Source: Sphingobium yanoikuyae
GTDB lineage: Bacteria; Pseudomonadota; Alphaproteobacteria; Sphingomonadales; Sphingomonadaceae
Direction of reading: 5' to 3'
Assembly (NCBI RefSeq): GCF_034424525.1
Contig: NZ_CP139979.1
Coordinates: 1,178,001-1,242,000, forward strand
Length of the DNA: 64,000 nt
The position numbers were made by a program, and so were the translations under genes. Below, piece after piece: positions 1-64,000 of this stretch. The stretch's first letter is position 1, and every line of letters begins with the position of its first letter. The notes beneath the pieces were generated by a model, which had not been told where the DNA came from, did not search any database, and saw only the letters and a program-made list of their open reading frames with translations.

Positions 1-1
1 C

Positions 2-331
2 GTGCGCCAGTTGCCCGGCGGCAATAATGCCATGGGGAAGATCAAGTTCATGTTCCCCAATGACCTGGGCATCTATCTGCACGACACGCCCGACCGGGCG
101 CTGTTCGCCAAGCCGGTGCGCCATTTCAGCAATGGCTGCGTCCGGCTGGAGGATGCGCAGCGTCTGGGCCGCTGGTTCTTCGGCAAGACGCCGACCGCAG
201 AGAGCGACGCACCCGAACAATATGTGCCGCTGCCCCGCCCGGTGCCGGTCTATCTCACCTATCTGACGGTGGTGCCGACGGCGGACGGGGTGCAGTTCCT
301 GCCGGACGATTATGGACGGGACGGGGAGTAA
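2..331 (+). CDS. L,D-transpeptidase (YkuD fold), C-terminal fragment
   Basis: Only the last ~109 residues are inside the window; the gene begins upstream. The fragment holds the L,D-transpeptidase active site: HFSNGCVRLEDA with the catalytic cysteine at residue 46 of the visible part, preceded by the PNDLGIYLHDTP segment that carries the conserved histidine. Enzymes of this family cross-link peptidoglycan stem peptides 3-3, or attach proteins to them, in the periplasm. The gene stops with TAA shortly before a convergent gene on the other strand. The family is clear; which subfamily (YcbB-like or shorter) cannot be told without the N-terminus. Confidence 0.9.
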   Translation: MRQLPGGNNAMGKIKFMFPNDLGIYLHDTPDRALFAKPVRHFSNGCVRLEDAQRLGRWFFGKTPTAESDAPEQYVPLPRPVPVYLTYLTVVPTADGVQFLPDDYGRDGE

Positions 332-383
332 CCTCCCCGTCCTGCCGGCTCAATGGATGCCGGCAACCATCCGCGTTGTTGGA

Positions 384-1148
384 TCAGTGGATGCCTGCCA
401 GCATCCACAGGGCCATGGCGACCATCATGACATTCTCGGTCAGCGAGACGAAGCCGAGCGGCACGTTGCTGCTGCCGCCGACGCAGGCGCATTTCAGTTC
501 GCGCTTCTCGATATAGACCGCCTTGAACACCGATATTGCGCCGATGCCGCCGATGAACAGGGCGACCGGGATCGACAGCCAGGGAGCAAGGCCGGTCAGC
601 ATCAGCGCGCCAGCGCCCAGTTCCAGGAAGGGATAGATGCGGCCATAGGGAATGACGCGTCGGGCGAGCAGGTCGTAGTTCAGGAACATGGTCGCGAACC
701 GCTCCACATCCTGCAGCTTCAGCATGGCGAGCAGCATCATGGCGATGGCGATGAACCGTTCGAGCGTCAGCAGGCCGACCAGCGGCGCCAAGGTTAGCCA
801 GTTGATCGCCAGCGCCAGCAGTGCGGCGACGGCGAAGACGGCCAGCACCGGCACATAGCTGGTCGCGCCGGGCACCGGCACCTTGAGGCCCAGGAAGCGG
901 CGCAGATCGTCATGGCCGCCGATCCGCCGGCCGTCGATGAAGATTTGCGGTGTCGTCTTCACGTCATGCTGCGCCTTGAAGACGTCGGTCTCGGCCCGGC
1001 TGGTAAGGGCATGATCCTCGACCCGATAGCCATGGCGGCGCAGCAGCCAGCGCGCCTTGAGGCCATAGGGACAGACATGACCGGGCATCACCATACGGTA
1101 GAGCTGGGCCGTCTTTTCCGGGGGCGGATTTCCCGAGGCTGGGGACAT
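384..1148 (-). CDS. glutaredoxin-like domain fused to MauE/DoxX-type membrane protein
   Basis: The N-terminal ~80 residues form a glutaredoxin-like domain with a monothiol-type HVCPYG active site and the TTPQIFIDG cis-proline segment. About four hydrophobic segments follow, as in the MauE/DoxX redox-associated membrane family, ending with a KCACVGG cysteine motif. The protein probably moves or maintains thiol redox state at the membrane. The start at 1148 (MSPASG) has AAGGA seven bases upstream. The reading frame extends back to 1199, but that longer start would lie inside the promoter. It is divergent from a MerR regulator and preceded by a mer-like promoter, so induction by a metal or thiol-reactive signal is likely. 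The substrate is unknown. Confidence 0.8.
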   Translation of the reverse strand: MSPASGNPPPEKTAQLYRMVMPGHVCPYGLKARWLLRRHGYRVEDHALTSRAETDVFKAQHDVKTTPQIFIDGRRIGGHDDLRRFLGLKVPVPGATSYVPVLAVFAVAALLALAINWLTLAPLVGLLTLERFIAIAMMLLAMLKLQDVERFATMFLNYDLLARRVIPYGRIYPFLELGAGALMLTGLAPWLSIPVALFIGGIGAISVFKAVYIEKRELKCACVGGSSNVPLGFVSLTENVMMVAMALWMLAGIH

Positions 1149-1180
1149 TGCATCATCCTTGTTTACGCTGCGATGCCCCT

Positions 1181-1212
1181 CATATAGGGTCTGTACCATG
1201 GTACGGAGTCAA
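1181..1212 (-). promoter_or_regulatory. MerR-type promoter/operator for the glutaredoxin-MauE gene
   Basis: Read on the minus strand: a -35 box TTGACT (1207-1212), a spacer of 19-20 bp, and a -10 box TATATG or CTATAT (1181-1187). The spacer is centred on a perfect 12-bp palindrome GTACCATGGTAC (1193-1204). The over-long spacer with a central dyad is the hallmark of promoters activated by MerR proteins through DNA untwisting, and TTGACTCCGTAC matches the left half of classical mer operators as I recall them. Confidence 0.8.
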
Positions 1213-1215
1213 GGC

Positions 1216-1623
1216 ATGAGTATGACAATTTCCGCACTGGCCCGCGCGGGCGATGTCGGGGTGGAGACGGTGCGCTTCTACCAGCGGCGCGGCCTGCTGG
1301 ATGCGCCCGATCGGCCGGAGGGCAGCGTGCGGCGCTATGGCGAGGGCGATGTGCGCCGGCTGCGCTTCATCCGGTCGGCGCAGGCGGCGGGCTTCACGCT
1401 GGAGCAGATCGGCGAGCTGCTGCAACTCGATGCCGGGCAGGATCGCAAGCGGGCGCGCGAGCTGGCGGCCGATCGGATCGCGGCGCTGGATGTGAAGATC
1501 GCGGAACTGGAGGCGGCGCGGGCGGCGCTGACGCGACTGGCCCGGCAATGCCATGCCTCCGATGAAGGGCCATGCCCGATCATCGCGGCGTTCGAGGACG
1601 GCGCTCAGACGTCCTGCGTCTGA
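1216..1623 (+). CDS. MerR-family transcriptional regulator
   Basis: About 135 residues from ATG at 1216 (MSMTISALARAG). The N-terminal winged helix has the typical VETVRFYQRRGLL and VRRYGEGDVRRLRFI segments, followed by a long coiled-coil dimer helix. The C-terminal loop CHASDEGPCPII resembles the metal-binding loop of mercury-sensing MerR (Cys117/Cys126), but the position of MerR Cys82 is occupied by a GQDRKRA stretch without cysteine. It probably activates the divergent glutaredoxin-MauE gene and represses itself. The inducer may therefore not be Hg(II). An in-frame extension to 1159 is unlikely because it runs through the operator. Confidence 0.85.
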   Translation: MSMTISALARAGDVGVETVRFYQRRGLLDAPDRPEGSVRRYGEGDVRRLRFIRSAQAAGFTLEQIGELLQLDAGQDRKRARELAADRIAALDVKIAELEAARAALTRLARQCHASDEGPCPIIAAFEDGAQTSCV

Positions 1624-1769
1624 TCGTCCTGCTTCTGCGCCATCTGCCGGCGCGACATTTCCCGACGCACCGAGTAGCTGGTGGGATCACGGCGAAAATG
1701 GTCGCGCATCATGCGCCGCTGTTCGCTGATGATGTGCCAGATATCTTCCGGACTCTTGCCTTCGGTCAT
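1605..1769 (-). CDS. small hypothetical protein (54 aa)
   Basis: A short charged ORF starting MTEGKSPEDIWH and ending QDDQTQDV, rich in Arg, Met and Gln, with no membrane segment or signal peptide. ACGGA lies four to five bases before the ATG. Its 3' end overlaps the 3' end of the merR gene on the other strand by 19 bp. I do not recognise a family. The protein-like composition and start signal favour a real gene, but this is a judgement from one sequence. Confidence 0.5.
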   Translation of the reverse strand: MTEGKSPEDIWHIISEQRRMMRDHFRRDPTSYSVRREMSRRQMAQKQDDQTQDV

Positions 1770-2023
1770 TGATCCGTCCGCCCTTTTCCGTTCGACTGCA
1801 GGGCAGGGAATATCGCTTTCGCACCGATCAATCCGTGAGCGCGATCACGTAAACGGCGCTTTAACGCTGTTACTTCAGATATATGCAACTCCGGCAGCGC
1901 GTGCGTGACAGGGTAAATGTTGGAAATCGCGCGCTTAACTTCGCATATTTCCCGCACATTCTGACATAATGTTACGTTCCGCTGATCCTATCGGAAAGCG
2001 GCGTGGGATCAGGATGGGAAAGA
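1770..2023. other. intergenic stretch without a recognised gene
   Basis: Between the small ORF and ruvX the DNA is locally less GC-rich (around 1850-1980) and has no convincing ORF on either strand. A 7-bp inverted repeat CTGATCC/GGATCAG (1982-2012) has a 17-base loop and no T-tract. I see nothing else here. Confidence 0.5.
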
Positions 2024-2048
2024 GCCGCCGGGAATGTAGCCGGGCGGC
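2024..2048 (-). terminator. possible terminator of ruvX
   Basis: Downstream of ruvX on the minus strand, GCCGCC pairs with GGCGGC around a short loop, with one mismatch and two more pairs inside. TCTTTCCC follows. The T-tract is short, so this is a weak call. Confidence 0.35.
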
Positions 2049-2068
2049 ATGCTGTAGGACAGGCGTGC

Positions 2069-2542
2069 CTATTCCAGCCCGGCGACGAGGCCGTCGATCG
2101 CGCCCTGGAGGATGTAGCTGGCAGCAAGCTTGTCGACCAGTTCGTCGCGCCGGGCGCGGCTGGCGTCGGCTTCCAGCAGGGTGCGGGTGACGGCCTGGGT
2201 CGACCAGCGCTCGTCCCACAGCAGCACCGGCAGGCCGATGTCCGCGACATTATGAGCGAAGGCGCGGCTGGCCTGGCTGCGCGGGCTGTTGGTGCCGTCG
2301 AGGTTGAGCGGCAGGCCGATGACGATGCCCTTGACCTGCTGCTGCGCCATGAAGGCTTCGAGCGCCGGCTTGTCCTTGCTGAACTTGCCGCGATTGACGG
2401 TGTAGGCGGGACTGGCGATCGACCATTGCGCGTCGCACAGGGCCAGGCCGATCGTCTTCGTGCCGACATCCATGCCGATCAGGCGACCACCCTCGGGCAG
2501 GGCTGCGCGAAATTCCGCGCGGTCAGTCGTGACAAGTTTCAT
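2069..2542 (-). CDS. ruvX: RuvX/YqgF family Holliday-junction resolvase-like protein
   Basis: 157 residues, normal for the family. The RNase H-like fold shows the first catalytic aspartate in [18 protein letters not shown], the [12 protein letters not shown] segment, and the second acidic site in LLWDERWST. YqgF proteins are implicated in pre-16S rRNA 5' end processing and resemble Holliday-junction resolvases. The start lies six bases after the stop of the DUF3089 gene on the same strand, so the two are probably co-transcribed. Confidence 0.93.
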
Positions 2543-2548
2543 TACGTC

Positions 2549-3673
2549 TCAGTGCGTCTTGGTAAAGGCCGCCAGTCGCTGGCGGGCGTCGTCGCGCACA
2601 TTGCCCCAGAACAGGCTATAATCATAGACGTGATAATTATTGCCGGGCAGCGTGTAGGGGCCCATGTCGACCGGCTCGCCGATCATCAGCACGCCGCTGG
2701 TGTCACAGCGGGCAGGGACGATGCCGGCCACCAGATGAGCCGGCTTGTCGGCGGCGCGGGCGTCGAGCGTGCCGATATTGGCGCTGGCGGGCGCATTGCC
2801 GTTGAAGGTGCCGGTGATCGGATTGGTGCAGAGCATGTGCGTGCCCTTGCGCGGCTGGCCATTGAGGCCCTGCTTGCGCTCGAAGCTTTCGACCACGGCG
2901 GACGGATCGGCCGGTTCGGCATAGCTTTGCCAGCTGACGATGCAATGCGATTGATCCCGCCTGGCACAGGCGGGGAAGCCCAATGCAGGCAGGTCCGCCT
3001 CGACCGAGATCGGCCAGCCCACGGCATAGATGGCGGCGATCCGGTCGGCGACCGGTTTGCCCGCCACCTGTTCGCGCACCAGTTGCAGCAGGTGGCGTGA
3101 CCCCTGGCTGTGGCCGGCGAGGATCAGCGGACCGGTGGGATTGGCCTTGAGAAAGGCGGCGAAGGCTTGGGTCACGTCGCGATAGGCTGCTGCGAGTGCC
3201 TGGTCGCCCTCCGCTCCGGTGGTGAGGAATGCGCCATAATTGGCTTGGCGATAGCGGGGTGCCCAGACATTGCCGGCGGCGCTGAAGGCGCTGGCCTGGC
3301 TCAGCACGAAGCGGCGCGCGGTCGCGTTGCTTTCCGCGTCGTCCAGCGGCGCATTCCAATGGGCATTGCCAAGCGGCGTCACATAGCTGGTCGGATGGAT
3401 GAAGAAGACGGCGGCCTTCTGCGCGGGCGGCGCAAGCTTGGCCGCGCCCTGCGGCGTCCAGAGCGCGGGATTGTCCTTGGTCTGGTCGGGGCGGGCGATC
3501 CACATTTTCGGATCGTCATAGGCGTTGGCGGGCAGGGGCTGGAGCGGCTGGAACGCTTCGCGCGGGACCATCACCGCCCGCATGATCTGCATCCCCCAGA
3601 TGCGATAGGCGAGCAGCATCGCAAGCACCAGCACGACCAGGCCGGCGACGATATAGAGGAATTTGCGGGCCAC
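2549..3673 (-). CDS. DUF3089 alpha/beta-hydrolase-like membrane-anchored protein
   Basis: I place the start at GTG 3673 (ARKFLYIVAGLVVLVL follows). This gives 374 residues with an N-terminal transmembrane anchor directly after the start. Longer ATG starts at 3748 and 3778 would put the 15-bp repeats inside the gene. The nucleophile elbow is GHSQGS in LILAGHSQGSRHLL, and the pattern FFIHPTSY near the front is typical of DUF3089. The family is lipase-like; its substrate is unknown. It lies six bases upstream of ruvX and is divergent from gatC. Confidence 0.82.
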   Translation of the reverse strand: MARKFLYIVAGLVVLVLAMLLAYRIWGMQIMRAVMVPREAFQPLQPLPANAYDDPKMWIARPDQTKDNPALWTPQGAAKLAPPAQKAAVFFIHPTSYVTPLGNAHWNAPLDDAESNATARRFVLSQASAFSAAGNVWAPRYRQANYGAFLTTGAEGDQALAAAYRDVTQAFAAFLKANPTGPLILAGHSQGSRHLLQLVREQVAGKPVADRIAAIYAVGWPISVEADLPALGFPACARRDQSHCIVSWQSYAEPADPSAVVESFERKQGLNGQPRKGTHMLCTNPITGTFNGNAPASANIGTLDARAADKPAHLVAGIVPARCDTSGVLMIGEPVDMGPYTLPGNNYHVYDYSLFWGNVRDDARQRLAAFTKTH

Positions 3674-3745
3674 TTGCTCTCGTCTCCATCCCTGTGCGGG
3701 GATCGCCCCGCCTTCGTGCGGCCTGTCTGGCCCATGCGCGGCAGT

Positions 3746-3790
3746 CATGCAAGATGGGGGCATGCAAGATGGGCGCATGCAAGATGGCAG
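3746..3790. repeat. three tandem 15-bp repeats
   Basis: Three adjacent copies of CATGCAAGATGG followed by three variable bases (3746-3760, 3761-3775, 3776-3790) lie in the divergent region between the DUF3089 gene and gatC. Each contains GCATGC-like half-sites. They may be a slippage-prone microsatellite or clustered protein sites. Confidence 0.75.
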
Positions 3791-3844
3791 ATGGTGCAGC
3801 AGGACACTTGAAGCGGACTGGTGCGGGTGCTAGCGGCTTGGCCC

Positions 3845-4132
3845 ATGTCGATAGACCTTCAGACCGTGAAAAAGATCGCCAGCCTTTCGCGCATTTCGGT
3901 GACGGATGCGGAAGCGGAAGCCATGGTGCCCGAACTCAACAATATCCTTGGCTGGGTGGAACAGCTGGGAGAGGTGGACGTGACCGGCGTGCAGCCGATG
4001 ACGGCCGTCATCCCCAACCATCAACGCCTGCGCGACGATGTCGTCACGGACGGCAATGTGCGTGACAAGGTGCTGGCCAATGCGCCGCAGGCCGAACATG
4101 GCTTCTTCGCGGTGCCGAAAGTTATCGAATGA
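3845..4132 (+). CDS. gatC: Asp-tRNA(Asn)/Glu-tRNA(Gln) amidotransferase subunit C
   Basis: 95 residues starting [17 protein letters not shown]. This small subunit wraps around GatA and GatB and stabilises the heterotrimer that converts Glu-tRNA(Gln) or Asp-tRNA(Asn) to the amidated form. The [12 protein letters not shown] segment and the C-terminal [11 protein letters not shown] are characteristic. An upstream in-frame start at 3821 adds residues not seen in the family. gatA follows after a 123-bp gap filled by a repeat element. Confidence 0.95.
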
Positions 4133-4149
4133 TGCGGGTGCCTCCCCAT

Positions 4150-4246
4150 CCGTTCGCCCTGAGCCTGTCGAAGGGCTCGGCCGACCGCAGGGAGGCAGCT
4201 TCGCTTCGCTCAGTAGAGGGCTTCGACTTCGCTCAGCCCGAACGGG
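4150..4246. repeat. REP-type inverted repeat pair between gatC and gatA
   Basis: The left arm CGTTCGCCCTGAGCCTGTCG (from 4151) is matched in inverse orientation by GCTTCGACTTCGCTCAGCCC (from 4220) with a few mismatches, around a spacer of about 45 bp. I know this sequence type as an abundant palindromic repeat in sphingomonad genomes. It could form a stable mRNA hairpin between the two cistrons. Confidence 0.75.
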
Positions 4247-4255
4247 GAAAAGAAT

Positions 4256-5740
4256 TTGACTGATCTTACTGATCTTACAGTGGCGGAAATCCGCGACGGC
4301 TTCCGCGCGGGCGATTTTTCGGCGCGCGAAGTGGCCGAGGGCTTCAACGCCAATGTCGCCGCTGCCAAGGCGCTGAACGCCTTCATCGTCGAGACGCCGG
4401 AAAAGGCGCTGGCAGCGGCCGACGCCGCCGATAAGGCCAAGGCCGCCGGCGAGACGCTGGGCCAGCTGGCTGGCGTGCCGATCGGCATGAAGGACCTGTT
4501 CTGCACCGAAGGCACGCAGACGACTGCCGCGTCGCACATGCTGGAAGGCTTCGTGCCGACCTATGAATCGACCGTGTCGGGCAAGCTGTGGGCGGCCGGC
4601 GCCGGCATGCTGGGCAAGCTCAATCTCGACCAGTTCGCCATGGGTTCGTCCAACGAGACGAGCTATTATGGCAATGTGATCTCGCCCTGGCGGCGCGGCG
4701 GCGGTGATAATGCCGCACTGGCGCCCGGTGGTTCGTCGGGCGGTTCCTCCTCGGCCATCTCCGCGCGGCTCTGCCCGGCGGCGACCGGCACCGACACTGG
4801 TGGCTCGATCCGCCAGCCTGCCGCCTTCACCGGCATTTCGGGCATCAAGCCGACCTATGGCCGCTGCTCGCGCTTCGGCATCGTCGCTTTCGCCAGTTCG
4901 CTGGATCAGGCCGGGCCGATGGCGCGCACGGTGCGCGACAATGCGATCCTGCTGGAAGTCATGTCGGGCTTCGATCCCAAGGATTCGACTTCGTTGGATC
5001 TGGCCGTGCCGCAGTGGGAAGCCAATTTGTCGAGCGATCTCAAGGGCAAGAAGGTCGGTATTCCCAAGGAATATCGCCCCGATGGCCTGAACGCCGAAAT
5101 CTCCGCCATGTGGGATCGCGGCATCGAATGGCTCAAGGACGCCGGCGCCGAAGTGATCGAAGTGTCGCTGCCGCATACCAAATATGCGCTGCCGACCTAT
5201 TATATCATCGCGCCTGCCGAAGCCTCGTCGAACCTCGCCCGCTATGACGGCGTGCGTTACGGCCAGCGCGACCTGCCCGATGGGGCGGGATTGCAGGACA
5301 TGTATGCCGCGACCCGCGCTGCCGGCTTCGGCCCGGAAGTGAAGCGCCGCATCATGATCGGCACTTACGTGCTGTCGGCCGGCTTCTATGATGCCTATTA
5401 TACCCAGGCGCAGAAGGTGCGAGCGCTGATCGCGCGCGATTTCGAACTGGCGTTCGAAAAGTGCGACCTGCTGCTGACGCCGACCGCGCCGAGCGCCTCC
5501 TTCGCGCTGGGCGAGAAGCAGGCCGATCCGCTGGCCATGTATCTGAACGACGTCTTCACCGTGCCAGCCTCGCTGGCCGGGCTGCCGGCGATGGCGATTC
5601 CAGGTGGGCTGGATTCGGCCGGTTTGCCGATCGGCCTGCAGGTGATCGGCAAGGCGCTGGACGAGCAGACTGTGCTGAACGCCAGCCTCGCCATCGAGGA
5701 ACGGGCCGGTTTCACCGCGCGGCCGGACAAGTGGTGGTAA
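4256..5740 (+). CDS. gatA: Asp-tRNA(Asn)/Glu-tRNA(Gln) amidotransferase subunit A (amidase)
   Basis: 494 residues. The amidase-signature triad is complete: Lys79 in GMKDLF, the serine of [10 protein letters not shown] near 160, and nucleophile Ser184 in [10 protein letters not shown]. GatA hydrolyses glutamine and channels ammonia to GatB for transamidation of mischarged tRNA. The best start is TTG at 4256 ([16 protein letters not shown]) with GGGGA about seven bases upstream; no ATG fits nearby. The gene is directly followed by a toxin-antitoxin pair instead of gatB. Confidence 0.95.
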
Positions 5741-5752
5741 TGACTTGACCGA

Positions 5753-5772
5753 AGTGTTACCTTGGTAACACT
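5753..5772. promoter_or_regulatory. palindromic operator of the toxin-antitoxin pair
   Basis: A perfect inverted repeat, AGTGTTACC-TT-GGTAACACT, with nine-base arms lies 13 bases before the antitoxin ATG and overlaps the likely core promoter. AbrB/MazE-type antitoxins usually bind such palindromes to repress their own operon. Confidence 0.75.
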
Positions 5773-5784
5773 GGAGATGTGACG

Positions 5785-6078
5785 ATGAACGCGCCAAGCA
5801 AGATCGAAACCGGAACGATGACCAGCAAGGGACAGATACTGATCCCCAAGGCCATGCGTGACGCGACCGGTCTTGTTCCGGGGCAACCTTATCGAGTGCT
5901 TGTCAACGAAGCTGGGCAAGTGGTGGTTGCCCCGCTGGGGTTCGGTCCGGAGGAAGCGGCTGAACGCAGTCGCCGGGTTATGGAAGCGATTGATGCAATT
6001 GCTGGCAAATATCCTAATCCCGACGGGATGAGCACGGATGAATATATGCGGGAGATACGGGGTAATTACGAGCCGTGA
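5785..6078 (+). CDS. AbrB/MazE-type antitoxin
   Basis: 97 residues from ATG 5785, with GGAG eight bases upstream. The N-terminal swapped-hairpin DNA-binding fold is visible in TMTSKGQILIPKAMRDATGL...PGQPYRVLVNEAGQVVV. The C-terminal tail (about residues 55-97) would wrap the toxin. It probably represses its operon through the palindrome just upstream. Its stop overlaps the toxin start by four bases. Confidence 0.88.
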   Translation: MNAPSKIETGTMTSKGQILIPKAMRDATGLVPGQPYRVLVNEAGQVVVAPLGFGPEEAAERSRRVMEAIDAIAGKYPNPDGMSTDEYMREIRGNYEP

Positions 6079-6491
6079 TCCTCATTGATTCAAACGTTCT
6101 CATTGATGTGTTTGATCGCGATCCTGAATGGTTCGATTGGTCTAGGACCAATATTAATCGAGCTGCCTTTGGCGCCTATTTGTTTGTGAACCCCGTTGTC
6201 ATTGGTGAGATTGCGCCGAGGTTTATGGAGTATGAGCAACTTCGCTTGGCGTTGATTTCTATGCTGATCGGGATTGAACCTCTTGCTGGCGATGGCGCAT
6301 TTCTAGCAGGAAGAGCATTTGAGGTTCATCGCCGTCGCAAGCAGCCAGGTGCAGCCAAATCGATCCTCGCCGATTTCTTCATTGGTGGTCATGCTCAGGC
6401 CAGCGGTGCGACCATTCTCACGCGTGACCCGCGTTTCTACAGAAGCTATTTCCCCGGCGTGCCGTTGATTACGCCTTCAAAGGACGAATAA
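6075..6491 (+). CDS. PIN-domain toxin (VapC-like ribonuclease)
   Basis: 138 residues with a GTG start overlapping the antitoxin stop. The four acidic residues of the PIN active site are recognisable: Asp5 (LIDSN), Glu45 (VVIGEI), Asp100 ([11 protein letters not shown]) and Asp118 (LTRDPRF). PIN toxins cleave RNA, often tRNA or rRNA, in a Mg-dependent way. Base composition is clearly less GC-rich than in gatA and gatB, which suggests acquisition. The TAA stop overlaps the gatB ATG by one base (TAATG), so gatB translation may be coupled to it. Confidence 0.9.
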
Positions 6492-7996
6492 TGACTGAAT
6501 CAACCTATCGCATCCAGGGCGCAACCGGCGAGTGGGAGGTCGTGATCGGCCTGGAAGTCCATGCGCAGGTGACGTCGAACGCGAAGCTCTTTTCCGGCGC
6601 CGCGACGGCGTTCGGCGCGGAGCCCAATACGCAGGTCAGCCTGATCGATGCGGCCATGCCCGGCATGTTGCCCGTGCCCAACCGCGAGTGCATCCGCCAG
6701 GCGGTGCGCACCGGCATGGCGATCGACGCGCAGATCAACAAATGGTCGCGCTTCGACCGCAAGAATTATTTCTATGCGGATCTGCCGCAGGGCTATCAGA
6801 TCAGCCAGCTCTATCACCCGATCGTGGGCGAAGGGCAGATCGAGATCGTCCTGGACGAGAAGAACCCCGAAGCCAGCACCAAGGTGATCGGCGTCGAGCG
6901 CATCCATGTCGAGCAGGATGCCGGCAAGCTGATGCACGACCAGCACCCGACCAGCTCCTATGTCGACCTCAACCGGTCGGGCGTGGCGCTAATGGAAATC
7001 GTGTCGAAGCCGGACATGCGTTCGCCTGCCGAAGCAGGGGCTTATCTCTCGAAGCTGCGGACCATTCTTCGCTATGTCGGCTCGTGCGACGGCAATATGG
7101 ACCAGGGGTCGATGCGCGCCGACGTCAACGTCTCCGTGCGCCGTCCGGGCGAAGAATTCGGCACCCGCACCGAGACCAAGAATGTGAACTCGGTCCGCTT
7201 CGTCATGGCCGTGGTCGAGCATGAGGCGAACCGCCAGGTCGACGTGCTGGAGGCCGGCGGCAAGATCGTGCAGGAAACGCGCCTCTATGACCCGGATCGC
7301 AACGAAACCCGTTCGATGCGGTCGAAGGAAGACGCGCACGACTATCGCTACTTCCCCGATCCCGACTTGTTGCCGCTGGAGCTGGACGATGAATTCCTGG
7401 AGGAATGCCGCCAGTCGCTGCCCGAACTGCCGGACGCGAAACTGCGCCGCTATGCGCAGGATCTGGGCCTGTCTGCCTATAATGCCGCGACCCTGACCGC
7501 CGACGCCGACACCGCACGCTGGTTCGAGGCGCTGCTGGCCGAAGGCGCGCGCATCCAGAAGAAGAGCGAGGGCGAGGTCTCCAAGGCATCGGCCAACTGG
7601 CTGCTGTCGGAGCTCTATGGCGCGCTCAACCGCATTGGCAAGAGCCTTGAAGAAAGCCCGGTAAGCCCCGAGGAAGGCGCCGAATTGCTGGCACTGGTAG
7701 CCGATGGCACGATCAGCGGCACGATCGCCAAGCAGGTGTTCGAGATCATGCTGGAAACCGGCGACAAGCCCGGCAAGATCGTCGAGGAAAAGGGCCTGAA
7801 GCAGACCAGCGACACCGGCGCGATCGAGGCGGCGGTGGCCGATGTCCTCGCCAAGAATGGCGACAAGGTCGAGCAGTATCGCGGCGGCAAGGAAGCGCTG
7901 TTCGGCTTCTTCGTCGGTCAGACGATGAAGGCGATGCAGGGCAAGGCCAATCCCCAGGTCGTCAACGAACTGGTCAAGAAGGCGCTCGCCGGCTGA
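6491..7996 (+). CDS. gatB: Asp-tRNA(Asn)/Glu-tRNA(Gln) amidotransferase subunit B
   Basis: 501 residues, full length. The GatB kinase-like core is clear: [30 protein letters not shown] and the [13 protein letters not shown] motif, followed by the helical YqeY-like tail to KALAG. GatB phosphorylates the mischarged aminoacyl-tRNA and amidates it with ammonia from GatA. It is reached by a TAATG junction from the PIN toxin and ends in a strong terminator. Confidence 0.97.
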
Positions 7997-8026
7997 GGCC
8001 GGGTCTCCATGGCCTTTCGTGATTGA

Positions 8027-8057
8027 GGGGAGCGGCCTGACGGTCGCTCCCCTTTTT
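8027..8057 (+). terminator. intrinsic terminator of gatB
   Basis: GGGGAGCG pairs perfectly with CGCTCCCC around a 10-base loop, followed by TTTTT. Confidence 0.9.
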
Positions 8058-8060
8058 CGG

Positions 8061-8711
8061 TCAGGCCTTCTTCTTCAATGCCATGGATTTGCGGGCATTG
8101 TTGGCATATTCCTCGAAATTCTTCTTGAAGACGCCAACCAGCTCATCCAGCGCGGCCACGGCGTCTTCGCCTTCCTTTGCGGGGAAGAGCGACAGGCCAT
8201 TCCCGCCCCACGCCTTATATTCGAAGTCGATCTTCTGGTCGTTGCCGAAGTCCCGAACCATGAACAATGTCTTGAGCGAGCGGCCATAGATCGCCGCCTT
8301 GTGATACAGCACATCTGCGGTGATGAGCTCGGAGTAGCAGGCGGCGGTGGAATCGGACCGGCGCGTCTTCACCTTGTTCATGGTCTTGCGCTCAAGCGGC
8401 GCTTCATGACGGATGATAACCGTGCCCGGCTTCAGTTCCAGCAACGTGGCCAGATCCAGCGACTGGAGTGCGTCAACCTGGCTGGGGCTGTCGAGCGCGC
8501 TGGCCATCTGTGCCTTGTTGCTGGCATCCTTGCCGGCATGCAGGGCGGCATCGAGCAAACCGCCGCCAAGCAGGCCGGTTGTCACGGAGGCCATGCGTTC
8601 GGCCGGCCATATGTGCAATTCGCAGGCCGGCGACGGAGCCTCGGCGCTCTGGGCCTGGGCGGCACTGGCGAGCGTCAGCGATGCCAGACCAACCCAAATG
8701 GTCTTCAACAT
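8061..8711 (-). CDS. exported protein of unknown function, paralogue 1
   Basis: 216 residues from ATG 8711 (MLKTIWVGLASLTLASAAQAQS), a good Sec signal peptide with a GGGGGA start signal about eight bases upstream. The mature protein has CELHIWP just after the signal, a second cysteine in ACYSELITADVLYHK, and GRSLKTLFMVRDFGND. These elements recur in the gene directly upstream, so the two are tandem paralogues, each with two conserved cysteines that could form a disulfide. I do not recognise the family. The C-terminus is lysine-rich. Confidence 0.8.
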   Translation of the reverse strand: MLKTIWVGLASLTLASAAQAQSAEAPSPACELHIWPAERMASVTTGLLGGGLLDAALHAGKDASNKAQMASALDSPSQVDALQSLDLATLLELKPGTVIIRHEAPLERKTMNKVKTRRSDSTAACYSELITADVLYHKAAIYGRSLKTLFMVRDFGNDQKIDFEYKAWGGNGLSLFPAKEGEDAVAALDELVGVFKKNFEEYANNARKSMALKKKA

Positions 8712-8745
8712 AATCATTTCCCCCAATTGTCGTGATAAAAGCTGT

Positions 8746-9408
8746 TTAGTTACGTGTCCTTACCGGGCGGCGCAGATATTCCCCGAATTTCTCGACATCC
8801 TGTTGGAACGCCGATTTCAAGTCGGTCAGGGCTGCGCCTTCTGCCTCCGCCGTTTCCGGCGGAAACTGGGTAAGCTTGGTCATGGTCCAGGTGCCGAAGC
8901 TGCGTCTCGCCGTCTGTTCCGATCCGAAATCGCGGAATCGGAACAATATCTTGAGAAAACGGCCGGTAACGACATCTTCCTGAAAGATCAGGTCGTCGAT
9001 CATGAATTCGGCGTAGCAGATCGATCCGTCCGGCCGGATTCGGCCCGAAGTTGAGCGCATCGTCCGACTGTCGAGAGATTCGTCATGAAGGACCAGCTGA
9101 TGGTCGGGCAGGCCAAGCCATGAGGCCAGCGGTAGCGTGGCAAGCAAGGCGCGTTGGTCCGCCGTGGCAAGCGGATTGGCATTCATGGCCTTGTAGCCTT
9201 CGCGTCCCTGGACAGCGCCATTGACGATGCCGCCATGCAGCCAGCCATGATAAACCGAGCCCAGCCCGTTTCCCGGCCATACATGTAGCTCACATGGCTT
9301 TTGATGATCTGTATCTGCCGATGCGGCGTCGGTCTGTGCGTGCGCCGGCGACAATGCCGCAAGCCATATGCCGACCAAGGTCGCGCACAGGCGAGAAATT
9401 CCCCCCAT
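8746..9408 (-). CDS. exported protein of unknown function, paralogue 2
   Basis: 220 residues, starting MGGISRLCATLVGIWLAALSPAHAQ, a signal peptide with GGGGGATGA before the ATG. It shares with its neighbour the CELHVWP motif, CYAEFMIDDLIFQ, and GRFLKILFRFRDFG, at the same relative positions. The gap to paralogue 1 is only 34 bp, so they are co-transcribed. The function is unknown; it is probably periplasmic. Confidence 0.8.
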   Translation of the reverse strand: MGGISRLCATLVGIWLAALSPAHAQTDAASADTDHQKPCELHVWPGNGLGSVYHGWLHGGIVNGAVQGREGYKAMNANPLATADQRALLATLPLASWLGLPDHQLVLHDESLDSRTMRSTSGRIRPDGSICYAEFMIDDLIFQEDVVTGRFLKILFRFRDFGSEQTARRSFGTWTMTKLTQFPPETAEAEGAALTDLKSAFQQDVEKFGEYLRRPVRTRN

Positions 9409-9520
9409 TCATCCCCCATTAGGCTCAAGAGCCTGATTCCCCGCTACTTATTCAGCACGGGGCGATGCCGCCCGCAAGAGGCCAATGAAAGGAGAGGGCG
9501 CAGAGGGGGGCAAAGAAAAA

Positions 9521-9560
9521 GGGGCGCCGCTCGGGTGAAACCCATGCGACGCCCCTCTTT
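9521..9560 (-). terminator. bidirectional terminator below the autotransporter gene
   Basis: GGGGCG(c)CGC pairs with GCG(a)CGCCCC with an inner GGGT/ACCC stem. There is a T-run on each strand after the hairpin (TCTTTTT on plus; TTTTTCTTT on minus). It lies about 100 bp past the autotransporter stop, in an otherwise gene-free 250-bp gap. Confidence 0.85.
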
Positions 9561-9658
9561 TTGCCTTGGCGTCCCTTGGGGAGGAACATCATGCCGTGGC
9601 GCAACTGGCGGACCGGGAGGGTCTGTGGGGTGTGGCCCGCCAATTCCTTATTCAGACG

Positions 9659-12600
9659 TCACAGGACGAAGTTAACCGTCGCCCGGAATGAGATTGCGAC
9701 GTGATTTTGTTGTTCTTCCGCACCGAATTCGCCGCCGACGCGGAACGTGTCGGTGCCGCCATAGAGGCGGGCCCGGCCGGTCCAGCCGCTGGTGCGCTTG
9801 TCGGCGACCAGGGCGAAATCATCGCCATCCTTGAAATGGGCGACCGTGTCGCCGAGCGACCCGCCGATCAGCTGGCGGCGGCCGCCTTCCAGTTCGAACC
9901 GTGCCCAGCCATCCTCGCGATTGAGGCTGCCGAAATCATAGCCGGCGGCGATCGTGCCGTTGGCGGTCATTTCGTCGCTGGTACGGCCATCGACGGTCAG
10001 GTTGAACGCGTCGCCACCGCCGCTTTCGCTATAGCCGCCTTCCTTCAGGCGATAATAGTCGATGCCAATGCCCGGACGCAGGCTGAAGCGGTTGAACTGG
10101 AGCTGATAGGAAGCCCCGGCCGTGGCCGAATAGAGCTTGCCCGACCAGTCGCCGGTCGCCTTGCGCACGACATCGTCGAGCGCGAAGTTGCGGGTGCCGT
10201 CAAAGTCGATATGCGCCGCCGAAACGCGCGCGAAGGCCTGGAGCGGACCCCAGCTGCCGCGCCAGTGCGCCGCCAGTTCGAACTGGTCGGAATCCGCCGA
10301 GCTGTTGGAGCTGTCGCTGGTGTCCCGGCCATGGATATAGGCGAAGGAACCACCGAAGGCGCCAAGATCGGTCAGATATTCGACGCCGCCGCCCGCGCCC
10401 CAGCCATTGATGTCGTAGGAGGCGGTGTCGCCGATGCTCTTGGAGCTGCCGAACGCGACCTGCTGCAACCAGAAGCCCAGCTTGCCGTCCTTGGTCCGGT
10501 AGATGCCGTTGGGATCCGACAGGATGCGCGCGGTCGCCCGCGAGCCAGCGGTGACGGCTTCGAAGGTGCTGCCGGAATGTTCGGGCAGCATCTGGCGCAG
10601 CGCACCGTTCAGCGTCTGGCCGTCGGTCACGTCCAGATAGGCGTTGGCCAGAGTGCTGTCATTGTCGAGCGCGTTGAAGATCGCCGAATAGGCCCTTGAA
10701 AGCGAACCGGTCAGGCCCAGTTCCGACGTGGTCTTGGCGGCGATCGACAGGGTCACGTCGCCGGTCGTCGTGTCGCTGCTGACACTACCCTTGAACATAT
10801 AGGGCAGCAGGGTCGCGCTATCGAGCGCCGGGGTGCCGGACAGCGATGCGGCGCGGACGATGACATAGTCGCCTTCCGATCCGCCGACCTGGGTCAGCGC
10901 CACCTTCACCTTGGAACCGCTGGCGAAGCTGGCGGCACCGGCGACGTCATAGACGGTGTTGGTGCCATCGGCGCCGTTGATGGTGACGCCCAGCGCCGAG
11001 CCGGAGGAAGCGCTGAGCGAGGCAAGCGCGATTGAACCGGTGTTGCTGGCCGCCAGCGTGCCGCCGTTCAGCACCAGCGCCATGTTGCCGCTGTTGCTGA
11101 TCGCGCCGGTATAGCTGGAGGTGCCGTTCAGCGTCATCGTGCCGCTGGCGCCGCCAAAGTCGAGCGCGCCGGTGACGCTGGCGGTATCGGCCAGGGTCAG
11201 GGTGGCGCCGGTGCCGGCATAGCTGAGATCGCCGGTCAGGGTCGAACTGCCCGAGAGCGACAGGCTGTTGTTGCCGGCGCCCAGGCTGACATCGCCGACG
11301 ATCCGGCCAGCCGATACCGTCATGACGTCATCGCCCGAGCCGAGCTTGACGTCGCCGACGATGCTGGGCGCGGTCGCGGTCGAGGAGGCGAGCGCCTGGG
11401 TCAGCGTCACGCCGCTGCTGTTGGCGCTGAGGTCGATGGCGGTGTTGGTGAGGCCGCCGGTCGCCGAGATGGTGCCGGTGTTGCTGAGGCTGGCGACGGT
11501 GCCCGAGGAATCGAGGATCGCGATCGCGCTGCCCTTTTCATCATCGGCGGCGACGGCCGCGACGGTGCCGCTGACCTTGACCGAATTCACCTGTGCCCCG
11601 GCGTCGATCACCAGGCCGCGCGCGCTGGTATTTTCCAGCGCCGCGCCCGATGCGGCGACGGTGCCCGAAATCTCGATCGCGTCGCTGGTCGCGCCCGAAC
11701 CCAGGCGCAGGGCGGTGGCGTTGCTGTCATAGGAGATGGCGGTGATCGATCCGGCGACCAGGACGCCCTTGGCAATGTCGACATCGCCGCCCAGGTCGCC
11801 GATCACCATCGCGTTGGCATCGACGCCGTCATAGATGCCATAGCCCGCGATCGCGCCGCGCACGACCACGCCATAGCCCGAACTGTCGCCCTGGACCACG
11901 CCGATGCTGGTGTCGGCGCTGGCCGAGCCGATCTGCACCGCAGCCGCCGAGCCATAGTTGATGACCGTGGCGGTGGTTTCGGTGCTGTCGGTCAGGCCGT
12001 CATCATCGATGTCGGTGTCATCTTCGTCGTCATCGTCGCTGGCGGTCGGCGCGACGTCGAACACGATGCCGCCGTTGACATTGCCGGCGATGACGAGGGC
12101 GGGGCCGCCCTGCAGCAGGTCGTCGGCGTCGAGCTTGGTGACGTCGCTCGGGCGGGTGGTGGAGCGATAGCCGGTGCTGACGATCGTGCCCTGGATCTTC
12201 ACTGCGCCATCGACATCGCCCAGCAGGGCGACGGCGGTGCTGTTCGCGCCCTTGGTGCTGATCGAACCGCGGATCGTGGCGTTGCCGTCGATGTCGTTGG
12301 CGACCACGCCATAGCTGTTGTCGCCGACGACGGAGATGGTGCCATAGGTCGACAGATTACCGATCAGCGTCGAGTTGACGCGGATGCCGGCGCTGTTGTT
12401 GCCTTCGATCGAGATCGTGCCGGTGGTGTCGATATTGCCGGTGTGGGCCGCACCGGATTCGACCAGAATGCCATTGCGGTTCGTCCCTTTGGCGAACGTC
12501 CCGTCAATGTCGCCGTCACTGTCCGTGTCGGTTGCGGTATAATCTTCCGTCAGCGTGATCGTGCCGCTGTTGGTGATGTTGCCGGTGGTGCCGGCCTTGA

Positions 12601-12874
12601 CCAGAATGCCGGTCGCATTGTCGGCATCGTTGATGGTCAGCGAACCCGCGTTGCTGACATTGTTGTTGCTGTCCATCGTGATTGCGGTGCCGCTGGTCAG
12701 CGTGATGCTGCCAGCCGAGCTGACCGTGATCGCATCGGCCGCGCCCGAGGCGACGGTGGAGGTCTTGACGGCGGTGGTGGTGGATGAACCGATCGTGGTT
12801 TCCGCCGCGGCATTGGTTGCGGTCAGCGCAACCAGAACCGGGGCGATGGCCGTGCAGGCCAGCAAATGTCGCAT
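9659..12874 (-). CDS. autotransporter adhesin-like protein with C-terminal outer-membrane beta-barrel
   Basis: 1071 residues. A signal peptide (about 1-24) is followed by a long passenger of repeated 'GxIxxTGTIsxxG' style rungs rich in Gly, Ser, Thr and Ala, as expected for a beta-helix. From about residue 800 (LGFWLQQVAFGSSKS onward) there is an autotransporter barrel that ends in alternating hydrophobics (ATVNFVL). Near residues 275-295 the passenger has an Asp-rich insert (DDDDEDDTDIDDDG) that resembles a calcium-binding loop. AGAGGAGA precedes the ATG. It is the last gene after a FecI/FecR/receptor set on the same strand, so it may be controlled by that signal. Its ligand is unknown. Confidence 0.88.
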   Translation of the reverse strand: MRHLLACTAIAPVLVALTATNAAAETTIGSSTTTAVKTSTVASGAADAITVSSAGSITLTSGTAITMDSNNNVSNAGSLTINDADNATGILVKAGTTGNITNSGTITLTEDYTATDTDSDGDIDGTFAKGTNRNGILVESGAAHTGNIDTTGTISIEGNNSAGIRVNSTLIGNLSTYGTISVVGDNSYGVVANDIDGNATIRGSISTKGANSTAVALLGDVDGAVKIQGTIVSTGYRSTTRPSDVTKLDADDLLQGGPALVIAGNVNGGIVFDVAPTASDDDDEDDTDIDDDGLTDSTETTATVINYGSAAAVQIGSASADTSIGVVQGDSSGYGVVVRGAIAGYGIYDGVDANAMVIGDLGGDVDIAKGVLVAGSITAISYDSNATALRLGSGATSDAIEISGTVAASGAALENTSARGLVIDAGAQVNSVKVSGTVAAVAADDEKGSAIAILDSSGTVASLSNTGTISATGGLTNTAIDLSANSSGVTLTQALASSTATAPSIVGDVKLGSGDDVMTVSAGRIVGDVSLGAGNNSLSLSGSSTLTGDLSYAGTGATLTLADTASVTGALDFGGASGTMTLNGTSSYTGAISNSGNMALVLNGGTLAASNTGSIALASLSASSGSALGVTINGADGTNTVYDVAGAASFASGSKVKVALTQVGGSEGDYVIVRAASLSGTPALDSATLLPYMFKGSVSSDTTTGDVTLSIAAKTTSELGLTGSLSRAYSAIFNALDNDSTLANAYLDVTDGQTLNGALRQMLPEHSGSTFEAVTAGSRATARILSDPNGIYRTKDGKLGFWLQQVAFGSSKSIGDTASYDINGWGAGGGVEYLTDLGAFGGSFAYIHGRDTSDSSNSSADSDQFELAAHWRGSWGPLQAFARVSAAHIDFDGTRNFALDDVVRKATGDWSGKLYSATAGASYQLQFNRFSLRPGIGIDYYRLKEGGYSESGGGDAFNLTVDGRTSDEMTANGTIAAGYDFGSLNREDGWARFELEGGRRQLIGGSLGDTVAHFKDGDDFALVADKRTSGWTGRARLYGGTDTFRVGGEFGAEEQQNHVAISFRATVNFVL

Positions 12875-12976
12875 GATATCTCCTCTGAATGCCGCGCCGT
12901 TTGATGGGCGCGTACATGCGGGAGGGACGTCGCCGCCGGGCGGGTTCCGTCAGGAAAAATGCCGGTCGGCGTGATT

Positions 12977-15421
12977 TTAGAAGGCGAAATCCAGACCGAT
13001 GCGCACGGTGCGGGGACGCAGCGGCGTATAATAGTCGGTGCTTAGGTCGAACGGCGTGCCGAGCGAGAAACGATTGCCGTCGCTGTCGAACAGGTTGGTG
13101 AGCGAAAGCGAGAGTTCGACCGGGCCGCGGGTGATGGCGGCCGAAACGGCCGTATCGACATAATCGCCCTGTTCGCGGCCCAATATCGGTCCGACGCCCA
13201 GGCGCGACTTGCCGACATAGCGGGCTGAGGCCGACAGGTGCAGGCGCATATCGTCGCCCAGCGGCGCGCGATAATCGGCGGCGACGCGGCCACCCAGATT
13301 GGCGACGTTGGGCAGGGTCAGCGAGCGCCCTTCATAGGAAAGAGCGCGCACGAACTGGGCCGGTTGGGTTAGGCGGCTGTCATTGTAGATGATCGAGCCA
13401 TCCAGCGTCAGCGGCGGGATCGGGCGGACGACGATCCGGCCTTCGACCGTATAGATGCGTCCGTCGCCGATATTGGCGGTGGTGGGCAGGCCGATGCGGT
13501 CGGTGACGTCGGCCTGGATGTCGCGCCAATCGGTATAGGCGACATTGCCGCTGAGCGCGACCGTGTCGCGGCCGGGCACGCCCTTGCGGAAGCCCAGTTC
13601 CATGGTCGAGATGCGATCATTGCGGAAGCTGCGCGCGCGCTGATCGTCGACCGCCAGGCCACCGGGACGGAAGCCCTGTTCGAACCGGGCATAGAGGGTA
13701 AGCCCCTTCACCGCATCGCTGAGCAGCGAGAAGGAGGGGAGGAAGAAGGTTTCGGAACGATCGGCCTGCGCCTCGACACGGGCTAGATCAGCGACGGTCG
13801 AGAGCATCGCTACCGGATCGATCGCCTCGCCGCTGAGGCGGCTGTTGGTGAGGCGTCCGCCCACGGTGGCGACCAGCCCCTGGAGCGGCTCGAACGAGGC
13901 TTCGCCGAACAGGGTCGCTTCCTTGATCCGGTTGCGCACGCCGGTGGCCGTGGCAGGACGACCGCGACCATAGACCGGGACGCCCGGCAAAATCTCGATC
14001 GCCGGTGCGCTCAGCGGGCCATAGCCGGTCAGCGACCGCTGGATGGTCGAGGTGCTTTCCAGATAGGAAACGCCCAGCAGCCAGCCCAGGCCATTGTCGA
14101 GGTCTCGCACCAGCCGGTTCTCGGTCGAGAAAAGTTCGACCTTATTGCGCTGGCGGAACAGGGCCGGCGCGCCGCCCGGCTGGGTCGCGTCATAGCTTTC
14201 GGCCAGGACATTGCGGACATAGCCGGTCGAGGAGACGAGGCGCAGGTCGTCCCACTGATGCTCGATCCGCGCATTGGCCAGGATATAGTCGGAATGATAG
14301 GGCTGGGCGACGCTGGAGGCGCGTTCCAGCCGGCCGACCTCGCGACTGGCATATTGGGCGTCGTCACCCTCGATATGCTGGTAGGCGGTGCTGAGATCGA
14401 TGGTCCAGTCGTCCGCTGGTGCGATCCGCAGCGTGGCGCGGCCGCCATAGGTGCGGGTGCGATTGACGTCATCCTTGTCGCGCAAAACATCGTCGATATA
14501 GCCGCCTTCCTGCACGCCATAGCCGACGACGCGCAGCGCCACCTTCTCGGCCACGATCGGCAGGTTGAGGATCGCCGACAGGTCGCCGCCCGGATCGCCA
14601 TGCTGGGTCGCCGACACGCCGGTCGAGATCTGGCCGCCGAACTGCGCAAGATTGGGGGCATTGGGGATGATGCGGATGATGCCGCCGAGCGAGCCGGCGC
14701 CGTAAAGCGTGCCCTGTGGCCCTTCCAGCACCTCGACCCCGCCAACGTCATAGAGGCGCAGGTCCGGATCGGGCGCGGCATAGTTGAGGCGCATGTCGCC
14801 CAGATATTGGCCGGTCGTCGCCTGGGTCGGCCCGGCCACGCCGGAATCGGCTATGGCGCGGATGAACAGCTTGTTGCGGCCGGCGCCGGCATGGGTGGAA
14901 CTCAGACTTGCGACGCGCGAGAGCAGCGCGGCCGTACCCTGTGCCGCGTCGGCGGTCTCGAACAGGCCGCCGGTCACGGTTTCGACCATGCCGGCATAGC
15001 GGGGCAGGGGAATGTCGCGCTTGGACGCAGTGACGATGATGTCGGCCGGCGGTTCCTGCGCAACCGGCGCGAGTTGCACCGCTGCGGCCGGCGTCGGCGA
15101 TGGGGGCGGAGCGCTCTTGCGGGCACGCACGATGCGCCAGGTGCTGGCGTCGATTTGCCTGGCCTTGGCGCCGCTGCCGCGCAGCAGCTGGGAAAGGGCG
15201 CCCGCGGTCGACATCCGGCCCCGGATCGCAGGGGTGGCGATGCCGGCCAGCGACTGGTCCGACATGCCGATGCTGGCGCCGGTTTGACGGCCGAGCGCCA
15301 CCACCGCCTCGCCCAGGCGTCCCGGAGCGAGGTCGATCGACTGTCTGTCCGCCGCTCGCGCAGGCGATGCGGCCGCTATGGCGAAGGCGGTGACGAAAAG
15401 GACGTCAGTTTTGCGACCCAT
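12977..15421 (-). CDS. TonB-dependent receptor/transducer with N-terminal STN signalling domain
   Basis: 814 residues. The signal peptide (to about 23) is followed by a secretin/TonB short N-terminal domain (about 25-100), the signalling extension found in FecA-type transducers. After a proline-rich linker comes the plug (from about 130, DIIVTASKRDIPLP; GPQGTLYGAGSLGGIIRI) and a 22-strand barrel ending RIGLDFAF. The barrel resembles the general TBDR-like family seen with catabolic genes in sphingomonads. It overlaps the anti-sigma gene by 17 bp. It probably imports a ligand and signals its presence to FecR. Confidence 0.93.
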   Translation of the reverse strand: MGRKTDVLFVTAFAIAAASPARAADRQSIDLAPGRLGEAVVALGRQTGASIGMSDQSLAGIATPAIRGRMSTAGALSQLLRGSGAKARQIDASTWRIVRARKSAPPPSPTPAAAVQLAPVAQEPPADIIVTASKRDIPLPRYAGMVETVTGGLFETADAAQGTAALLSRVASLSSTHAGAGRNKLFIRAIADSGVAGPTQATTGQYLGDMRLNYAAPDPDLRLYDVGGVEVLEGPQGTLYGAGSLGGIIRIIPNAPNLAQFGGQISTGVSATQHGDPGGDLSAILNLPIVAEKVALRVVGYGVQEGGYIDDVLRDKDDVNRTRTYGGRATLRIAPADDWTIDLSTAYQHIEGDDAQYASREVGRLERASSVAQPYHSDYILANARIEHQWDDLRLVSSTGYVRNVLAESYDATQPGGAPALFRQRNKVELFSTENRLVRDLDNGLGWLLGVSYLESTSTIQRSLTGYGPLSAPAIEILPGVPVYGRGRPATATGVRNRIKEATLFGEASFEPLQGLVATVGGRLTNSRLSGEAIDPVAMLSTVADLARVEAQADRSETFFLPSFSLLSDAVKGLTLYARFEQGFRPGGLAVDDQRARSFRNDRISTMELGFRKGVPGRDTVALSGNVAYTDWRDIQADVTDRIGLPTTANIGDGRIYTVEGRIVVRPIPPLTLDGSIIYNDSRLTQPAQFVRALSYEGRSLTLPNVANLGGRVAADYRAPLGDDMRLHLSASARYVGKSRLGVGPILGREQGDYVDTAVSAAITRGPVELSLSLTNLFDSDGNRFSLGTPFDLSTDYYTPLRPRTVRIGLDFAF

Positions 15422-16352
15422 CCCCTTCCTTCAGCAGCCATCCATTCCCCTGTCGGATGGCGGACAGCCCCATCAGGGGCGCGGCAGCGGCGAAGAAGCG
15501 GGACGGATCCCGTTCCAGCCGGATCGTGCCGGTAAAGCGCATGGCCTGCGCGCCGGGCGTCGCGGCCAGCGTCACGCCCAGCGAACGGGCGATATCCTGG
15601 GTCACGTCGCCGACCGGCGCATTGGCATAGATGAGCTGGCCCTGGCGCCAGCTGGCGACGGCCTGGGGCGCGACGTCCATCACGCGCAGCCCTTCGGCAC
15701 CGTCGCTGAGCGCGCGGCCGGCGGGCAGCGAGATGGCTTCGGCCTGCGGGTTGTAGATCACCTTGCCCTCGGACACGCCGATGCGGGTGGCGTTGCCGCT
15801 ATGGACGATGTTGAAGACGGTGCCGGCATCCTCGAACACGGCGTCGCCGACGGTCACGCGGAACGGATCGGCGGCGTCATGGCGCACGGTGAAGGCGGCT
15901 TCGCCCGCGTCGAGTGCGGCGAAGCGCGCATTCTTGCGGTCGAGGCGCAGCGTGGTGCCGCCGTTCAGTTCGATCCGGGTGCCGTCGTCGAGCGCGATGC
16001 TGCGGGTCTCGCCGGGACGGGTGGTGATGCTGTAGATGTCGCTGCGGTTGAGCAGACCGACCGAGACGGCGGCGACCAGCGCGGCGGCGATCGCGCCGCC
16101 ACCGATCCAGCGCAGCGGGCGGCGGTGACGTTCGCCGGCATCATTGGCGGCAACAGGCATAACGATGGGTTCTGCCGGAACCATTTCCGCCAGATCCGCG
16201 TCGGCCGCCATCAGCGCATCATAGGCGGTCGCGCGGGCGGGATCGCCCTCCAGCCAGATGGTGAAGGCGTCCCAGTCGTCAAATTCGGGATCGCGCGTGC
16301 GGATCACCCACCCGAGCGCCTCCTCGTTCATCATGGCCTGTGCCCTGTTCAT
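15405..16352 (-). CDS. FecR-family anti-sigma factor
   Basis: 315 residues from ATG 16352 (MNRAQAMMNEEALGWVIR), with AAGGGG six bases upstream; a longer in-frame start at 16421 would overlap the sigma gene. It has an N-terminal DUF4880-type sigma-binding region with the WLEGDPARATAYDAL signature, one transmembrane segment (WIGGGAIAAALVAAVSV) and a periplasmic FecR domain (RSIALDDGTRIELNGGTTL). It transfers the signal from the STN domain of the receptor to the sigma factor. Confidence 0.92.
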   Translation of the reverse strand: MNRAQAMMNEEALGWVIRTRDPEFDDWDAFTIWLEGDPARATAYDALMAADADLAEMVPAEPIVMPVAANDAGERHRRPLRWIGGGAIAAALVAAVSVGLLNRSDIYSITTRPGETRSIALDDGTRIELNGGTTLRLDRKNARFAALDAGEAAFTVRHDAADPFRVTVGDAVFEDAGTVFNIVHSGNATRIGVSEGKVIYNPQAEAISLPAGRALSDGAEGLRVMDVAPQAVASWRQGQLIYANAPVGDVTQDIARSLGVTLAATPGAQAMRFTGTIRLERDPSRFFAAAAPLMGLSAIRQGNGWLLKEGDGSQN

Positions 16353-16389
16353 TTCTTGCCCCTTGAAGAGCCAGACGCCGCCGATCCGC

Positions 16390-16944
16390 TCATTCCGTAT
16401 CCAGACTTTGCTTGAGCGCAAGCATTGCCCGATAGGCCTTTTGCAGATCCTTCTCGACCGTGGTCAGGCTGACCCCCAATTCCTCCGCGATCAGCCGCTG
16501 GCCGACCCCTTCTATGCGGAAACGGCGGAACACCAGTTCGACGCGGGGGCCAAGATCGGCCAATATGCCGCGCGCCTGTTCCAGCCGCTGATTGAGGATC
16601 ATGCGTTCGTCGACCGCCAGATCGTCATTCGGGTCGGCCATCACGCCGCCGGCGCCTTCGGCCCAGTCCTGTTCGCGCCGCTCGCGCCGCGTGGCGGAGC
16701 GATAGCGATCGAGCATCAGGTTGTTGGCCATGCGATAGAGATAGGGCAGGGGATCGGCGACCGGCCCCAGATCCTTGGCCTCCAGCTTCATCCACATGTC
16801 CTGCAGCAGATCTTCCGCATCCTCGCCCGCACCGCGCGCGCGCAGGAAGCGCAGCAGGGCAGCGCGATTCTGGAAGAAGATAGCAGAAAGGCCCGTGGCC
16901 ATGCCTGTGGTGCGTCCGGTATTGGCGATCAGGCGGGTTGCCAT
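16390..16944 (-). CDS. FecI-type ECF sigma factor
   Basis: About 184 residues if started at ATG 16944; an alternative ATG lies at 16902, and the start is uncertain because neither has a strong ribosome site. Sigma region 2 (LLQDMWMKLEA...PLPYLYRMANNLMLDRYR) and region 4 (LIAEELGVSLTTVEKDLQKAYRAML) are clear. It is the first gene of the sigma/anti-sigma/receptor/autotransporter set and is divergent from the beta-lactamase-fold gene. Confidence 0.9.
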   Translation of the reverse strand: MATRLIANTGRTTGMATGLSAIFFQNRAALLRFLRARGAGEDAEDLLQDMWMKLEAKDLGPVADPLPYLYRMANNLMLDRYRSATRRERREQDWAEGAGGVMADPNDDLAVDERMILNQRLEQARGILADLGPRVELVFRRFRIEGVGQRLIAEELGVSLTTVEKDLQKAYRAMLALKQSLDTE

Positions 16945-17060
16945 AGAGGCAGGGGTGGGGTCTTGGCAATGGCAAGGCGTTGATGGACCGATCATGGCCT
17001 GAAATCATTTACCTGACGCGCGGCTTGCTCTAGCCCGGTTCGCCTATGGCAGGAGCGGAC

Positions 17061-18266
17061 ATGGCGACAGCGAAGGTGACGGATGCAGCAGCGGCGCGGG
17101 CGGCGGGGATGGATCCCGACCGGCTGGACGCGCTGGTCGATCATCTGGACCGGACCTATGTGCAGAGCGGCAAATTGCCGCACATGCAAATGCTGGTCTC
17201 GCGCGACGAGGTGCCGTTGTTGTCGGTCAGTCGGGGGCAGGCGCGCGCGACCGGCGAGCCGTTACAGGCTGATGCGCTGTTTCGCATCGCGTCCATGACC
17301 AAGCCGGTCACCAGCGTTGCCTTCATGCGGCTGGTCGAACAGGGCAAGGTGGCGCTGGACGATCCGGTGACCGACGTGCTGCCGGAATTTGCCGACCTGC
17401 GCGTCGGCGCGGATGGAACCGGGCGGATGACGCGGCCGATGCGGATGATCGACCTGCTGCGCCACACGTCGGGCCTGACCTATGGGTTGCAACGGCAGAC
17501 GCCGATCGACGCGCGCTATCGCGAACTGGGGCTGGACGAGTTCCAGCAGAAGCGATCATCGGACGAATTCATCGCCGCGCTGGCCAGCCTGCCGCTGGAA
17601 TTTTCGCCGGGCGAGCGCTGGAATTACGGCGTGTCGACCGATGTGCTGGGCGTGATCGTCGAGCGACTGTCGGGGCAGGATCTGGAGACGCATTTTCGTC
17701 AGAATATCTTCGATCCGCTGGGCATGAAGGACAGTTTCTTCACCTTGCCTGAGGACCGGACCGACCGACTGACCGATGCCTGGGGGCTGGGCGAGGACGG
17801 GTTGCGGCTGCGTGACCGGGGCGCGGCCAGCAGTTGGCGGCGCAAGCTGCGTTTCCGATCGGGCGGGGGCGGGCTGATTTCCTCCACGGCCGACTATCAT
17901 CGCTTTGCCCGGATGCTGCTGCGCGGTGGCGAGCTCGATGGGGCGCGACTGTTGCAGCCCGAAACGGTGGCGCAGATGCGGACCAATCACCTGCCCGGCG
18001 GCGGCGACCTCGCCAGCATGTCGCAGGCGATGTTCAGCGAAGCTGACTATGCCGGAGTGGGTTTCGGTCTGGGCTTCGCGATGACGCTGGCGAACCAGCA
18101 ATTTTACTGGGGCGGGGTGTTTTCGACCTATTTCTTCATCGATCCGGTCGAACGACTGATCGGCCTGTTCATGACCCAGCATCTGCCGTCCAGTACCTAT
18201 CCGGTGCGGGCGGAATTGCGGGCCGGGATCGGGGCGGCCATCGTTACGCGACGCGGTCAGCGCTGA
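17061..18266 (+). CDS. serine hydrolase of the class C beta-lactamase/esterase family
   Basis: 401 residues from ATG 17061, which has AGGAG six bases upstream; an ATG at 17046 is less well placed. The catalytic SxxK is in RIASMTKPVTS (Ser78, Lys81), and the second motif is WNYGVSTDVLG, a YxN position read as Tyr-Gly-Val. There is no signal peptide, so it is probably a cytoplasmic esterase of the EstB type and not a resistance enzyme. It stands alone, upstream of the glycogen operon. Confidence 0.88.
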   Translation: MATAKVTDAAAARAAGMDPDRLDALVDHLDRTYVQSGKLPHMQMLVSRDEVPLLSVSRGQARATGEPLQADALFRIASMTKPVTSVAFMRLVEQGKVALDDPVTDVLPEFADLRVGADGTGRMTRPMRMIDLLRHTSGLTYGLQRQTPIDARYRELGLDEFQQKRSSDEFIAALASLPLEFSPGERWNYGVSTDVLGVIVERLSGQDLETHFRQNIFDPLGMKDSFFTLPEDRTDRLTDAWGLGEDGLRLRDRGAASSWRRKLRFRSGGGGLISSTADYHRFARMLLRGGELDGARLLQPETVAQMRTNHLPGGGDLASMSQAMFSEADYAGVGFGLGFAMTLANQQFYWGGVFSTYFFIDPVERLIGLFMTQHLPSSTYPVRAELRAGIGAAIVTRRGQR

Positions 18267-18385
18267 GGCAGGCCAAGCCCGCAGAAAGAAGCGGGAAAAG
18301 TCCATGCTGCGCTGCAAAAAATGGATTGGCATGGCGAAGCGCGCTGTGCCATCATCCCGGTGACTCATAGAGGGAGATCCCGGCC

Positions 18386-20851
18386 ATGAATCTCAAGGGC
18401 GAGACGCAGCTTCCCAAGCCGGCACCCCGGCAGGTTGACCCGCAGATTCTGGCCCATGAGATTGTCGAGCGATTGACCTATCGCATCGGCAAGGATGCCA
18501 AGGCGGCCAAGCCGCATGACTGGCTGCATGCCGTCATCCTCTCGATCCGCGACCGGGTGATCGACGCCTGGATCGAGTCCACCCACAAGACCTATGAGGA
18601 ACAGGGGCGCCGGGTCTATTATCTGAGCCTGGAATTCCTGATCGGCCGGCTGATGCGCGATGCCGCGTCCAACATGGAAATGCTGGACGATTTGCAGGCG
18701 GCGCTCGACTCGCTGGGCGTCGACCTGGACCTGATCGCCGCGCTGGAGCCGGATGCGGCGCTGGGCAATGGCGGCCTGGGACGACTGGCTGCCTGCTTCA
18801 TGGAGAGCATGGCGACGGTCGACATCCCCGCCTATGGCTATGGCATCCGTTATGTGAACGGCATGTTCCGGCAGGAGATCAGCGACGGCTGGCAGGTGGA
18901 ACTGCCGGAAAACTGGCTGGCGCACGGCAACCCCTGGGAGTTCGAGCGGCGCGAGGCGAGTTACGAGGTCGGGTTCGGCGGGCGTGTCGATCCGGCCGAG
19001 TGCGAGAATTGCGGCCCCTATCAGATGAGCTGGCGCCCGGCCGAACGGGTGATCGCCACCCCCTATGACACGCCGATCGCGGGCTGGCGGGGCAAGCGGG
19101 TCAATACGCTGCGCCTGTGGGAGGCGCAGCCGATCGACCCGATCCTGCTCGACAAGTTCAATGCCGGCGACCATCTGGGCGCGCTGTCCGAAAGCAACCG
19201 GGCCGAGGCGCTGACCCGCGTCCTCTATCCTGCCGACAGTTCGCCGGCGGGGCAGGAATGGCGGCTGCGGCAGGAATATTTCTTCTCCTCCGCCTCGCTG
19301 CAGGACATTGTCCGGCGGCATATCCAATATTTCGGCGATGTCCGTACCCTGCCGGACAAGGCGGCGATCCAGCTCAACGATACCCATCCGGCGGTGTCGG
19401 TGGCGGAGCTGATGCGCATCCTGGTCGATGAGCATGGGCTGGATTTCGACGAGGGTTGGGACATTGTCCGCCGCACCTTCGGCTATACCAACCACACCTT
19501 GCTGCCCGAGGCGCTGGAAAGCTGGCCGGTGCCCTTGTTCGAGCGGCTGCTGCCCCGGCACATGCAGATCGTCTATGCCATCAACAGCCGCTTGTTGGGC
19601 GAGGCGCGCAAGTCCGGCCAGTTCGACGACCATGCGATCGGCACCATCTCGCTGATCGACGAGGGCGGCGAGCGGCGGGTGCGGATGGGCAATCTGGCCT
19701 TTGCCGGATCGCACAGCGTCAACGGCGTGTCGGCGCTGCATACCGACCTGATGAAGGTCACGGTCTTTGCCGACCTGCACAAGCTCTATCCCGCGCGGAT
19801 CAACAACAAGACCAACGGCGTCACCTTCCGCCGCTGGCTGATGCAGTGCAACCATGGCCTGTTCGAGTTGATCCGCGAGGCGATCGGCGACCGCTTCATG
19901 GACGATGCCGAGGCGCTGCGCGAGCTTGACAATTTCGCCGACGACACCGCCTTCCAGGAGCGGTTTCTGGCGGTGAAGCGCTTCAACAAGGTCGCGCTGG
20001 CCGACCTGCTGCGTAAGCGGATCAACGCCCGGATCGACGCCGACGCGCTGTTCGATATCCAGATCAAGCGCATCCATGAATATAAGCGGCAATTGCTCAA
20101 CATTATCGAGGCGGTGGCGCTCTATGACCAGATCCGTTCTCACCCCGAAAAGGACTGGGTGCCGCGGGTCAAGCTGTTCGGCGGCAAGGCAGCGCCCAGC
20201 TATCATAATGCCAAGCTGATCATAAAGCTGGCGGGCGACGTGGCCCGCGCGATCAATCATGATCCGTCGGTGCAGGGGCTGCTGAAGGTGCAGTTCGTGC
20301 CCAATTACAATGTCTCCATGGCCGAGATGATGATCCCGGCGGCGGATCTGAGCGAACAGATTTCGACCGCCGGCATGGAGGCGTCGGGCACCGGCAACAT
20401 GAAGTTCGCGGTCAACGGCGCGCTGACCATCGGCACGCTGGACGGTGCCAATGTCGAGATGCGCGATCATGTCGGCGAGGATAATATCGTGATCTTCGGC
20501 CTGACCGCGGCCGAGGTGAACCAGCGCCGGGCCGAGGGTTATAATCCGCGCGCGGTGATCGAACAGAGCCGGGAACTGGGGCAGGCGCTCAATGCCATTG
20601 CCAGTGGCGTCTTCTCGCCCGACGACCCCAATCGCTACAAGGATCTGATCCAGGGTATCTACGACCATGACTGGTTCATGGTGGCGGCCGATTTCGACAG
20701 CTATGCCGCCGCCCAGCGCCGGGTCGATGGCATCTGGCAGGATCAGGCATTGTGGGCGAAGAAGGCGATCCACAATGTCGCGCGCATGGGCTGGTTCTCG
20801 TCCGACCGGACGATCCGCGAATATGCAGCCGACATCTGGAACATGGGATGA
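18386..20851 (+). CDS. glgP: glycogen phosphorylase
   Basis: 821 residues, normal length. It releases glucose-1-phosphate from the ends of alpha-1,4-glucan. The pyridoxal-phosphate lysine is Lys673 in EASGTGNMKFAVNGALTIG. YYLSLEFLIGR, ALGNGGLGRLAACF and YNVSMAEMMIPAAD are classic phosphorylase blocks. It is the first gene of glgP-glgB-glgC-glgA-glgX, with glgB starting 39 bp after its stop. Its position first in the operon couples breakdown and synthesis. Confidence 0.97.
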   Translation: MNLKGETQLPKPAPRQVDPQILAHEIVERLTYRIGKDAKAAKPHDWLHAVILSIRDRVIDAWIESTHKTYEEQGRRVYYLSLEFLIGRLMRDAASNMEMLDDLQAALDSLGVDLDLIAALEPDAALGNGGLGRLAACFMESMATVDIPAYGYGIRYVNGMFRQEISDGWQVELPENWLAHGNPWEFERREASYEVGFGGRVDPAECENCGPYQMSWRPAERVIATPYDTPIAGWRGKRVNTLRLWEAQPIDPILLDKFNAGDHLGALSESNRAEALTRVLYPADSSPAGQEWRLRQEYFFSSASLQDIVRRHIQYFGDVRTLPDKAAIQLNDTHPAVSVAELMRILVDEHGLDFDEGWDIVRRTFGYTNHTLLPEALESWPVPLFERLLPRHMQIVYAINSRLLGEARKSGQFDDHAIGTISLIDEGGERRVRMGNLAFAGSHSVNGVSALHTDLMKVTVFADLHKLYPARINNKTNGVTFRRWLMQCNHGLFELIREAIGDRFMDDAEALRELDNFADDTAFQERFLAVKRFNKVALADLLRKRINARIDADALFDIQIKRIHEYKRQLLNIIEAVALYDQIRSHPEKDWVPRVKLFGGKAAPSYHNAKLIIKLAGDVARAINHDPSVQGLLKVQFVPNYNVSMAEMMIPAADLSEQISTAGMEASGTGNMKFAVNGALTIGTLDGANVEMRDHVGEDNIVIFGLTAAEVNQRRAEGYNPRAVIEQSRELGQALNAIASGVFSPDDPNRYKDLIQGIYDHDWFMVAADFDSYAAAQRRVDGIWQDQALWAKKAIHNVARMGWFSSDRTIREYAADIWNMG

Positions 20852-20890
20852 TAAGAATGGCCGCGATCGGCGGAGACGGGAGATAGGAGC

Positions 20891-23065
20891 GTGCTGACGC
20901 CGGAGCAGATCGACCGGCTGGTCGAAGGGCGGGATGCCGATCCCTTCGCGACGCTTGGCGTGCACCCGGCCGATCCTGACAGCGGCAAGACCGGCTTTAC
21001 CGCCTGCGTGCTGCTGCCCGACGCCGTCAGCGTCAGCGCGCAGACGCTGGATGGCAAGCCGGTCGGCGAACTGGCGCTGATCCACCCGGCCGGACTGTTC
21101 GAGGGCAAGGTCAAGATTCGCAAGCGCCAGCCGCTGCGCTATGAAGCGCAATATGCCGATGGCGGTACCTATGCGACGATCGACCCCTATGGCTTTGGCC
21201 CGGTGCTGGGGCCGATGGACGATTATTATTTCGCCGAAGGATCGCACAAGCGCCTGTTCGAGAAGCTGGGCGCGCATCCGATGGAGCATGAAGGGATTGC
21301 CGGCACTCATTTCGCGGTCTGGGCGCCCAATGCCCGGCGCGTGTCGGTGGTCGGCGACTTCAATCGCTGGGACGGGCGGCGCGGGGCGATGCGGCACCGA
21401 CAGGATGCGGGCGTATGGGAAATCTTCCTGCCCGAGGTCGGCATCGGCCAGCCCTACAAGTTCGAGATTGTCGGGCCGGACGGCGTGGTGCTGCCGCTCA
21501 AGGCTGATCCCTTCGCCTTTCGCTCGGAACTGCGCCCGTCGACCGCGTCGATCGTCAACGGTCCGCCTGCGCATATATGGGGCGATGCGAATCACCGCGA
21601 CTATTGGCAGAAGGCCGATGCGCGGCGCCAGCCCATCTCCATCTACGAGGTGCATGCCGGGTCATGGCAGCGCGACGGAAATGGCGATTTCCTGCACTGG
21701 GATGCGCTGGCCGAGCGGCTGATCCCCTATGTCGTCGGCATGGGTTTCACCCATATCGAGTTCCTGCCGATCAGCGAATTTCCCTATGATCCGAGCTGGG
21801 GCTACCAGACGCTGGGCCTTTATGCGCCGACCGCGCGCTTTGGCGATCCGGCGGGCTTTGCCCGCTTCGTCGATGGTGCGCACCGGGCGGGGATCGGCGT
21901 CCTTCTCGATTGGGTGCCGGCGCATTTTCCGACCGACGAGCATGGCCTTGCCCGGTTCGACGGCACCGCGCTTTATGAACATGCCGATCCGCGCAAGGGG
22001 TTCCAGCCGGACTGGAACACGGCGATCTACAATTTCGGCCGGCGCGAGGTCGCGGAATATCTGACCAACAATGCGCTCTTCTGGGCCGAACGCTATCATG
22101 TCGACGGGCTGCGGGTCGATGCGGTCGCGTCGATGCTCTATCTCGATTATTCGCGCAAGCCCGGCGAATGGATCCCCAATGACCATGGCGGACGGGAGAA
22201 TGTGGAGGCGGTCGCTTTCCTCCAGGGGATGAACAAGGCGCTCTATGCGGACTCGCCCGGCGTGATGACGATCGCCGAGGAATCGACCAGCTGGCCGCAG
22301 GTGTCTGCGCCGGTACATCAGGGTGGCCTTGGCTTCGGTTTCAAATGGAATATGGGCTTCATGCACGACACGCTGCGCTATCTGGCGCGCGAGCCGGTGC
22401 ATCGACAGCATCATCATGACGACATCACCTTCGGCCTGCTCTACGCCTTCAGCGAGAATTTCGTGCTGGCGCTGAGCCATGACGAGGTGGTGCATGGCAA
22501 ATCGTCGCTGCTGCACAAGATGGCGGGCGACGACTGGCAGAAATTCGCGACGCTGCGGGCTTATTATGCCTTCATGTGGGGCTATCCCGGCAAGAAGCTG
22601 CTGTTCATGGGACAGGAGTTTGCCCAGCGCGCCGAGTGGAGCGAGCAGCGGGCGCTCGACTGGAACCTGGTCGATCATGCGCCCCATCATGGCGTGCAGA
22701 TGCTGGTCGGCGACCTCAACCGCCTCTATCGCTCGCGGCCGGCGTTGCATGCGCGCGATTGCGAAGCGGAAGGGTTTGAATGGGTGCTGGTCGATGGCGC
22801 GGCGGACAGCGTCTTTGCCTGGCAGCGGCGGGCGCCCGGCCACAAGCCGATCGTCGTCATCAGCCATTTCACCCCGGTGCTGCGCCATGGCTATCGCATG
22901 CGGCTGCCCGTGGGCGGTCGCTGGCGCGAGATACTCAATAGCGATGCGTGTGAATATGGCGGCAGCGGCGCCGGCAATATGGGCGTGGTCGAGGCCGATG
23001 AGAGCGGATGGGCGAACATAACCATCCCGCCCTTCGGAACCTTGATGCTGGAACTGGACTATTGA
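20891..23065 (+). CDS. glgB: 1,4-alpha-glucan branching enzyme
   Basis: 724 residues from a GTG start preceded by AGGAG. An N-terminal extension and a CBM48 domain (GTHFAVWAPNARRVSVVGDFNRWDG) precede the GH13 barrel. The nucleophile is Asp410 (GLRVDAV) and the acid/base Glu463 (TIAEEST). It introduces alpha-1,6 branches into glycogen. The family and completeness are clear. Confidence 0.97.
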   Translation: MLTPEQIDRLVEGRDADPFATLGVHPADPDSGKTGFTACVLLPDAVSVSAQTLDGKPVGELALIHPAGLFEGKVKIRKRQPLRYEAQYADGGTYATIDPYGFGPVLGPMDDYYFAEGSHKRLFEKLGAHPMEHEGIAGTHFAVWAPNARRVSVVGDFNRWDGRRGAMRHRQDAGVWEIFLPEVGIGQPYKFEIVGPDGVVLPLKADPFAFRSELRPSTASIVNGPPAHIWGDANHRDYWQKADARRQPISIYEVHAGSWQRDGNGDFLHWDALAERLIPYVVGMGFTHIEFLPISEFPYDPSWGYQTLGLYAPTARFGDPAGFARFVDGAHRAGIGVLLDWVPAHFPTDEHGLARFDGTALYEHADPRKGFQPDWNTAIYNFGRREVAEYLTNNALFWAERYHVDGLRVDAVASMLYLDYSRKPGEWIPNDHGGRENVEAVAFLQGMNKALYADSPGVMTIAEESTSWPQVSAPVHQGGLGFGFKWNMGFMHDTLRYLAREPVHRQHHHDDITFGLLYAFSENFVLALSHDEVVHGKSSLLHKMAGDDWQKFATLRAYYAFMWGYPGKKLLFMGQEFAQRAEWSEQRALDWNLVDHAPHHGVQMLVGDLNRLYRSRPALHARDCEAEGFEWVLVDGAADSVFAWQRRAPGHKPIVVISHFTPVLRHGYRMRLPVGGRWREILNSDACEYGGSGAGNMGVVEADESGWANITIPPFGTLMLELDY

Positions 23066-23113
23066 TACCGAGGAACGCGTGCAGGCGGTCGCGGGCATGA
23101 GAGAGGAGCCCTA

Positions 23114-24373
23114 ATGCAACAACGCAATCAGCCGATCGCGCGCGACGCCATGGCCTATGTGCTGGCCGGCGGACGCGGCAGTCGCCTTGCCGAGCTGACC
23201 GATCGCCGGGCCAAGCCGGCGGTGCATTTCGGCGGCAAGGCGCGGATCATCGACTTTGCGCTGTCCAATGCGCTCAACAGCGGTATCCGCCGCATCGGCG
23301 TGGCGACCCAGTATAAGGCCCATTCGCTGATCCGTCATTTGCAGCGCGGCTGGAACTTCCTGCGGCCCGAGCGCAACGAGAGCTTCGACATATTGCCCGC
23401 CAGCCAGCGTATCTCCGAAAGCCAATGGTATGAGGGCACGGCCGACGCGGTGTTCCAGAATATCGACATCATCGAAAGCTATGCGCCGGAATATATGGTT
23501 ATCCTGGCCGGCGATCATGTCTACAAGATGGACTATGAGCTGATGCTGCAACAGCATGTCGACAGTGGCGCAGACGTCACCGTCGGCTGTCTGGAGGTGC
23601 CGCGCAAGGAAGCGGTCGGCTTTGGCGTGATGCATGTCGACGAGGCGGATGTGATCACCGCCTTTGTCGAAAAGCCCAAGGATCCGCCCGCCATTCCCGG
23701 CCAGCCCGACATGGCGCTGGCATCGATGGGCATTTATGTCTTCCGCACCCGCTTCCTGATCGAGCAATTGTTGCGCGACGCCGACGACAAGAACAGCAAG
23801 CGCGATTTCGGCGGTGACATCATCCCCTATATCGTCAAGCACGGGAAGGCGGTGGCGCATCGCTTTTCCAGCAGTTGCGTGCGGGCGGAAAGCGAGCTGG
23901 TGCCCTATTGGCGCGATGTCGGCACGATCGACGCCTATTGGCAGGCCAATATCGACCTGACCGACGTGGTGCCCAGCCTGGACCTTTACGACCGCAGCTG
24001 GCCGCTCTGGACCTATTCGGAGGTCACGCCGCCGGCCAAGTTCGTCCATAACGAGGATGGCCGGCGCGGATCGGCGACCAGTTCGCTGGTGGCGGGCGGC
24101 TGCATCGTGTCGGGCTCCTCGCTGCATCGCAGCCTGCTCTTTTCCGAGGTGCGCACCCACAGCTTCTCGTCCATTACAGAGAGCGTCATCATGCCCAATT
24201 GCGTGATCGGGCGGGGCGCGCGGCTGCACAAATGCGTGGTCGATTCCGGGATCAGCATCCCGCCGGGCCTGATCATCGGCGAAGACCCGGCCTTTGACGC
24301 GCAGCATTTCCGTCGCACCGACAGCGGCATATGCCTGGTGACGCAGCCGATGATCGATCGGCTGGTGGCCTGA
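23114..24373 (+). CDS. glgC: glucose-1-phosphate adenylyltransferase
   Basis: 419 residues. It makes ADP-glucose from ATP and glucose-1-phosphate, the committed step in glycogen synthesis. The nucleotide-binding loop is [21 protein letters not shown], and [15 protein letters not shown] is the sugar-phosphate site. The C-terminal left-handed beta-helix follows from about residue 300. The usual allosteric control (activators such as fructose-6-phosphate) is family knowledge and not visible in the sequence. Confidence 0.97.
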
Positions 24374-24387
24374 AACGAAGGATGATG

Positions 24388-25833
24388 ATGAAGCTTCTGT
24401 CGGTTGCGTCCGAAATTTATCCGCTGATCAAGACCGGGGGGCTGGCCGATGTCGTCGGCGCGCTGCCCGGCGCGCTGGCCGGCCATGATGTCGAGACCCG
24501 GACGCTGGTGCCGGGCTATCCGTCGGTGCTGTCGAAGCTGGGCAAGGCCAAGGCGGTGCGTCGCTATGAAAAGCTGTTCGGCGCCCCGGCGACGGTGCTG
24601 GCGGGCAAGGTTGGTGACCTCGACCTGCTGGTGCTGGATGTGCCCGATTTCTTCGCGCGCGAAGGCGGGCCCTATGGCGACCATGGCGGCAATGACTGGG
24701 GCGACAATTGGCGGCGCTTTGCCGCGCTGGCGCGGGTCGGTGCGGACATTGCGGCGGAGGGCGTGAAGGGATGGGTGCCCGATATCGTCCATGTCCATGA
24801 CTGGCAGGCGGCGATGACGGCGGCCTATATGCGCTTTGGCCCGGCCCATGCCGTGCCGCGCATCGTCACCATCCATAATCTGGCCTTTCAGGGGCGGTTC
24901 GGGCCGGAGATTTTCGGCCAGCTGGGCCTGCCGCCGGAGGCATGGGGCATGGATGGCGTGGAATATTATGGCGGCACCGGCTTCCTGAAGGCGGGGCTGG
25001 TGTCGGCCGATGCGATCACCACGGTCAGCCCGACCTATGCCGAGGAAATCCGCTCGCCGGTGCATGGCATGGGTCTGGACGGGCTGATCAACGGGCGCAG
25101 CGACAAGCTGCACGGCATATTGAACGGCGTCGATACCGATATCTGGAACCCGGCCGAGGATGAACTGATCGCGCGGCGTTTCAGCGCGCGGGCGCTCAGC
25201 GGGCGGAGCGCCAATCGGCGCGCGCTGGAGAAGCGCTTTGGTTTGCAGCGCGACGAGGCGCCGATATTCGTCATCATCAGCCGCCTGACCTGGCAGAAGG
25301 GCATGGACCTGATGATGGGGGCAATCGACCATCTGGTCGGGCTGGGCGCGAAGCTGGCGGTGCTGGGATCGGGCGATCATGCGCTGGAGGGCGGCTTCCT
25401 GGCGGCGGCGGACCGGCATCGCGGTCGGGTGGGCGTGCAGATCGGCTATGACGAGCCGCTGTCGCATCTGTTGCAGGCGGGCGGCGACGCGATCCTGGTC
25501 CCGTCGCGGTTCGAGCCGTGCGGCCTGACCCAGCTTTATGGCCTGCGCTATGGCTGCGTGCCGGTGGTGGCGCGGGTCGGCGGCCTGGCGGACACGGTGA
25601 TCGATGCCAATGAGGCGGCGGTGAGCGCGGGCGTGGCGACCGGCATCCAGTTCGCCGGCGACGATCCGCTGGCGCTGCACGGCGCGATTGCGCGGACGGT
25701 GCGATTGCATGGTGAGCCGGAGGCCTGGCAGGCGATGCAGCGCGCGGGGATGCGCGCCGATTTCAGCTGGACGCACAGCGCTGCGCGCTATGCGGCCCTT
25801 TATCGCAGCCTGCTGGGGCGCGAAGCGGCATGA
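24388..25833 (+). CDS. glgA: glycogen synthase (ADP-glucose, GT5)
   Basis: 481 residues. Three ATG codons follow one another at 24382-24390; 24388 has the best spacing (five bases) to AAGGA. The ADP-glucose loop KTGGLADVVGALP is near residue 16, and the C-terminal catalytic ExxxxxG block is SRFEPCGLTQLYGLRYG. It extends alpha-1,4-glucan chains. Its stop overlaps the glgX start by four bases (ATGA). Confidence 0.96.
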   Translation: MKLLSVASEIYPLIKTGGLADVVGALPGALAGHDVETRTLVPGYPSVLSKLGKAKAVRRYEKLFGAPATVLAGKVGDLDLLVLDVPDFFAREGGPYGDHGGNDWGDNWRRFAALARVGADIAAEGVKGWVPDIVHVHDWQAAMTAAYMRFGPAHAVPRIVTIHNLAFQGRFGPEIFGQLGLPPEAWGMDGVEYYGGTGFLKAGLVSADAITTVSPTYAEEIRSPVHGMGLDGLINGRSDKLHGILNGVDTDIWNPAEDELIARRFSARALSGRSANRRALEKRFGLQRDEAPIFVIISRLTWQKGMDLMMGAIDHLVGLGAKLAVLGSGDHALEGGFLAAADRHRGRVGVQIGYDEPLSHLLQAGGDAILVPSRFEPCGLTQLYGLRYGCVPVVARVGGLADTVIDANEAAVSAGVATGIQFAGDDPLALHGAIARTVRLHGEPEAWQAMQRAGMRADFSWTHSAARYAALYRSLLGREAA

Positions 25834-27734
25834 GCGCGGACGGGTTCGGGCCGGTGATCGATGCCGGCGGAACCCGCTTTGCCGTCTGGGCGCCGGAGGC
25901 GACGCAGCTCTGGCTCTGCCTGTTCGACGCTGACGACCGGGAAACGCGCCTGCCGATGGCGCGGGGAGAGGGGGGCGTCTGGCAGGGCCATGCGTCGGGC
26001 GTCGGCGCGGGCGCGCGCTATGGCCTGCGCGCCGATGGCCCTTATGATCCCGATCATGGCCTATGGTTCGATCCCGACAAGCTGTTGCTCGATCCCTATG
26101 CGCCGGCGATCGACCGGGCCTTCGTCCATGACCCGATGCTGGCCGCGCCGCGCGGGCAGGGGGAGGATACGGCGCCGCTGATGCCCAAAGGGGTGGTGGC
26201 GCCGCGGCTGCCGGCCGTCGCGCCGGCGCCGCCGCGCTTCCAGCCGGGCGGGCTGATCTACGAATTGCAGGTGCGCAGCTTCTCGCTGTTGCATCCTGAC
26301 GTTCCCGAAGCGCAGCGCGGCACGATCGCCGCGCTGGCCCATCCGGTGGTGATCGACCATCTGCAGAAGCTGGGCGTCGGCGCGGTCGAACTGATGCCGA
26401 TCAACGCGTGGATCGATGAGCGGCATTTGCCGCCGCTCGGCCTGCGCAATGCCTGGGGTTATAATCCGGTCAGCTATTTCGCGCTCGATCCGCGACTGGC
26501 GCCCGGCGGCCTAACCGAACTGCGCGATACGGTGGCAGCGCTGCACGATGCGGGGATCGGCGTGATCATGGACATGGTCTATAATCATGACGGCGAAAGC
26601 GACAGGTTGGGGCCGACCTTGTCGCTGCGCGGCCTCGATGCCCGCGCCTATTTCCGGCACGAGGCGGACGGGCGGCTGATCAACGATACCGGCACCGGCA
26701 ACAGCGTGGATTGCAACCAGCCGATGGTGCGTCGGATGATCCTGGAATCACTACGCCATTTCGTGGTGCAGGCGGGGATCGACGGTTTTCGCTTCGATCT
26801 GGCGCCGGCGCTGGGGCGGTTGCCGGATGGGTTCGATCGCGACGCGCCGCTGCTGGCGGAGATGCGCGCCGATCCGGTGCTGGGCGACCGCATCCTGATC
26901 GCCGAGCCATGGGATATCGGGCCGGGCGGCTATCAACTGGGCCGGTTCGGGTTGCCCTGGCTGGAATGGAATGACCGCTATCGCGACGATATGCGGCGGT
27001 TCTGGCGGGGAGACGCCGGCACGATTGGTGCCTTTGCCACGCGACTGGCGGGATCGTCGGATTTGTTCGATGGCATCACCCGCAGCGTCAATTTCCTCGC
27101 CGCCCATGACGGCTTCACCCTAGCCGACTGCATCGCCTATGCGGAGAAGCATAACCTCGCCAATGGCGAGGACAATCGCGATGGCCATGGCGAGAATTTC
27201 AGCTGGAACAATGGCGTGGAGGGGGTGAGCGACGATCCGGCGGTGAACGCGGCGCGGCGGCGCGACATCAAGGCGCTGCTCTCCACCCTCTTCTGCTCGC
27301 GCGGGACGATCATGCTGACGGCGGGCGACGAATTCGGGCGCAGTCAGATGGGCAATAATAATGCCTATGCGCAGGATAATGGCATCAGCTGGATCGAGTG
27401 GGACGCGCGCGACCGGGAGATCGAGGCCCATGCCTTTGCGCTGGGGCAATGGCGGCGGCGTTGTGCCGATCTGACCGATGTGGCGCTGCTGGGCGAGGAC
27501 GATGTCGTCTGGCTGGACGAGGGCGGTCAGCCGCTGAGCGTCGCTCAATGGGAAGACCCCGCGCGGCGGCGGCTGGTGCTGCATTTCCGGGCGTCGGGCC
27601 TAAGCATGTGCATCAATGGCGCGGAGGGCGATTTTCTTTTCGATCTGCCCGGCGGTCCCCTGATGGTGCCGGGGCGCAGCGTGATGCCGCAACGCCGTAG
27701 CGTTATCCCGGAAGGCGCGGCCGCGCCCGATTGA
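25830..27734 (+). CDS. glgX: glycogen debranching enzyme
   Basis: 634 residues, GH13 family. CBM48 at the N-terminus (GTRFAVWAPEATQLWLCLFD) is followed by the barrel with nucleophile Asp323 (GFRFDLAPALGR) and acid/base Glu359 (LIAEPWDIG). It hydrolyses alpha-1,6 links in phosphorylase-limit dextrin, so it works with GlgP. It is slightly short compared with E. coli GlgX. It is the last gene of the operon; no clear terminator follows. Confidence 0.95.
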   Translation: MSADGFGPVIDAGGTRFAVWAPEATQLWLCLFDADDRETRLPMARGEGGVWQGHASGVGAGARYGLRADGPYDPDHGLWFDPDKLLLDPYAPAIDRAFVHDPMLAAPRGQGEDTAPLMPKGVVAPRLPAVAPAPPRFQPGGLIYELQVRSFSLLHPDVPEAQRGTIAALAHPVVIDHLQKLGVGAVELMPINAWIDERHLPPLGLRNAWGYNPVSYFALDPRLAPGGLTELRDTVAALHDAGIGVIMDMVYNHDGESDRLGPTLSLRGLDARAYFRHEADGRLINDTGTGNSVDCNQPMVRRMILESLRHFVVQAGIDGFRFDLAPALGRLPDGFDRDAPLLAEMRADPVLGDRILIAEPWDIGPGGYQLGRFGLPWLEWNDRYRDDMRRFWRGDAGTIGAFATRLAGSSDLFDGITRSVNFLAAHDGFTLADCIAYAEKHNLANGEDNRDGHGENFSWNNGVEGVSDDPAVNAARRRDIKALLSTLFCSRGTIMLTAGDEFGRSQMGNNNAYAQDNGISWIEWDARDREIEAHAFALGQWRRRCADLTDVALLGEDDVVWLDEGGQPLSVAQWEDPARRRLVLHFRASGLSMCINGAEGDFLFDLPGGPLMVPGRSVMPQRRSVIPEGAAAPD

Positions 27735-27830
27735 TGCGCGGCGATCCAGCCGTCATCCTGCCCGCCGATCGGGGGCTTCCTTCGCCCGCCAAAGCATGGC
27801 TAAGCAGGGGCAAAGGGAGCAGGACGACAG

Positions 27831-28463
27831 ATGACGGAAGCAGGATCGGCGGCAGGACCGGGAGCGGACGAGGAACGGGATCTGCTGGGCGGGCGCTGGC
27901 TGACGGGCGATACGCCCTATGGTGCGATGATCGACCGGTTGCGCGATTTTCTGGATCATGTCGCGGCGGCCAAGCTGGACGACGCTACGGCGCAGGCGCT
28001 GGACGCGGACCTGGCCGCCTGGACGCAGCGGCTGACGCCGATGGTGGCGGACGAGGCGCATCGCATGTTCGGCCGGGTGCGCGATGCGCCGGGTCATGGC
28101 CAGGTGTTCGCGCCGGCCTTCATCCCCGATCAGATGGGCGATGATTCGCTCCATGCCCGCGTCACCTTTGGCGCCTTCCATCTGGGCGCCAATTATGCCG
28201 CCCATGGCGGGGCGGTGGCTTTGCTGTTCGACGAGATATTGGGCCTGCCGGCGAATATGAGCGCGCAGCGCATGGCGCGCACCGCCTATCTGCACGTCAA
28301 TTATCGCGCGATCACGCCGATCGACAAGGAATTGCAGGTCAGCGCCTGGGTGACGAAGGTCGAGGGACGCAAGCGTTTCGTGCGCGGCGAACTGCGTTAC
28401 GGCGACCTGTTGTGCGCCGATGCCGAGGGGCTGTTCATCGAATTGCTGCCGCACCAGCAATAA
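27831..28463 (+). CDS. PaaI-like hotdog thioesterase
   Basis: 210 residues. The hotdog domain occupies about residues 95-205 (LHARVTFGAFHLGANYAAHGGAVALLFDEILGLPAN ... YLHVNYRAITPIDKELQVSAWV). The HGGAVALLFDE stretch is the usual active-site helix. The N-terminal ~90 residues are helical and have no recognised fold. It probably hydrolyses an acyl-CoA thioester of unknown identity. It lies about 100 bp after glgX on the same strand, with a terminator after it. Confidence 0.82.
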   Translation: MTEAGSAAGPGADEERDLLGGRWLTGDTPYGAMIDRLRDFLDHVAAAKLDDATAQALDADLAAWTQRLTPMVADEAHRMFGRVRDAPGHGQVFAPAFIPDQMGDDSLHARVTFGAFHLGANYAAHGGAVALLFDEILGLPANMSAQRMARTAYLHVNYRAITPIDKELQVSAWVTKVEGRKRFVRGELRYGDLLCADAEGLFIELLPHQQ

Positions 28464-28544
28464 GTCTGGAACCATCGCCGCATTGGCCCGTTCTGTTGCA
28501 TGAGGCCGCCGCACTTCCCCCCGCTCGGGCGGTCTCGCAGATCG

Positions 28545-28585
28545 GGCCCGTCGACATCCCCCCGTCGACGGGCCTTCTCTCTTTT
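28545..28585 (+). terminator. intrinsic terminator of the hotdog gene
   Basis: GGCCCGTCGAC pairs perfectly with GTCGACGGGCC (11 bp) around an eight-base loop, followed by a T-rich tail (TTCTCTCTTTT). Confidence 0.85.
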
Positions 28586-29649
28586 CAGGACAATGTGACG
28601 AGCGCGCCATCCTGCGCGGCGGACCGGCGGATGGCGTCGAGTAGCGCCATCGCCGCGACGCCGTCATGGAAGGTCGGGACCGGGACGTCATCGGGCATGG
28701 GCCGCCCTTCGACACCGGCGCGCAGGGCTTCGCACAGGCGGATGAAGGGGGCGAGTTCGAACAGCATTGCCGCCTTGCGCGGATCGTCGGCTTCGACCGG
28801 CGGCAGGTGGAGGTCGGCATCGACCGGTAGGTCGCGCACGCCATCCCGGTCGGCGATCTTCACCACCCCCTTGTCGACCCAGAGCGTGCCATGGGTGCCG
28901 GCGACGCGGCTGATATTCTCGGACGGCCCCCAGACGCCGGCGCTGTGCTGGAGCACGCCCTGTGCGCCATTCTTCATGCGGAAGCGGACGACATAGCTGT
29001 CCTCCGCCGCGTCGGCCGGGCGATCCGACACGGTGGGCAGGGTGGCGCTGAGGCTGTCGACCTCGCCCAGCCAGACGCGCAACTGGTCGACCAGATGCGA
29101 GCCATGGGCGCCGAGCCAGCCGCCGCCCGCGCCGGCATCGAACCACCAGCGCGGCATGCGGGCGGCAGGATCGGCGACGATCGGCAGGACGCTGGACAGG
29201 GTCACATAGCGCGGATCGCCGATCAGCCCGTTGGCGATGGCGCGGCCGATCATCGCGCGATCGGGCGCCCAGCGAAACTCGTTGCCGATCAGGTGCGTGA
29301 CGCCCGCCTGTTCCGCCGCCGCCAGCATCGCGCGGGCCTCGGCCAGGTCGGCGGCCATCGGTTTTTCGCAAAGGATATGGCAGCCGCGCTCGATCGCGGT
29401 CAGGGCGAGCGCGGCATGGGTGGCGGGGGGCGTGGCGATCGTCACCGCGACCGCGCCGGTGCGTCCGATCGCTTCGCTGAGATCCGTGAAGATGTCAGCG
29501 ATGGCGACAGCATCGGCGCGGCGGCGGGTGCGGTCGGGATCGGTGCCGACGAGGCCCGCCACCTCGAACCCGGCGGCGCGCAGTGCGGGGACATGGATGC
29601 GGCAGCCAAAGCCGGTGCCGACGACGATCGCGCGGGGGGCAGGGGGCAT
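28585..29649 (-). CDS. Gfo/Idh/MocA-family oxidoreductase
   Basis: 354 residues. The N-terminal Rossmann fold begins VVGTGFGCRIHVPALRAAGF, and the catalytic EKP lysine is in LCEKPMAADLAEA. The C-terminal domain holds the GxWxxGHSH-type region (WLGAHGSHLVDQLRVWLG). Enzymes of this family oxidise sugars, inositols or related hydroxy compounds with NAD(P). GAAAGGA precedes the ATG. It lies 20 bp after the VOC gene in the same direction, so they form an operon. Confidence 0.9.
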   Translation of the reverse strand: MPPAPRAIVVGTGFGCRIHVPALRAAGFEVAGLVGTDPDRTRRRADAVAIADIFTDLSEAIGRTGAVAVTIATPPATHAALALTAIERGCHILCEKPMAADLAEARAMLAAAEQAGVTHLIGNEFRWAPDRAMIGRAIANGLIGDPRYVTLSSVLPIVADPAARMPRWWFDAGAGGGWLGAHGSHLVDQLRVWLGEVDSLSATLPTVSDRPADAAEDSYVVRFRMKNGAQGVLQHSAGVWGPSENISRVAGTHGTLWVDKGVVKIADRDGVRDLPVDADLHLPPVEADDPRKAAMLFELAPFIRLCEALRAGVEGRPMPDDVPVPTFHDGVAAMALLDAIRRSAAQDGALVTLS

Positions 29650-29669
29650 GGTTGGTCCTTTCGGGCGGG

Positions 29670-30179
29670 TCAGGTGGCGGGAACGGCGGCGAAGAAGTCG
29701 ATCCCGGCTTGGGTCGGGAAAATATATTCGAGATAATGGCCAAGCTCCGGCGCATCGACGAAGCAGCTGTCCATGAAGCCTTCGTTATGGCTGACATGGG
29801 GGACGGGCAGGCCGTCGGCCTGCGCGCGGGCGAGCAGCGCCTGCCACTGCGCGGCGTCGTGGATCAGATAGCCCAGATGATGATGGCGCAGTTGGAAAGC
29901 ATCGCCGGGGGCGAGCCGGTCCATGTAGATGTCCGATCCCGGCCCTGAGGCGGTGAGCAATTCATACATGACCGGACCGACCCAGGCCAGTTCGACGCGG
30001 ATCTGGCCGCCGGCCGCCAGCGGTCCTTCGAGCCGGCGAAAGGCGCCGATGCCATAGCGATCGGCCAGGATCGCCTGTGCCCGGTCGATATTGTTGGTCG
30101 CATAGGCGATCTGGAAATGGTCGGCGCGCAGCACGCCCGATGCCGGGTCGACAAGCGGCGATGGTCGGCGCAACAACAT
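29670..30179 (-). CDS. VOC-superfamily (glyoxalase-like) protein
   Basis: 169 residues from ATG 30179 with AGAGGAT nine bases upstream; a long in-frame extension has no coding character. Two beta-alpha-beta-beta-beta modules carry candidate metal ligands: His in ADHFQIAY, Glu in VMYELL, His in RHHHLGY and Glu in YLEYIFP. The substrate is unknown. It is divergent from a second Gfo/Idh gene across a 113-bp promoter region with an inverted repeat. Confidence 0.88.
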   Translation of the reverse strand: MLLRRPSPLVDPASGVLRADHFQIAYATNNIDRAQAILADRYGIGAFRRLEGPLAAGGQIRVELAWVGPVMYELLTASGPGSDIYMDRLAPGDAFQLRHHHLGYLIHDAAQWQALLARAQADGLPVPHVSHNEGFMDSCFVDAPELGHYLEYIFPTQAGIDFFAAVPAT

Positions 30180-30224
30180 GGGCGCTATCCTCTCGGCATG
30201 ATCCCGTTCGCGGGATTCGGCAGG

Positions 30225-30244
30225 AAGATAGTATATGCTATCTT
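30225..30244. promoter_or_regulatory. inverted repeat in the divergent VOC/Gfo promoter region
   Basis: AAGATAG-N6-CTATCTT has seven-base arms and overlaps a good minus-strand -10 box (TATACT). It stands midway between the divergent genes. A regulator probably binds here, but no regulator gene is adjacent. Confidence 0.55.
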
Positions 30245-30292
30245 TATGGGGCAAGGCGCGTGCGCCCTGATCCGCCCCGGCGATATGGGACG

Positions 30293-31318
30293 ATGATGAT
30301 GCAGGAAATCGGCGTGGGCCTGATCGGCTATGGGCTTGGCGGGCGGGCGTTCCACGCGCCCTATGTGCTGGCGACGCCGGGCATGGCGCTGCGCGCGGTG
30401 GTCTCGCGCGATCCGGCCAAGGTCCATGCCGGCCTGCCGGGCATGCAGGTGGTGGCCGATGTCGATGCGCTGCTGGCATTGCCGGGGATCGATCTGGTCA
30501 TCGTGTGCAGCCCGGACGAGCTGCATGCCGACCATGCGATCGCCGCGCTGCGGGCGGGCAAGCATGTGCTGGTGGACAAGCCCTTCGCCACAAGCCTAGC
30601 CGATGCGCGCCGGGTCGCGGCCGAGGCGGAAGGCGCGGGCAGGTTGCTGGCGATCTTCCAGAACCGGCGCTGGGACGCGGATTTCCGCACCTTGCGCCGG
30701 CTGATCGCCGAGGGGCGGTTGGGCGAGATCATCCAGTTCGAAAGCCATTTCGACCGTTGGCGACCGACCCCGGCGACGACCTGGAAGGATGCGCGGGCGG
30801 CGGGCATCTGGCAGGATCTGGGGCCGCATCTGGTCGATCAGGCGCTGTGCCTGTTCGGCAAGCCCGAAGGGGTGAGCGCGGACATTGCCGCGCTGCGCGA
30901 GGGGGCAGCGTCGCCCGACTATTTCCATGTGACGCTGCGCTATTCGCGCCATCGCGTGCTGCTGCATGCGACCAAGCAGGCGGCGGCGCATGGGTTGCGC
31001 TTCGTCGTCCATGGCACGGGCGGCAGCTGGATCAAGAATGGGACCGACGGGCAGGAGGCGGCGACGGTCGCGGGGCAGCGGCCCGAGGGGGCGGACTGGG
31101 GCGTCGATCCGCAGCCGGGCCATCTGACCGATGCGGCGGGCGATAGCCATATGGTTATGAATGAACGTGGCGATTACCGGCTGTTCTGGCAGGCGCTGGC
31201 CGATGCGATCCGGGGCGAGGGCGCCAATCCGGTGCCGGCGGACGAAGCGATCGCGGTGATGGAAATATTGGAAACAGGCCTGCGCAGCAGCGCGGAAAGG
31301 CGCGAAATCCAGCCCTGA
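30293..31318 (+). CDS. Gfo/Idh/MocA-family oxidoreductase (second copy)
   Basis: About 341 residues. Three ATGs in a row (30293, 30296, 30299) make the exact start ambiguous; GGGA lies just upstream. The Rossmann segment GLIGYGLGGRAFHAPYV and the DKP catalytic motif (VLVDKPFATSLADA) are clear, and WQDLGPHLVDQALCLFG is the family's substrate-side helix. It resembles YdgJ/YhhX-type oxidoreductases. Being divergent from the other oxidoreductase and the VOC gene suggests a shared sugar-related task. Confidence 0.9.
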   Translation: MMMQEIGVGLIGYGLGGRAFHAPYVLATPGMALRAVVSRDPAKVHAGLPGMQVVADVDALLALPGIDLVIVCSPDELHADHAIAALRAGKHVLVDKPFATSLADARRVAAEAEGAGRLLAIFQNRRWDADFRTLRRLIAEGRLGEIIQFESHFDRWRPTPATTWKDARAAGIWQDLGPHLVDQALCLFGKPEGVSADIAALREGAASPDYFHVTLRYSRHRVLLHATKQAAAHGLRFVVHGTGGSWIKNGTDGQEAATVAGQRPEGADWGVDPQPGHLTDAAGDSHMVMNERGDYRLFWQALADAIRGEGANPVPADEAIAVMEILETGLRSSAERREIQP

Positions 31319-31392
31319 CGGGTTGAAGATACATAATTCAGAAATATTTGGGCGAAGGGGGATTAAAGCCGCCACTGAGGCGTAAGTGACGT

Positions 31393-31914
31393 ATGAAACC
31401 CACGTCGCCCAAGGTCGTCGACCTGCTGCCTGCGCTGATGCGCTATGCCCGTCGACTGACCGGCAATGAAAGCGATGCCGAGGATCTGGTCCAGGATGCG
31501 CTGGTGCGCGCCTATGCCAATGCCGACAGCTATCAGCGCGGCCGGCCACTGCGCGTCTGGCTGTTTTCCATCCTGCACAATGTCTTCGTCAGCGGCACCC
31601 GCCGGGCGGCCGTGCGCGAACGGTTCCGCGCCGATGCCGTGGCGCAGGCCGAGCCGGTGACGGCGCCGGCACAGGAGCAGATGGTGCGGCTGCACCAGAT
31701 TGAGGCGGCGCTGACCGCCCTGCCGGAGGAGCAGCAGGCCGTGCTGCATCTCGTCGCGGTCGAGGGGCTTTCCTATCAGGATGCGGCCGACGCGATCGGC
31801 ATTCCCATCGGCACGCTGATTTCGCGCCTGTCCCGCGCCCGCGCTAAGCTGCGCGCACTGGAGGAGGGGGCACCCGCCGTGCGCCCCGGCCATCTGCGCA
31901 TCGTGAGGGATTGA
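31393..31914 (+). CDS. ECF sigma factor
   Basis: 173 residues. Region 2 reads YARRLTGNESDAEDLVQDALVRAYANADSY, and region 4 is ALPEEQQAVLHLVAVEGLSYQDAADAIGIPIGTLISRLSRAR. It starts the three-gene operon with its anti-sigma factor three bases downstream. Sigma factors of this group usually answer envelope or oxidative stress; the signal here is unknown. The ribosome site is weak. Confidence 0.93.
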   Translation: MKPTSPKVVDLLPALMRYARRLTGNESDAEDLVQDALVRAYANADSYQRGRPLRVWLFSILHNVFVSGTRRAAVRERFRADAVAQAEPVTAPAQEQMVRLHQIEAALTALPEEQQAVLHLVAVEGLSYQDAADAIGIPIGTLISRLSRARAKLRALEEGAPAVRPGHLRIVRD

Positions 31915-31917
31915 GCC

Positions 31918-32682
31918 ATGGCGGAACTCACCATCACCGAATGCGAACTGCACGCCTATGTCGACGACCAACTCGACGCCATGGGGCGGCTGGAAGTGGC
32001 CGATTATCTGGTGCGCAATCCCGATGTCGCCGCGCGTGTGCTGGCCGACCTGTCGGTGCGCGATGCGATGCGGGCGCTGGCGGAGCGCGACGAGCAGCCT
32101 GTGCCGCAACGCCTGCACGACAGCGCCCGCAAGGTGGAGGGGGCGCTGCACCGCAGCCGCCTGTTTCGCCGGTTGAGCGGCGGGCTGGCGATGGCGGCGG
32201 GCATCGTCGCCGCGGTGGCGCTGGGCGTCGGCAAGCTGAACATGGGCGTCGCGCCGACGGCGCAGGCGATGCCGGTCTTCATCGAGGAGGCCTTGATGTC
32301 GCACAAGACCGCGCTGGTGCGGTCGCACATGAAGTCGCAGCCCGAAATCCCGCATTTCGACCCGGCCGATGTCCGGTCCGCCACCCATATCAACGTGCCG
32401 GTGCTGCCGGCCGGCTGGCGGGTGCTGGACGTGCAGCTCTTCCCGTCGGACTATGGGCCGAGCCTGCAACTGGTAATCGACGCGGGCGAAAAGGCGCCGG
32501 TGTCGCTGTTCGCGGCGCGGGCCGTCACCGGCCTGCCGGAAACGCCGCGCACCCAGGTCGTCGACGGCGAGACCATCGCCTACTGGGCCCGCAAGGGCAC
32601 CGTCTATGTGCTGACCGGCGTGGAATCCCAGGATTTCCTGCAGAAGCACGCGGCCGATCTGGCCAATAATCAGGACGCATGA
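31918..32682 (+). CDS. membrane anti-sigma factor
   Basis: 254 residues starting MAELTITECELHAYVDDQLDAM. The N-terminal ECELHAYVDDQLD helix is the usual anti-sigma zinc-finger-like region but lacks the HxxxCxxC ligands. One transmembrane segment (about 87-105, GLAMAAGIVAAVALGVG) is followed by a ~150-residue periplasmic part. It is three bases from the sigma gene and abuts the GMC oxidoreductase start, so it should sequester the sigma factor. Confidence 0.87.
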   Translation: MAELTITECELHAYVDDQLDAMGRLEVADYLVRNPDVAARVLADLSVRDAMRALAERDEQPVPQRLHDSARKVEGALHRSRLFRRLSGGLAMAAGIVAAVALGVGKLNMGVAPTAQAMPVFIEEALMSHKTALVRSHMKSQPEIPHFDPADVRSATHINVPVLPAGWRVLDVQLFPSDYGPSLQLVIDAGEKAPVSLFAARAVTGLPETPRTQVVDGETIAYWARKGTVYVLTGVESQDFLQKHAADLANNQDA

Positions 32683-34308
32683 ATGAGCATTGATCTCTCG
32701 CAACAGACCGGCGCGCTGCGCCGGCGGGCAGATGTCTGCGTCATCGGCGCGGGCGCGGCCGGCATCACCACCGCGCGCCAGCTGCTGGCGGCCGGGCATC
32801 AGGTGCTGCTGCTGGAAAGCGGCGGGCTGGACTATGAGCGGGAAACCGCCGACCTCAACGCCGGCAGGAATGTCGGCCAGGCCTATTATGATCTGGACGA
32901 TGCGCGGCTGCGCTTCTTTGGCGGCACGACGGCGATCTGGGGCGGGCGCTGCGCCACGCTGGATCCGATCGACCTGCAGCGCCGCGACTGGGTGGCGGGG
33001 TCAGGCTGGCCGCTGTCCTGGGACGAACTGCAGGATTATTATGGGCAGGCGCGCGGCATTTTCGAGATTGGCGACGAGCCGGCGAGCGCCGAGGCGCTGA
33101 GCGCCCATGGCGTGCCGCTGCCCGGCTTCGACCGGTCGGAACTGCACATGCCGGTGTGGAATTTCGACCCGCGCTTCAACCGCTTCACCTTCGACGCGTG
33201 CCAGGATCTGCGCGACCATCCGCGCTGCGAGATCATCACCCATGCCAGCGTCACGCGGATCGTGACGAAGGATGGCGCGATCAGCCGGATTGAGGCGAAG
33301 GCGCTGGCCGGCGCGCATCTGCATGTCGAGGCGCGCGCCTTCGTGCTGGCGGCGGGCGGGATCGAGAATGCCCGGCTGCTGCTGGCATCGAACATCGGCA
33401 ATGAGCGCGATCAGGTCGGCCGCCACTTCATGGAACATCCCCATGCGCGCGGCGGGCGGATCGTCGATGCCAAGGCTTGGCCGCTGCTCAAGGCGTTCGG
33501 CCGGCGGCACCGGATCGGCGGCCATGACATGGCGGCGCTCATCACGCCGTCTGCCGATCTGCAGCGGCGCGAGGGGCTGCTCAACAGTTCGCTGACCATC
33601 GTCGGGCGGCAACCGGCGCGGGCGTCGCAATTCTGGGGTATGCGGGCCTATGGCTCGCTCAAGCACGACATGTCGCCGACGCGCAGTGGCCGGCGGATGT
33701 GGATGATGACCAAGAAGGCGGCGACCTGGGCCCAGCGCCATGTCGATCCGCTGCGCCCCTGGCTGTTGCACAAGGCGGGCAAGCTGGAGATCGCGCTGCT
33801 GGTGCGGGCCGAACAGGCGCCCAATCCCGACAGCCGGGTGCTGCTGACCAAGGAACGCGACGCGCTGGGCGTGCCGCGCGTGGCGCTGGACTGGCGGCTG
33901 TCGGCGATCGACAAGCATAGCGTGACGGGACTGGTCGATGGCCTGGGCCGCGAACTCAAGCGGCTGGGCATGGGCCGGGTCGAGCGTGCCGATTGGCTGG
34001 ACGAGCCGGGCGAGCTGTGGCGCAACGATCCGCTCATCTCCTCCCACGCGATCGGCGGCTATCATCATATGGGCACGACCCGCATGGCGACCGATCCGCG
34101 CCAGGGCGTGGTCGACGCCGATGGCCGCGTGCATGGCCAGGCCAATCTCTATGTCGTGGGGTCTTCGACCTTCCCGACATCGAGCTGGGCCAATCCGACC
34201 CTGACCATCGCTGCGCTGGCGCTGCGCACGGCGGATCGGCTGTCGGTCGCGCTCAACCGGCCAGTGGCGCAGCCGGTGCGGGTGCCGGGACTGGCGAAGG
34301 CGTCGTAG
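32683..34308 (+). CDS. GMC-family FAD oxidoreductase
   Basis: 541 residues. The FAD Rossmann motif is VCVIGAGAAGITTARQLL at about residue 18, and GGTTAIWGGRCATL is the flavin-side loop. The C-terminal catalytic block has GGYHHMGTTRMA and NPTLTIAALALRTADRL. Such enzymes oxidise alcohols, often sugars or sterols. It directly follows the sigma/anti-sigma pair, so its expression probably depends on that stress or substrate signal. The substrate cannot be told from sequence. Confidence 0.9.
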   Translation: MSIDLSQQTGALRRRADVCVIGAGAAGITTARQLLAAGHQVLLLESGGLDYERETADLNAGRNVGQAYYDLDDARLRFFGGTTAIWGGRCATLDPIDLQRRDWVAGSGWPLSWDELQDYYGQARGIFEIGDEPASAEALSAHGVPLPGFDRSELHMPVWNFDPRFNRFTFDACQDLRDHPRCEIITHASVTRIVTKDGAISRIEAKALAGAHLHVEARAFVLAAGGIENARLLLASNIGNERDQVGRHFMEHPHARGGRIVDAKAWPLLKAFGRRHRIGGHDMAALITPSADLQRREGLLNSSLTIVGRQPARASQFWGMRAYGSLKHDMSPTRSGRRMWMMTKKAATWAQRHVDPLRPWLLHKAGKLEIALLVRAEQAPNPDSRVLLTKERDALGVPRVALDWRLSAIDKHSVTGLVDGLGRELKRLGMGRVERADWLDEPGELWRNDPLISSHAIGGYHHMGTTRMATDPRQGVVDADGRVHGQANLYVVGSSTFPTSSWANPTLTIAALALRTADRLSVALNRPVAQPVRVPGLAKAS

Positions 34309-34359
34309 CGCTTGCTTTGAGGTTCGCCGAACGGCGGTGATGGGGGGTAACAAGACATA

Positions 34360-34492
34360 GCCCCTCCCTTCCAGGGAGGAGTTGGGGTGGGTTGCGAGCG
34401 TAGCGAGTTTCTGCCCTATCGACCGTAGACCGCCGCTACGCGGCGCACCCACCCCCGGCCCCTCCCTTTCAAGGGAGGGGAGTAGGGAACGT
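34360..34492. repeat. intergenic palindromic repeat element
   Basis: Between the GMC gene and the convergent GH2 gene. CCCCTCCCTTCCAGGGAGG at the left and GGCCCCTCCCTTTCAAGGGA at the right are hairpins. The interior has TTGGGGTGGGTTGC facing GCGCACCCACCCCC. I know this 'CTCCCTTnnAAGGGAGGGG' style as a mosaic repeat of sphingomonad genomes. The rest of 34309-34642 holds no ORF that I trust. Confidence 0.65.
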
Positions 34493-34642
34493 CAGCTTCT
34501 GGTTGCTTTCAAACCGTCCGAATTTGTCCGTATGACCTGATGCAGGCGCTCAGGAGGAACTTGGCCGAGAAACGGCCGGCGCGGTTTTCTCGTTTCTCGA
34601 CAGTTCGAGACGAACGGATGTGGGGCGTGCGGGCTTGGGGCG

Positions 34643-37600
34643 TCAGTCGACCGGGCCGTGGAATTCGGCTTCGACGATGCCCAGATGCCAGCCGGGCGGG
34701 ACGGCGTCGGCGCCGGTGTCGCCGGCCTGGCGGGCGCTGGCGAGTTCCACCACCTTGCCGAAGGCGTCCTTGTCCTGCACCGGGCCGGTCTGGCGGATGC
34801 GTAATGTCTGGCCGGTCGTGGCGGGGAAGCGCAGCGTGGTGTAGCCGAGCTGCCGTTCGGTCTCGCCGCGCCAGACGCTCTTGCCGTCGATCGTCAGTTC
34901 GAGCGGATAGGCGCGCGAGCGCCAGCCGACCAGTTTCAGGTCGATTTCGCTGAGGCGCACCGGCGTGGCGAAGCGATATTCGATCCAGCCATTGTCCGGC
35001 TTGCCGTCGCTCGCCCAGCGGGTGAGTTCATTGTCGTCGACGGTGGCGCCGGCATCGGCCTGTCCCGACCCGGCGCGGATGTCCTGCGCAACGAAGGTTG
35101 TGCGGTGCTGCGTGAAGCTGGGGGTGGCGGGTGTCGGCCCGCGCACCAGGCTGCCGGGCTGGAAGGCGTCGGCGAAGTCGGTCGACAGACCGCCCCTGGT
35201 GGCGGCGGGCAGCTTGGTCTGGATCGACAGGCTGGCGGCTTTGAGGCCCGGCGCGGTAGCGGTGAGCGACACCGTGCCCGCCTTGGTGCCTGCGCGGATC
35301 AGGACGCGGTTGACGCCGCCTTCCAGCGGCAGGTCGGGCGAGAGGATATAATTATCCTCCTCGCGTGCGGTGCCGGCATAGGAGGTGGTGCCGTCCGCGC
35401 CATGCGCCTTGGTCACCACCGCTTCGCCTTCGGTCTGGCCGGCGCGGACCTTGCCCTGGCTGTCGCCCTGGGCAATGCCGCCGCGCCAGAGCGCCGGCCC
35501 CTTGAGATCGAAATGGACCTTGCTGGCGTCGACCGGCACGCGGCGGCCCTGGGCATCGACCGCCTCGACATCGACCAGCGCGATGTCGGCGCCGTCCATG
35601 ACGAAGCCGCGCGGCGAGACATGGGGGGTGAGTTTGAGCGCGACCGCCGGGCCGGTGGTGGCGAGGCTATATTCCGACGTCTTGCCATCGGCGTGGGTGG
35701 CGACGGCGCGCAGCGTGCCGGGCGCGAAGGCGATAGCCTTCCAGCTGAAGAGGAAACTATCGCTGCGCTGGCCCTTGCCGAGCGAGCGGCCGTTGAGGAA
35801 CAGTTCGACGCTATCTCCATTGGACACGACGCTCATGTCCTTGACCGTGCCGGGCGCATAGTTCCAGTGGCCGATGATGTGGGTGGCGGGGGTGACGCTG
35901 TCGACCCAGTCGTTCCACATCACCTGATGCGCGAAAAAGCCCTGCTTGGGGATACGCACGGCGTCGACCTCGCCCGAGCGGCGATAATTATTGTCGCCGC
36001 GAAAATGGGTGTTGCTGTCCGACCAGATGATGTTGACGCCGCCCGAACTGACGCGGGTGCCGGTGCCCGGCCGCATGACATAATAGTCGTTCCAGCGCTT
36101 CACATCCTCGATGGCGTGGCTGTCCTGGTTGCGATTATAGGCGGGCGCATCCTTGTGGAAGGGCGGGGTGAAATTGTCCTGATAGGCGCGGGCGGCTTCG
36201 TCGCGGCTATATTCCATCGACCACATCGGATGCTTCGCGCTCTTGTTGATATACATCATCTCGCCGCCATATTCGGCGATGCGGCTGTCCAGCATCTCGC
36301 GCGATCCGATGGCGCGGCCGCCATGGGGATCGTATTGATCGCGGATCGCCTTCATCTCCGCCATATGCGCTTCGCTGATATTCTCGTTCCCGCTTTCGTA
36401 GAAGAGGATCGAGGGATTGTTGCGATTATAGATGATCGCGTCGCGCATCACTTCCTTGCGCTGGTCCCAGCGGCGGCCGGTGACGTCGCTTTCGGCGTCG
36501 CCCGCCGGCATCGCCTGCATCAGGCCGACGCGGTCGGCGGATTCGATGTCCTGCTTGGATGGGGTGACGTGCATCCAGCGGACGAGGTTGCCGCCGCTTT
36601 CCACCATCAGCGCGTTGGAAAAGTCGCTGATCCAGGGCGGGATGGAGGTGCCGACGGCGGGCCATTCGTTGGAGGTGCGCTGGGCATAGCCATGGACCAT
36701 GATGGTGCGGCCGTTGAGGTCGACCTTGCCATCGCCGAAGCGGGTCTGGCGGAAGCCGGTCTTCGTGTCGACGCTGTCGATCACTTTGTCCTTGTCCATC
36801 AGGCTGGTCGTCACCGTGTAGAGATAGCCATAGCCCCAGCTCCAATAATGGAGGTCGGCCACCGGCGCGGCGGCGGCGAGGGCGGCGGTCTGGCCGGGCG
36901 CGATCGAGGTGGCGGCGCTGTCGAACCGGGCGATGCGGCGGCCGGCGGGATCGCGGATTTCGACGCGGAGCGACAAGGCGCGGGCGGCGGCGCTGTCGTT
37001 GCGGACCTGGCTTTCGGCATGGATGGTCGCGCGGCGGCCGGCGATGTCGAAACCGTCGGCCCAGACATATTGGCCGGTGGTACCGAGCGACGAATAGAGC
37101 GGCAGCGTCTGATAGACCGGGCCGGTCAGGTGGAGCCGGACATTCTTGGTAATGCCGCCATAATTGACGTTGAAATTGTCATTGTTCCACTGGAAGCCGC
37201 TGCCGGTGGCGCGTTCCTTATATTTCCAGTCATTGTCGACGCGCACGGCGATGACATTGTCGCCGGGCTTGAGCGCAGCCGTAAGATCGGCGCCAAAGGC
37301 CATCACGCCATGTTCGGACAGGGCAACCGAGCGGCCATTGACCCAGATCTCGGCGGCCTGGCGCACGCCTTCAAATTCCAGGAAGGCCCTGCCGCGTGTC
37401 GCATCGGCGGGAAGGCTGATATGCTTGCGATACCAGATGATGCCGGTGGACAGCGCCTTGATATCGCGGGCGAAGGCCTGCGTCTCGTTGAAAGCATTGG
37501 GCAGGGTGACGCTCTGCCAGCCCTTGTCGTCAAAGCCGGGTTGCTGTGCGCCGGCCTGATCGCCGGTGGTCATCAGCCAGCCGGGATTGAGATTATAGCT

Positions 37601-37738
37601 CTGGCGCGGCGAGGCGGTGACGGTGGAGGCGTCATGGGCGGCGGCGGGGAGAGCGGGCAGGAGCGGCGCCAGCGCCAGCAGGGCCAGGCCACCCCGCAAC
37701 TGACGCATCCGCGCGCCGACAGCCGATTTCCGCTTCAT
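34643..37738 (-). CDS. GH2-family glycoside hydrolase (beta-galactosidase-like) with C-terminal carbohydrate-binding-like module
   Basis: 1031 residues with a signal peptide (to about 34). The sugar-binding, Ig-like and TIM-barrel domains of GH2 run to about residue 620. The acid/base is Glu452 (FYESGNENIS), and the probable nucleophile is Glu509 (WSMEYSR). Beyond the barrel are Ig-like modules and a terminal jelly-roll region (GATVDDNELTRWASDGKPD) of discoidin type. It sits beside a PL11 lyase and shares an upstream motif with it, so it may cut galactose side chains of rhamnogalacturonan I. The exact sugar is inferred. Confidence 0.85.
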   Translation of the reverse strand: MKRKSAVGARMRQLRGGLALLALAPLLPALPAAAHDASTVTASPRQSYNLNPGWLMTTGDQAGAQQPGFDDKGWQSVTLPNAFNETQAFARDIKALSTGIIWYRKHISLPADATRGRAFLEFEGVRQAAEIWVNGRSVALSEHGVMAFGADLTAALKPGDNVIAVRVDNDWKYKERATGSGFQWNNDNFNVNYGGITKNVRLHLTGPVYQTLPLYSSLGTTGQYVWADGFDIAGRRATIHAESQVRNDSAAARALSLRVEIRDPAGRRIARFDSAATSIAPGQTAALAAAAPVADLHYWSWGYGYLYTVTTSLMDKDKVIDSVDTKTGFRQTRFGDGKVDLNGRTIMVHGYAQRTSNEWPAVGTSIPPWISDFSNALMVESGGNLVRWMHVTPSKQDIESADRVGLMQAMPAGDAESDVTGRRWDQRKEVMRDAIIYNRNNPSILFYESGNENISEAHMAEMKAIRDQYDPHGGRAIGSREMLDSRIAEYGGEMMYINKSAKHPMWSMEYSRDEAARAYQDNFTPPFHKDAPAYNRNQDSHAIEDVKRWNDYYVMRPGTGTRVSSGGVNIIWSDSNTHFRGDNNYRRSGEVDAVRIPKQGFFAHQVMWNDWVDSVTPATHIIGHWNYAPGTVKDMSVVSNGDSVELFLNGRSLGKGQRSDSFLFSWKAIAFAPGTLRAVATHADGKTSEYSLATTGPAVALKLTPHVSPRGFVMDGADIALVDVEAVDAQGRRVPVDASKVHFDLKGPALWRGGIAQGDSQGKVRAGQTEGEAVVTKAHGADGTTSYAGTAREEDNYILSPDLPLEGGVNRVLIRAGTKAGTVSLTATAPGLKAASLSIQTKLPAATRGGLSTDFADAFQPGSLVRGPTPATPSFTQHRTTFVAQDIRAGSGQADAGATVDDNELTRWASDGKPDNGWIEYRFATPVRLSEIDLKLVGWRSRAYPLELTIDGKSVWRGETERQLGYTTLRFPATTGQTLRIRQTGPVQDKDAFGKVVELASARQAGDTGADAVPPGWHLGIVEAEFHGPVD

Positions 37739-37822
37739 GCCCTTGCCCTCTCCGAATATTGGTCAGGCCACTTTGGGCGATGCCGGACGAGGGGTCAATA
37801 GATATCCCTAAAAATGGATATG

Positions 37823-37837
37823 TGATCCATATATTGG
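37823..37837. promoter_or_regulatory. shared motif upstream of the GH2 gene
   Basis: TGATCCATATATTGG. It matches 13 of 15 bases with TGATCCAAATATTAG upstream of the PL11 gene (39827). It also forms a weak dyad ATGGAT-N5-ATCCAT (37814-37830). This is a candidate operator for a pectin-responsive regulator. Confidence 0.55.
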
Positions 37838-37844
37838 TCAGTCA

Positions 37845-37873
37845 GGTGGGCGGCGTTTGTGGCGCCGCCCACC
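37845..37873 (-). terminator. strong hairpin between PL11 and GH2 genes
   Basis: GGTGGGCGGCG pairs perfectly with CGCCGCCCACC around a seven-base loop, just past the PL11 stop. There is no U-tract on the minus strand, so it could be an attenuator, an mRNA-stabilising hairpin or a weak terminator. Confidence 0.5.
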
Positions 37874-37883
37874 CGATCGAGAG

Positions 37884-39803
37884 TCAGCGTTCGCCCTGCT
37901 TGCCGGCGCCCAGATAGAAGCTGGTGTGCGGCGGCTGGTTATAGGCGGTGTTCTGCCAGGCGACGCCGAGGCGATAGACCGGATCCTGCATCAGCGTGAC
38001 GAAGCGGTGCGTGGTCGGATAGGGGGTGGTGTAGATGCGCAGTTCGCGATTGTCGGCGCTGCGCCACACCACTTCCTCGCGCCAGTCGCCGATCAGGTCC
38101 GCCTGCAGCGCCGGTGTCGCCTTGGTGCCATTGTTGGACGACAGGCCCTCGGGCGAGAGCAGGGGGATTTCTCTGCCATTTTCCCAGTCCCATTTGGAAA
38201 TGGTCGTCTTGTCGAGCAGTTCGCGCAGCAGGTCGCCATCCCACCAGATGGCGAAGTTCATCTGGCGCGGGCGCGGGCCGATCGGCTTGCCGGCGACGTC
38301 GAACAGTTCGGCCGAACTGGAGTTCCAGAACTCGGCGCCCCAGTGGCGCGGATCGATATCGGCGGCGACGCCGCGACCGGTGTCCTTTTCGGCCGGGGTG
38401 GACCAGAGCATCTGGCCGGTGCGCGCGTCGAGCAGGGCGGAGCCGATCATGCCATTCTGGCGCTGATCCTCGAACACGCCGAATTTTTCGAGGCCGGGAC
38501 GGGCGGGGTCGAGATCGCTGACATGCATGGTGTCGCCGTGGAAGAGCGGCTGGGTCCACAGCCCCTTGCCATCGTCATCGACCGCCATCGATCCGTAGAT
38601 CACCTCGTCGCGGCCGTCGCCATCGACATCGGCGACCGAAAGCTGGTGATTGCCGCGCCCGGCATAGTCGCCCTTGCCTGGCTGGCTGCTGTCGAACAGC
38701 CAGCGCTGGGTCAGCTTGCCGTCGCGCCAGTCCCAGGCGGCGATCGCGGTGCGGGCATAATAGCCGCGGCCAAAGACCATCGAGGGCAGATGCCCGTCGA
38801 GATAGGCGACGCCGGCCAGGAACCGGTCGGACCGGTTGGCATAGCCATCGCCCCAGCTTTCGGTCAGTTGCTCGGTCGTGGGATTGCCGCCGGGATAGCG
38901 CGGCGGATCATAGGGGGCGGTGGCCAGTGCCTTGCCGGTGAGGCCGTCGAAGACGGTCAGATATTCCGGCCCCTTGACGATGCGGCCCTGCATCGGCGCG
39001 ACCTTGGTGCCGTCCGGCAGCACCTTGGCGCCGGTGCGGTCGCGCTGCGGCACTTCGCCATCATGGCCGCGCCAGTCGGCCTTGGCGTCGCCGATCACCG
39101 TGCCGATGCCGTCGACCGTGCCGTCGGCGGTCTTCATCGCCACTTCGGCGCGGCCGTCGCCGTCGAAGTCGAAGGCCAGGAACTGGGTATAATGGGCGCC
39201 GGCGCGGATGTTGCGGCCAAGGTCGATGCGCCACAGTCGCGTGCCGTCGAGCCGATAGGCGTCGAGCAGCACCGGTCCGCTATAGCCGCCCTGGCTGTTG
39301 TCATGGCTGTTGGTCGGATCCCATTTCAGGATGATCTCGTAACGGCCGTCGCCGTCCAGATCGGCCGCGCTGGCATCATTGGCGGTGTAGCTGAACGACT
39401 CGCCGGCCGGGGTGACGCCGTCGGCGGGGGGCGTGAGGGGGATGGAGAGATAGGATTTGTCCCACATCATGGCGGGGGAGGGGGCGCCCTTGTCGCCGAT
39501 CCGCTGCACCGCATAGCGGCTGGTGGCGCTGCCTTTCCTGTCGACGAAGGCAGTGGCTTCGCCGACGCGGCTGTCATGGATCGGCTTGCCATCGCGCAGC
39601 AGACGGAAGCGAATGGTGGCGGGATCATCGGCCAGTAGACGCCATGTAATGAGCATGCCGCCGCCCTGCGCTGGTAGCGCTACCGCACCGCGATCAAGTC
39701 GTTCGGCCGCTATTCGGGCGGTGGGGCCAGTTGCCAATGCCATGGTCGAAGTCGCCAGCCCGAGCATCATGGTAAAGGCCCGAATAGTGGTGCGCATTTG
39801 CAT
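37884..39803 (-). CDS. rhamnogalacturonan lyase, PL11 family
   Basis: 639 residues from ATG 39803, with GGAGGGGAG four bases upstream; a longer in-frame start at 40070 overlaps the divergent receptor gene and is rejected. A signal peptide (MRTTIRAFTMMLGLATSTMALA) shows export. The eight-bladed propeller is visible as repeated DxDGDGR calcium loops (DLDGDGRYEIILKWDP, DFDGDGRAEVAMKTADG, DVDGDGRDEVIYGSMAVDDDG). PL11 enzymes cleave the rhamnose-galacturonate backbone of pectin by beta-elimination. The gene is divergent from a receptor that should import the products. Confidence 0.93.
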   Translation of the reverse strand: MQMRTTIRAFTMMLGLATSTMALATGPTARIAAERLDRGAVALPAQGGGMLITWRLLADDPATIRFRLLRDGKPIHDSRVGEATAFVDRKGSATSRYAVQRIGDKGAPSPAMMWDKSYLSIPLTPPADGVTPAGESFSYTANDASAADLDGDGRYEIILKWDPTNSHDNSQGGYSGPVLLDAYRLDGTRLWRIDLGRNIRAGAHYTQFLAFDFDGDGRAEVAMKTADGTVDGIGTVIGDAKADWRGHDGEVPQRDRTGAKVLPDGTKVAPMQGRIVKGPEYLTVFDGLTGKALATAPYDPPRYPGGNPTTEQLTESWGDGYANRSDRFLAGVAYLDGHLPSMVFGRGYYARTAIAAWDWRDGKLTQRWLFDSSQPGKGDYAGRGNHQLSVADVDGDGRDEVIYGSMAVDDDGKGLWTQPLFHGDTMHVSDLDPARPGLEKFGVFEDQRQNGMIGSALLDARTGQMLWSTPAEKDTGRGVAADIDPRHWGAEFWNSSSAELFDVAGKPIGPRPRQMNFAIWWDGDLLRELLDKTTISKWDWENGREIPLLSPEGLSSNNGTKATPALQADLIGDWREEVVWRSADNRELRIYTTPYPTTHRFVTLMQDPVYRLGVAWQNTAYNQPPHTSFYLGAGKQGER

Positions 39804-39826
39804 CAATCTCCCCTCCGGATCACTAC

Positions 39827-39841
39827 TGATCCAAATATTAG
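39827..39841. promoter_or_regulatory. shared motif upstream of the PL11 gene
   Basis: TGATCCAAATATTAG. Its first part also completes a perfect inverted repeat GGATCA-CTAC-TGATCC (39817-39832). It matches the motif upstream of the GH2 gene and lies in the divergent promoter region shared with the receptor. Confidence 0.6.
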
Positions 39842-39948
39842 AATTGCATCCCACATATAGGTTCAGTAACTCTCCGTCTAGAAACTGATTCGACGACCGT
39901 GGGGAAACGGAGTCGGTCATGGGGTGTCTGGGAGAGAGGGGATCGGCT

Positions 39949-42900
39949 ATGCGCGAGCATACCACTGAAAGTGCACGCAATTTTTCAAACATCGCAATGG
40001 TTCGCCGGACGCTGAAGGGCGCCTCTGCCCTGACCATGGCGGGCATCATGCTGATGTCGGATTCGGCCATTGCTCAGACAAATGATGAAGGCAAAAAGAA
40101 GGAAGGCGCCGTTTCGGCCGCCGATATCGTTGTCGTCGGTACCCGCGCCTCGCTCCAGTCGGCCATCAATCGCAAGAAGATCGCCAACACCGTCGTCGAC
40201 TCGATCGTCGCCGACGACATTGCCAGCTTCCCCGACAAGAATATCGGTGACTCGCTCGCCCGCATCACCGGCGTCCAGTTGAGCCGCGACTTTGGCGAAG
40301 GCACGCAGATCTCGATCCGCGGTGTCGAGCCCGATCTCAACCGCGTCGAGATCAACGGCGTCAGCCAGGTCAGCGCCACCGGCACCCGCGCTGGCGACTT
40401 CCGTGAAATCGCGGCCGAACTGGTCAAGTCGATCGACGTCTACAAGGGCTATGCCGTCGACCTGACCGAAGGCGGCATTGGCGGCACCGTGCGCGTCGAA
40501 ACGCGCAAGCCGCTGGAACTGAAGGATCCGCTCTTTTCGCTGACGGCGGCGGGGCAGAATCAGGAACTGACCGAAACCTGGAAGCCGCGCCTGACCTTCT
40601 TTGCCGGCGCGCCCAAATTCCTGATCGATGGCCTGGGTATCCTGGTCAACGCCACCTATAGCGACGTCGACACGCGCCAGGATTATATCAGCAATACCAA
40701 CTGGTCGCGCCTCGCTGATTTCGATCATTCGACCGAAAAGACGGTCGCCGATCCGCTTTATGCCAATTACAACACATATGAGAGCTGCGCCGGCGTCGGC
40801 GGCACCTCGACGGCCAACGCGACCGCACGCCGACTGGCCTGCGAAACCCAGTTCTTCGACTGGGCGCCGACCGTGCCGCGCTATCGCCAGTGGGTCCGCA
40901 ACGACAAGCGCATTTCGGGCGATGTGACGCTGCAGTATCAGGTTGCTCCCAGTTTCCGGGCCTATGCCAATGCGCAGATCAACCTGCGCAACCAGCGTCT
41001 TCAGGACACCAATTATTCGATCGACCTGGGTCGTATCGAGCGCTTCAATCTCGATCCCGCTCTGGCGGCTGGCACCAATGGCGGTACGTCGCGCCCGCGC
41101 GTGCAACTGGGCACGTCGACGGTGAATGAAAATCATGTCGTCACCAGCCTGACCACGGCGGTCAATGCGGTGAATGTCGGCACGGCTGCGGCTCCCAACT
41201 GGAATGGCGCGGCCAATATCGTCGGCGTCCAGCGCCGCGACTTCAGCTATGACCAGAACAGCAAATATTTCTCGGGTGGCTTCACCTGGGACGTGGGCAG
41301 CCGGCTGAAGATCGACGCGATGGGGTCGCATGCGACCGCGCATACCGAGCAGGAAACCAACCTGATCTCGATCGGCACCAGCGTTGCTGGCATCAGCATC
41401 GACCGCAGCAATGATCAGGGGGTGCCGGTCTTCACCTTCCCGTCAAGCTTCGATCCGGCGGATCCCAACGTCTATACCGATTATTCGCGTGTGGGCGCCA
41501 ATGGCCAGCCGCTGCCCGTTTATGGGCCGGCGCTGCAATATCGTCCGGGCCAGCTGAACAACACCGAAGACCAGCTGAAGTTCGATGCGGATTGGGAAAT
41601 CGACCATCCGATCGTCAGCAAGATCGAGTTCGGTGGCCAGTGGCGCCGGCAAAAGTTCCTCAACTATGCTGGCGGCGGCTCGCGCCTGCTCGATCCTACG
41701 ACGATGACCTATCAGTCGAGCGCCAACGTGTCCTACACGACCAATATCGTCGAGAACCCGACGCAGACCCGCAACGGCAATACCTGGTACATGACCCCCG
41801 CCCAATATCAGGCGATGGTGAGCGCGCTGGGTGGCGTTACCGGCGGCGCACCGCTCTTTTCGGGCCTGAAGGGCGCGCCTTCGGGCATTCCGAGCGCGAT
41901 CGCCTTCCCGAATTTCGATGCCAGCGTGCTGTCGCAATTCTATGACCTGTCGGGCTTCGACCAGGATCTGGTGCTGGAGGCCAATGGCCTGCCGCAGATT
42001 CCGAGCGCGCGCATCGACGAGAAAATCTATGCCGGCTATGTCATGGCCGATATTGATACCGAGATCTTCGGTATGCGCCTTACCGGCAATGCAGGCCTGC
42101 GCTGGACCCATACCAAGGATACCGGCGTCGGTACGAACATCAGCCGCGTGACGCGGGTCAATGCGACCGGCGGCACCGAAACGGTGACGATTGCTGCGCA
42201 GGAAGCCCTGATTTCCAACAGCTACACGGATTTCCTGCCGGCGTTCAACGCGAACCTGGAACTGACCCGCGACCTGTTCCTGCGCGCCAACTGGGCCAAG
42301 AACCTGGCCCGTCCCAAGCCGGCCGACCTGGTGCCGAACATCAACTGTCTGGATGACCAGACCCTCATCGGGACCGATGATGTCTGCACCGCCGGCAACC
42401 CGGACCTCAAGCCCTATCGCGCTGACCAGTGGGAAGCCAACCTGGCCTGGTATCCCAATGCCGACACGATGCTGAGCCTTGGCTATTACAAGAAATATGA
42501 GTCGAGCTTCGTCATTCCCAACGTGACGCGCAGCGGTGTCGACCTGTTCCATGACGGCACCAGCTATACCGTGCGTCAGCCGGTCAACGGCTATGGCGCG
42601 CTGCTCGACGGTATCGAGGCGAGCGCCCAGACCGCCTTCACCTTCCTGCCCAAGCCGTTCGACGGGTTCGGTGCCAGCGGCAACTTCACCTATGCCCGCG
42701 CCATCCGCACCAATCTGACCAACAGCGCGACCGGTGCGGAGCTGAAGGAATATCCCGGCCTTTCCAAATATACCTACAATGCCAGCTTCTTCTACGACAA
42801 GGACTGGCTGAACTTCCGGGTGAGCTACAATTATCGGTCCAAGTGGCTGGATACGGTGATCAGCGCGACCAATGGCAACAACCCGCTCTATCGCAAGGGC

Positions 42901-43077
42901 GAAGGCTATCTGGACGGCAAGATCACGCTGCGCTTCCCGGAATATCATTTCAGCGTCTTCCTGGAGGGGCAGAACCTCAACAAGGAATATTCCAAGGTCT
43001 ATATCAACAAGGATATGCCGGTGGATCTCTATTATCCTGGCCGTCGCTTCTTCGTCGGTATCCAGGGCAAGTTCTGA
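39949..43077 (+). CDS. TonB-dependent receptor (oligosaccharide uptake, pectin locus)
   Basis: 1042 residues from ATG 39949, with GAGAGGGGA upstream; a start at 39919 is possible but lacks such a site. The signal peptide extends to about 41 (DSAIAQ). The plug carries DIVVVGTRASLQSAINRKK, PDKNIGDSLARITGVQLSRD and GGIGGTVRVETRKPL, and the barrel ends VGIQGKF. The long barrel and the SL(Q/A)SAI signature belong to the sugar-type receptors frequent in sphingomonads and Caulobacter. Divergent from the PL11 gene, so it probably imports rhamnogalacturonan fragments. Confidence 0.92.
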   Translation: MREHTTESARNFSNIAMVRRTLKGASALTMAGIMLMSDSAIAQTNDEGKKKEGAVSAADIVVVGTRASLQSAINRKKIANTVVDSIVADDIASFPDKNIGDSLARITGVQLSRDFGEGTQISIRGVEPDLNRVEINGVSQVSATGTRAGDFREIAAELVKSIDVYKGYAVDLTEGGIGGTVRVETRKPLELKDPLFSLTAAGQNQELTETWKPRLTFFAGAPKFLIDGLGILVNATYSDVDTRQDYISNTNWSRLADFDHSTEKTVADPLYANYNTYESCAGVGGTSTANATARRLACETQFFDWAPTVPRYRQWVRNDKRISGDVTLQYQVAPSFRAYANAQINLRNQRLQDTNYSIDLGRIERFNLDPALAAGTNGGTSRPRVQLGTSTVNENHVVTSLTTAVNAVNVGTAAAPNWNGAANIVGVQRRDFSYDQNSKYFSGGFTWDVGSRLKIDAMGSHATAHTEQETNLISIGTSVAGISIDRSNDQGVPVFTFPSSFDPADPNVYTDYSRVGANGQPLPVYGPALQYRPGQLNNTEDQLKFDADWEIDHPIVSKIEFGGQWRRQKFLNYAGGGSRLLDPTTMTYQSSANVSYTTNIVENPTQTRNGNTWYMTPAQYQAMVSALGGVTGGAPLFSGLKGAPSGIPSAIAFPNFDASVLSQFYDLSGFDQDLVLEANGLPQIPSARIDEKIYAGYVMADIDTEIFGMRLTGNAGLRWTHTKDTGVGTNISRVTRVNATGGTETVTIAAQEALISNSYTDFLPAFNANLELTRDLFLRANWAKNLARPKPADLVPNINCLDDQTLIGTDDVCTAGNPDLKPYRADQWEANLAWYPNADTMLSLGYYKKYESSFVIPNVTRSGVDLFHDGTSYTVRQPVNGYGALLDGIEASAQTAFTFLPKPFDGFGASGNFTYARAIRTNLTNSATGAELKEYPGLSKYTYNASFFYDKDWLNFRVSYNYRSKWLDTVISATNGNNPLYRKGEGYLDGKITLRFPEYHFSVFLEGQNLNKEYSKVYINKDMPVDLYYPGRRFFVGIQGKF

Positions 43078-43103
43078 TCCCATTCCCTTGGGGGAGGGCA
43101 AAG

Positions 43104-43142
43104 ACGCGGTTCCGGGCATGTTCCGGGGCCGCGTTTTCTTTT
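43104..43142 (+). terminator. intrinsic terminator of the pectin-locus receptor
   Basis: ACGCGG pairs with CCGCGT around a C/G-rich loop, followed by TTTCTTTT. Confidence 0.8.
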
Positions 43143-43382
43143 GCGGGTGGGCGCGACGGGCTAGGTCGGGTCATGGAAAGGTGACGCGCCCGCCTTTCGA
43201 AAACCGCGGTGTGCGCCCCGGATCTTGGCAGCGAGCGCGTCGCCCGCTCGATATCATCCGGACCCGTCCTGTCCTGTCGTTTGTCGGCGCGACAGTTGTG
43301 CGCCGTGCGCAGAAATGGCGTGGATGCGCGCGCTCGATCGGCAAGGTTGCGCCGGGATCGGTTTCTATCGCGATGTCTGGGG

Positions 43383-43428
43383 TGGTGAGTCCAGCTGGGT
43401 TCGAACCAGCGACCTACTGATTAAAAGT
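43383..43428 (-). pseudogene. 3' fragment of tRNA-Lys(TTT), probable att scar
   Basis: The minus strand reads ACTTTTAATCAGTAGGTCG, then a perfect T-arm GCTGG-TTCGAAC-CCAGC, acceptor 3' strand TGGACTC, discriminator A and CCA. This is the sequence of tRNA-Lys from the anticodon loop to the 3' end. No D-arm or 5' acceptor strand is found beyond it, so this is not a functional tRNA. Integrases of genomic islands use exactly this portion of tRNA genes as attachment site. Confidence 0.8.
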
Positions 43429-43745
43429 GTCAAAGTTGTGGCGCATTGTTGCTTAATATCAGGTACTTAGCTGCACTCTTGCATGGTCTAAGCCTCAATG
43501 CGTCACAATTAGCTCAGGCGTTATCCAAGTGCGCACTGCGCGAATCAGGACACAGTGTGTTGACTGCTGTCGAAAATCGATTTCGGTGTGCCGGTGATCT
43601 CATTAACAATTCCCCCTGGTCGAATACGCCTTGGCTTTGACGAGCGGGTGAGGATGACGCGGATCAGGGCGTGCCGGCGAGCTGATGGCGCTCTTGAGGA
43701 TTCGATCGGACGCCTGGAGCGCTGTTGGCTAATTTCTTTCCGTTC
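43429..43745. other. AT-richer stretch with no recognised gene
   Basis: Between the tRNA fragment and the GntR gene the base composition is noticeably less GC-rich, especially 43429-43620, and short ORFs lack start signals and family features. It looks like debris beside an integration site. I see no integrase or transposase. Confidence 0.5.
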
Positions 43746-44471
43746 CTAATCGCGATCGAACCGGAACGGGATGCTGAGAACCTGCCGGTTCTGCCGGTCA
43801 GCCTCGAAATGCGCCAGCGCAGGGTCCTGGCTGGCAATCGCGTCGATGATACGCAGGCGGCCCTCGCGCCAGATCGAGAGATTGAATGTACCTGTTGCAG
43901 CATCGTCCCGTTCGGCATCGCGCGCGCTTCCGAGCGCGACGCGTGTCAGCAATTCGAACAGCGGCTGGTTCACCATCTGGAATAATATCTCCTGCAACCG
44001 GCTTTCTAGGTCGCCCAGATCGTCCATGCTGAAGCATCGCGCGATCCGTGTGCGCAGCTGCTGCAACTGGCTGTGCAACACCTCATCATGAGAGCGGGCC
44101 GCAGCGGCGCAGAGCCGGTTGAACAGCAGCGAGGTTATGTCGAGTATCTCGCGCCAGGAGCCAGGCGCGCCGCACAGATAGGCGCCCAGCATCCGTTCCA
44201 TGTCGGCCATTTGCGGCCGCTTGCCATAATAGCCGCCGCCAGGACCGCGCCTGACCTCCAGCAAGCCTTCATGCTCGAGGATGCGCGCTGCTTGCTGGAT
44301 CGTGACAATCCCCACTTCGAGGTCGCGGGCAAGCTCGGGTAGCGAGCCGATCTGCTCGCCCGCCGGGCTGGCGAGAATGCGCTGTCGCAGGGCGCTGGTC
44401 GTCTTCTGGACGAGCTGGCTCCTGCCAATGGTGGGCTTGGTGGCAATCGGCTCGGGAAAATTCTGCATCAT
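43746..44471 (-). CDS. GntR-family (FadR/FCD) transcriptional regulator
   Basis: About 241 residues from ATG 44471 (MMQNFPEPIATK), with ACAGGA upstream. The winged helix is at about residues 20-85 (GSLPELARDLEVGIVTIQQAARILEHEGLLEVRRGPGGGYYG), followed by an FCD-type helical effector domain. It is divergent from the aldehyde dehydrogenase operon and most likely controls it through the inverted repeat at 44537. The effector is probably a carboxylate intermediate; this is inference from the family. Confidence 0.88.
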   Translation of the reverse strand: MMQNFPEPIATKPTIGRSQLVQKTTSALRQRILASPAGEQIGSLPELARDLEVGIVTIQQAARILEHEGLLEVRRGPGGGYYGKRPQMADMERMLGAYLCGAPGSWREILDITSLLFNRLCAAAARSHDEVLHSQLQQLRTRIARCFSMDDLGDLESRLQEILFQMVNQPLFELLTRVALGSARDAERDDAATGTFNLSIWREGRLRIIDAIASQDPALAHFEADRQNRQVLSIPFRFDRD

Positions 44472-44536
44472 GTCCTGTAAATGGGCATGTTGGAGTATAT
44501 TTCGCAAGGGCGATATCCGCAATCATCGCCTTGATG

Positions 44537-44552
44537 ATGCAATAATGTGCAT
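44537..44552. promoter_or_regulatory. candidate GntR operator
   Basis: ATGCA-N6-TGCAT, an exact 16-bp inverted repeat in the 162-bp divergent region between the GntR gene and the aldehyde dehydrogenase gene, within AT-rich promoter-like sequence. Confidence 0.5.
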
Positions 44553-44633
44553 ATTAATCTCTGCTCACAGAATCGCCGGCGAATGGTCGAGCGGCACCAG
44601 GCAGGGCTATTCCTGCCGCGAGAGGAGAGAGCC

Positions 44634-46121
44634 ATGGCGTTCAGGGATCCCGTGATCGACGCATTGCCGCGTCACCCCATCATCATCGGCGGGCAGCGCC
44701 AAGTGCCGACCGGCCCGGCGCGCCACGCCCATGTCTATCCCGGCACCGGCAAGGTGACGCAGCAACTGGCGTTAGCAGATGCAGAGGATGTCGACCGGGC
44801 CACGGCCGCCGCGCGCAAGGCTTTCCCCGCATGGCGTGCGATGCCCGGCGACAAGAGGCGCGACCTCATGTTCCGCATCGCCGCGCTGCTGGAGGCGAAG
44901 TCGGCGGATTTCGCGCCGAGCCTGATCGCCGAAAATGGATCGGTGGCGATGGTGGCACCCTATATGGGCTATGATGCCGCCCAGAAATTCCGCTATTTCG
45001 GCGGCTGGTGCGACAAGCTGCACGGGCGCACCATCCCGATGTGGGGCGCCCCTGCCCATGATTATGTCAGCTATGATCCTTATGGTGTGATCGGCATCAT
45101 CGTGCCGTGGAACGGACCGCTGTTCGCTGCGACCATGGTGCTGGCGCCGGTGCTGGCAGCGGGCAATTGCGTGGTGATCAAGGCACCGGAACTTGCCCCC
45201 TACAGCGTCATGCAACTGGTCGAATTGCTGCATGAGGCGGGCCTGCCCGATGGCGTCGTCAACCTGGTCACGGGCGGCGCCGATGTCGGGGCGGCGATGG
45301 TCAGCCATCCCGGCATCGACAAGATCGAATTCATCGGATCGGGCGCGACCGCGCGCCAGGTGCTGGCCAATGCGGCCCAGTCGCTCAAGCCCGTCGGCCT
45401 GGAACTGGGCGGCAAGTCGGCCGTGGTCGTGTTCGATGATGCCGACCTGATGCTCGCCGCGAAGAAGGGGCTGACCGGGGCGATTTCCTCCAATGGGCAG
45501 GGCTGCATCAACGGCACGCGGCTGCTGGTCCAGCGCGGCATTTACGACCGCTATCTCGACCTGATCGGGGCGATGGCGGGCCATGTCCAGTCGGGCGACC
45601 CGTTCGATCCCGCAACGGTGCTGGGGCCGGTGATCAGCCAGAATGCGCTCGACCGGATCAGCGGCATGGTGGCGCGCGGCGTCGCCGATGGCGGCCGCAT
45701 CATCGCGGGCGGCCAGCGGCTGGACGGCGATTTTGCCGATGGCTTCTACCTGCCGGTGACGATCCTGGCGGACGTGCCGGACCAGTGCGAGATCGCCCAG
45801 AATGAGGTGTTCGGCCCTGTCCTGGTTGTGACGCCGTTCGATGATGAGGAAGAGGCGATCGCACTGGCCAACGGCACCGACTATGGTCTGGGCGCTTATG
45901 TCCACACGCAGAATTTGCGCCGCGCCCATCATCTGGCGCGTGAGCTGCAGGCCGGCATGATCCATGTGAACGGTTCGGGTGAGGCGATGCAGCCCAATTG
46001 CCCGTTCGGCGGCTTCAAGAAGAGCGGCCATGGCCGGCTGGGCGGGGTCGAGGGGCTGCATGAGTTTCTCCAGCCCAAGAATGTCTGGATGAGCATGGCC
46101 GCGCCGGAGGGCGGGCAATGA
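44634..46121 (+). CDS. NAD(P)-dependent aldehyde dehydrogenase
   Basis: 495 residues from ATG 44634 (MAFRDPVIDALPRHP), with GAGAGGAGAGAG upstream. Cofactor loop GIIVPWNGPLFAATMVLAP, catalytic Glu in LELGGKS and catalytic Cys in SNGQGCINGTRLL are all present; the usual G-Q-x-C motif reads GQGC. It oxidises an aldehyde to a carboxylate. First gene of a five-gene operon with four-base overlaps (next start 46118), probably catabolic. Confidence 0.93.
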   Translation: MAFRDPVIDALPRHPIIIGGQRQVPTGPARHAHVYPGTGKVTQQLALADAEDVDRATAAARKAFPAWRAMPGDKRRDLMFRIAALLEAKSADFAPSLIAENGSVAMVAPYMGYDAAQKFRYFGGWCDKLHGRTIPMWGAPAHDYVSYDPYGVIGIIVPWNGPLFAATMVLAPVLAAGNCVVIKAPELAPYSVMQLVELLHEAGLPDGVVNLVTGGADVGAAMVSHPGIDKIEFIGSGATARQVLANAAQSLKPVGLELGGKSAVVVFDDADLMLAAKKGLTGAISSNGQGCINGTRLLVQRGIYDRYLDLIGAMAGHVQSGDPFDPATVLGPVISQNALDRISGMVARGVADGGRIIAGGQRLDGDFADGFYLPVTILADVPDQCEIAQNEVFGPVLVVTPFDDEEEAIALANGTDYGLGAYVHTQNLRRAHHLARELQAGMIHVNGSGEAMQPNCPFGGFKKSGHGRLGGVEGLHEFLQPKNVWMSMAAPEGGQ

Positions 46122-46927
46122 GCCTGTGTGATCCCGCAGCGCGCAGCGCGTTGGGCAGCAGCCTTCAGGCCGAACTGACCGGGCGGGATGGCGCTGCGCC
46201 GCGATCGCCGGTGGCGGAAAGCTGGCGCGATTTCATCTATGCCGAAATCTGGTCGCGGCCGGGGCTCGATCGACGCGCGCGCTTCCTGATCGCGCTGGCT
46301 TCGGCGGCCGGCGCCGATGCGCCCGCCGACCGGCTGGACGGCTATGTCCGTGGGGCACTGGCGACCGGCGCGCTGACCCAGGCCGAATTGCGCGAGGCGG
46401 CGCTGCATGTCGCGGTCTATTCCGGCTGGGATAAAGGGGGCGCGATCGATGCGGCGATCGATCGGGTCGAGGCAGAGCAGGGGCTGGCGCCGGTTCTGCT
46501 GGCGCCAATCCGGGCCGAACCCTGGGATGCGCAGCAGCGCATGGAGCAGGGCTTTGCTGAATTTCGTGCGGTGATGACTTTTGACGGCCCGCGCGTCGGC
46601 AATGGCCTCCCCTATCTGCAGGATGGCATATTGAACTTCGTGTTCGGCGAAATGTGGTGCCGGCCAGGCATCGATCAGCGGTCGCGCCGCTTCCTCACGC
46701 TGGTGGGCGTCGCAGATTCCGCGGCCACCGTGCCGATCGCCAGCCATTTCCACGCAGCCATGGCGAGCGGCAATTGCACCGCCGCCGAACTCAACGAATT
46801 CGTCCTCCAATATGCGGTCCATGCCGGCTGGCCCAAGGCGTCGGTGATCCAGGGCGTGGTGCTGGAAATGGCCGGGAAGGTCGCCAAGGGCCTGGCCTGG
46901 AACGAAAAAGAGGGGGGCAAGCAATGA
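46118..46927 (+). CDS. tandem carboxymuconolactone decarboxylase-like (CMD/AhpD fold) protein
   Basis: 269 residues with two CMD repeats: about 30-115 (WSRPGLDRRARFLIALASAA...LREAALHVAVYSGW) and 165-250 (WCRPGIDQRSRRFLTLVGVA...LNEFVLQYAVHAGWPKAS). The CxxC of AhpD-type peroxidase members is absent, so a decarboxylase-like or binding role is more likely than a redox role. It is translationally coupled to the genes on both sides. Confidence 0.88.
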   Translation: MSLCDPAARSALGSSLQAELTGRDGAAPRSPVAESWRDFIYAEIWSRPGLDRRARFLIALASAAGADAPADRLDGYVRGALATGALTQAELREAALHVAVYSGWDKGGAIDAAIDRVEAEQGLAPVLLAPIRAEPWDAQQRMEQGFAEFRAVMTFDGPRVGNGLPYLQDGILNFVFGEMWCRPGIDQRSRRFLTLVGVADSAATVPIASHFHAAMASGNCTAAELNEFVLQYAVHAGWPKASVIQGVVLEMAGKVAKGLAWNEKEGGKQ

Positions 46928-47679
46928 GCATCGCGATCGACATGCACGGCAAGGTGGCGCTGGTGACCGGGGCAGCTTCGGGCCTTGGCCGCGCGACGGC
47001 GGTGAAGCTGGCCCAGGCCGGAGCAGGGCTGTGGCTGGTGGACGTCAATGCGGAAGGGGTGGCCGAAACCCTGAGCCTGCTCCCTGAGGGCGAGCATCAG
47101 ACGGCGGTTGTCGATCTGGCCGATGCTGACGCTTGCCATGCTGCGGTAGATGCCGCCGTCACCCATTTCGGCCAGCTCGATGCGCTATGCAATGTCGCCG
47201 GCCTTATCTATCTCGCCAATTCGCCCGACATGTCCCGGCTGCTGTGGGACAAGACGCTGGCAGTCAACCTGACCGCGCCCTTCCTGTTGTCGCAGGCGGC
47301 AATCCCGCATCTGCTGAAGGTGAATGGCGCGATCGTGAATGTCGTCTCCTCGGCCGCCTTCATCGGCGAGGCCTATGCCGCCGCTTATTGCGCGTCGAAA
47401 GCCGGCCTCCTCAATCTCACCAAGGCGATAGCGATGGAGTATCAGAAGCATCCGATCCGCATCAACGCCGTCGCGCCTGGTGGGATGATCACCAACATCG
47501 CCACCAATTTCCGGCCGCCCGAAGGCTGCGACTTTGAACTGCTCAAGCGCTTTTCCGGGATGCGCGGGACGGTCGAGGTAGAGGATGTCGCCGACATGGT
47601 CGCGCTGCTCGCCTCGCCGGCCGGGCGTGGCTATCATGGCAATTGCATCTCGATCGATGCCGGGATCACCGCAGGATGA
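46924..47679 (+). CDS. short-chain dehydrogenase/reductase (SDR)
   Basis: 251 residues from ATG 46924. NAD(P) motif TGAASGLGRATAVKL, NVAG structural motif, catalytic Ser in VVSSAAFIG and YCASK catalytic Tyr/Lys. The LVDVNAEG segment, with Asp after the second strand, favours NAD(H). Start and stop overlap both neighbours by four bases. The substrate is unknown. Confidence 0.92.
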   Translation: MSIAIDMHGKVALVTGAASGLGRATAVKLAQAGAGLWLVDVNAEGVAETLSLLPEGEHQTAVVDLADADACHAAVDAAVTHFGQLDALCNVAGLIYLANSPDMSRLLWDKTLAVNLTAPFLLSQAAIPHLLKVNGAIVNVVSSAAFIGEAYAAAYCASKAGLLNLTKAIAMEYQKHPIRINAVAPGGMITNIATNFRPPEGCDFELLKRFSGMRGTVEVEDVADMVALLASPAGRGYHGNCISIDAGITAG

Positions 47680-48485
47680 GCGGGATGGAACGGATCGGCT
47701 TCATCGGCCTTGGCAGCCAGGGTGGCCCGATGGCCGAACGGATCGCTGCCGCCGGCTATCCGCTCATGCTTTGGGCTCGACGCGCGGATGCGCTGGCGCC
47801 CTTCCTCGAAAAGGGCGCCACAGCAGCGCCGGACATCGCGACATTGGGAGCGACCTGCGATCATGTCGGCATCTGCGTCGTCGATGATGCCGGCGTGGCG
47901 GAAATCGTCGATCAATTATTGCCGGCGATGCGATCGGGTAGCCGGATCGTCATCCATTCGACGATATTGCCCGAACATTGCGTGGCGCTGGCCGAACGAT
48001 GCGCGGAACGGGGCATCGCCTTCCTCGATGCGCCGGTCAGCGGCGGTGGCCCCGCTGCCGCGGCCGGCACCTTGACCGTAATGTGCGGTGGAGCGGTCGA
48101 TGTTTTCGAGGCCGCCCGGCCGGTGCTGGAAAGCTTTGGTGGCCTGATCGTGCGGATGGGCGAAGTCGGTGCCGGGCAGCGCGCCAAGATCGTCAACAAT
48201 GCGCTGATGGCGGCCAATATGGGGCTGGCCCATGCCGCGATGGAGGCGGGCAGGGCGCTGGACCTGGATGGGGCAGCCCTGTGCGGCCTCATCAAGGCGA
48301 GCAGCGGCCGCAGCTTCGGTTTCGAGGTTTATGCCCGCCTGCCGACGCCCGGCGCCTTTGCCCATGGCGCGCCGCTGCTGCGCAAGGATGTCGGGCTGCT
48401 GATGACCAGCCTGCCCGATGATGCCGGTGCCGAAGCCCTGTCCCGCGCCGCGATGCCCTTCCTATCCGCCGCCTGCGGCGACTGA
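47676..48485 (+). CDS. beta-hydroxyacid dehydrogenase (HIBADH-like)
   Basis: 269 residues from ATG 47676. The Rossmann segment is RIGFIGLGSQGGPMAERIAAAGY, the substrate-binding loop is FLDAPVSGGGPAAAAGTLTVMCGG, and the catalytic lysine is in GAGQRAKIVNNALMAANM. Family members oxidise 3-hydroxyacids such as 3-hydroxyisobutyrate or tartronate semialdehyde. In this operon it probably acts on a hydroxyacid from the aldehyde dehydrogenase route. Confidence 0.92.
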   Translation: MSGMERIGFIGLGSQGGPMAERIAAAGYPLMLWARRADALAPFLEKGATAAPDIATLGATCDHVGICVVDDAGVAEIVDQLLPAMRSGSRIVIHSTILPEHCVALAERCAERGIAFLDAPVSGGGPAAAAGTLTVMCGGAVDVFEAARPVLESFGGLIVRMGEVGAGQRAKIVNNALMAANMGLAHAAMEAGRALDLDGAALCGLIKASSGRSFGFEVYARLPTPGAFAHGAPLLRKDVGLLMTSLPDDAGAEALSRAAMPFLSAACGD

Positions 48486-48505
48486 CCTTTTCAGGAGATC
48501 CAATC

Positions 48506-49291
48506 ATGTCCTTCACCCTCGACCAGTTCCGCCTCGACGGCAAAGTCGCGATCGTCACGGGTGCCGGCGGGCGCGGCAACTCCATCGGCCGGGCCTATGC
48601 CCTGGGGCTGGCGGCGGCTGGCGCGGCTGTCGTCGTCGCCGACCTCAATGGCGAAGGCGCGCAGGCGGTGGCCGACGAGATCGTCGCCGGTGGCGGACGC
48701 GCCATTGCCGTCCAGGTCGATGTGGCTGACGAGGCATCGACGCTGGCCATGGCGACGGCGGCCAGTGATGCCTTTGGTGGTGTCGATATCCTCATCAACA
48801 ATGCCGCGCTGATGGTCGACATCAGTTACGACAATATCGAAGCCGTCAGCCTCAACGCCTGGAACCGGGCCTTTGCCGTCAATTTGAACGGCGCGCTGCT
48901 GTGTGCCCGCGCGGTGATCCCTTCGATGCGGGCGCGCGGTGGCGGACGGATCATCAACCAGACGTCGGGCGGGGCCTTCCCCGCAACCGGCCTCTACGGC
49001 ATTTCCAAGCTGGCGCTGGTTGGCCTCACCACCACGCTTGCCAAGCAGTTGGGCAAGGACAATATCACCTGCAACGCGATCGCGCCGGGCAATGTCACGT
49101 CGGATGCCGGCAAGATGCTGGTGCCCGACGATTCCCCGTTCATCCAGTTCCTGCAGATGAGTTGCGCCCTGCGCCCGCGCGGCGAGCCCGACGAACTGGT
49201 CGGCACGGCGCTGCTGCTCTGCTCGGATGCTGGGCGCTGGATCACTGGCCAGACGATCCATGTCGATGGCGGCTGGGTGCTGCGTCCCTAA
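48506..49291 (+). CDS. short-chain dehydrogenase/reductase (SDR)
   Basis: 261 residues. Cofactor motif TGAGGRGNSIGRAYALGL (with an insertion relative to the usual TGxxxGIG), NNAAL motif, Ser in IINQTSGGAFPA replaced by a TSGG arrangement, and catalytic YGISK. It is the last gene of the GntR-controlled operon; a strong terminator follows. The unusual glycine-rich loop suggests the enoyl reductase-like SDR branch, but this is uncertain. Confidence 0.9.
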   Translation: MSFTLDQFRLDGKVAIVTGAGGRGNSIGRAYALGLAAAGAAVVVADLNGEGAQAVADEIVAGGGRAIAVQVDVADEASTLAMATAASDAFGGVDILINNAALMVDISYDNIEAVSLNAWNRAFAVNLNGALLCARAVIPSMRARGGGRIINQTSGGAFPATGLYGISKLALVGLTTTLAKQLGKDNITCNAIAPGNVTSDAGKMLVPDDSPFIQFLQMSCALRPRGEPDELVGTALLLCSDAGRWITGQTIHVDGGWVLRP

Positions 49292-49345
49292 ACAGGTCAA
49301 GTCGCGAATGCATCGCGCGCCCGATCGGCCCGTGCTTGGGCAGGC

Positions 49346-49379
49346 AAAGGCAGGCGGCGCTCCGGGCGCGCCTGCCTTT
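49346..49379 (+). terminator. intrinsic terminator of the aldehyde dehydrogenase-SDR operon
   Basis: AAAGGCAGGC pairs perfectly with GCCTGCCTTT around a GC-rich loop, located about 55 bp past the last stop. Confidence 0.85.
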
Positions 49380-49500
49380 GTTGCGTGATCGACATGCGAA
49401 CATCCCTCTTGACTGACCTCGCTGCAATCGAGCCGGTTCTATGCCCAGGAGGAGAAAGATGGTCGTCATTCAGCCTGTCCGGGAGACGCTTGACCTGTTG

Positions 49501-49547
49501 GCGCAATACCATCTATGCGATTGTGTGTCGCATAGATGGTATTGCGC
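49501..49547. promoter_or_regulatory. TATGCGA-N7-TCGCATA operator within a 47-bp perfect palindrome, upstream of an SDR gene
   Basis: The core TATGCGA-TTGTGTG-TCGCATA lies at 49514-49534. Here the arms extend to 20 bases each (49501-49520 and 49528-49547) without a single mismatch, far more than at the other copies. It lies about 90 bp before the SDR start. Confidence 0.85.
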
Positions 49548-49624
49548 GCCGGAGCGACGTGCGAACCGGATATGGCGGCTGCACATCATGCGGCCAGGAG
49601 CCGCACCATGAGAGGATAATGAAA

Positions 49625-50437
49625 ATGGCAATACCCGACCTGTCTTCGCTGCCCCTGGCCAGCCTCTATTCGCTCGCCGGACGATCGGCGGTGGTGACTG
49701 GCGCGGCATGGGGGCTGGGCAAGGCCACGGCGCGTCGCCTGGCCGAAGCGGGGGCCTCTGTGCTGATTGCCGATATCGATGCTGAGGCGGCTGCGGCGAC
49801 TGCGGCGGAACTGGCAGAGACGTTTGGCGTGACCGTCCTCTCTGTGCGCATGGATGCAAGCGATCCGGCCGCCATTTCGGCAACGGCCGATCTGGCCGTC
49901 TCTTCGTTCGGCAAGATCGACATCTGGGTCAATAATGCGGGCATTCCCTCTTTCGTGCCCTTGCTCGATCTGGACGATGCGGCATTTGACGAGGTCATCG
50001 CGGTGAACCTGCGCGGAAGCTTCGTGGGCGCCAGGGAAGCGGCCCGCCGTATGATCGAGGCAGGCCAGGGCGGCGTGATCGTCAATGTCGCGTCGCTGGC
50101 GGGAGTCATGGGCATCTCGCAGGGCCAGGCAGCCTATTGCGCCTCCAAGCACGGCGTTGTCGGGCTGACCCGCCAGCTGTCGATCGAGCTGGCACCCGAG
50201 GGAATTCGCGTGCTTGGCGTCGCGCCAGGTTTCTCGCTCACGGAAAAGACCATGTTCCTGGCCGAACTCGACGACGAGGCGCTCAGCCAGATCCCAATTC
50301 CCGGCATCGGCGGCAGCCGCTTGGGACGCGTGGGGGTGTCCGATGACATTGCGCGGGCGATCCTGTTCTGCGCCTCGGACATGGCCCTGTTCATGACCGG
50401 AAGCACCTTGTTGCTGGATGGCGGTGTGGCGGCTTGA
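49625..50437 (+). CDS. short-chain dehydrogenase/reductase (SDR)
   Basis: 270 residues from ATG 49625 (MAIPDLSSLPLASLY), nine bases after GAGG; ATG 49619 is the alternative. Cofactor motif TGAAWGLGKATARRL, NNAG, catalytic Ser in VNVASLAG and YCASK. Preceded by a copy of the 21-bp operator, so it belongs to the island regulon and is expressed separately from the GntR operon. Probably a hydroxyl or keto dehydrogenase acting on the aglycone; inferred from context. Confidence 0.91.
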   Translation: MAIPDLSSLPLASLYSLAGRSAVVTGAAWGLGKATARRLAEAGASVLIADIDAEAAAATAAELAETFGVTVLSVRMDASDPAAISATADLAVSSFGKIDIWVNNAGIPSFVPLLDLDDAAFDEVIAVNLRGSFVGAREAARRMIEAGQGGVIVNVASLAGVMGISQGQAAYCASKHGVVGLTRQLSIELAPEGIRVLGVAPGFSLTEKTMFLAELDDEALSQIPIPGIGGSRLGRVGVSDDIARAILFCASDMALFMTGSTLLLDGGVAA

Positions 50438-50460
50438 AGCCCGAGCCGGGCGAACAGGTA

Positions 50461-50495
50461 CTGGCCTTCGGGCCGGGGCCTGCCCGGCCGGCCAG
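50461..50495. terminator. nested hairpin between convergent genes
   Basis: CTGGCC/GGCCAG encloses GGCCGGG-GCCTG-CCCGGCC. No T-tract on either strand, so termination would need Rho or be inefficient. Confidence 0.45.
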
Positions 50496-50543
50496 GATAG
50501 ACGCAGGCAATCTGTGCCTGATGGCAGCCCGGCCCACCTCAGG

Positions 50544-51611
50544 TCAGGCCAGATGGGCGATCACCTGCGGTAATTCGGCCGTCGTGAGAATGCCGGCACG
50601 CGCCGCCACGATCGCCTCGATCGCGTTTACGGGGCGATGGGCGGTGAGATTGGGCAGAATATCTGCCCGTTGTTCAGGCGCGATCGGAAAGCGTATGCTG
50701 ACCTCGAGCGGCGTGTCACCATCGACGGTGATATGCCAGCCATCGGCACGGATCGGCCAGGGCGGATCCAGCGCGTCGGTCACGAACCAGGTGCATCGGA
50801 AGCCCATGACCGGATTCCCGTCGCGATAGCCCGTCGTGACCATTCTCTGTCCGGCGACGGAACCTGCCGGAATGACGGAGCGGTGAAGAGGAGTGGCCTC
50901 CCGGGCCAGGGCGATCTCGCTGACCGTTTCGAAATGATCGATCGCAATGCCAAGCCCCTGGCCCAGGGCTGCGAGCGAGTGGCCGAACACTTGGTCCCGT
51001 TCGGGAAAAGTGCGTGCCTGGAAATCCTGCGGGGCCGCGCCAAAGCCCATGATGTCGACCAGCATCTCCTCCGAGCAGCCGTCGATGCAGTTGGCAAATT
51101 CCTCGATCATGAGCAGATCAAGCCGGCGGCTCAAGGAAAGCAGAACAAGGGGCAGCGCCTCGGTGATGAAGCCAGGGCTGCTGCCGCTGCTGTGGATGCT
51201 GCTGTTTCCCCTGGCGCACGCCGCTTCGAGGCGTTGGCGAAGAGGGGCGGGGATAGTGTCCGGATTGAAGAATTCGGCGCGCGTGGAGGAAATGCTGATG
51301 CCATTTTCAAGCAGTGTGCAGACATCGTCCCAGTCGGTACTCTCGGGCATGTAGAGCACGCAGTCAGGCTTGAGCGCCAATATGGCCGACAGGTCGGAAG
51401 TGGCGAGAACGCCCGTGTCGGGGCGACCGCATAGCGCGCCCGCGTCACGCCCCTCCTTTTCGGCCGCATAGACCTTCACTCCGACCAGATCGAGGCGGGG
51501 ATGATCGAGGACAGCACGCATGGCGGCCTTGCCGACCGTCCCGCTCGCCCACTGCACGACACGGATGGGCTTAATTGCATCTTGCCCGTCTCTGGCCGCG
51601 ATGTCGCGCAT
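50544..51611 (-). CDS. DapB-like / amine-dehydrogenase-like NAD(P) oxidoreductase
   Basis: 355 residues from ATG 51611 with GGAGAGGGAC upstream. The N-terminal Rossmann segment is RVVQWASGTVGKAAMRAVLDH. The C-terminal domain resembles dihydrodipicolinate reductase-like enzymes of the 2,4-diaminopentanoate dehydrogenase group, known as NAD(P)-dependent amine dehydrogenases. It is last in the P450-SDR-oxidoreductase operon. If it is truly an amine dehydrogenase, the substrate of this region may contain nitrogen. Other DapB-like oxidoreductases act on carbonyls, so this is open. Confidence 0.82.
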   Translation of the reverse strand: MRDIAARDGQDAIKPIRVVQWASGTVGKAAMRAVLDHPRLDLVGVKVYAAEKEGRDAGALCGRPDTGVLATSDLSAILALKPDCVLYMPESTDWDDVCTLLENGISISSTRAEFFNPDTIPAPLRQRLEAACARGNSSIHSSGSSPGFITEALPLVLLSLSRRLDLLMIEEFANCIDGCSEEMLVDIMGFGAAPQDFQARTFPERDQVFGHSLAALGQGLGIAIDHFETVSEIALAREATPLHRSVIPAGSVAGQRMVTTGYRDGNPVMGFRCTWFVTDALDPPWPIRADGWHITVDGDTPLEVSIRFPIAPEQRADILPNLTAHRPVNAIEAIVAARAGILTTAELPQVIAHLA

Positions 51612-51658
51612 GTCCCTCTCCTCGACCTATGCTAACTGAGAATGGCCGGACGGGCCGG

Positions 51659-52411
51659 TCAGCCGATGAACATGCCGCCATTGACCGCCAGCACCTGCCC
51701 GGTCACATAGCTGGCTCCATCCGACGCCAGATATTCACAGGCCGCTGCGATATCGTCGGGGGTTCCCGGACGCGGGATCGGAATATGCTGGGCGATGATC
51801 TCGAGCGGCGGAAATGTTCCAGCAGCAATGCCCTGATCGGCCATGGGCGTTGCGACCACCGAGGGAGGTATGGTGTTGACCGTGATGCCGTGGGCCGCGA
51901 GTTCCCGGGCAAGCGACCGGGTGAGACCGATGACCCCGCTCTTGGCCGCAGCATAATGGGCCCGGTCCATGGCGCCCGACTGGGCGGCCTGGGACGAGAT
52001 GGTTATGATCCGGCCCCAGCCGGCCTGCCGCATGTCCGGCAGCGCGGCCTGGACAGTGTGGAAGACGCCGGTCAGGTTGATGTCGATCATCCGCTGCCAG
52101 ATGTCGACCGTGATATCATCAAAGCCTATGCTTTCGGAGATGCCGGCATTGGCGACGACGATGGCGATGGGGCCAAGCTCCGCGCGGACCTTCGCATAGG
52201 CATCATCGATGCTGGTGCGATCGGCGACGTTGACGACGAGGGGCAATATGATGGCACCTTGGCCACGCAGGACGGCGGCTTCCTTTTCAAGAAGCGCCTC
52301 CTGAACGTCGAGCATGGCGACGCGGTGCCCTTGTTGCACGAACCGCTTCACGATTCCGAGACCTATGCCCGATGCGCCGCCCGTGACGACGACAACCTTG
52401 CTGCTGCTCAT
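51659..52411 (-). CDS. short-chain dehydrogenase/reductase (SDR)
   Basis: 250 residues, GGGAGAGGAAG before the ATG. Cofactor motif TGGASGIGLGIVKRF, catalytic Ser in ITISSQAAQSG and YAAAK catalytic pair. Middle gene of the P450 operon (43 bp from the P450 stop, 47 bp to the next gene). It probably oxidises the alcohol made by the P450; this is inferred. Confidence 0.92.
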   Translation of the reverse strand: MSSSKVVVVTGGASGIGLGIVKRFVQQGHRVAMLDVQEALLEKEAAVLRGQGAIILPLVVNVADRTSIDDAYAKVRAELGPIAIVVANAGISESIGFDDITVDIWQRMIDINLTGVFHTVQAALPDMRQAGWGRIITISSQAAQSGAMDRAHYAAAKSGVIGLTRSLARELAAHGITVNTIPPSVVATPMADQGIAAGTFPPLEIIAQHIPIPRPGTPDDIAAACEYLASDGASYVTGQVLAVNGGMFIG

Positions 52412-52454
52412 CTTCCTCTCCCTTGAACCGGATTATTCTATTGTGCTGCAGCCC

Positions 52455-54005
52455 TCAGATCGCCGCGAGATCTGCGTCGACGGCATCAAGCGCGGCGTCG
52501 CTGAACTGGCCCGGGGCAAATTTCTGAACCGAACGCAGCGTCATCCCCTTGGCCATGGCGAGCCTTTTGTCCTGGCTCATGCCCGGAAAATGGCGGTCGA
52601 GCACCGCGAGCGTCATGGGGTTGGCGAGCAGTTCGCCGATCCTGGTCTTGGCCGTCGAATAGTCGCTCGCCGTCTTTTCCTGGGGCTTGACGGCTGGTTC
52701 GGCTGACGCAGGCGTCAGATCGACTCCGGCCGCCGGGCTGAGCTTAACATGCAGTTCCGACAGGCCGCGAATGATGAAGCTGGGCTCGAAGTCGAGGACG
52801 CGATCGCCACGCGGGCCATGGACCGCTTCATCGAGGTCGATATTGGAGGTATAGGCCAGCATCTTTTCAAGGATGATCCGCACTTCGACGCGCGCGAGCG
52901 GGGCACCCGCGCAGACATGCTTGCCCCGGCCAAAGGCGACATGCTCCTTGATTTTGGGCCGATCGAGTTCGAACGCGCCCGGATTGTCCCAGCGTGCCGG
53001 GTCGCGGTTGGCAGCGGCGAGTGCAACCAGGATCCTGGTGCCGGCCGGGACGGGGAGGTCACCGATCTTCGTGTCCCGGCGCGCAAGGCGCGCGGTCTGC
53101 TTGGTCGATCCTTCCAGGCGCAGCACTTCCTCCAGCAACTGGGGAATGAGCGAGGGGTCTGCCCGCAGGCGATCTTGGAGCCCAGGCTGATCGGTGATGA
53201 AGCGGATCGAATTTCCCAGCAGCTTGGCGCTGGTGTCCTGGCCCGCTCCAAAGAGGAACGTCGCCATCTTCACCAGCTCGATCGTGTCCGGCACGCTGCC
53301 GTCTGGGAAGGTGGAACGAGCAAATTCGGTGAGAATGTCGTCCTGCGGATTGTCCCGGCGGTCCTGGATGTAATTGGCGAAATAGCCGCCCATGACGACC
53401 AAGGGATGATCCGGCGAGCTATAGTCATTCTCCCCCGTGTCGAGGCTCCCGGGCGGAGGTGCGGCCTCGATCACGTCCATGAACATCTGGCGGTCGGCAG
53501 CAGGCACTCCCAGCAGATCGGCGATCACCAGGGTCACGAACGGGGTCGCGACCTCCTTGATCAGTTCGCACCCGCCCTTGGCGGTGATCGTCCGGGCGAT
53601 TTCGTCCGAATAGGACTGGATAAAGGCTTCATTGGCCTTGAGACGCGAGGGTGTGAACAGCTTGTTGAGCAGCGAGCGCATCCGGGTGTGCAGGTCATCG
53701 TCATAATTGACGAGCAGGTCTCCGCCCAAGATCTGGTCGCGATGCGCCTCGATCTGCGCCGTGATGTCCGACCCCTGCGGCTCGAAGGGAAGCGGCGCGG
53801 AGGCGCCCTGGAGACCGATGATCGCGGAGAAATCGGCATTGTTCTTGAGCACTTCGAGCGCTTCGTCAAAGCCGGTGACGATCAGATAATCCCTGCCGGG
53901 CGGCTGGTAGACCGGGCCATGGGCGCGCACCGCCTCGAAAAAGGAATAAGGATCCTTGAGGATCTCGTGATCGGTAAAATAGTCGCGCTCTTCCAGTGCC
54001 GTCAT
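52455..54005 (-). CDS. cytochrome P450 with novel C-terminal domain
   Basis: 516 residues. The P450 signatures are complete: I-helix AGQDT (254-258), ExxR (Glu293-Arg296) and the heme loop FGRGKHVCAG with Cys365. The P450 fold ends near residue 430; residues 454-516 form an extra domain found again in the exported protein at 56175. Class I bacterial P450s need a ferredoxin; one is encoded 1.3 kb away, but no ferredoxin reductase is visible. First gene of a three-gene operon with the TATGCGA-type operator 36 bp upstream. The likely substrate is a bulky aglycone; inference. Confidence 0.95.
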   Translation of the reverse strand: MTALEERDYFTDHEILKDPYSFFEAVRAHGPVYQPPGRDYLIVTGFDEALEVLKNNADFSAIIGLQGASAPLPFEPQGSDITAQIEAHRDQILGGDLLVNYDDDLHTRMRSLLNKLFTPSRLKANEAFIQSYSDEIARTITAKGGCELIKEVATPFVTLVIADLLGVPAADRQMFMDVIEAAPPPGSLDTGENDYSSPDHPLVVMGGYFANYIQDRRDNPQDDILTEFARSTFPDGSVPDTIELVKMATFLFGAGQDTSAKLLGNSIRFITDQPGLQDRLRADPSLIPQLLEEVLRLEGSTKQTARLARRDTKIGDLPVPAGTRILVALAAANRDPARWDNPGAFELDRPKIKEHVAFGRGKHVCAGAPLARVEVRIILEKMLAYTSNIDLDEAVHGPRGDRVLDFEPSFIIRGLSELHVKLSPAAGVDLTPASAEPAVKPQEKTASDYSTAKTRIGELLANPMTLAVLDRHFPGMSQDKRLAMAKGMTLRSVQKFAPGQFSDAALDAVDADLAAI

Positions 54006-54040
54006 GTGCCCACTCCCTGTTTCGCCCTTGGTGGCGAATC

Positions 54041-54061
54041 TATGCGATTGATTGTCGCATA
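54041..54061. promoter_or_regulatory. TATGCGA-N7-TCGCATA operator upstream of the P450 operon
   Basis: TATGCGA-TTGATTG-TCGCATA, exact arms, 36 bp before the P450 start codon. Confidence 0.85.
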
Positions 54062-54173
54062 AGTTCGTCCGTCCGTGTCGTCAAGCTGCTCACATCCACG
54101 CGTTTCCGCACCTCGTTCATTATGGCCGCCTTGGAATGGCCCGCAATAGAAGCCGGATTGACGAGATGATATC

Positions 54174-54194
54174 TATGCGATTATGAGTCGCATA
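54174..54194. promoter_or_regulatory. TATGCGA-N7-TCGCATA operator in the P450/TetR intergenic region
   Basis: TATGCGA-TTATGAG-TCGCATA, exact arms. No plus-strand gene follows, but a strong plus-strand terminator lies 100 bp downstream. Confidence 0.85.
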
Positions 54195-54331
54195 GATTGT
54201 CGATTGGCTGGTTTCCCGGTTTGGAAATGGCCGGTCTTCCGCCTCCAAGGTCATGGATTTTGCGTGCAGCCTTCCCAAAAGTGCGCGCAGGACTGCGGCG
54301 CGCCCATTCTCTCCGGGCGCGCCGTTTTTTT
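54195..54331 (+). ncRNA. candidate small RNA between operator and terminator
   Basis: A stretch of about 100 bp downstream of the operator at 54174 that ends in a strong terminator on the plus strand. The only ORF (from 54183) runs straight through the terminator, so it is not a real gene. A short regulated RNA is possible; a relic of a deleted gene would look the same. Confidence 0.35.
54296..54331 (+). terminator. strong intrinsic terminator
   Basis: CGGCGCGCCC pairs perfectly with GGGCGCGCCG around a nine-base loop, followed by seven T. It works on the plus strand only. Confidence 0.9.
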
Positions 54332-54391
54332 ATCCATCGAGGTTAGGCCACGGGCAGGGCGATCGAAAAAAAGCTGCTTGGACCTTATCTC

Positions 54392-55048
54392 TCAGCGCGG
54401 CCCGGGCCGGGGTGCGATAACCGCGGACTCCACAAGTTCGTCCAGCATCACCGCTATCTGGTCAGAGGAATAGGCGGCTTCCTCCTGCGTCAGCCACCAG
54501 GAGAGTGTCTCGACGATGAGTGTCGTGCTGCAGATGATCGAAAGCTCCTGAGGCAGCCAACTGCGATACTCCTGAAACAGGCCTGCCAGATTCTTGGAGA
54601 GGCGCATAAGTTCCTCGCGCATGGCGCCACCCGCACCGCCCGTCAGCAATGCTCTCCACAAACCGCGGTGAGAATGCACATAGTCGCACAAGGCGCGATA
54701 GCCTTCCAATCTGTGGCCAGCAGGGAGGGAGAAGGCGACGAGGCGATCGATCTCTTCCTTGGCGACATGATCGAGCATGCCTTCCTTGTCGTTGTGATGG
54801 CGAAAGAATGTCGCATAATGGACATGGGCGGTTTCGCAGATTTCCCGGATCGTGATTTGGTCGAATGATTTGACCGCCAGCAACTGCAGCAGAGCCTGGC
54901 GCAACGCCTGAGCGCTGCGTACCTGTCGCGGATCGGTGCGGCTTGACGAGCGCCTGCCTTGAAAACTATGCGACTCTGTGTCGCTTAGTTTGCGCGATCG
55001 TGAGTCGCTTGCCGCGGGGCTTTCCTGAAGGGTCTTCTTGCCTGCCAC
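54392..55048 (-). CDS. TetR-family transcriptional regulator
   Basis: 218 residues from GTG 55048 (AGKKTLQESPAASD follows), with AGGAGG about eight bases upstream; the longer open frame up to 55504 overlaps the ferredoxin gene. The helix-turn-helix is near residues 65-100 (FDQITIREICETAHVHYATFFRHHNDKEGML). It has an N-terminal extension of about 40 residues, and its DNA carries two copies of the operator motif. It is the best candidate for the repressor that binds TATGCGA-N7-TCGCATA, because it lies central to the sites. This assignment is inferred. Confidence 0.87.
   Translation of the reverse strand: MAGKKTLQESPAASDSRSRKLSDTESHSFQGRRSSSRTDPRQVRSAQALRQALLQLLAVKSFDQITIREICETAHVHYATFFRHHNDKEGMLDHVAKEEIDRLVAFSLPAGHRLEGYRALCDYVHSHRGLWRALLTGGAGGAMREELMRLSKNLAGLFQEYRSWLPQELSIICSTTLIVETLSWWLTQEEAAYSSDQIAVMLDELVESAVIAPRPGPR
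54967..55011. promoter_or_regulatory. two degenerate operator copies inside the tetR start region
   Basis: TATGCGA-CTCTGTG-TCGCTTA (54967-54987) and TGCGCGA-TCGTGAG-TCGCTTG (54991-55011), 24 bp apart. They lie 40-80 bp inside the coding sequence, which suggests autoregulation by roadblock. Confidence 0.65.
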
Positions 55049-55261
55049 GAAACTGCCTCCTGCATCCGACGATCTTTTTTGAAGGAACAGTTCTGCCCGT
55101 CCGTCAATCAAAAAGATGAGGGAGCCTCGTAAGAGGGGTGTTGAAGCAATGCCAGCCTGAAATGAGGCTCCGCAGCAGGGCCCTGCTCGGTGACATCGGG
55201 AATGCAGGCGGATGGAGCCAGGCGTGAAATGCGAAACAAACTTGTGAAAGGAAGAGGGGAA

Positions 55262-55579
55262 ATGCCTGAGATTCTGGTTACGGATCGTAGCGGCGTGCAG
55301 CAGGCCGTCGGGGCAGAGGTGGACCGCAGCGTCATGGAAATCGTGCGCGATGCCGGGTTCGACGATATGGTGGCCCTGTGCGGCGGTTGCTGTGCCTGTG
55401 CGACATGTCATGTCTATGTCGACCCGGAATTTGTCGATCGCATGCCTCCGATCAGTGAGGATGAAAGCGATCTGCTCGATACGTCGCAGCATCGGACGGA
55501 GCACTCGCGCCTGGCCTGTCAGGTACAGTTCACCGCTGCGCTCGAAGGCTTGCGGATCACCATCGCACCTGAGGATTGA
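55262..55579 (+). CDS. [2Fe-2S] ferredoxin
   Basis: 105 residues from ATG 55262 (MPEILVTDRSG), with GAAGAGGGGA upstream. Cysteine pattern C-x5-C-x2-C in ALCGGCCACATCHVYV with the fourth in RLACQVQ, as in adrenodoxin/putidaredoxin-type ferredoxins. It should pass electrons to the P450 encoded 1.3 kb away. It has its own promoter region and is divergent from the TetR gene. No reductase gene is seen nearby. Confidence 0.95.
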   Translation: MPEILVTDRSGVQQAVGAEVDRSVMEIVRDAGFDDMVALCGGCCACATCHVYVDPEFVDRMPPISEDESDLLDTSQHRTEHSRLACQVQFTAALEGLRITIAPED

Positions 55580-55596
55580 GCTTTTCGTAAAGGCGG

Positions 55597-55626
55597 CAGG
55601 CGGACTAACGAGAGGAGATCCGCCTG
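55597..55626. terminator. possible terminator between ferredoxin and MarR genes
   Basis: CAGGCGGA/TCCGCCTG, perfect eight-base arms with a 14-base loop, in the gap of the convergent pair. No T-tract. Confidence 0.35.
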
Positions 55627-55673
55627 TCGACCGGATTCCACGACGCCTGGACTGCAGGACATGGGGGCGATCA

Positions 55674-56126
55674 TCACTGTGGTGGTTCGCGCCTTATGTC
55701 CTGCAGCATCTTTATGCACAGGCGTATCTCTTGCGGGCTGTAACGAGCCCATCTTTCCTGGATCATCCCTGCCATCGCAAGGCGCAGATGCGTGCAGATT
55801 TCCTGCCCCTGCGCCGACAGGGTCAGTTCCGTGCGGCGCTGGTCGCGCGGCGCCTTGCGCATCACCAGCAGGCCGGCCTTTTCCAGGCGAACCAGTTCTG
55901 CCGTCACCAGGCTGCGCCCGATCTGGAGGGTGGCGGCAATATCGAGCGGGTGCAACGTGCCACTCGATATCATGAGCAGGATCCAGCTGCCGCGCGGGCC
56001 CAGATCATGGCGCTCGTTAATGTCGTGGGTCAGCGCTCGCAGGGGGCGAGAGGCGAAGGCGAGGCCTTCATAGATCAGCCCGATTTCTTCCCACGCGAGC
56101 GCCATCTTTTCGGGAGGTGACGTCAT
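55674..56126 (-). CDS. MarR-family transcriptional regulator
   Basis: 150 residues. The winged helix is at about 50-110 (LHPLDIAATLQIGRSLVTAELVRLEKAGLLVMRKAPRDQRRTELTLSAQG), flanked by dimerisation helices. The wing has the DxRRTEL pattern. It follows the small exported protein gene by 48 bp on the same strand. The palindrome at 56575-56595 upstream of both has the classic MarR-operator form, so it probably represses its own operon. Its inducer is unknown. Confidence 0.9.
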   Translation of the reverse strand: MTSPPEKMALAWEEIGLIYEGLAFASRPLRALTHDINERHDLGPRGSWILLMISSGTLHPLDIAATLQIGRSLVTAELVRLEKAGLLVMRKAPRDQRRTELTLSAQGQEICTHLRLAMAGMIQERWARYSPQEIRLCIKMLQDIRREPPQ

Positions 56127-56174
56127 CGTCCCATCATCACGGGGCGATGATCCGATGGCAACCCCGGCCGCCTC

Positions 56175-56495
56175 TCATTTGGGAGTGGGCAATTTGGCCA
56201 GGTCCAGCTGGATCGCCGCCAATGCCTTGTCCGTCACCATGTCGGGCGCATATTGCTGTACGGCCTTGAGGGTCATGCCGCGCGCCATGTCGATCTGGGC
56301 ATTGGCCGAGAAGCCGGGAAGATGCTTGTCGACAACGGCCTTGGCCGCCGCATCGTCGAGCAGCGTGCCGATGTCGGTGGTATCGACATTGTAGGCAGAA
56401 GCGGGCGAGGAGGAAGTTGCGGGCTGGGCATGGGCCGGAGACAGCGGCGCTGTTCCTGCAAGGGCCATGCTCATGGCGATGACGATCGATTTCAT
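56175..56495 (-). CDS. small exported protein with the domain also fused to the P450
   Basis: 106 residues. Signal peptide MKSIVIAMSMALAGTAPLSPAHAQ, AAAGGAAC before the ATG. Residues 40-102 align without gaps to P450 residues 454-516, with 29 of 63 identical; conserved points are IGxLL, DxHxPG, MAxGMTL, VQxxAP and DxALxA. A helical mini-domain of this type (I know similar tails on some sphingomonad hydrolases) has no assigned function. It is upstream of the MarR gene and follows the GH39 gene. Confidence 0.85.
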   Translation of the reverse strand: MKSIVIAMSMALAGTAPLSPAHAQPATSSSPASAYNVDTTDIGTLLDDAAAKAVVDKHLPGFSANAQIDMARGMTLKAVQQYAPDMVTDKALAAIQLDLAKLPTPK

Positions 56496-56574
56496 GCTGT
56501 GTTCCTTTCAATGAGGGCTGTGCCTCGTTCCTCTCGATCAAAGGCTATGACCGCCCAGCAAGGCTTGCAAGAAA

Positions 56575-56595
56575 ATAATTCAACTTTTGAATTAT
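56575..56595. promoter_or_regulatory. MarR-type operator
   Basis: ATAATTCAA-CTT-TTGAATTAT, a perfect inverted repeat with nine-base arms in AT-rich promoter sequence, 80 bp before the small exported protein gene. The AATTCAA/TTGAATT half-sites are typical for MarR proteins. Confidence 0.75.
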
Positions 56596-56636
56596 ATGTC
56601 GCGGCGATTTCTACGCGCCCAAATTTAGATCGGTGC

Positions 56637-58175
56637 TCAGCCCTGCAATTCGAGCAGGGCGACCCCTTCCGGAGGCAGGGAGAGGGTCAGCCTGCCCTGC
56701 CGATCAAGGCGCATTTTTTGCGCTGGTGCGATATCGGCCCGCTCCCGCAGCGTGTCGATTTGCTGGCGGCTGGGATATTGTGGCGAGCCCATTTCGCGCC
56801 AGGTTGGCATCGGCGATCCGCGCTCCTGGTCGACATAGCGGACCGATACGCTTTGTCCCGGACGGGCGCCGGCGATATCCACAAGAAGCGATTTTGCCTC
56901 GCCGCGGACGCTGCGGCTGTGGCTGAGGCCTGGAATGCCCGAGGGCTGCGTCACATCCGCAAGGTTCCAGACCAGTGCCGCGATCATGCCGTCTTCGCGC
57001 CGGGAAGCCAGCACGGGGCCGTCCGCTTCGAGGCGTTCAGGACCCAGGGCGTTGAGGAGCTTATAGGTGTTGAAGGATGGCTTGGCTATTCCGGCGCTGA
57101 TCATTCCCCAGCCGCTGTCACCCTCCTTAAGGATATAGTCGGCAATGCCCAGTTCCTCATATTCGCAGCTCATCACCCAAGGGGACATGGCTTGGCAATA
57201 GGGAAGGCTTTCCTTGATGACATGGGTTATCATGGCCGGGCTGTCGGAGGACCATTCGGTGATCCAGAGCGGCTTGCCCGCAAAGGGACTGGCATCGATC
57301 TGCCCACGCGCCTGGCGGATCGCGCGCGGAATGACGTCATTCTGCGAAGAGCGCGCCGTGCCCTTGCCGAACAGCTTGTCCTGGGAGTCGCCAGCATAGA
57401 CATGGGTGGTGAAGAAATCGACCGGGGTGTTGGAGGTCGCGCAATAGCTGGCAAAGTCGGCAATCCATTCGACCGAGGCCGTCGATGGGCCACCGACCTG
57501 GATCTGGCTGTCGATCGACTTGATCGCGAGCGCCGTCACCCGGTAGAATTCGAAATATTGTTCCTTGGTGCCGGTCCAGAAGACGCTGAGATTGGGTTCG
57601 TTCCAGACCTCGAAGGGCCATTGGCGCACTTCGGCAAGGCCATAGCGCGCGACCAGATGGGTGACGAAGGCCTTGATGAAGTCGGCCCATGCGTCATTCG
57701 CCTTGGGTGGCGTGATGATGCCGCCATAGAAGAAGAAGCTGGTCGTTCCTGCAGCCAGGCCCTTTGGCATGAAGGAGAGTTCTACAAAGGGCTTCACATT
57801 GTTGGCGAGAAGCCCGTCATAGACCTGATCCACGCGCTGAAAATTCGGCGTTACCTTGCCGCGACTGAGGATGGTCGGCGTCATGACCGCCATCTCATCG
57901 GCAAAGATGCCATGGAAACGTACGCGCTGCGTACCCGCCTCGTTGGTCCAGCGTCGCAGGTCATTACGCCAAGTTTCGCGCAGCGTGATCGCGGCGCGAT
58001 CGGAGCCCACGCACTCTTTCCAGATATGGGGGAGGGGGCCGGTCTTGTGACGGATGTCAATGCGCACGGGAACGAGATTATCCTGTGCCATTACCGCAGG
58101 CGCAACGGCGGCGCCAAGGGCTGCAATGGATCCGCCGCCAAGGATCGCTCTGCGGCTCAGCCCATCTTCGTTCAT
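56637..58175 (-). CDS. GH39-family glycoside hydrolase (beta-xylosidase-like)
   Basis: 512 residues. N-terminal Tat-like signal with LSRRAILGGGSIAALG shows export. The barrel has the acid/base Glu193 (FEVWNEPNLSVFW) and nucleophile Glu307 (LWITEWSSDS); RVRFHGIF near the N-terminus is the usual substrate-side segment. AGGAGAGAGAC precedes the ATG. GH39 enzymes mostly remove xylose; other sugars are known in the family. It follows the GH2 gene and receptor on the same strand and may trim sugars of a glycoside. Confidence 0.9.
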   Translation of the reverse strand: MNEDGLSRRAILGGGSIAALGAAVAPAVMAQDNLVPVRIDIRHKTGPLPHIWKECVGSDRAAITLRETWRNDLRRWTNEAGTQRVRFHGIFADEMAVMTPTILSRGKVTPNFQRVDQVYDGLLANNVKPFVELSFMPKGLAAGTTSFFFYGGIITPPKANDAWADFIKAFVTHLVARYGLAEVRQWPFEVWNEPNLSVFWTGTKEQYFEFYRVTALAIKSIDSQIQVGGPSTASVEWIADFASYCATSNTPVDFFTTHVYAGDSQDKLFGKGTARSSQNDVIPRAIRQARGQIDASPFAGKPLWITEWSSDSPAMITHVIKESLPYCQAMSPWVMSCEYEELGIADYILKEGDSGWGMISAGIAKPSFNTYKLLNALGPERLEADGPVLASRREDGMIAALVWNLADVTQPSGIPGLSHSRSVRGEAKSLLVDIAGARPGQSVSVRYVDQERGSPMPTWREMGSPQYPSRQQIDTLRERADIAPAQKMRLDRQGRLTLSLPPEGVALLELQG

Positions 58176-58226
58176 GTCTCTCTCCTGATATCATTCGTCA
58201 TGAAGGCAAGCGCAGTGCCGCCGATG

Positions 58227-60899
58227 TCAACGCGGCGTGACCGCAATCGCCGCTACCACGGCGCGACCCTGGTTGCCGGCAAAGTCGAGCTGCAGCATGC
58301 CGTCCTTCACGACCGCGTCGAAGGATTTTGCAAGGCCGCGCATGGGGCCGCCGGCCTCATGCGCCACATCGAAGGGCGAGAGCGCCTCTCTGCCATTTGC
58401 CCTGACCGTCATGAGCACCGGCTCGCTTAGCGACTTGCGCGGCTCGAAACTGTAGATCGTGACCGTCCAGCGGCCATTGGGGACAGGAATTCTGTAGCTG
58501 AAATTCTCGCCCTCGCGCCAATAGTCATAGAGGCCGGGAATATCGGTCGCGACTGAGCGCGGCGCCATCATGCGCTGTCCGGCAAAGCCGCCCATATTTA
58601 GCACTGCCGCGATCCCGCCCGTCACGAAGTCATCGGACCCATATCTGTGTCCGGCAATGGTCGCGCTGCCCATATCGCCTGCGTTGACGTAGATGCCTTT
58701 GGCCGGATCAGGGCCGTCCAGCGTCATTGCGTCAGTGAGCGGCATGCCCTTGAGGCTGGCGCTCGCCGTGATCTGGTTGGGGCCAGGCTGCAGGCCGATG
58801 CCAGGCCAGAGACATATCCCCCCCGGGCACGGCACTGAACCCTGAGCGCGGCCGTTGAGGATGAGATCGGCGCTTGCCGCATTGGTATAGGCCTTGATCG
58901 TCACGACCCGGTAGGCCCGTTCCACATAGCGCTTGCCGGTGAGATGGAGCATGGGCTTGGAGGACCATTGCGCCTGATAATAATAGTAGGCGTCCTTGCG
59001 CGTGCGGCGATCGGCCGTAACCAGCCCCTTGTTGTTGAGGTCGATGGAATCGCCCTCGCGGCGCAGGTCGCTCGCAAAATCGAAAAGGTTCCACACCCAG
59101 CTGGCAAAGACGAAGGGACGTTCCTGGATCGCTGGCCAGTTCTGCTCATGATACCAGGCCTGATATTCTTCGGGATGGGGCGTTCCGGTGAAGTTGAGGA
59201 ACGCGTCGGCGATATTGTCGGAATGCTGGGAGACTGCGCCGCCTGCTCCATATTCGGAAAGCGATAGCGGCAGGGCCGGATGCTTGGCGTGGAAATGATC
59301 AAGCTGTGCACCCAGCTGCGCGCGTGCCTTGAGAGGCTGGGGATAATACCAGCCATAATAGCGATTATAGCCAATGAGATCGGTCGTGCCGGCGAGCTTT
59401 TCTCCCGCCGTCTTGACGAGGGTGAGATCCTCGCAGCAATCGGCGAAGATGGTCGGGCGATAGGGATCTTCCTGCTTGGCGATGGCATTCATCCGCTCGA
59501 GCAGAGCCAGAGGCCGCATCATGGCCTTGCCCACGGCAAAGCCCTTGGCTGAATCCACCTCATTGCCCACCGACCACATCATGATCGAGGGGTGGTTGTA
59601 ATTCTGGCGGATGAGCTCGCGCAGCTGCTGTTCGGCATTTGCCCAGGTCTCGGGGCTGCCTTCACCGCCCGTGATGCTCGGCGAGGTGACATAGGGCAAC
59701 TCGGCCCATGTCACCATGCCGGCCCGGTCGGCCTCGTCGCTCCATTCATCGGCCTGCTGATAATGGGCCTGGCGAATGCTGTTCGCGCCCATCTCCCTTG
59801 CTATGGCCATGTCCTGTGCATGATCCTTCGGTGTCAGCGCCCAGCCGACATCGGGGCGATCCTGATGGCGCGAGACGCCATGCAGGGCTAGATGGGCGCC
59901 GTTGAGAAAGAAGCCCTTGTCGGCATCGACGCGGAAGCTGCGGACGCCGAGCGGTTGGGATACGCTGTCAAGGATCTGCCTGCCATCATGCAGATCCGAG
60001 CGGATCCGATAGAGATAGGGGTCTGCTGTGCCGTTCCACAGATGCGGGGAGGGCAAGTCGATCGCGATCTGCTGCTCGCTCTGTCCGTGTGGCAGGTCGA
60101 TCCGGCGATCAGCCTCTGCCACCACTTGCCCTGACGCGTCGATGATGCGGGTTTTCCATTGCAGGGCGCGATGGGGACGATCCTGATTGCGCAGGCGGGC
60201 AAGGATCGCGATCCGGGCGGAAGCGGAGCCGACCGACATGGTGCGCGCATAGAGGCCTGGTCCGCCATAGTCGAGTGGATCGAAACTGGTGGCCGGCAGG
60301 GACAGCAGGGATACGGCGCGGTAGATGCCGCCATGGACGAAGAAATCGCCGGCCAGTGGCAGGATTTGTGCCGTGGCACTGCCATCTACCGGCTTGGAAT
60401 TGTCGGCCCGAACGGCGATGACATTGTCTTCACCGGGCTTCCAGTGATCACTGACATCGATCCGGAAGCGGGCGAACGCGCCCTTATGGGTCCCGACATG
60501 GACACCGTTGACCCAGACGTCGGCAATCTTGCTGACAGCGCCGAAGTCGAGATAGAAGCGACGGCGTGCTTCTGCGCGCGGCGCGTGCAGTTTCAGCCTG
60601 TACCAGCCGATGCCCTGCCGATTGTCCGTCCGGGGCGAGCGCGTGTCGCCATAGCTCCCCAACCGGTTCCAGCTATGCGGGAGTTGCACCTTCTCCCATT
60701 GGCTGTCTGCAAAGTCCGATGCGGCAGGGGCGTCGTCTGTTTCGCCGAAAGAAAAGCGCCATCCGCTATCGAGCGCGTGCGTTTCTCGGCCACCGCTCTC
60801 CTGGTGCGCGGCCTGTCCAGCACCTGCGACTTTCGCGGTGGCCGGCGGCGATACTGCCCCTGCCAGACCGGCAAGAAGAAGGGTGGACGCGATGATCAT
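58227..60899 (-). CDS. GH2-family glycoside hydrolase (beta-galactosidase or beta-glucuronidase type)
   Basis: 890 residues with a signal peptide (to about 22). The jelly-roll (GWYRLKLHAPRAEARRRFYLDFGAVSKIADVWVNG), Ig-like and TIM-barrel domains are present; acid/base Glu447 (WSVGNEVDS), nucleophile Glu549 (LSEYGAGG). HGVSRHQDRPDVGWAL is the typical GH2 galactosidase block. C-terminal Ig-like domains end with a malectin-like region. AAGAGG precedes the ATG. Which sugar is cut cannot be told, but the substrate is probably the same glycoside as for GH39 and GH106. Confidence 0.92.
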   Translation of the reverse strand: MIIASTLLLAGLAGAVSPPATAKVAGAGQAAHQESGGRETHALDSGWRFSFGETDDAPAASDFADSQWEKVQLPHSWNRLGSYGDTRSPRTDNRQGIGWYRLKLHAPRAEARRRFYLDFGAVSKIADVWVNGVHVGTHKGAFARFRIDVSDHWKPGEDNVIAVRADNSKPVDGSATAQILPLAGDFFVHGGIYRAVSLLSLPATSFDPLDYGGPGLYARTMSVGSASARIAILARLRNQDRPHRALQWKTRIIDASGQVVAEADRRIDLPHGQSEQQIAIDLPSPHLWNGTADPYLYRIRSDLHDGRQILDSVSQPLGVRSFRVDADKGFFLNGAHLALHGVSRHQDRPDVGWALTPKDHAQDMAIAREMGANSIRQAHYQQADEWSDEADRAGMVTWAELPYVTSPSITGGEGSPETWANAEQQLRELIRQNYNHPSIMMWSVGNEVDSAKGFAVGKAMMRPLALLERMNAIAKQEDPYRPTIFADCCEDLTLVKTAGEKLAGTTDLIGYNRYYGWYYPQPLKARAQLGAQLDHFHAKHPALPLSLSEYGAGGAVSQHSDNIADAFLNFTGTPHPEEYQAWYHEQNWPAIQERPFVFASWVWNLFDFASDLRREGDSIDLNNKGLVTADRRTRKDAYYYYQAQWSSKPMLHLTGKRYVERAYRVVTIKAYTNAASADLILNGRAQGSVPCPGGICLWPGIGLQPGPNQITASASLKGMPLTDAMTLDGPDPAKGIYVNAGDMGSATIAGHRYGSDDFVTGGIAAVLNMGGFAGQRMMAPRSVATDIPGLYDYWREGENFSYRIPVPNGRWTVTIYSFEPRKSLSEPVLMTVRANGREALSPFDVAHEAGGPMRGLAKSFDAVVKDGMLQLDFAGNQGRAVVAAIAVTPR

Positions 60900-60916
60900 G
60901 TAATGGCCTCTTGTAA

Positions 60917-60960
60917 AATGCCTGCATGCACCGCCTCTTCAGTCAGCCCATGCAGGCATT
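60917..60960 (-). terminator. hairpin between receptor and GH2 genes
   Basis: AATGCCTGCATG and CATGCAGGCATT, perfect 12-base arms around a 20-base loop, with a short TTT on the minus strand. It could reduce transcription into GH2 and GH39 below the receptor level. Confidence 0.6.
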
Positions 60961-60973
60961 ATTGTCCGGAATT

Positions 60974-63406
60974 CTAGCGGGTACCGAAGGCGAAGCGGAA
61001 ATTGACGCCGAACTCCCTGGGGGGTGTCAGGCTGCCGCCGGTGTAGGTGCTGGTTGCCGATGCCCCGGTGGGGCCGGTGAAGACCGGTGCGCCGTTGCTG
61101 AAGCCGCCGAACCCCAATTGCTGATAGGAGGTGAAATAGGGATTGGTCCGCGAAATCACCTTCGTCGTGTCGAAGAGATTCTTGGCGAAGAAGGAGAGTT
61201 CCCAGTTTCCGTCCGTACCACGGACGCCGGCGTAGAGATTGAGAAGGCCATAGTCGGACACATTGTCGAATGGATTGGTGGGGTCGCCCTGCGACTTGCC
61301 ATTGTAGGAGAAGATGCCGCGCACATAGCTGTCGGTCGCGCGCGATATCGGGATGCGATACTCGCCCTGGAGCGATGCGCTGAACGGCGGCAGGAAGGCC
61401 GACCGCTGATTGCTGCGGCAGGTCGCCAGATTGTCGGCGCCGACGGCCGCCTGCAGGTCGGCAAGACTGGGGGTGCCCGTTGTTACATCGGGAATGCCGT
61501 CGCCATTTATGTCATTGCAGGCGACCACGCCATTCTTGATCTTGCCGAGCGAATAGCTGCCATTGACGCCGATATTGAGGCGGCTGCCAACGGCAAGGTT
61601 GAAATCGGCCTCCACGCCGTTGACCTCAACCGGCACGGGCGAGACGAAATTGAACTGACCGACCTGTTGACTGACCCCCGTGACCGTTCCTGATGCATTG
61701 GTGACCGCAACGGTGTTGACGTAGAAGATCCCGGTTGGCGAGCGGTAAGGAAAATTCTTGAATTTTTGGTGATAGGCCGTGACGTTGAACTGCGCCCGCC
61801 CGCCCAGCAATGTGCTCTTGAAGCCAAGCTCGTAGGATTTGGAGCTTTCCGGCGGTACGTTGACGAAGGATTTTTCGAGCGCGGATGGCGCCAGGTTGAA
61901 ATCGCCGATAGCGGTCAGGCCCGGGCGCCAGGAACTGCCGGTGCTGGCATAGACCATGAAGTCGGGCGAGAAGTTGTGCTTTACCGAAGCATTATAGATG
62001 AGCTTGCCTTCGTCGCGATCCTGCGCATCGATGACCCGGCCGCCAACGCTGAAATTGCCGACAAAGCTGTAGTCGATCCGCCGCAGGCCGCCCGAGATTT
62101 CCGTGTCCTTCCCGATATGGGCGGTAAGGTTGCCGAAGAAGGACTGTTCATGCTCGTTGGTCGGCCGGGCGATCGGCGTATTGACGATCTGGGCGACCCC
62201 GCCGCCAAAGAGCAGGGGCAGGCGGACGACCGTGGGTGTCGTAAGATTGGTTCGAGACGCATTCTTATAGTCGAAGAAGCCGATCACATAGTCGAGAAAA
62301 TCGAAGACCCGTTCTTCATTCTGCAAACGGACTTCATGCGAGGTGGCCTTGGCCCGGGTGTTGGTCACCTGGTCGACGATCTGGCCAGGGAAAAATATCG
62401 CGTCGTCGAAATTGTCCGCAGAGTAGAGCTTCTGGGTATAATGCTGCCCCTGATAGATCAGCTTCTGCCCCATTTGGGCGGCTTCCGCACGCCAATTATA
62501 GATTTCGAAACGTTGATGGATCGGACGCGGCCGTTCCTGGAGGGAGAGCCGATCCTCGGCCGTGATCAGGACAGGGCTGGGGGCCGCATCGGGGTTGGCT
62601 TCGCTGAAGGAAATGGCCTGATCGTAGCTTTGCGCGTTGCGCTTGAGATATTGATAGGTGCCCTCGAAGCTGAGCCAGTCGAGCGGCTTGGCAATTGCGC
62701 TCAGACGGCCGCTGGTAGTTGTCGAACGCGGATCGGGATTGTTTGCGGCGCGAACCCGGTCTCCCTCATTCTCGTCCCATACCCCGGCCGCGCGCAAAGC
62801 CAATATGCCTTCGATCACGGGAATATTGACGGCCCCTTTCGCGTTCATCGTCCCGATATCGTTCGCAGTGAGATCGACATAGGCGCCATAGCCGTAAAGG
62901 TCGGGCTTCTTCGCGCTCACGGTGATCGAACCCGATGGCGAAGCACGCCCACGCAAGGTGCCCTGTGGGCCACGCTGCACCTCGATCTGGCCGATATCAT
63001 ACATCTGCTGGATGATGGCGCCTGCGGTGATGGGCGCGTCATTAAAATAAAATTCTACGGTCGGATTATTGCCGCTCGCGTTGACGTCGAAATTGATGCC
63101 GCGCAGCTTTGCATTGGCGCCGATGCCATTGGCGTTGGAGGACAGTTCGAGACCCGGGACGAGCGCTTGGACGTCGTTGAAGCTGCGCAGGTTGAGCTTG
63201 TCGATCTGCGCGCTGGTGACCGCGTCGATCACGGCAGGGACGTCCTGGACATCCTCCTCCCGTCGCCGGGCCTGCACGATGATGTCGGTGATCGCCGAAG
63301 CGCCGGGGGCCGCCTGCTCCGCTGGCGCTGTCTGCGCGAGCAGGGGCGTTGCCATCAGCACGGCGCCCAAACTGACACCCCAATGAACGGCATGAAATGC
63401 TTTCAT
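60974..63406 (-). CDS. TonB-dependent receptor (island)
   Basis: 810 residues from ATG 63406 (MKAFHAVHWGVSLGAV), AGGAGGGGA upstream; the frame is open further up but without a start signal. Signal peptide ends at TPLLAQ, plug starts ITDIIVQARRREEDVQDVPAV with QRGPQGTLRGRASPSGSITV, barrel ends NFRFAFGTR. The type is frequent beside aromatic and terpenoid catabolic genes in sphingomonads. It probably imports the glycoside or aglycone. A TATGCGA-type operator lies about 90 bp upstream. Confidence 0.93.
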   Translation of the reverse strand: MKAFHAVHWGVSLGAVLMATPLLAQTAPAEQAAPGASAITDIIVQARRREEDVQDVPAVIDAVTSAQIDKLNLRSFNDVQALVPGLELSSNANGIGANAKLRGINFDVNASGNNPTVEFYFNDAPITAGAIIQQMYDIGQIEVQRGPQGTLRGRASPSGSITVSAKKPDLYGYGAYVDLTANDIGTMNAKGAVNIPVIEGILALRAAGVWDENEGDRVRAANNPDPRSTTTSGRLSAIAKPLDWLSFEGTYQYLKRNAQSYDQAISFSEANPDAAPSPVLITAEDRLSLQERPRPIHQRFEIYNWRAEAAQMGQKLIYQGQHYTQKLYSADNFDDAIFFPGQIVDQVTNTRAKATSHEVRLQNEERVFDFLDYVIGFFDYKNASRTNLTTPTVVRLPLLFGGGVAQIVNTPIARPTNEHEQSFFGNLTAHIGKDTEISGGLRRIDYSFVGNFSVGGRVIDAQDRDEGKLIYNASVKHNFSPDFMVYASTGSSWRPGLTAIGDFNLAPSALEKSFVNVPPESSKSYELGFKSTLLGGRAQFNVTAYHQKFKNFPYRSPTGIFYVNTVAVTNASGTVTGVSQQVGQFNFVSPVPVEVNGVEADFNLAVGSRLNIGVNGSYSLGKIKNGVVACNDINGDGIPDVTTGTPSLADLQAAVGADNLATCRSNQRSAFLPPFSASLQGEYRIPISRATDSYVRGIFSYNGKSQGDPTNPFDNVSDYGLLNLYAGVRGTDGNWELSFFAKNLFDTTKVISRTNPYFTSYQQLGFGGFSNGAPVFTGPTGASATSTYTGGSLTPPREFGVNFRFAFGTR

Positions 63407-63496
63407 GGAAAAATCCCCTCCTTTTGTCGACGGACTATCCCTGTCCGTTCCTGGTCGCCGCATATCCCGACTCAAGCTGCCGGGCCGATCTTGAAC

Positions 63497-63517
63497 TATG
63501 CGACATACAATCGCATA
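63497..63517. promoter_or_regulatory. TATGCGA-N7-TCGCATA operator upstream of the island receptor
   Basis: TATGCGA-CATACAA-TCGCATA, exact arms, 90 bp before the receptor start. Confidence 0.85.
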
Positions 63518-63661
63518 AGTGGGAGATGGCAGGCTTGTCAAGCAATGTCCCGGTGCATGCGCCGGAGCGGCAACCAAGCGCAGGAACCGCTGTTCGCAGG
63601 CGCTTGCATCTCGTAATATCGGCCCGTCAAACCATACTTGACCGGAGCAGATGCATCCATC

Positions 63662-63682
63662 TATGCGATAGATTGTCGCATA
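63662..63682. promoter_or_regulatory. TATGCGA-N7-TCGCATA operator upstream of the GH106 gene
   Basis: TATGCGA-TAGATTG-TCGCATA, exact arms, only 16 bp before the GH106 start codon, so it would cover the transcription start or ribosome site. Confidence 0.85.
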
Positions 63683-63698
63683 AAATGCGGAGAGGGAC

Positions 63699-64000
63699 AT
63701 GTGGTTATTTGCGCCTGAAAAGAGCCGATTGCGGCACCGGTCGGTCGGGTTGGGCGCTCTTGCGATGGTGCTGGTCGGGCTCGGCACGACTGCCATGAAG
63801 GCGGAGCCTTCGGCGCTCGACACGCTGCGTGAAGGATTTGAAACGCCGCCGCCCGAGGCAAGGCCGCGCCTCTGGTGGCACTGGATGGGCGGGAATATCT
63901 CCGCCGAGGGCGCGCGGCTTGACCTGGAATGGATGCAGCGTATCGGTATTGGCGGCGTGCATGCCTTTTCAGGCGGCAAGCTGCCAACGCCGGCCGTGGT
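63699..64000 (+). CDS. GH106-like alpha-L-rhamnosidase, N-terminal fragment
   Basis: The window ends after ~100 codons. ATG 63699 has GGAGAGG upstream. A signal/anchor segment (GALAMVLVGLGTTAMKAE) is followed by the family opening PPPEARPRLWWHWMGGNISA and LDLEWMQRIGIGGVHAF, the start of GH106-type rhamnosidases. These remove alpha-L-rhamnose from plant polysaccharides, saponins or flavonoids. It is divergent from the receptor and has its own TATGCGA-type operator. Confidence 0.85.
   Translation, partial: MWLFAPEKSRLRHRSVGLGALAMVLVGLGTTAMKAEPSALDTLREGFETPPPEARPRLWWHWMGGNISAEGARLDLEWMQRIGIGGVHAFSGGKLPTPAV

Follow-up and report, generated by a model that had tools for sequence, protein, structure and literature searches.

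A 21-bp palindrome overlapping predicted promoters marks a putative TetR regulon, probably for plant glycoside breakdown, in Sphingobium yanoikuyae

We analysed a stretch of 64,000 nt of Sphingobium yanoikuyae DNA (here called the window), the last part of which holds the genes and sites listed in Table 1. The P450 gene and the two genes that follow it lie on a common strand with short gaps, and hence they may form an operon. The P450 bears an extra C-terminal domain, and the ferredoxin is presumed to be its redox partner; ferredoxin orthologues adjoin tetR in the relatives G068, G081 and G530. The GH106 gene runs beyond the window, its full length ending at window position 67067. The identities given to the genes downstream of the sites by an earlier reading of the letters alone (SDR, P450, TonB-dependent receptor, GH106; hereafter the sequence-only reading) hold.

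Table 1. Genes, operators and predicted transcripts of the island (window positions).
Feature	Coordinates	Strand	Remarks
Operator/promoter of SDR1	49514..49534	+	TTGACC-N18-TATGCG
SDR1, short-chain dehydrogenase	49625..50437	+	Pfam adh_short_C2; upstream site kept in G068, G081
DapB/2,4-diaminopentanoate-dehydrogenase-like reductase	50544..51611	-	third in putative P450 operon
SDR2	51659..52411	-	second in putative P450 operon
Cytochrome P450	52455..54005	-	nearest solved structure by sequence CYP150A6
Operator/promoter of P450 operon	54041..54061	-	TTGACG-N17-TATGCG
Operator before short transcript	54174..54194	+	in G068/G081, TTGACG 18/17 bp from TATGCG
Candidate small RNA	54194..54331	+	hairpin with loop CCUUCCC; putative transcript start
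tetR, 218 aa, GTG start	54392..55048	-	PF00440; TetR/AcrR family; putative binder of all sites
Operator/promoter within tetR, codons 21-28	54967..54987	+	TTGACG-N18-TATGCG toward ferredoxin gene
Degenerate tandem operator copy, tetR codons 13-20	54991..55011	.	core GCGA-N7-TCGC
2Fe-2S ferredoxin	55262..55579	+	Fer2
MarR-like protein	55674..56126	-	MarR_2, 23.1 bits, below cut-off of 27; last in putative receptor operon
106-aa orphan protein	56175..56495	-	related to P450 C-terminal domain
GH39 glycoside hydrolase	56637..58175	-	
GH2 glycoside hydrolase with malectin domain	58227..60899	-	
TonB-dependent receptor	60974..63406	-	first in putative receptor-GH2-GH39 operon
Operator/promoter of receptor operon	63497..63517	-	TTGACA-N18-TATGCG
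Operator/promoter of GH106 gene	63662..63682	+	TTGACC-N18-TATGCG
Start of GH106 gene (alpha-L-rhamnosidase family)	63699..64000	+	PF17132, 870.6 bits

The tetR product carries an N-terminal TetR_N helix-turn-helix (28 bits for PF00440, against a cut-off of 24), and its start matches that of the annotated pKN1 gene. The predicted model has nine helices (mean pLDDT 83.0, pTM 0.71) arranged in the all-helical TetR fold. Its best PDB matches were FadR, EthR, KstR and the like, which share the fold at a query TM of 0.47-0.61 and a sequence identity of 12-20% among the 50 matches listed.

The sequence-only reading had proposed that the motif TATGCGA-N7-TCGCATA defines a regulon. We scanned for it both the window and the whole genome (5,527,198 bp in 7 contigs, that is, 5.53 Mb), and five exact copies were found, all inside 14.2 kb and at the positions that had been claimed (starting at 49514, 54041, 54174, 63497 and 63662). 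Allowing at most one mismatch, the genome has seven places, namely six island sites and one on contig C2, while a reversed-pattern control matched nowhere in the genome. In the window, 10 matches with at most three mismatches were observed against 2.94 expected, and none of 100 shuffles reached this count. The first 49 kb, reported earlier as lacking the motif, contain three matches only, each with three mismatches. Both copies described as degenerate were confirmed as such: the one at 54967, inside tetR, has one mismatch, and the one at 54991 has very degenerate outer arms around an intact core, with a counterpart in G068 and none in G081. A further three-mismatch match at 54797 was rejected as an operator; we attribute it to the codons of the helix-turn-helix, since it also occurs in tetR relatives without operators. 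The spread of the motif over the chromosome, taken beforehand as speaking against the regulon, was not seen, and the motif is confined to the island gene set.

In the set of 31 tabulated sites, which leaves out 54991 and two two-mismatch sites of G062, 29 have arms of 8 bp (TATGCGAY-N5-RTCGCATA). A longer perfect inverted repeat (49501-49547), each arm 20 bp, is centred on the operator at 49514.

Among 297 relatives, at least two exact sites were found in the genome itself, G068 and G081 only, and a TetR at least 58% identical in these three and in G062, which has one exact site. Three other genomes of the genus, and also plasmid pKN1, which is near-identical to the window, carry the motif at the orthologous genes; on a Novosphingobium plasmid its copies are more degenerate. 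In G068, G081 and G062, operator copies precede orthologous genes, and sites stand out as conserved blocks amid intergenic DNA that is otherwise poorly alignable. Genes outside the window were called with a simple caller of our own or with tblastn, and the genus searches around G423 and G530 took in 5 and 10 genomes. Sites occur at TetR relatives about 45-72% identical, but not at all of them, and most relatives below about 45% lack a site; in G062, a TetR of 67% identity has no nearby site and one of 58% lies beside degenerate sites. When genome contigs were scanned with the TetR protein, 11 loci came up, none more than 45% identical, and a scan of viral contigs with it gave no match. Single exact sites in G159, G222 and G250, with no close TetR, were rejected as regulon sites, having no adjoining TTGAC, and the reversed control also matches 2 of the 297 genomes.

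As the palindromes might instead be bound by the MarR-like protein or by some other regulator, with TetR answering something else, we searched ten other loci for the two window regulators. MarR proteins also bind palindromes, and the MarR-like gene shares the island, though it scores below the Pfam cut-off; another regulator would not have shown up in a search for these two genes only. A TetR relative was found at all ten loci, a MarR-like gene at those of pKN1 and G081 only, and no MarR homologue at the G068, G423, G530, G124, G381, G062 and RL4 loci. G068, where none was found, carries four exact and two one-mismatch sites, and we rejected the MarR-like protein as the binder. The sites track the presence of TetR and, when inside tetR, keep a fixed distance from the helix-turn-helix. 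We therefore consider a binder other than TetR quite unlikely.

Two points go beyond the sequence-only reading: the operators appear to be embedded in promoters, and the copy in tetR appears to be the promoter-operator of the ferredoxin gene. At 25 of 33 sites a TTGAC is found 17-18 bp from the proximal arm, an arrangement seen at 0.24% of random positions, and each of the 25 is oriented toward a regulon gene, a homologue or the short transcript. The 33 sites are the motif matches with 0-2 mismatches from nine loci, leaving 54991, pKN1, L118 and L119 uncounted (a 32-site set adds 54991 and drops the two two-mismatch G062 sites). The eight sites without TTGAC at this distance include 54174 in the window and 12877 in G081; at 54174, in our reading, TTGACG lies 18 bp from a TATGAG within the spacer. 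The proximal arm, TATGCG, is a weak -10 match (3 of 6 positions of TATAAT), and a standard promoter scan of the tetR-P450 region did not detect these promoters. The composite TTGAC-N19-TATGCGA-N7-TCGC occurs exactly at four places of the genome, all in the island; at up to two mismatches it also occurs at one place outside, and the reversed control at three. We infer that the operators form part of promoters, which fits repression by masking of the -10 box.

Precisely, a TetR dimer would bind TATGCGAY-N5-RTCGCATA over the -10 region of five putative mRNA promoters, those of SDR1, P450-SDR2-DapB, ferredoxin, receptor-GH2-GH39-small protein-MarR-like and GH106, and probably also over that of one small RNA, and would therefore block RNA polymerase. 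An inducer, probably a compound of the pathway, would free TetR from the sites, and the genes that would import a plant glycoside, remove its sugar and oxidise it would switch on together. Certain TetR-family proteins activate, and the best NCBIfam match of this one, far sub-threshold, is the activator DhaS; nevertheless, at sites covering the presumed -10 region a bound dimer should exclude the polymerase, so that a mainly activating role seems very improbable. The operator-defined regulon is well supported computationally by the co-occurrence of sites and TetR and by the copies before orthologous genes, and we are highly confident that TetR is a local, ligand-relieved repressor acting through this palindrome. 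As judged from the gene set, its likely role is to repress, until a ligand relieves it, the import of a rhamnose-bearing plant glycoside together with its deglycosylation and oxidation.

The tetR-internal copy seems to serve as promoter-operator for the divergent ferredoxin/P450 side. It sits in the first codons of tetR, where bound TetR should also hinder tetR transcription, and the divergent transcript, antisense over the tetR start, could provide feedback. An intragenic site is present here, in G068, G081, G423, G530, G124 and G691, in pKN1 and in the Novosphingobium RL4 plasmid. As protein it reads LSDTxSH, which is kept in several genera, is absent from 5 of 14 distinct tetR relatives examined, and in several database relatives lies in a tail that also reads as a tandem pair offset by 8 codons. 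The peptide could be kept for a function of the protein, the likeness to the operator being coincidental, and it is indeed common: 46 of 103 relatives with tails of at least 25 residues have it, among the 120 listed of 859 (the tail cut was automatic, with a fallback to the first 60 residues that brings some body into the 103 tails, and the peptide pattern was strict). However, the tail of the window TetR is predicted to be disordered (block means 41-47), and codon choice points to the DNA. The second Ser codon is TCG at 8 of 9 loci with the stretch (Ala GCG at one) and the first residue AGC at 6 of 9 (Cys TGC at three), against a Ser codon usage, in seven loci, of 0.26-0.46 for TCG and 0.30-0.41 for AGC; the His is CAT at every locus, which says little, since 6 of 7 loci favour CAT for His anyway. 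In G720 the operator is exact at the same place, the very 5' end of tetR, despite a stop codon directly before the stretch. The intragenic DNA also matches the intergenic sites, with TTGAC at 18 bp except in RL4. We consider conservation for the peptide's own sake a very unlikely explanation, and retain the promoter-operator.

As for the short terminated transcript of the sequence-only reading, a conserved candidate is there, and its transcription is a prediction. A terminator stem (54295-54324) is followed by a T run (54325-54331). The hairpin block with the CCUYCCC loop and the terminator is kept in three species, and in each the sequence folds more stably than its shuffled versions (z -3.2, -3.9 and -3.5); in 94 genomes of the genus the hairpin sequence, at up to one mismatch, occurs at this locus in the three and once in G062. 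A short peptide from 54194-54331 was rejected, as by eye no start codon is shared by the three species. No Rfam family reached its cut-off in the stretches scanned. In the window element, CcsR1 (23.6 bits, gathering score 65.3), ar14 (25.4, 58.8), ar7 and mmgR match below threshold, those of the alphaproteobacterial small RNAs ar14, CcsR1 and mmgR on the same strand and at the same place; they are absent from the G068 and G081 counterparts, and were not found in near-identical pKN1 in a larger search. It is quite possible, although we lean the other way, that 54174-54331 does no more than insulate convergent transcripts from each other as a terminator, with no functional small RNA: the terminator halts transcripts running toward the tetR 3' end, the operator-adjacent part is not conserved, and the sub-threshold matches just listed are confined to the window copy. 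Against this stand the hairpin conserved besides the terminator, its restriction to this locus and G062, the folding of all three sequences, the promoter-operator aimed at the element in G068 and G081, and a sub-threshold match to the small RNA Xoo2 in both the window and G068.

Tentatively, as a reading somewhat less likely than not, we combine a small RNA with the codons of tetR that would double as the divergent promoter-operator, imprinted as LSDTxSH. Repression, antisense transcription and roadblock would make one self-adjusting loop, and, in the presence of the glycoside, the co-repressed CCUYCCC-loop RNA would tune how other mRNAs are translated.

In a literature search of titles and abstract openings, covering few subscription journals, neither the motif nor this TetR was described. 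The closest system is EdcR of Caenibius tardaugens, a TetR-like, estrogen-dependent repressor of a catabolic cluster. Its palindromic operators are reported to cover the -10 box of several promoters, and the EdcR promoter itself has a less conserved one (PMC8700777). Bacterial order, protein family and catabolic cluster are alike; for the sites here, a -10 overlap is predicted from the TTGAC spacing at 25 of 33. The EdcR operator, TnnCnnTACnAnTnGTAnnGnnA, is different when compared by eye, its targets are estrogen genes whereas glycoside hydrolases and a receptor are included here, and one operator here lies, unlike in EdcR, within the reading frame of the repressor. C.Kpn2I is reported to have a binding site within the gene that encodes it, where it acts as a roadblock (PMC6237814), similar to the motif at 54967-54987, if TetR binds it; C.Kpn2I is a restriction-modification controller outside the TetR family, and here the intragenic site is also the putative promoter of a divergent gene. 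PheR of Sphingobium SHPJ-2, also considered, is an IclR-family repressor (PMC13273656).

Work on the steroid-saponin degradation genes of Sphingobium sp. RC1 shows GH39 and GH106 enzymes acting on plant saponin sugar chains, and notes that Sphingobium includes saponin degraders near tomato roots (PMC10653915). The likeness is one of genus and enzyme family, that study being on enzymes and not on regulation; its main text gave no hit for the terms P450, TonB and TetR. The island would offer an operator and a compact co-regulated set (importer, three glycoside hydrolases, P450/ferredoxin, dehydrogenases), probably acting on a plant glycoside. With a DNA control site written into the regulator's protein, the conserved peptide would predict the operator, and the TetR-operator pair, given its ligand, could be used as a biosensor. 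The host is a soil bacterium, and the gene set looks suited to the breakdown of sugar-bearing plant compounds.

At up to one mismatch, the operator TATGCGA-N7-TCGCATA occurs in seven places in the whole 5.53-Mb genome, six of which are inside the island, and the reversed control pattern occurs in none. The sequence-only reading had named a spread of the motif over the chromosome as the main objection to its regulon; this was looked for genome-wide, and the objection fails because of these counts. The five exact copies and the single-mismatch copy that it had reported were all recovered, each at its position, in a motif scan of the window. The composite of -35 element and operator matched exactly at four genomic places, every one inside the island, and at one additional place when up to two mismatches were allowed (reversed control: three matches). 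The P450 promoter falls outside the composite pattern because its spacer is 17 bp.

From these sequences, the operator is predicted to form part of the promoter. TTGAC lies 17 or 18 bp from one arm or the other in 25 of 33 sites, compared with 0.24% of positions drawn at random from those sequences, and in 16 of the 18 sites of the window's genome and two related Sphingobium genomes, G068 and G081 (the exceptions being 54174 and G081 12877). All 25 TTGAC-bearing sites were oriented towards a gene of the regulon, a homologue, or the short transcript. With TTGAC as the -35 box, the proximal arm TATGCG occupies the position expected for the -10 box; it is weak relative to TATAAT (3 of 6 positions match), and a generic promoter scan of 53900-55300 does not find the predicted operator-promoters. 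The distance to the -35 box is shorter at the 54174 site, but TATGAG within the operator spacer gives 18 bp, as read from the sequence. A precedent for such an overlap is EdcR, whose operators are reported to overlap the -10 box (PMC8700777). The conserved element upstream of the tetR start is likely the promoter of tetR itself.

Four of 32 operator sites were embedded in perfect palindromes of much greater length, whose arms differ from site to site and add 11-16 bp on each side; our guess is that these arose by repair or template-switch.

Coordinates of features in the window and in compared loci
Sequence	Position	Strand	Feature
Window	44634-49291		Gene run adjoining the island: aldehyde dehydrogenase, carboxymuconolactone-decarboxylase-like, SDRs (names taken from pKN1)
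Window	49501-49547		Longer perfect palindrome around a site
Window	52455-54005		P450
Window	54194-54331	+	Short transcript (candidate small RNA)
Window	54392-55048	-	tetR
Window	55079-55107	-	TTGACG-N17-CTTCAA (putative tetR promoter)
Window	55262		Ferredoxin gene
Window	56175-56495		106-aa protein
L052 (compared locus)	12567, 16922		Sites in longer perfect palindromes
L056 (G062)	14799		Site in a longer perfect palindrome
L085 (G068)	148-199		Perfect 52-bp palindrome

Exact operator copies were present in seven of 297 relatives (the window's own genome 5, G068 and G081 4 each, G062, G159, G222 and G250 1 each), and the reversed control pattern matched two of the 297. Because the compared genomes are related to one another, their sites cannot be counted as independent events, and a binomial value calculated for the TTGAC spacing is not to be taken as a true probability. 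Only four of the 297 have a TetR with an identity of 58% or more: the window's genome, G068 (72%), G081 (64%) and G062 (67% and 58%). The single exact sites of G159, G222 and G250 have no adjoining TTGAC. In G068 and G081 the sites, conspicuous blocks amid poorly alignable intergenic DNA, are upstream of the SDR1, P450, ferredoxin, receptor and GH106 orthologues (positions beyond the window from tblastn or a crude gene caller). Recognisable sites are kept at more distant TetRs of other genera (G423 50%, G530 51%, a Novosphingobium RL4 plasmid 48%, G124 46%). At about 45% identity or less, most relatives had no site in the 3.5-20-kb loci scanned and a few had 3-mismatch matches only, some of them helix-turn-helix coding artefacts. 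In Sphingobium G062 (L056-L058, L059) there are several relatives of the TetR, and degenerate sites accompany three or more related P450 genes; the TetR nearest in sequence (67%), on another contig, has no site nearby.

The 54967 site coincides with tetR codons 21-28, and TTGACG is 18 bp away on the + strand, towards the ferredoxin gene. The intragenic site heads ferredoxin, P450 and SDR2 in G530 and is oriented towards P450 in G691 and G720; that of RL4 is without TTGAC. The peptide LSDTxSH or LCDTxAH in the TetR tail is the operator read as protein. Of the 14 distinct loci compared, 9 encode it, with 36-37 residues between it and a fixed point of the helix-turn-helix region, and five (G381 and four more distant relatives) do not. 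Among the protein database matches listed (120 of 859), 46 of the 103 relatives with a tail of at least 25 residues, a cut of our own, contained it. Several database relatives have two tandem copies 8 codons apart, a spacing that the degenerate site proposed earlier at 54991 fits. The window TetR's tail is predicted to be disordered; where Ser is encoded, its codon is AGC at the first position (6/6) and TCG at the second (8/8), codons whose shares among all Ser codons are 0.30-0.41 and 0.26-0.46, respectively, in seven of the nine peptide-bearing loci; and in G720 a stop codon immediately precedes the stretch, with the operator exact there. We conclude that selection on the intragenic stretch acts on the DNA rather than on the peptide. 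C.Kpn2I, which is reported to bind inside its own gene as a roadblock (PMC6237814), is a precedent for an intragenic site.

The block CCTYCCCAARAGTRCGYGCA, to the right of 54174, is common to the window, G068 and G081, and forms a hairpin with its pyrimidine stretch in the loop. A terminator hairpin comes next, in whose stem base pairs are altered on both sides; its T run is distinct in the window and in G068 and weak in G081. Allowing up to one mismatch, a search of 94 genomes of the genus located the block at this locus in the same three and in one other place, in G062. Folding was better than that of shuffles in the window (z -3.2), G081 (-3.9) and G068 (-3.5); a G068 fragment ending before the terminator was not (z 0.6). 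The Rfam scan gave sub-threshold small-RNA matches only (CcsR1, ar14, ar7 and mmgR exclusively in the window, Xoo2 there and in G068). The short transcript is likely to be a small RNA. The 52-bp palindrome of G068 has chance microRNA matches in Rfam.

The island encodes a TonB-dependent receptor, GH39, GH2 with malectin, GH106, a P450 (its closest relative of solved structure, judged by sequence, is CYP150A6), a 2Fe-2S ferredoxin, two SDRs and a DapB-like reductase. The closest NCBIfam models of GH2, beta-glucuronidase and beta-galactosidase, were all below cut-off. In Sphingobium RC1, enzymes of GH39 and GH106, families shared with the island, act on plant saponin sugar chains (PMC10653915). 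Taken together, gene content and RC1 activity suggest that the likeliest substrate is a plant glycoside that bears rhamnose, perhaps a saponin; we would give this an about even chance. The 106-aa protein, 45% identical over 69 residues to a C-terminal extension of the P450, has no Pfam or NCBIfam match; of the 10 other loci mapped, 6 contain a relative.

The closest named TetR relative among the matches listed (98%) is from S. yanoikuyae. Plasmid pKN1 of S. yanoikuyae CC4533 (L082) contains a 23.8-kb stretch 96.7% identical to the window, and all six sites, five exact and one with a single mismatch, are in equivalent positions there, two of them differing by one spacer base. That the island is on this 647-kb plasmid in one S. 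yanoikuyae strain, and on a 5.16-Mb contig in the window's genome, suggests that it has moved. The adjoining gene run has no operator of this kind; on pKN1, a divergent GntR-family gene adjoins its counterpart.
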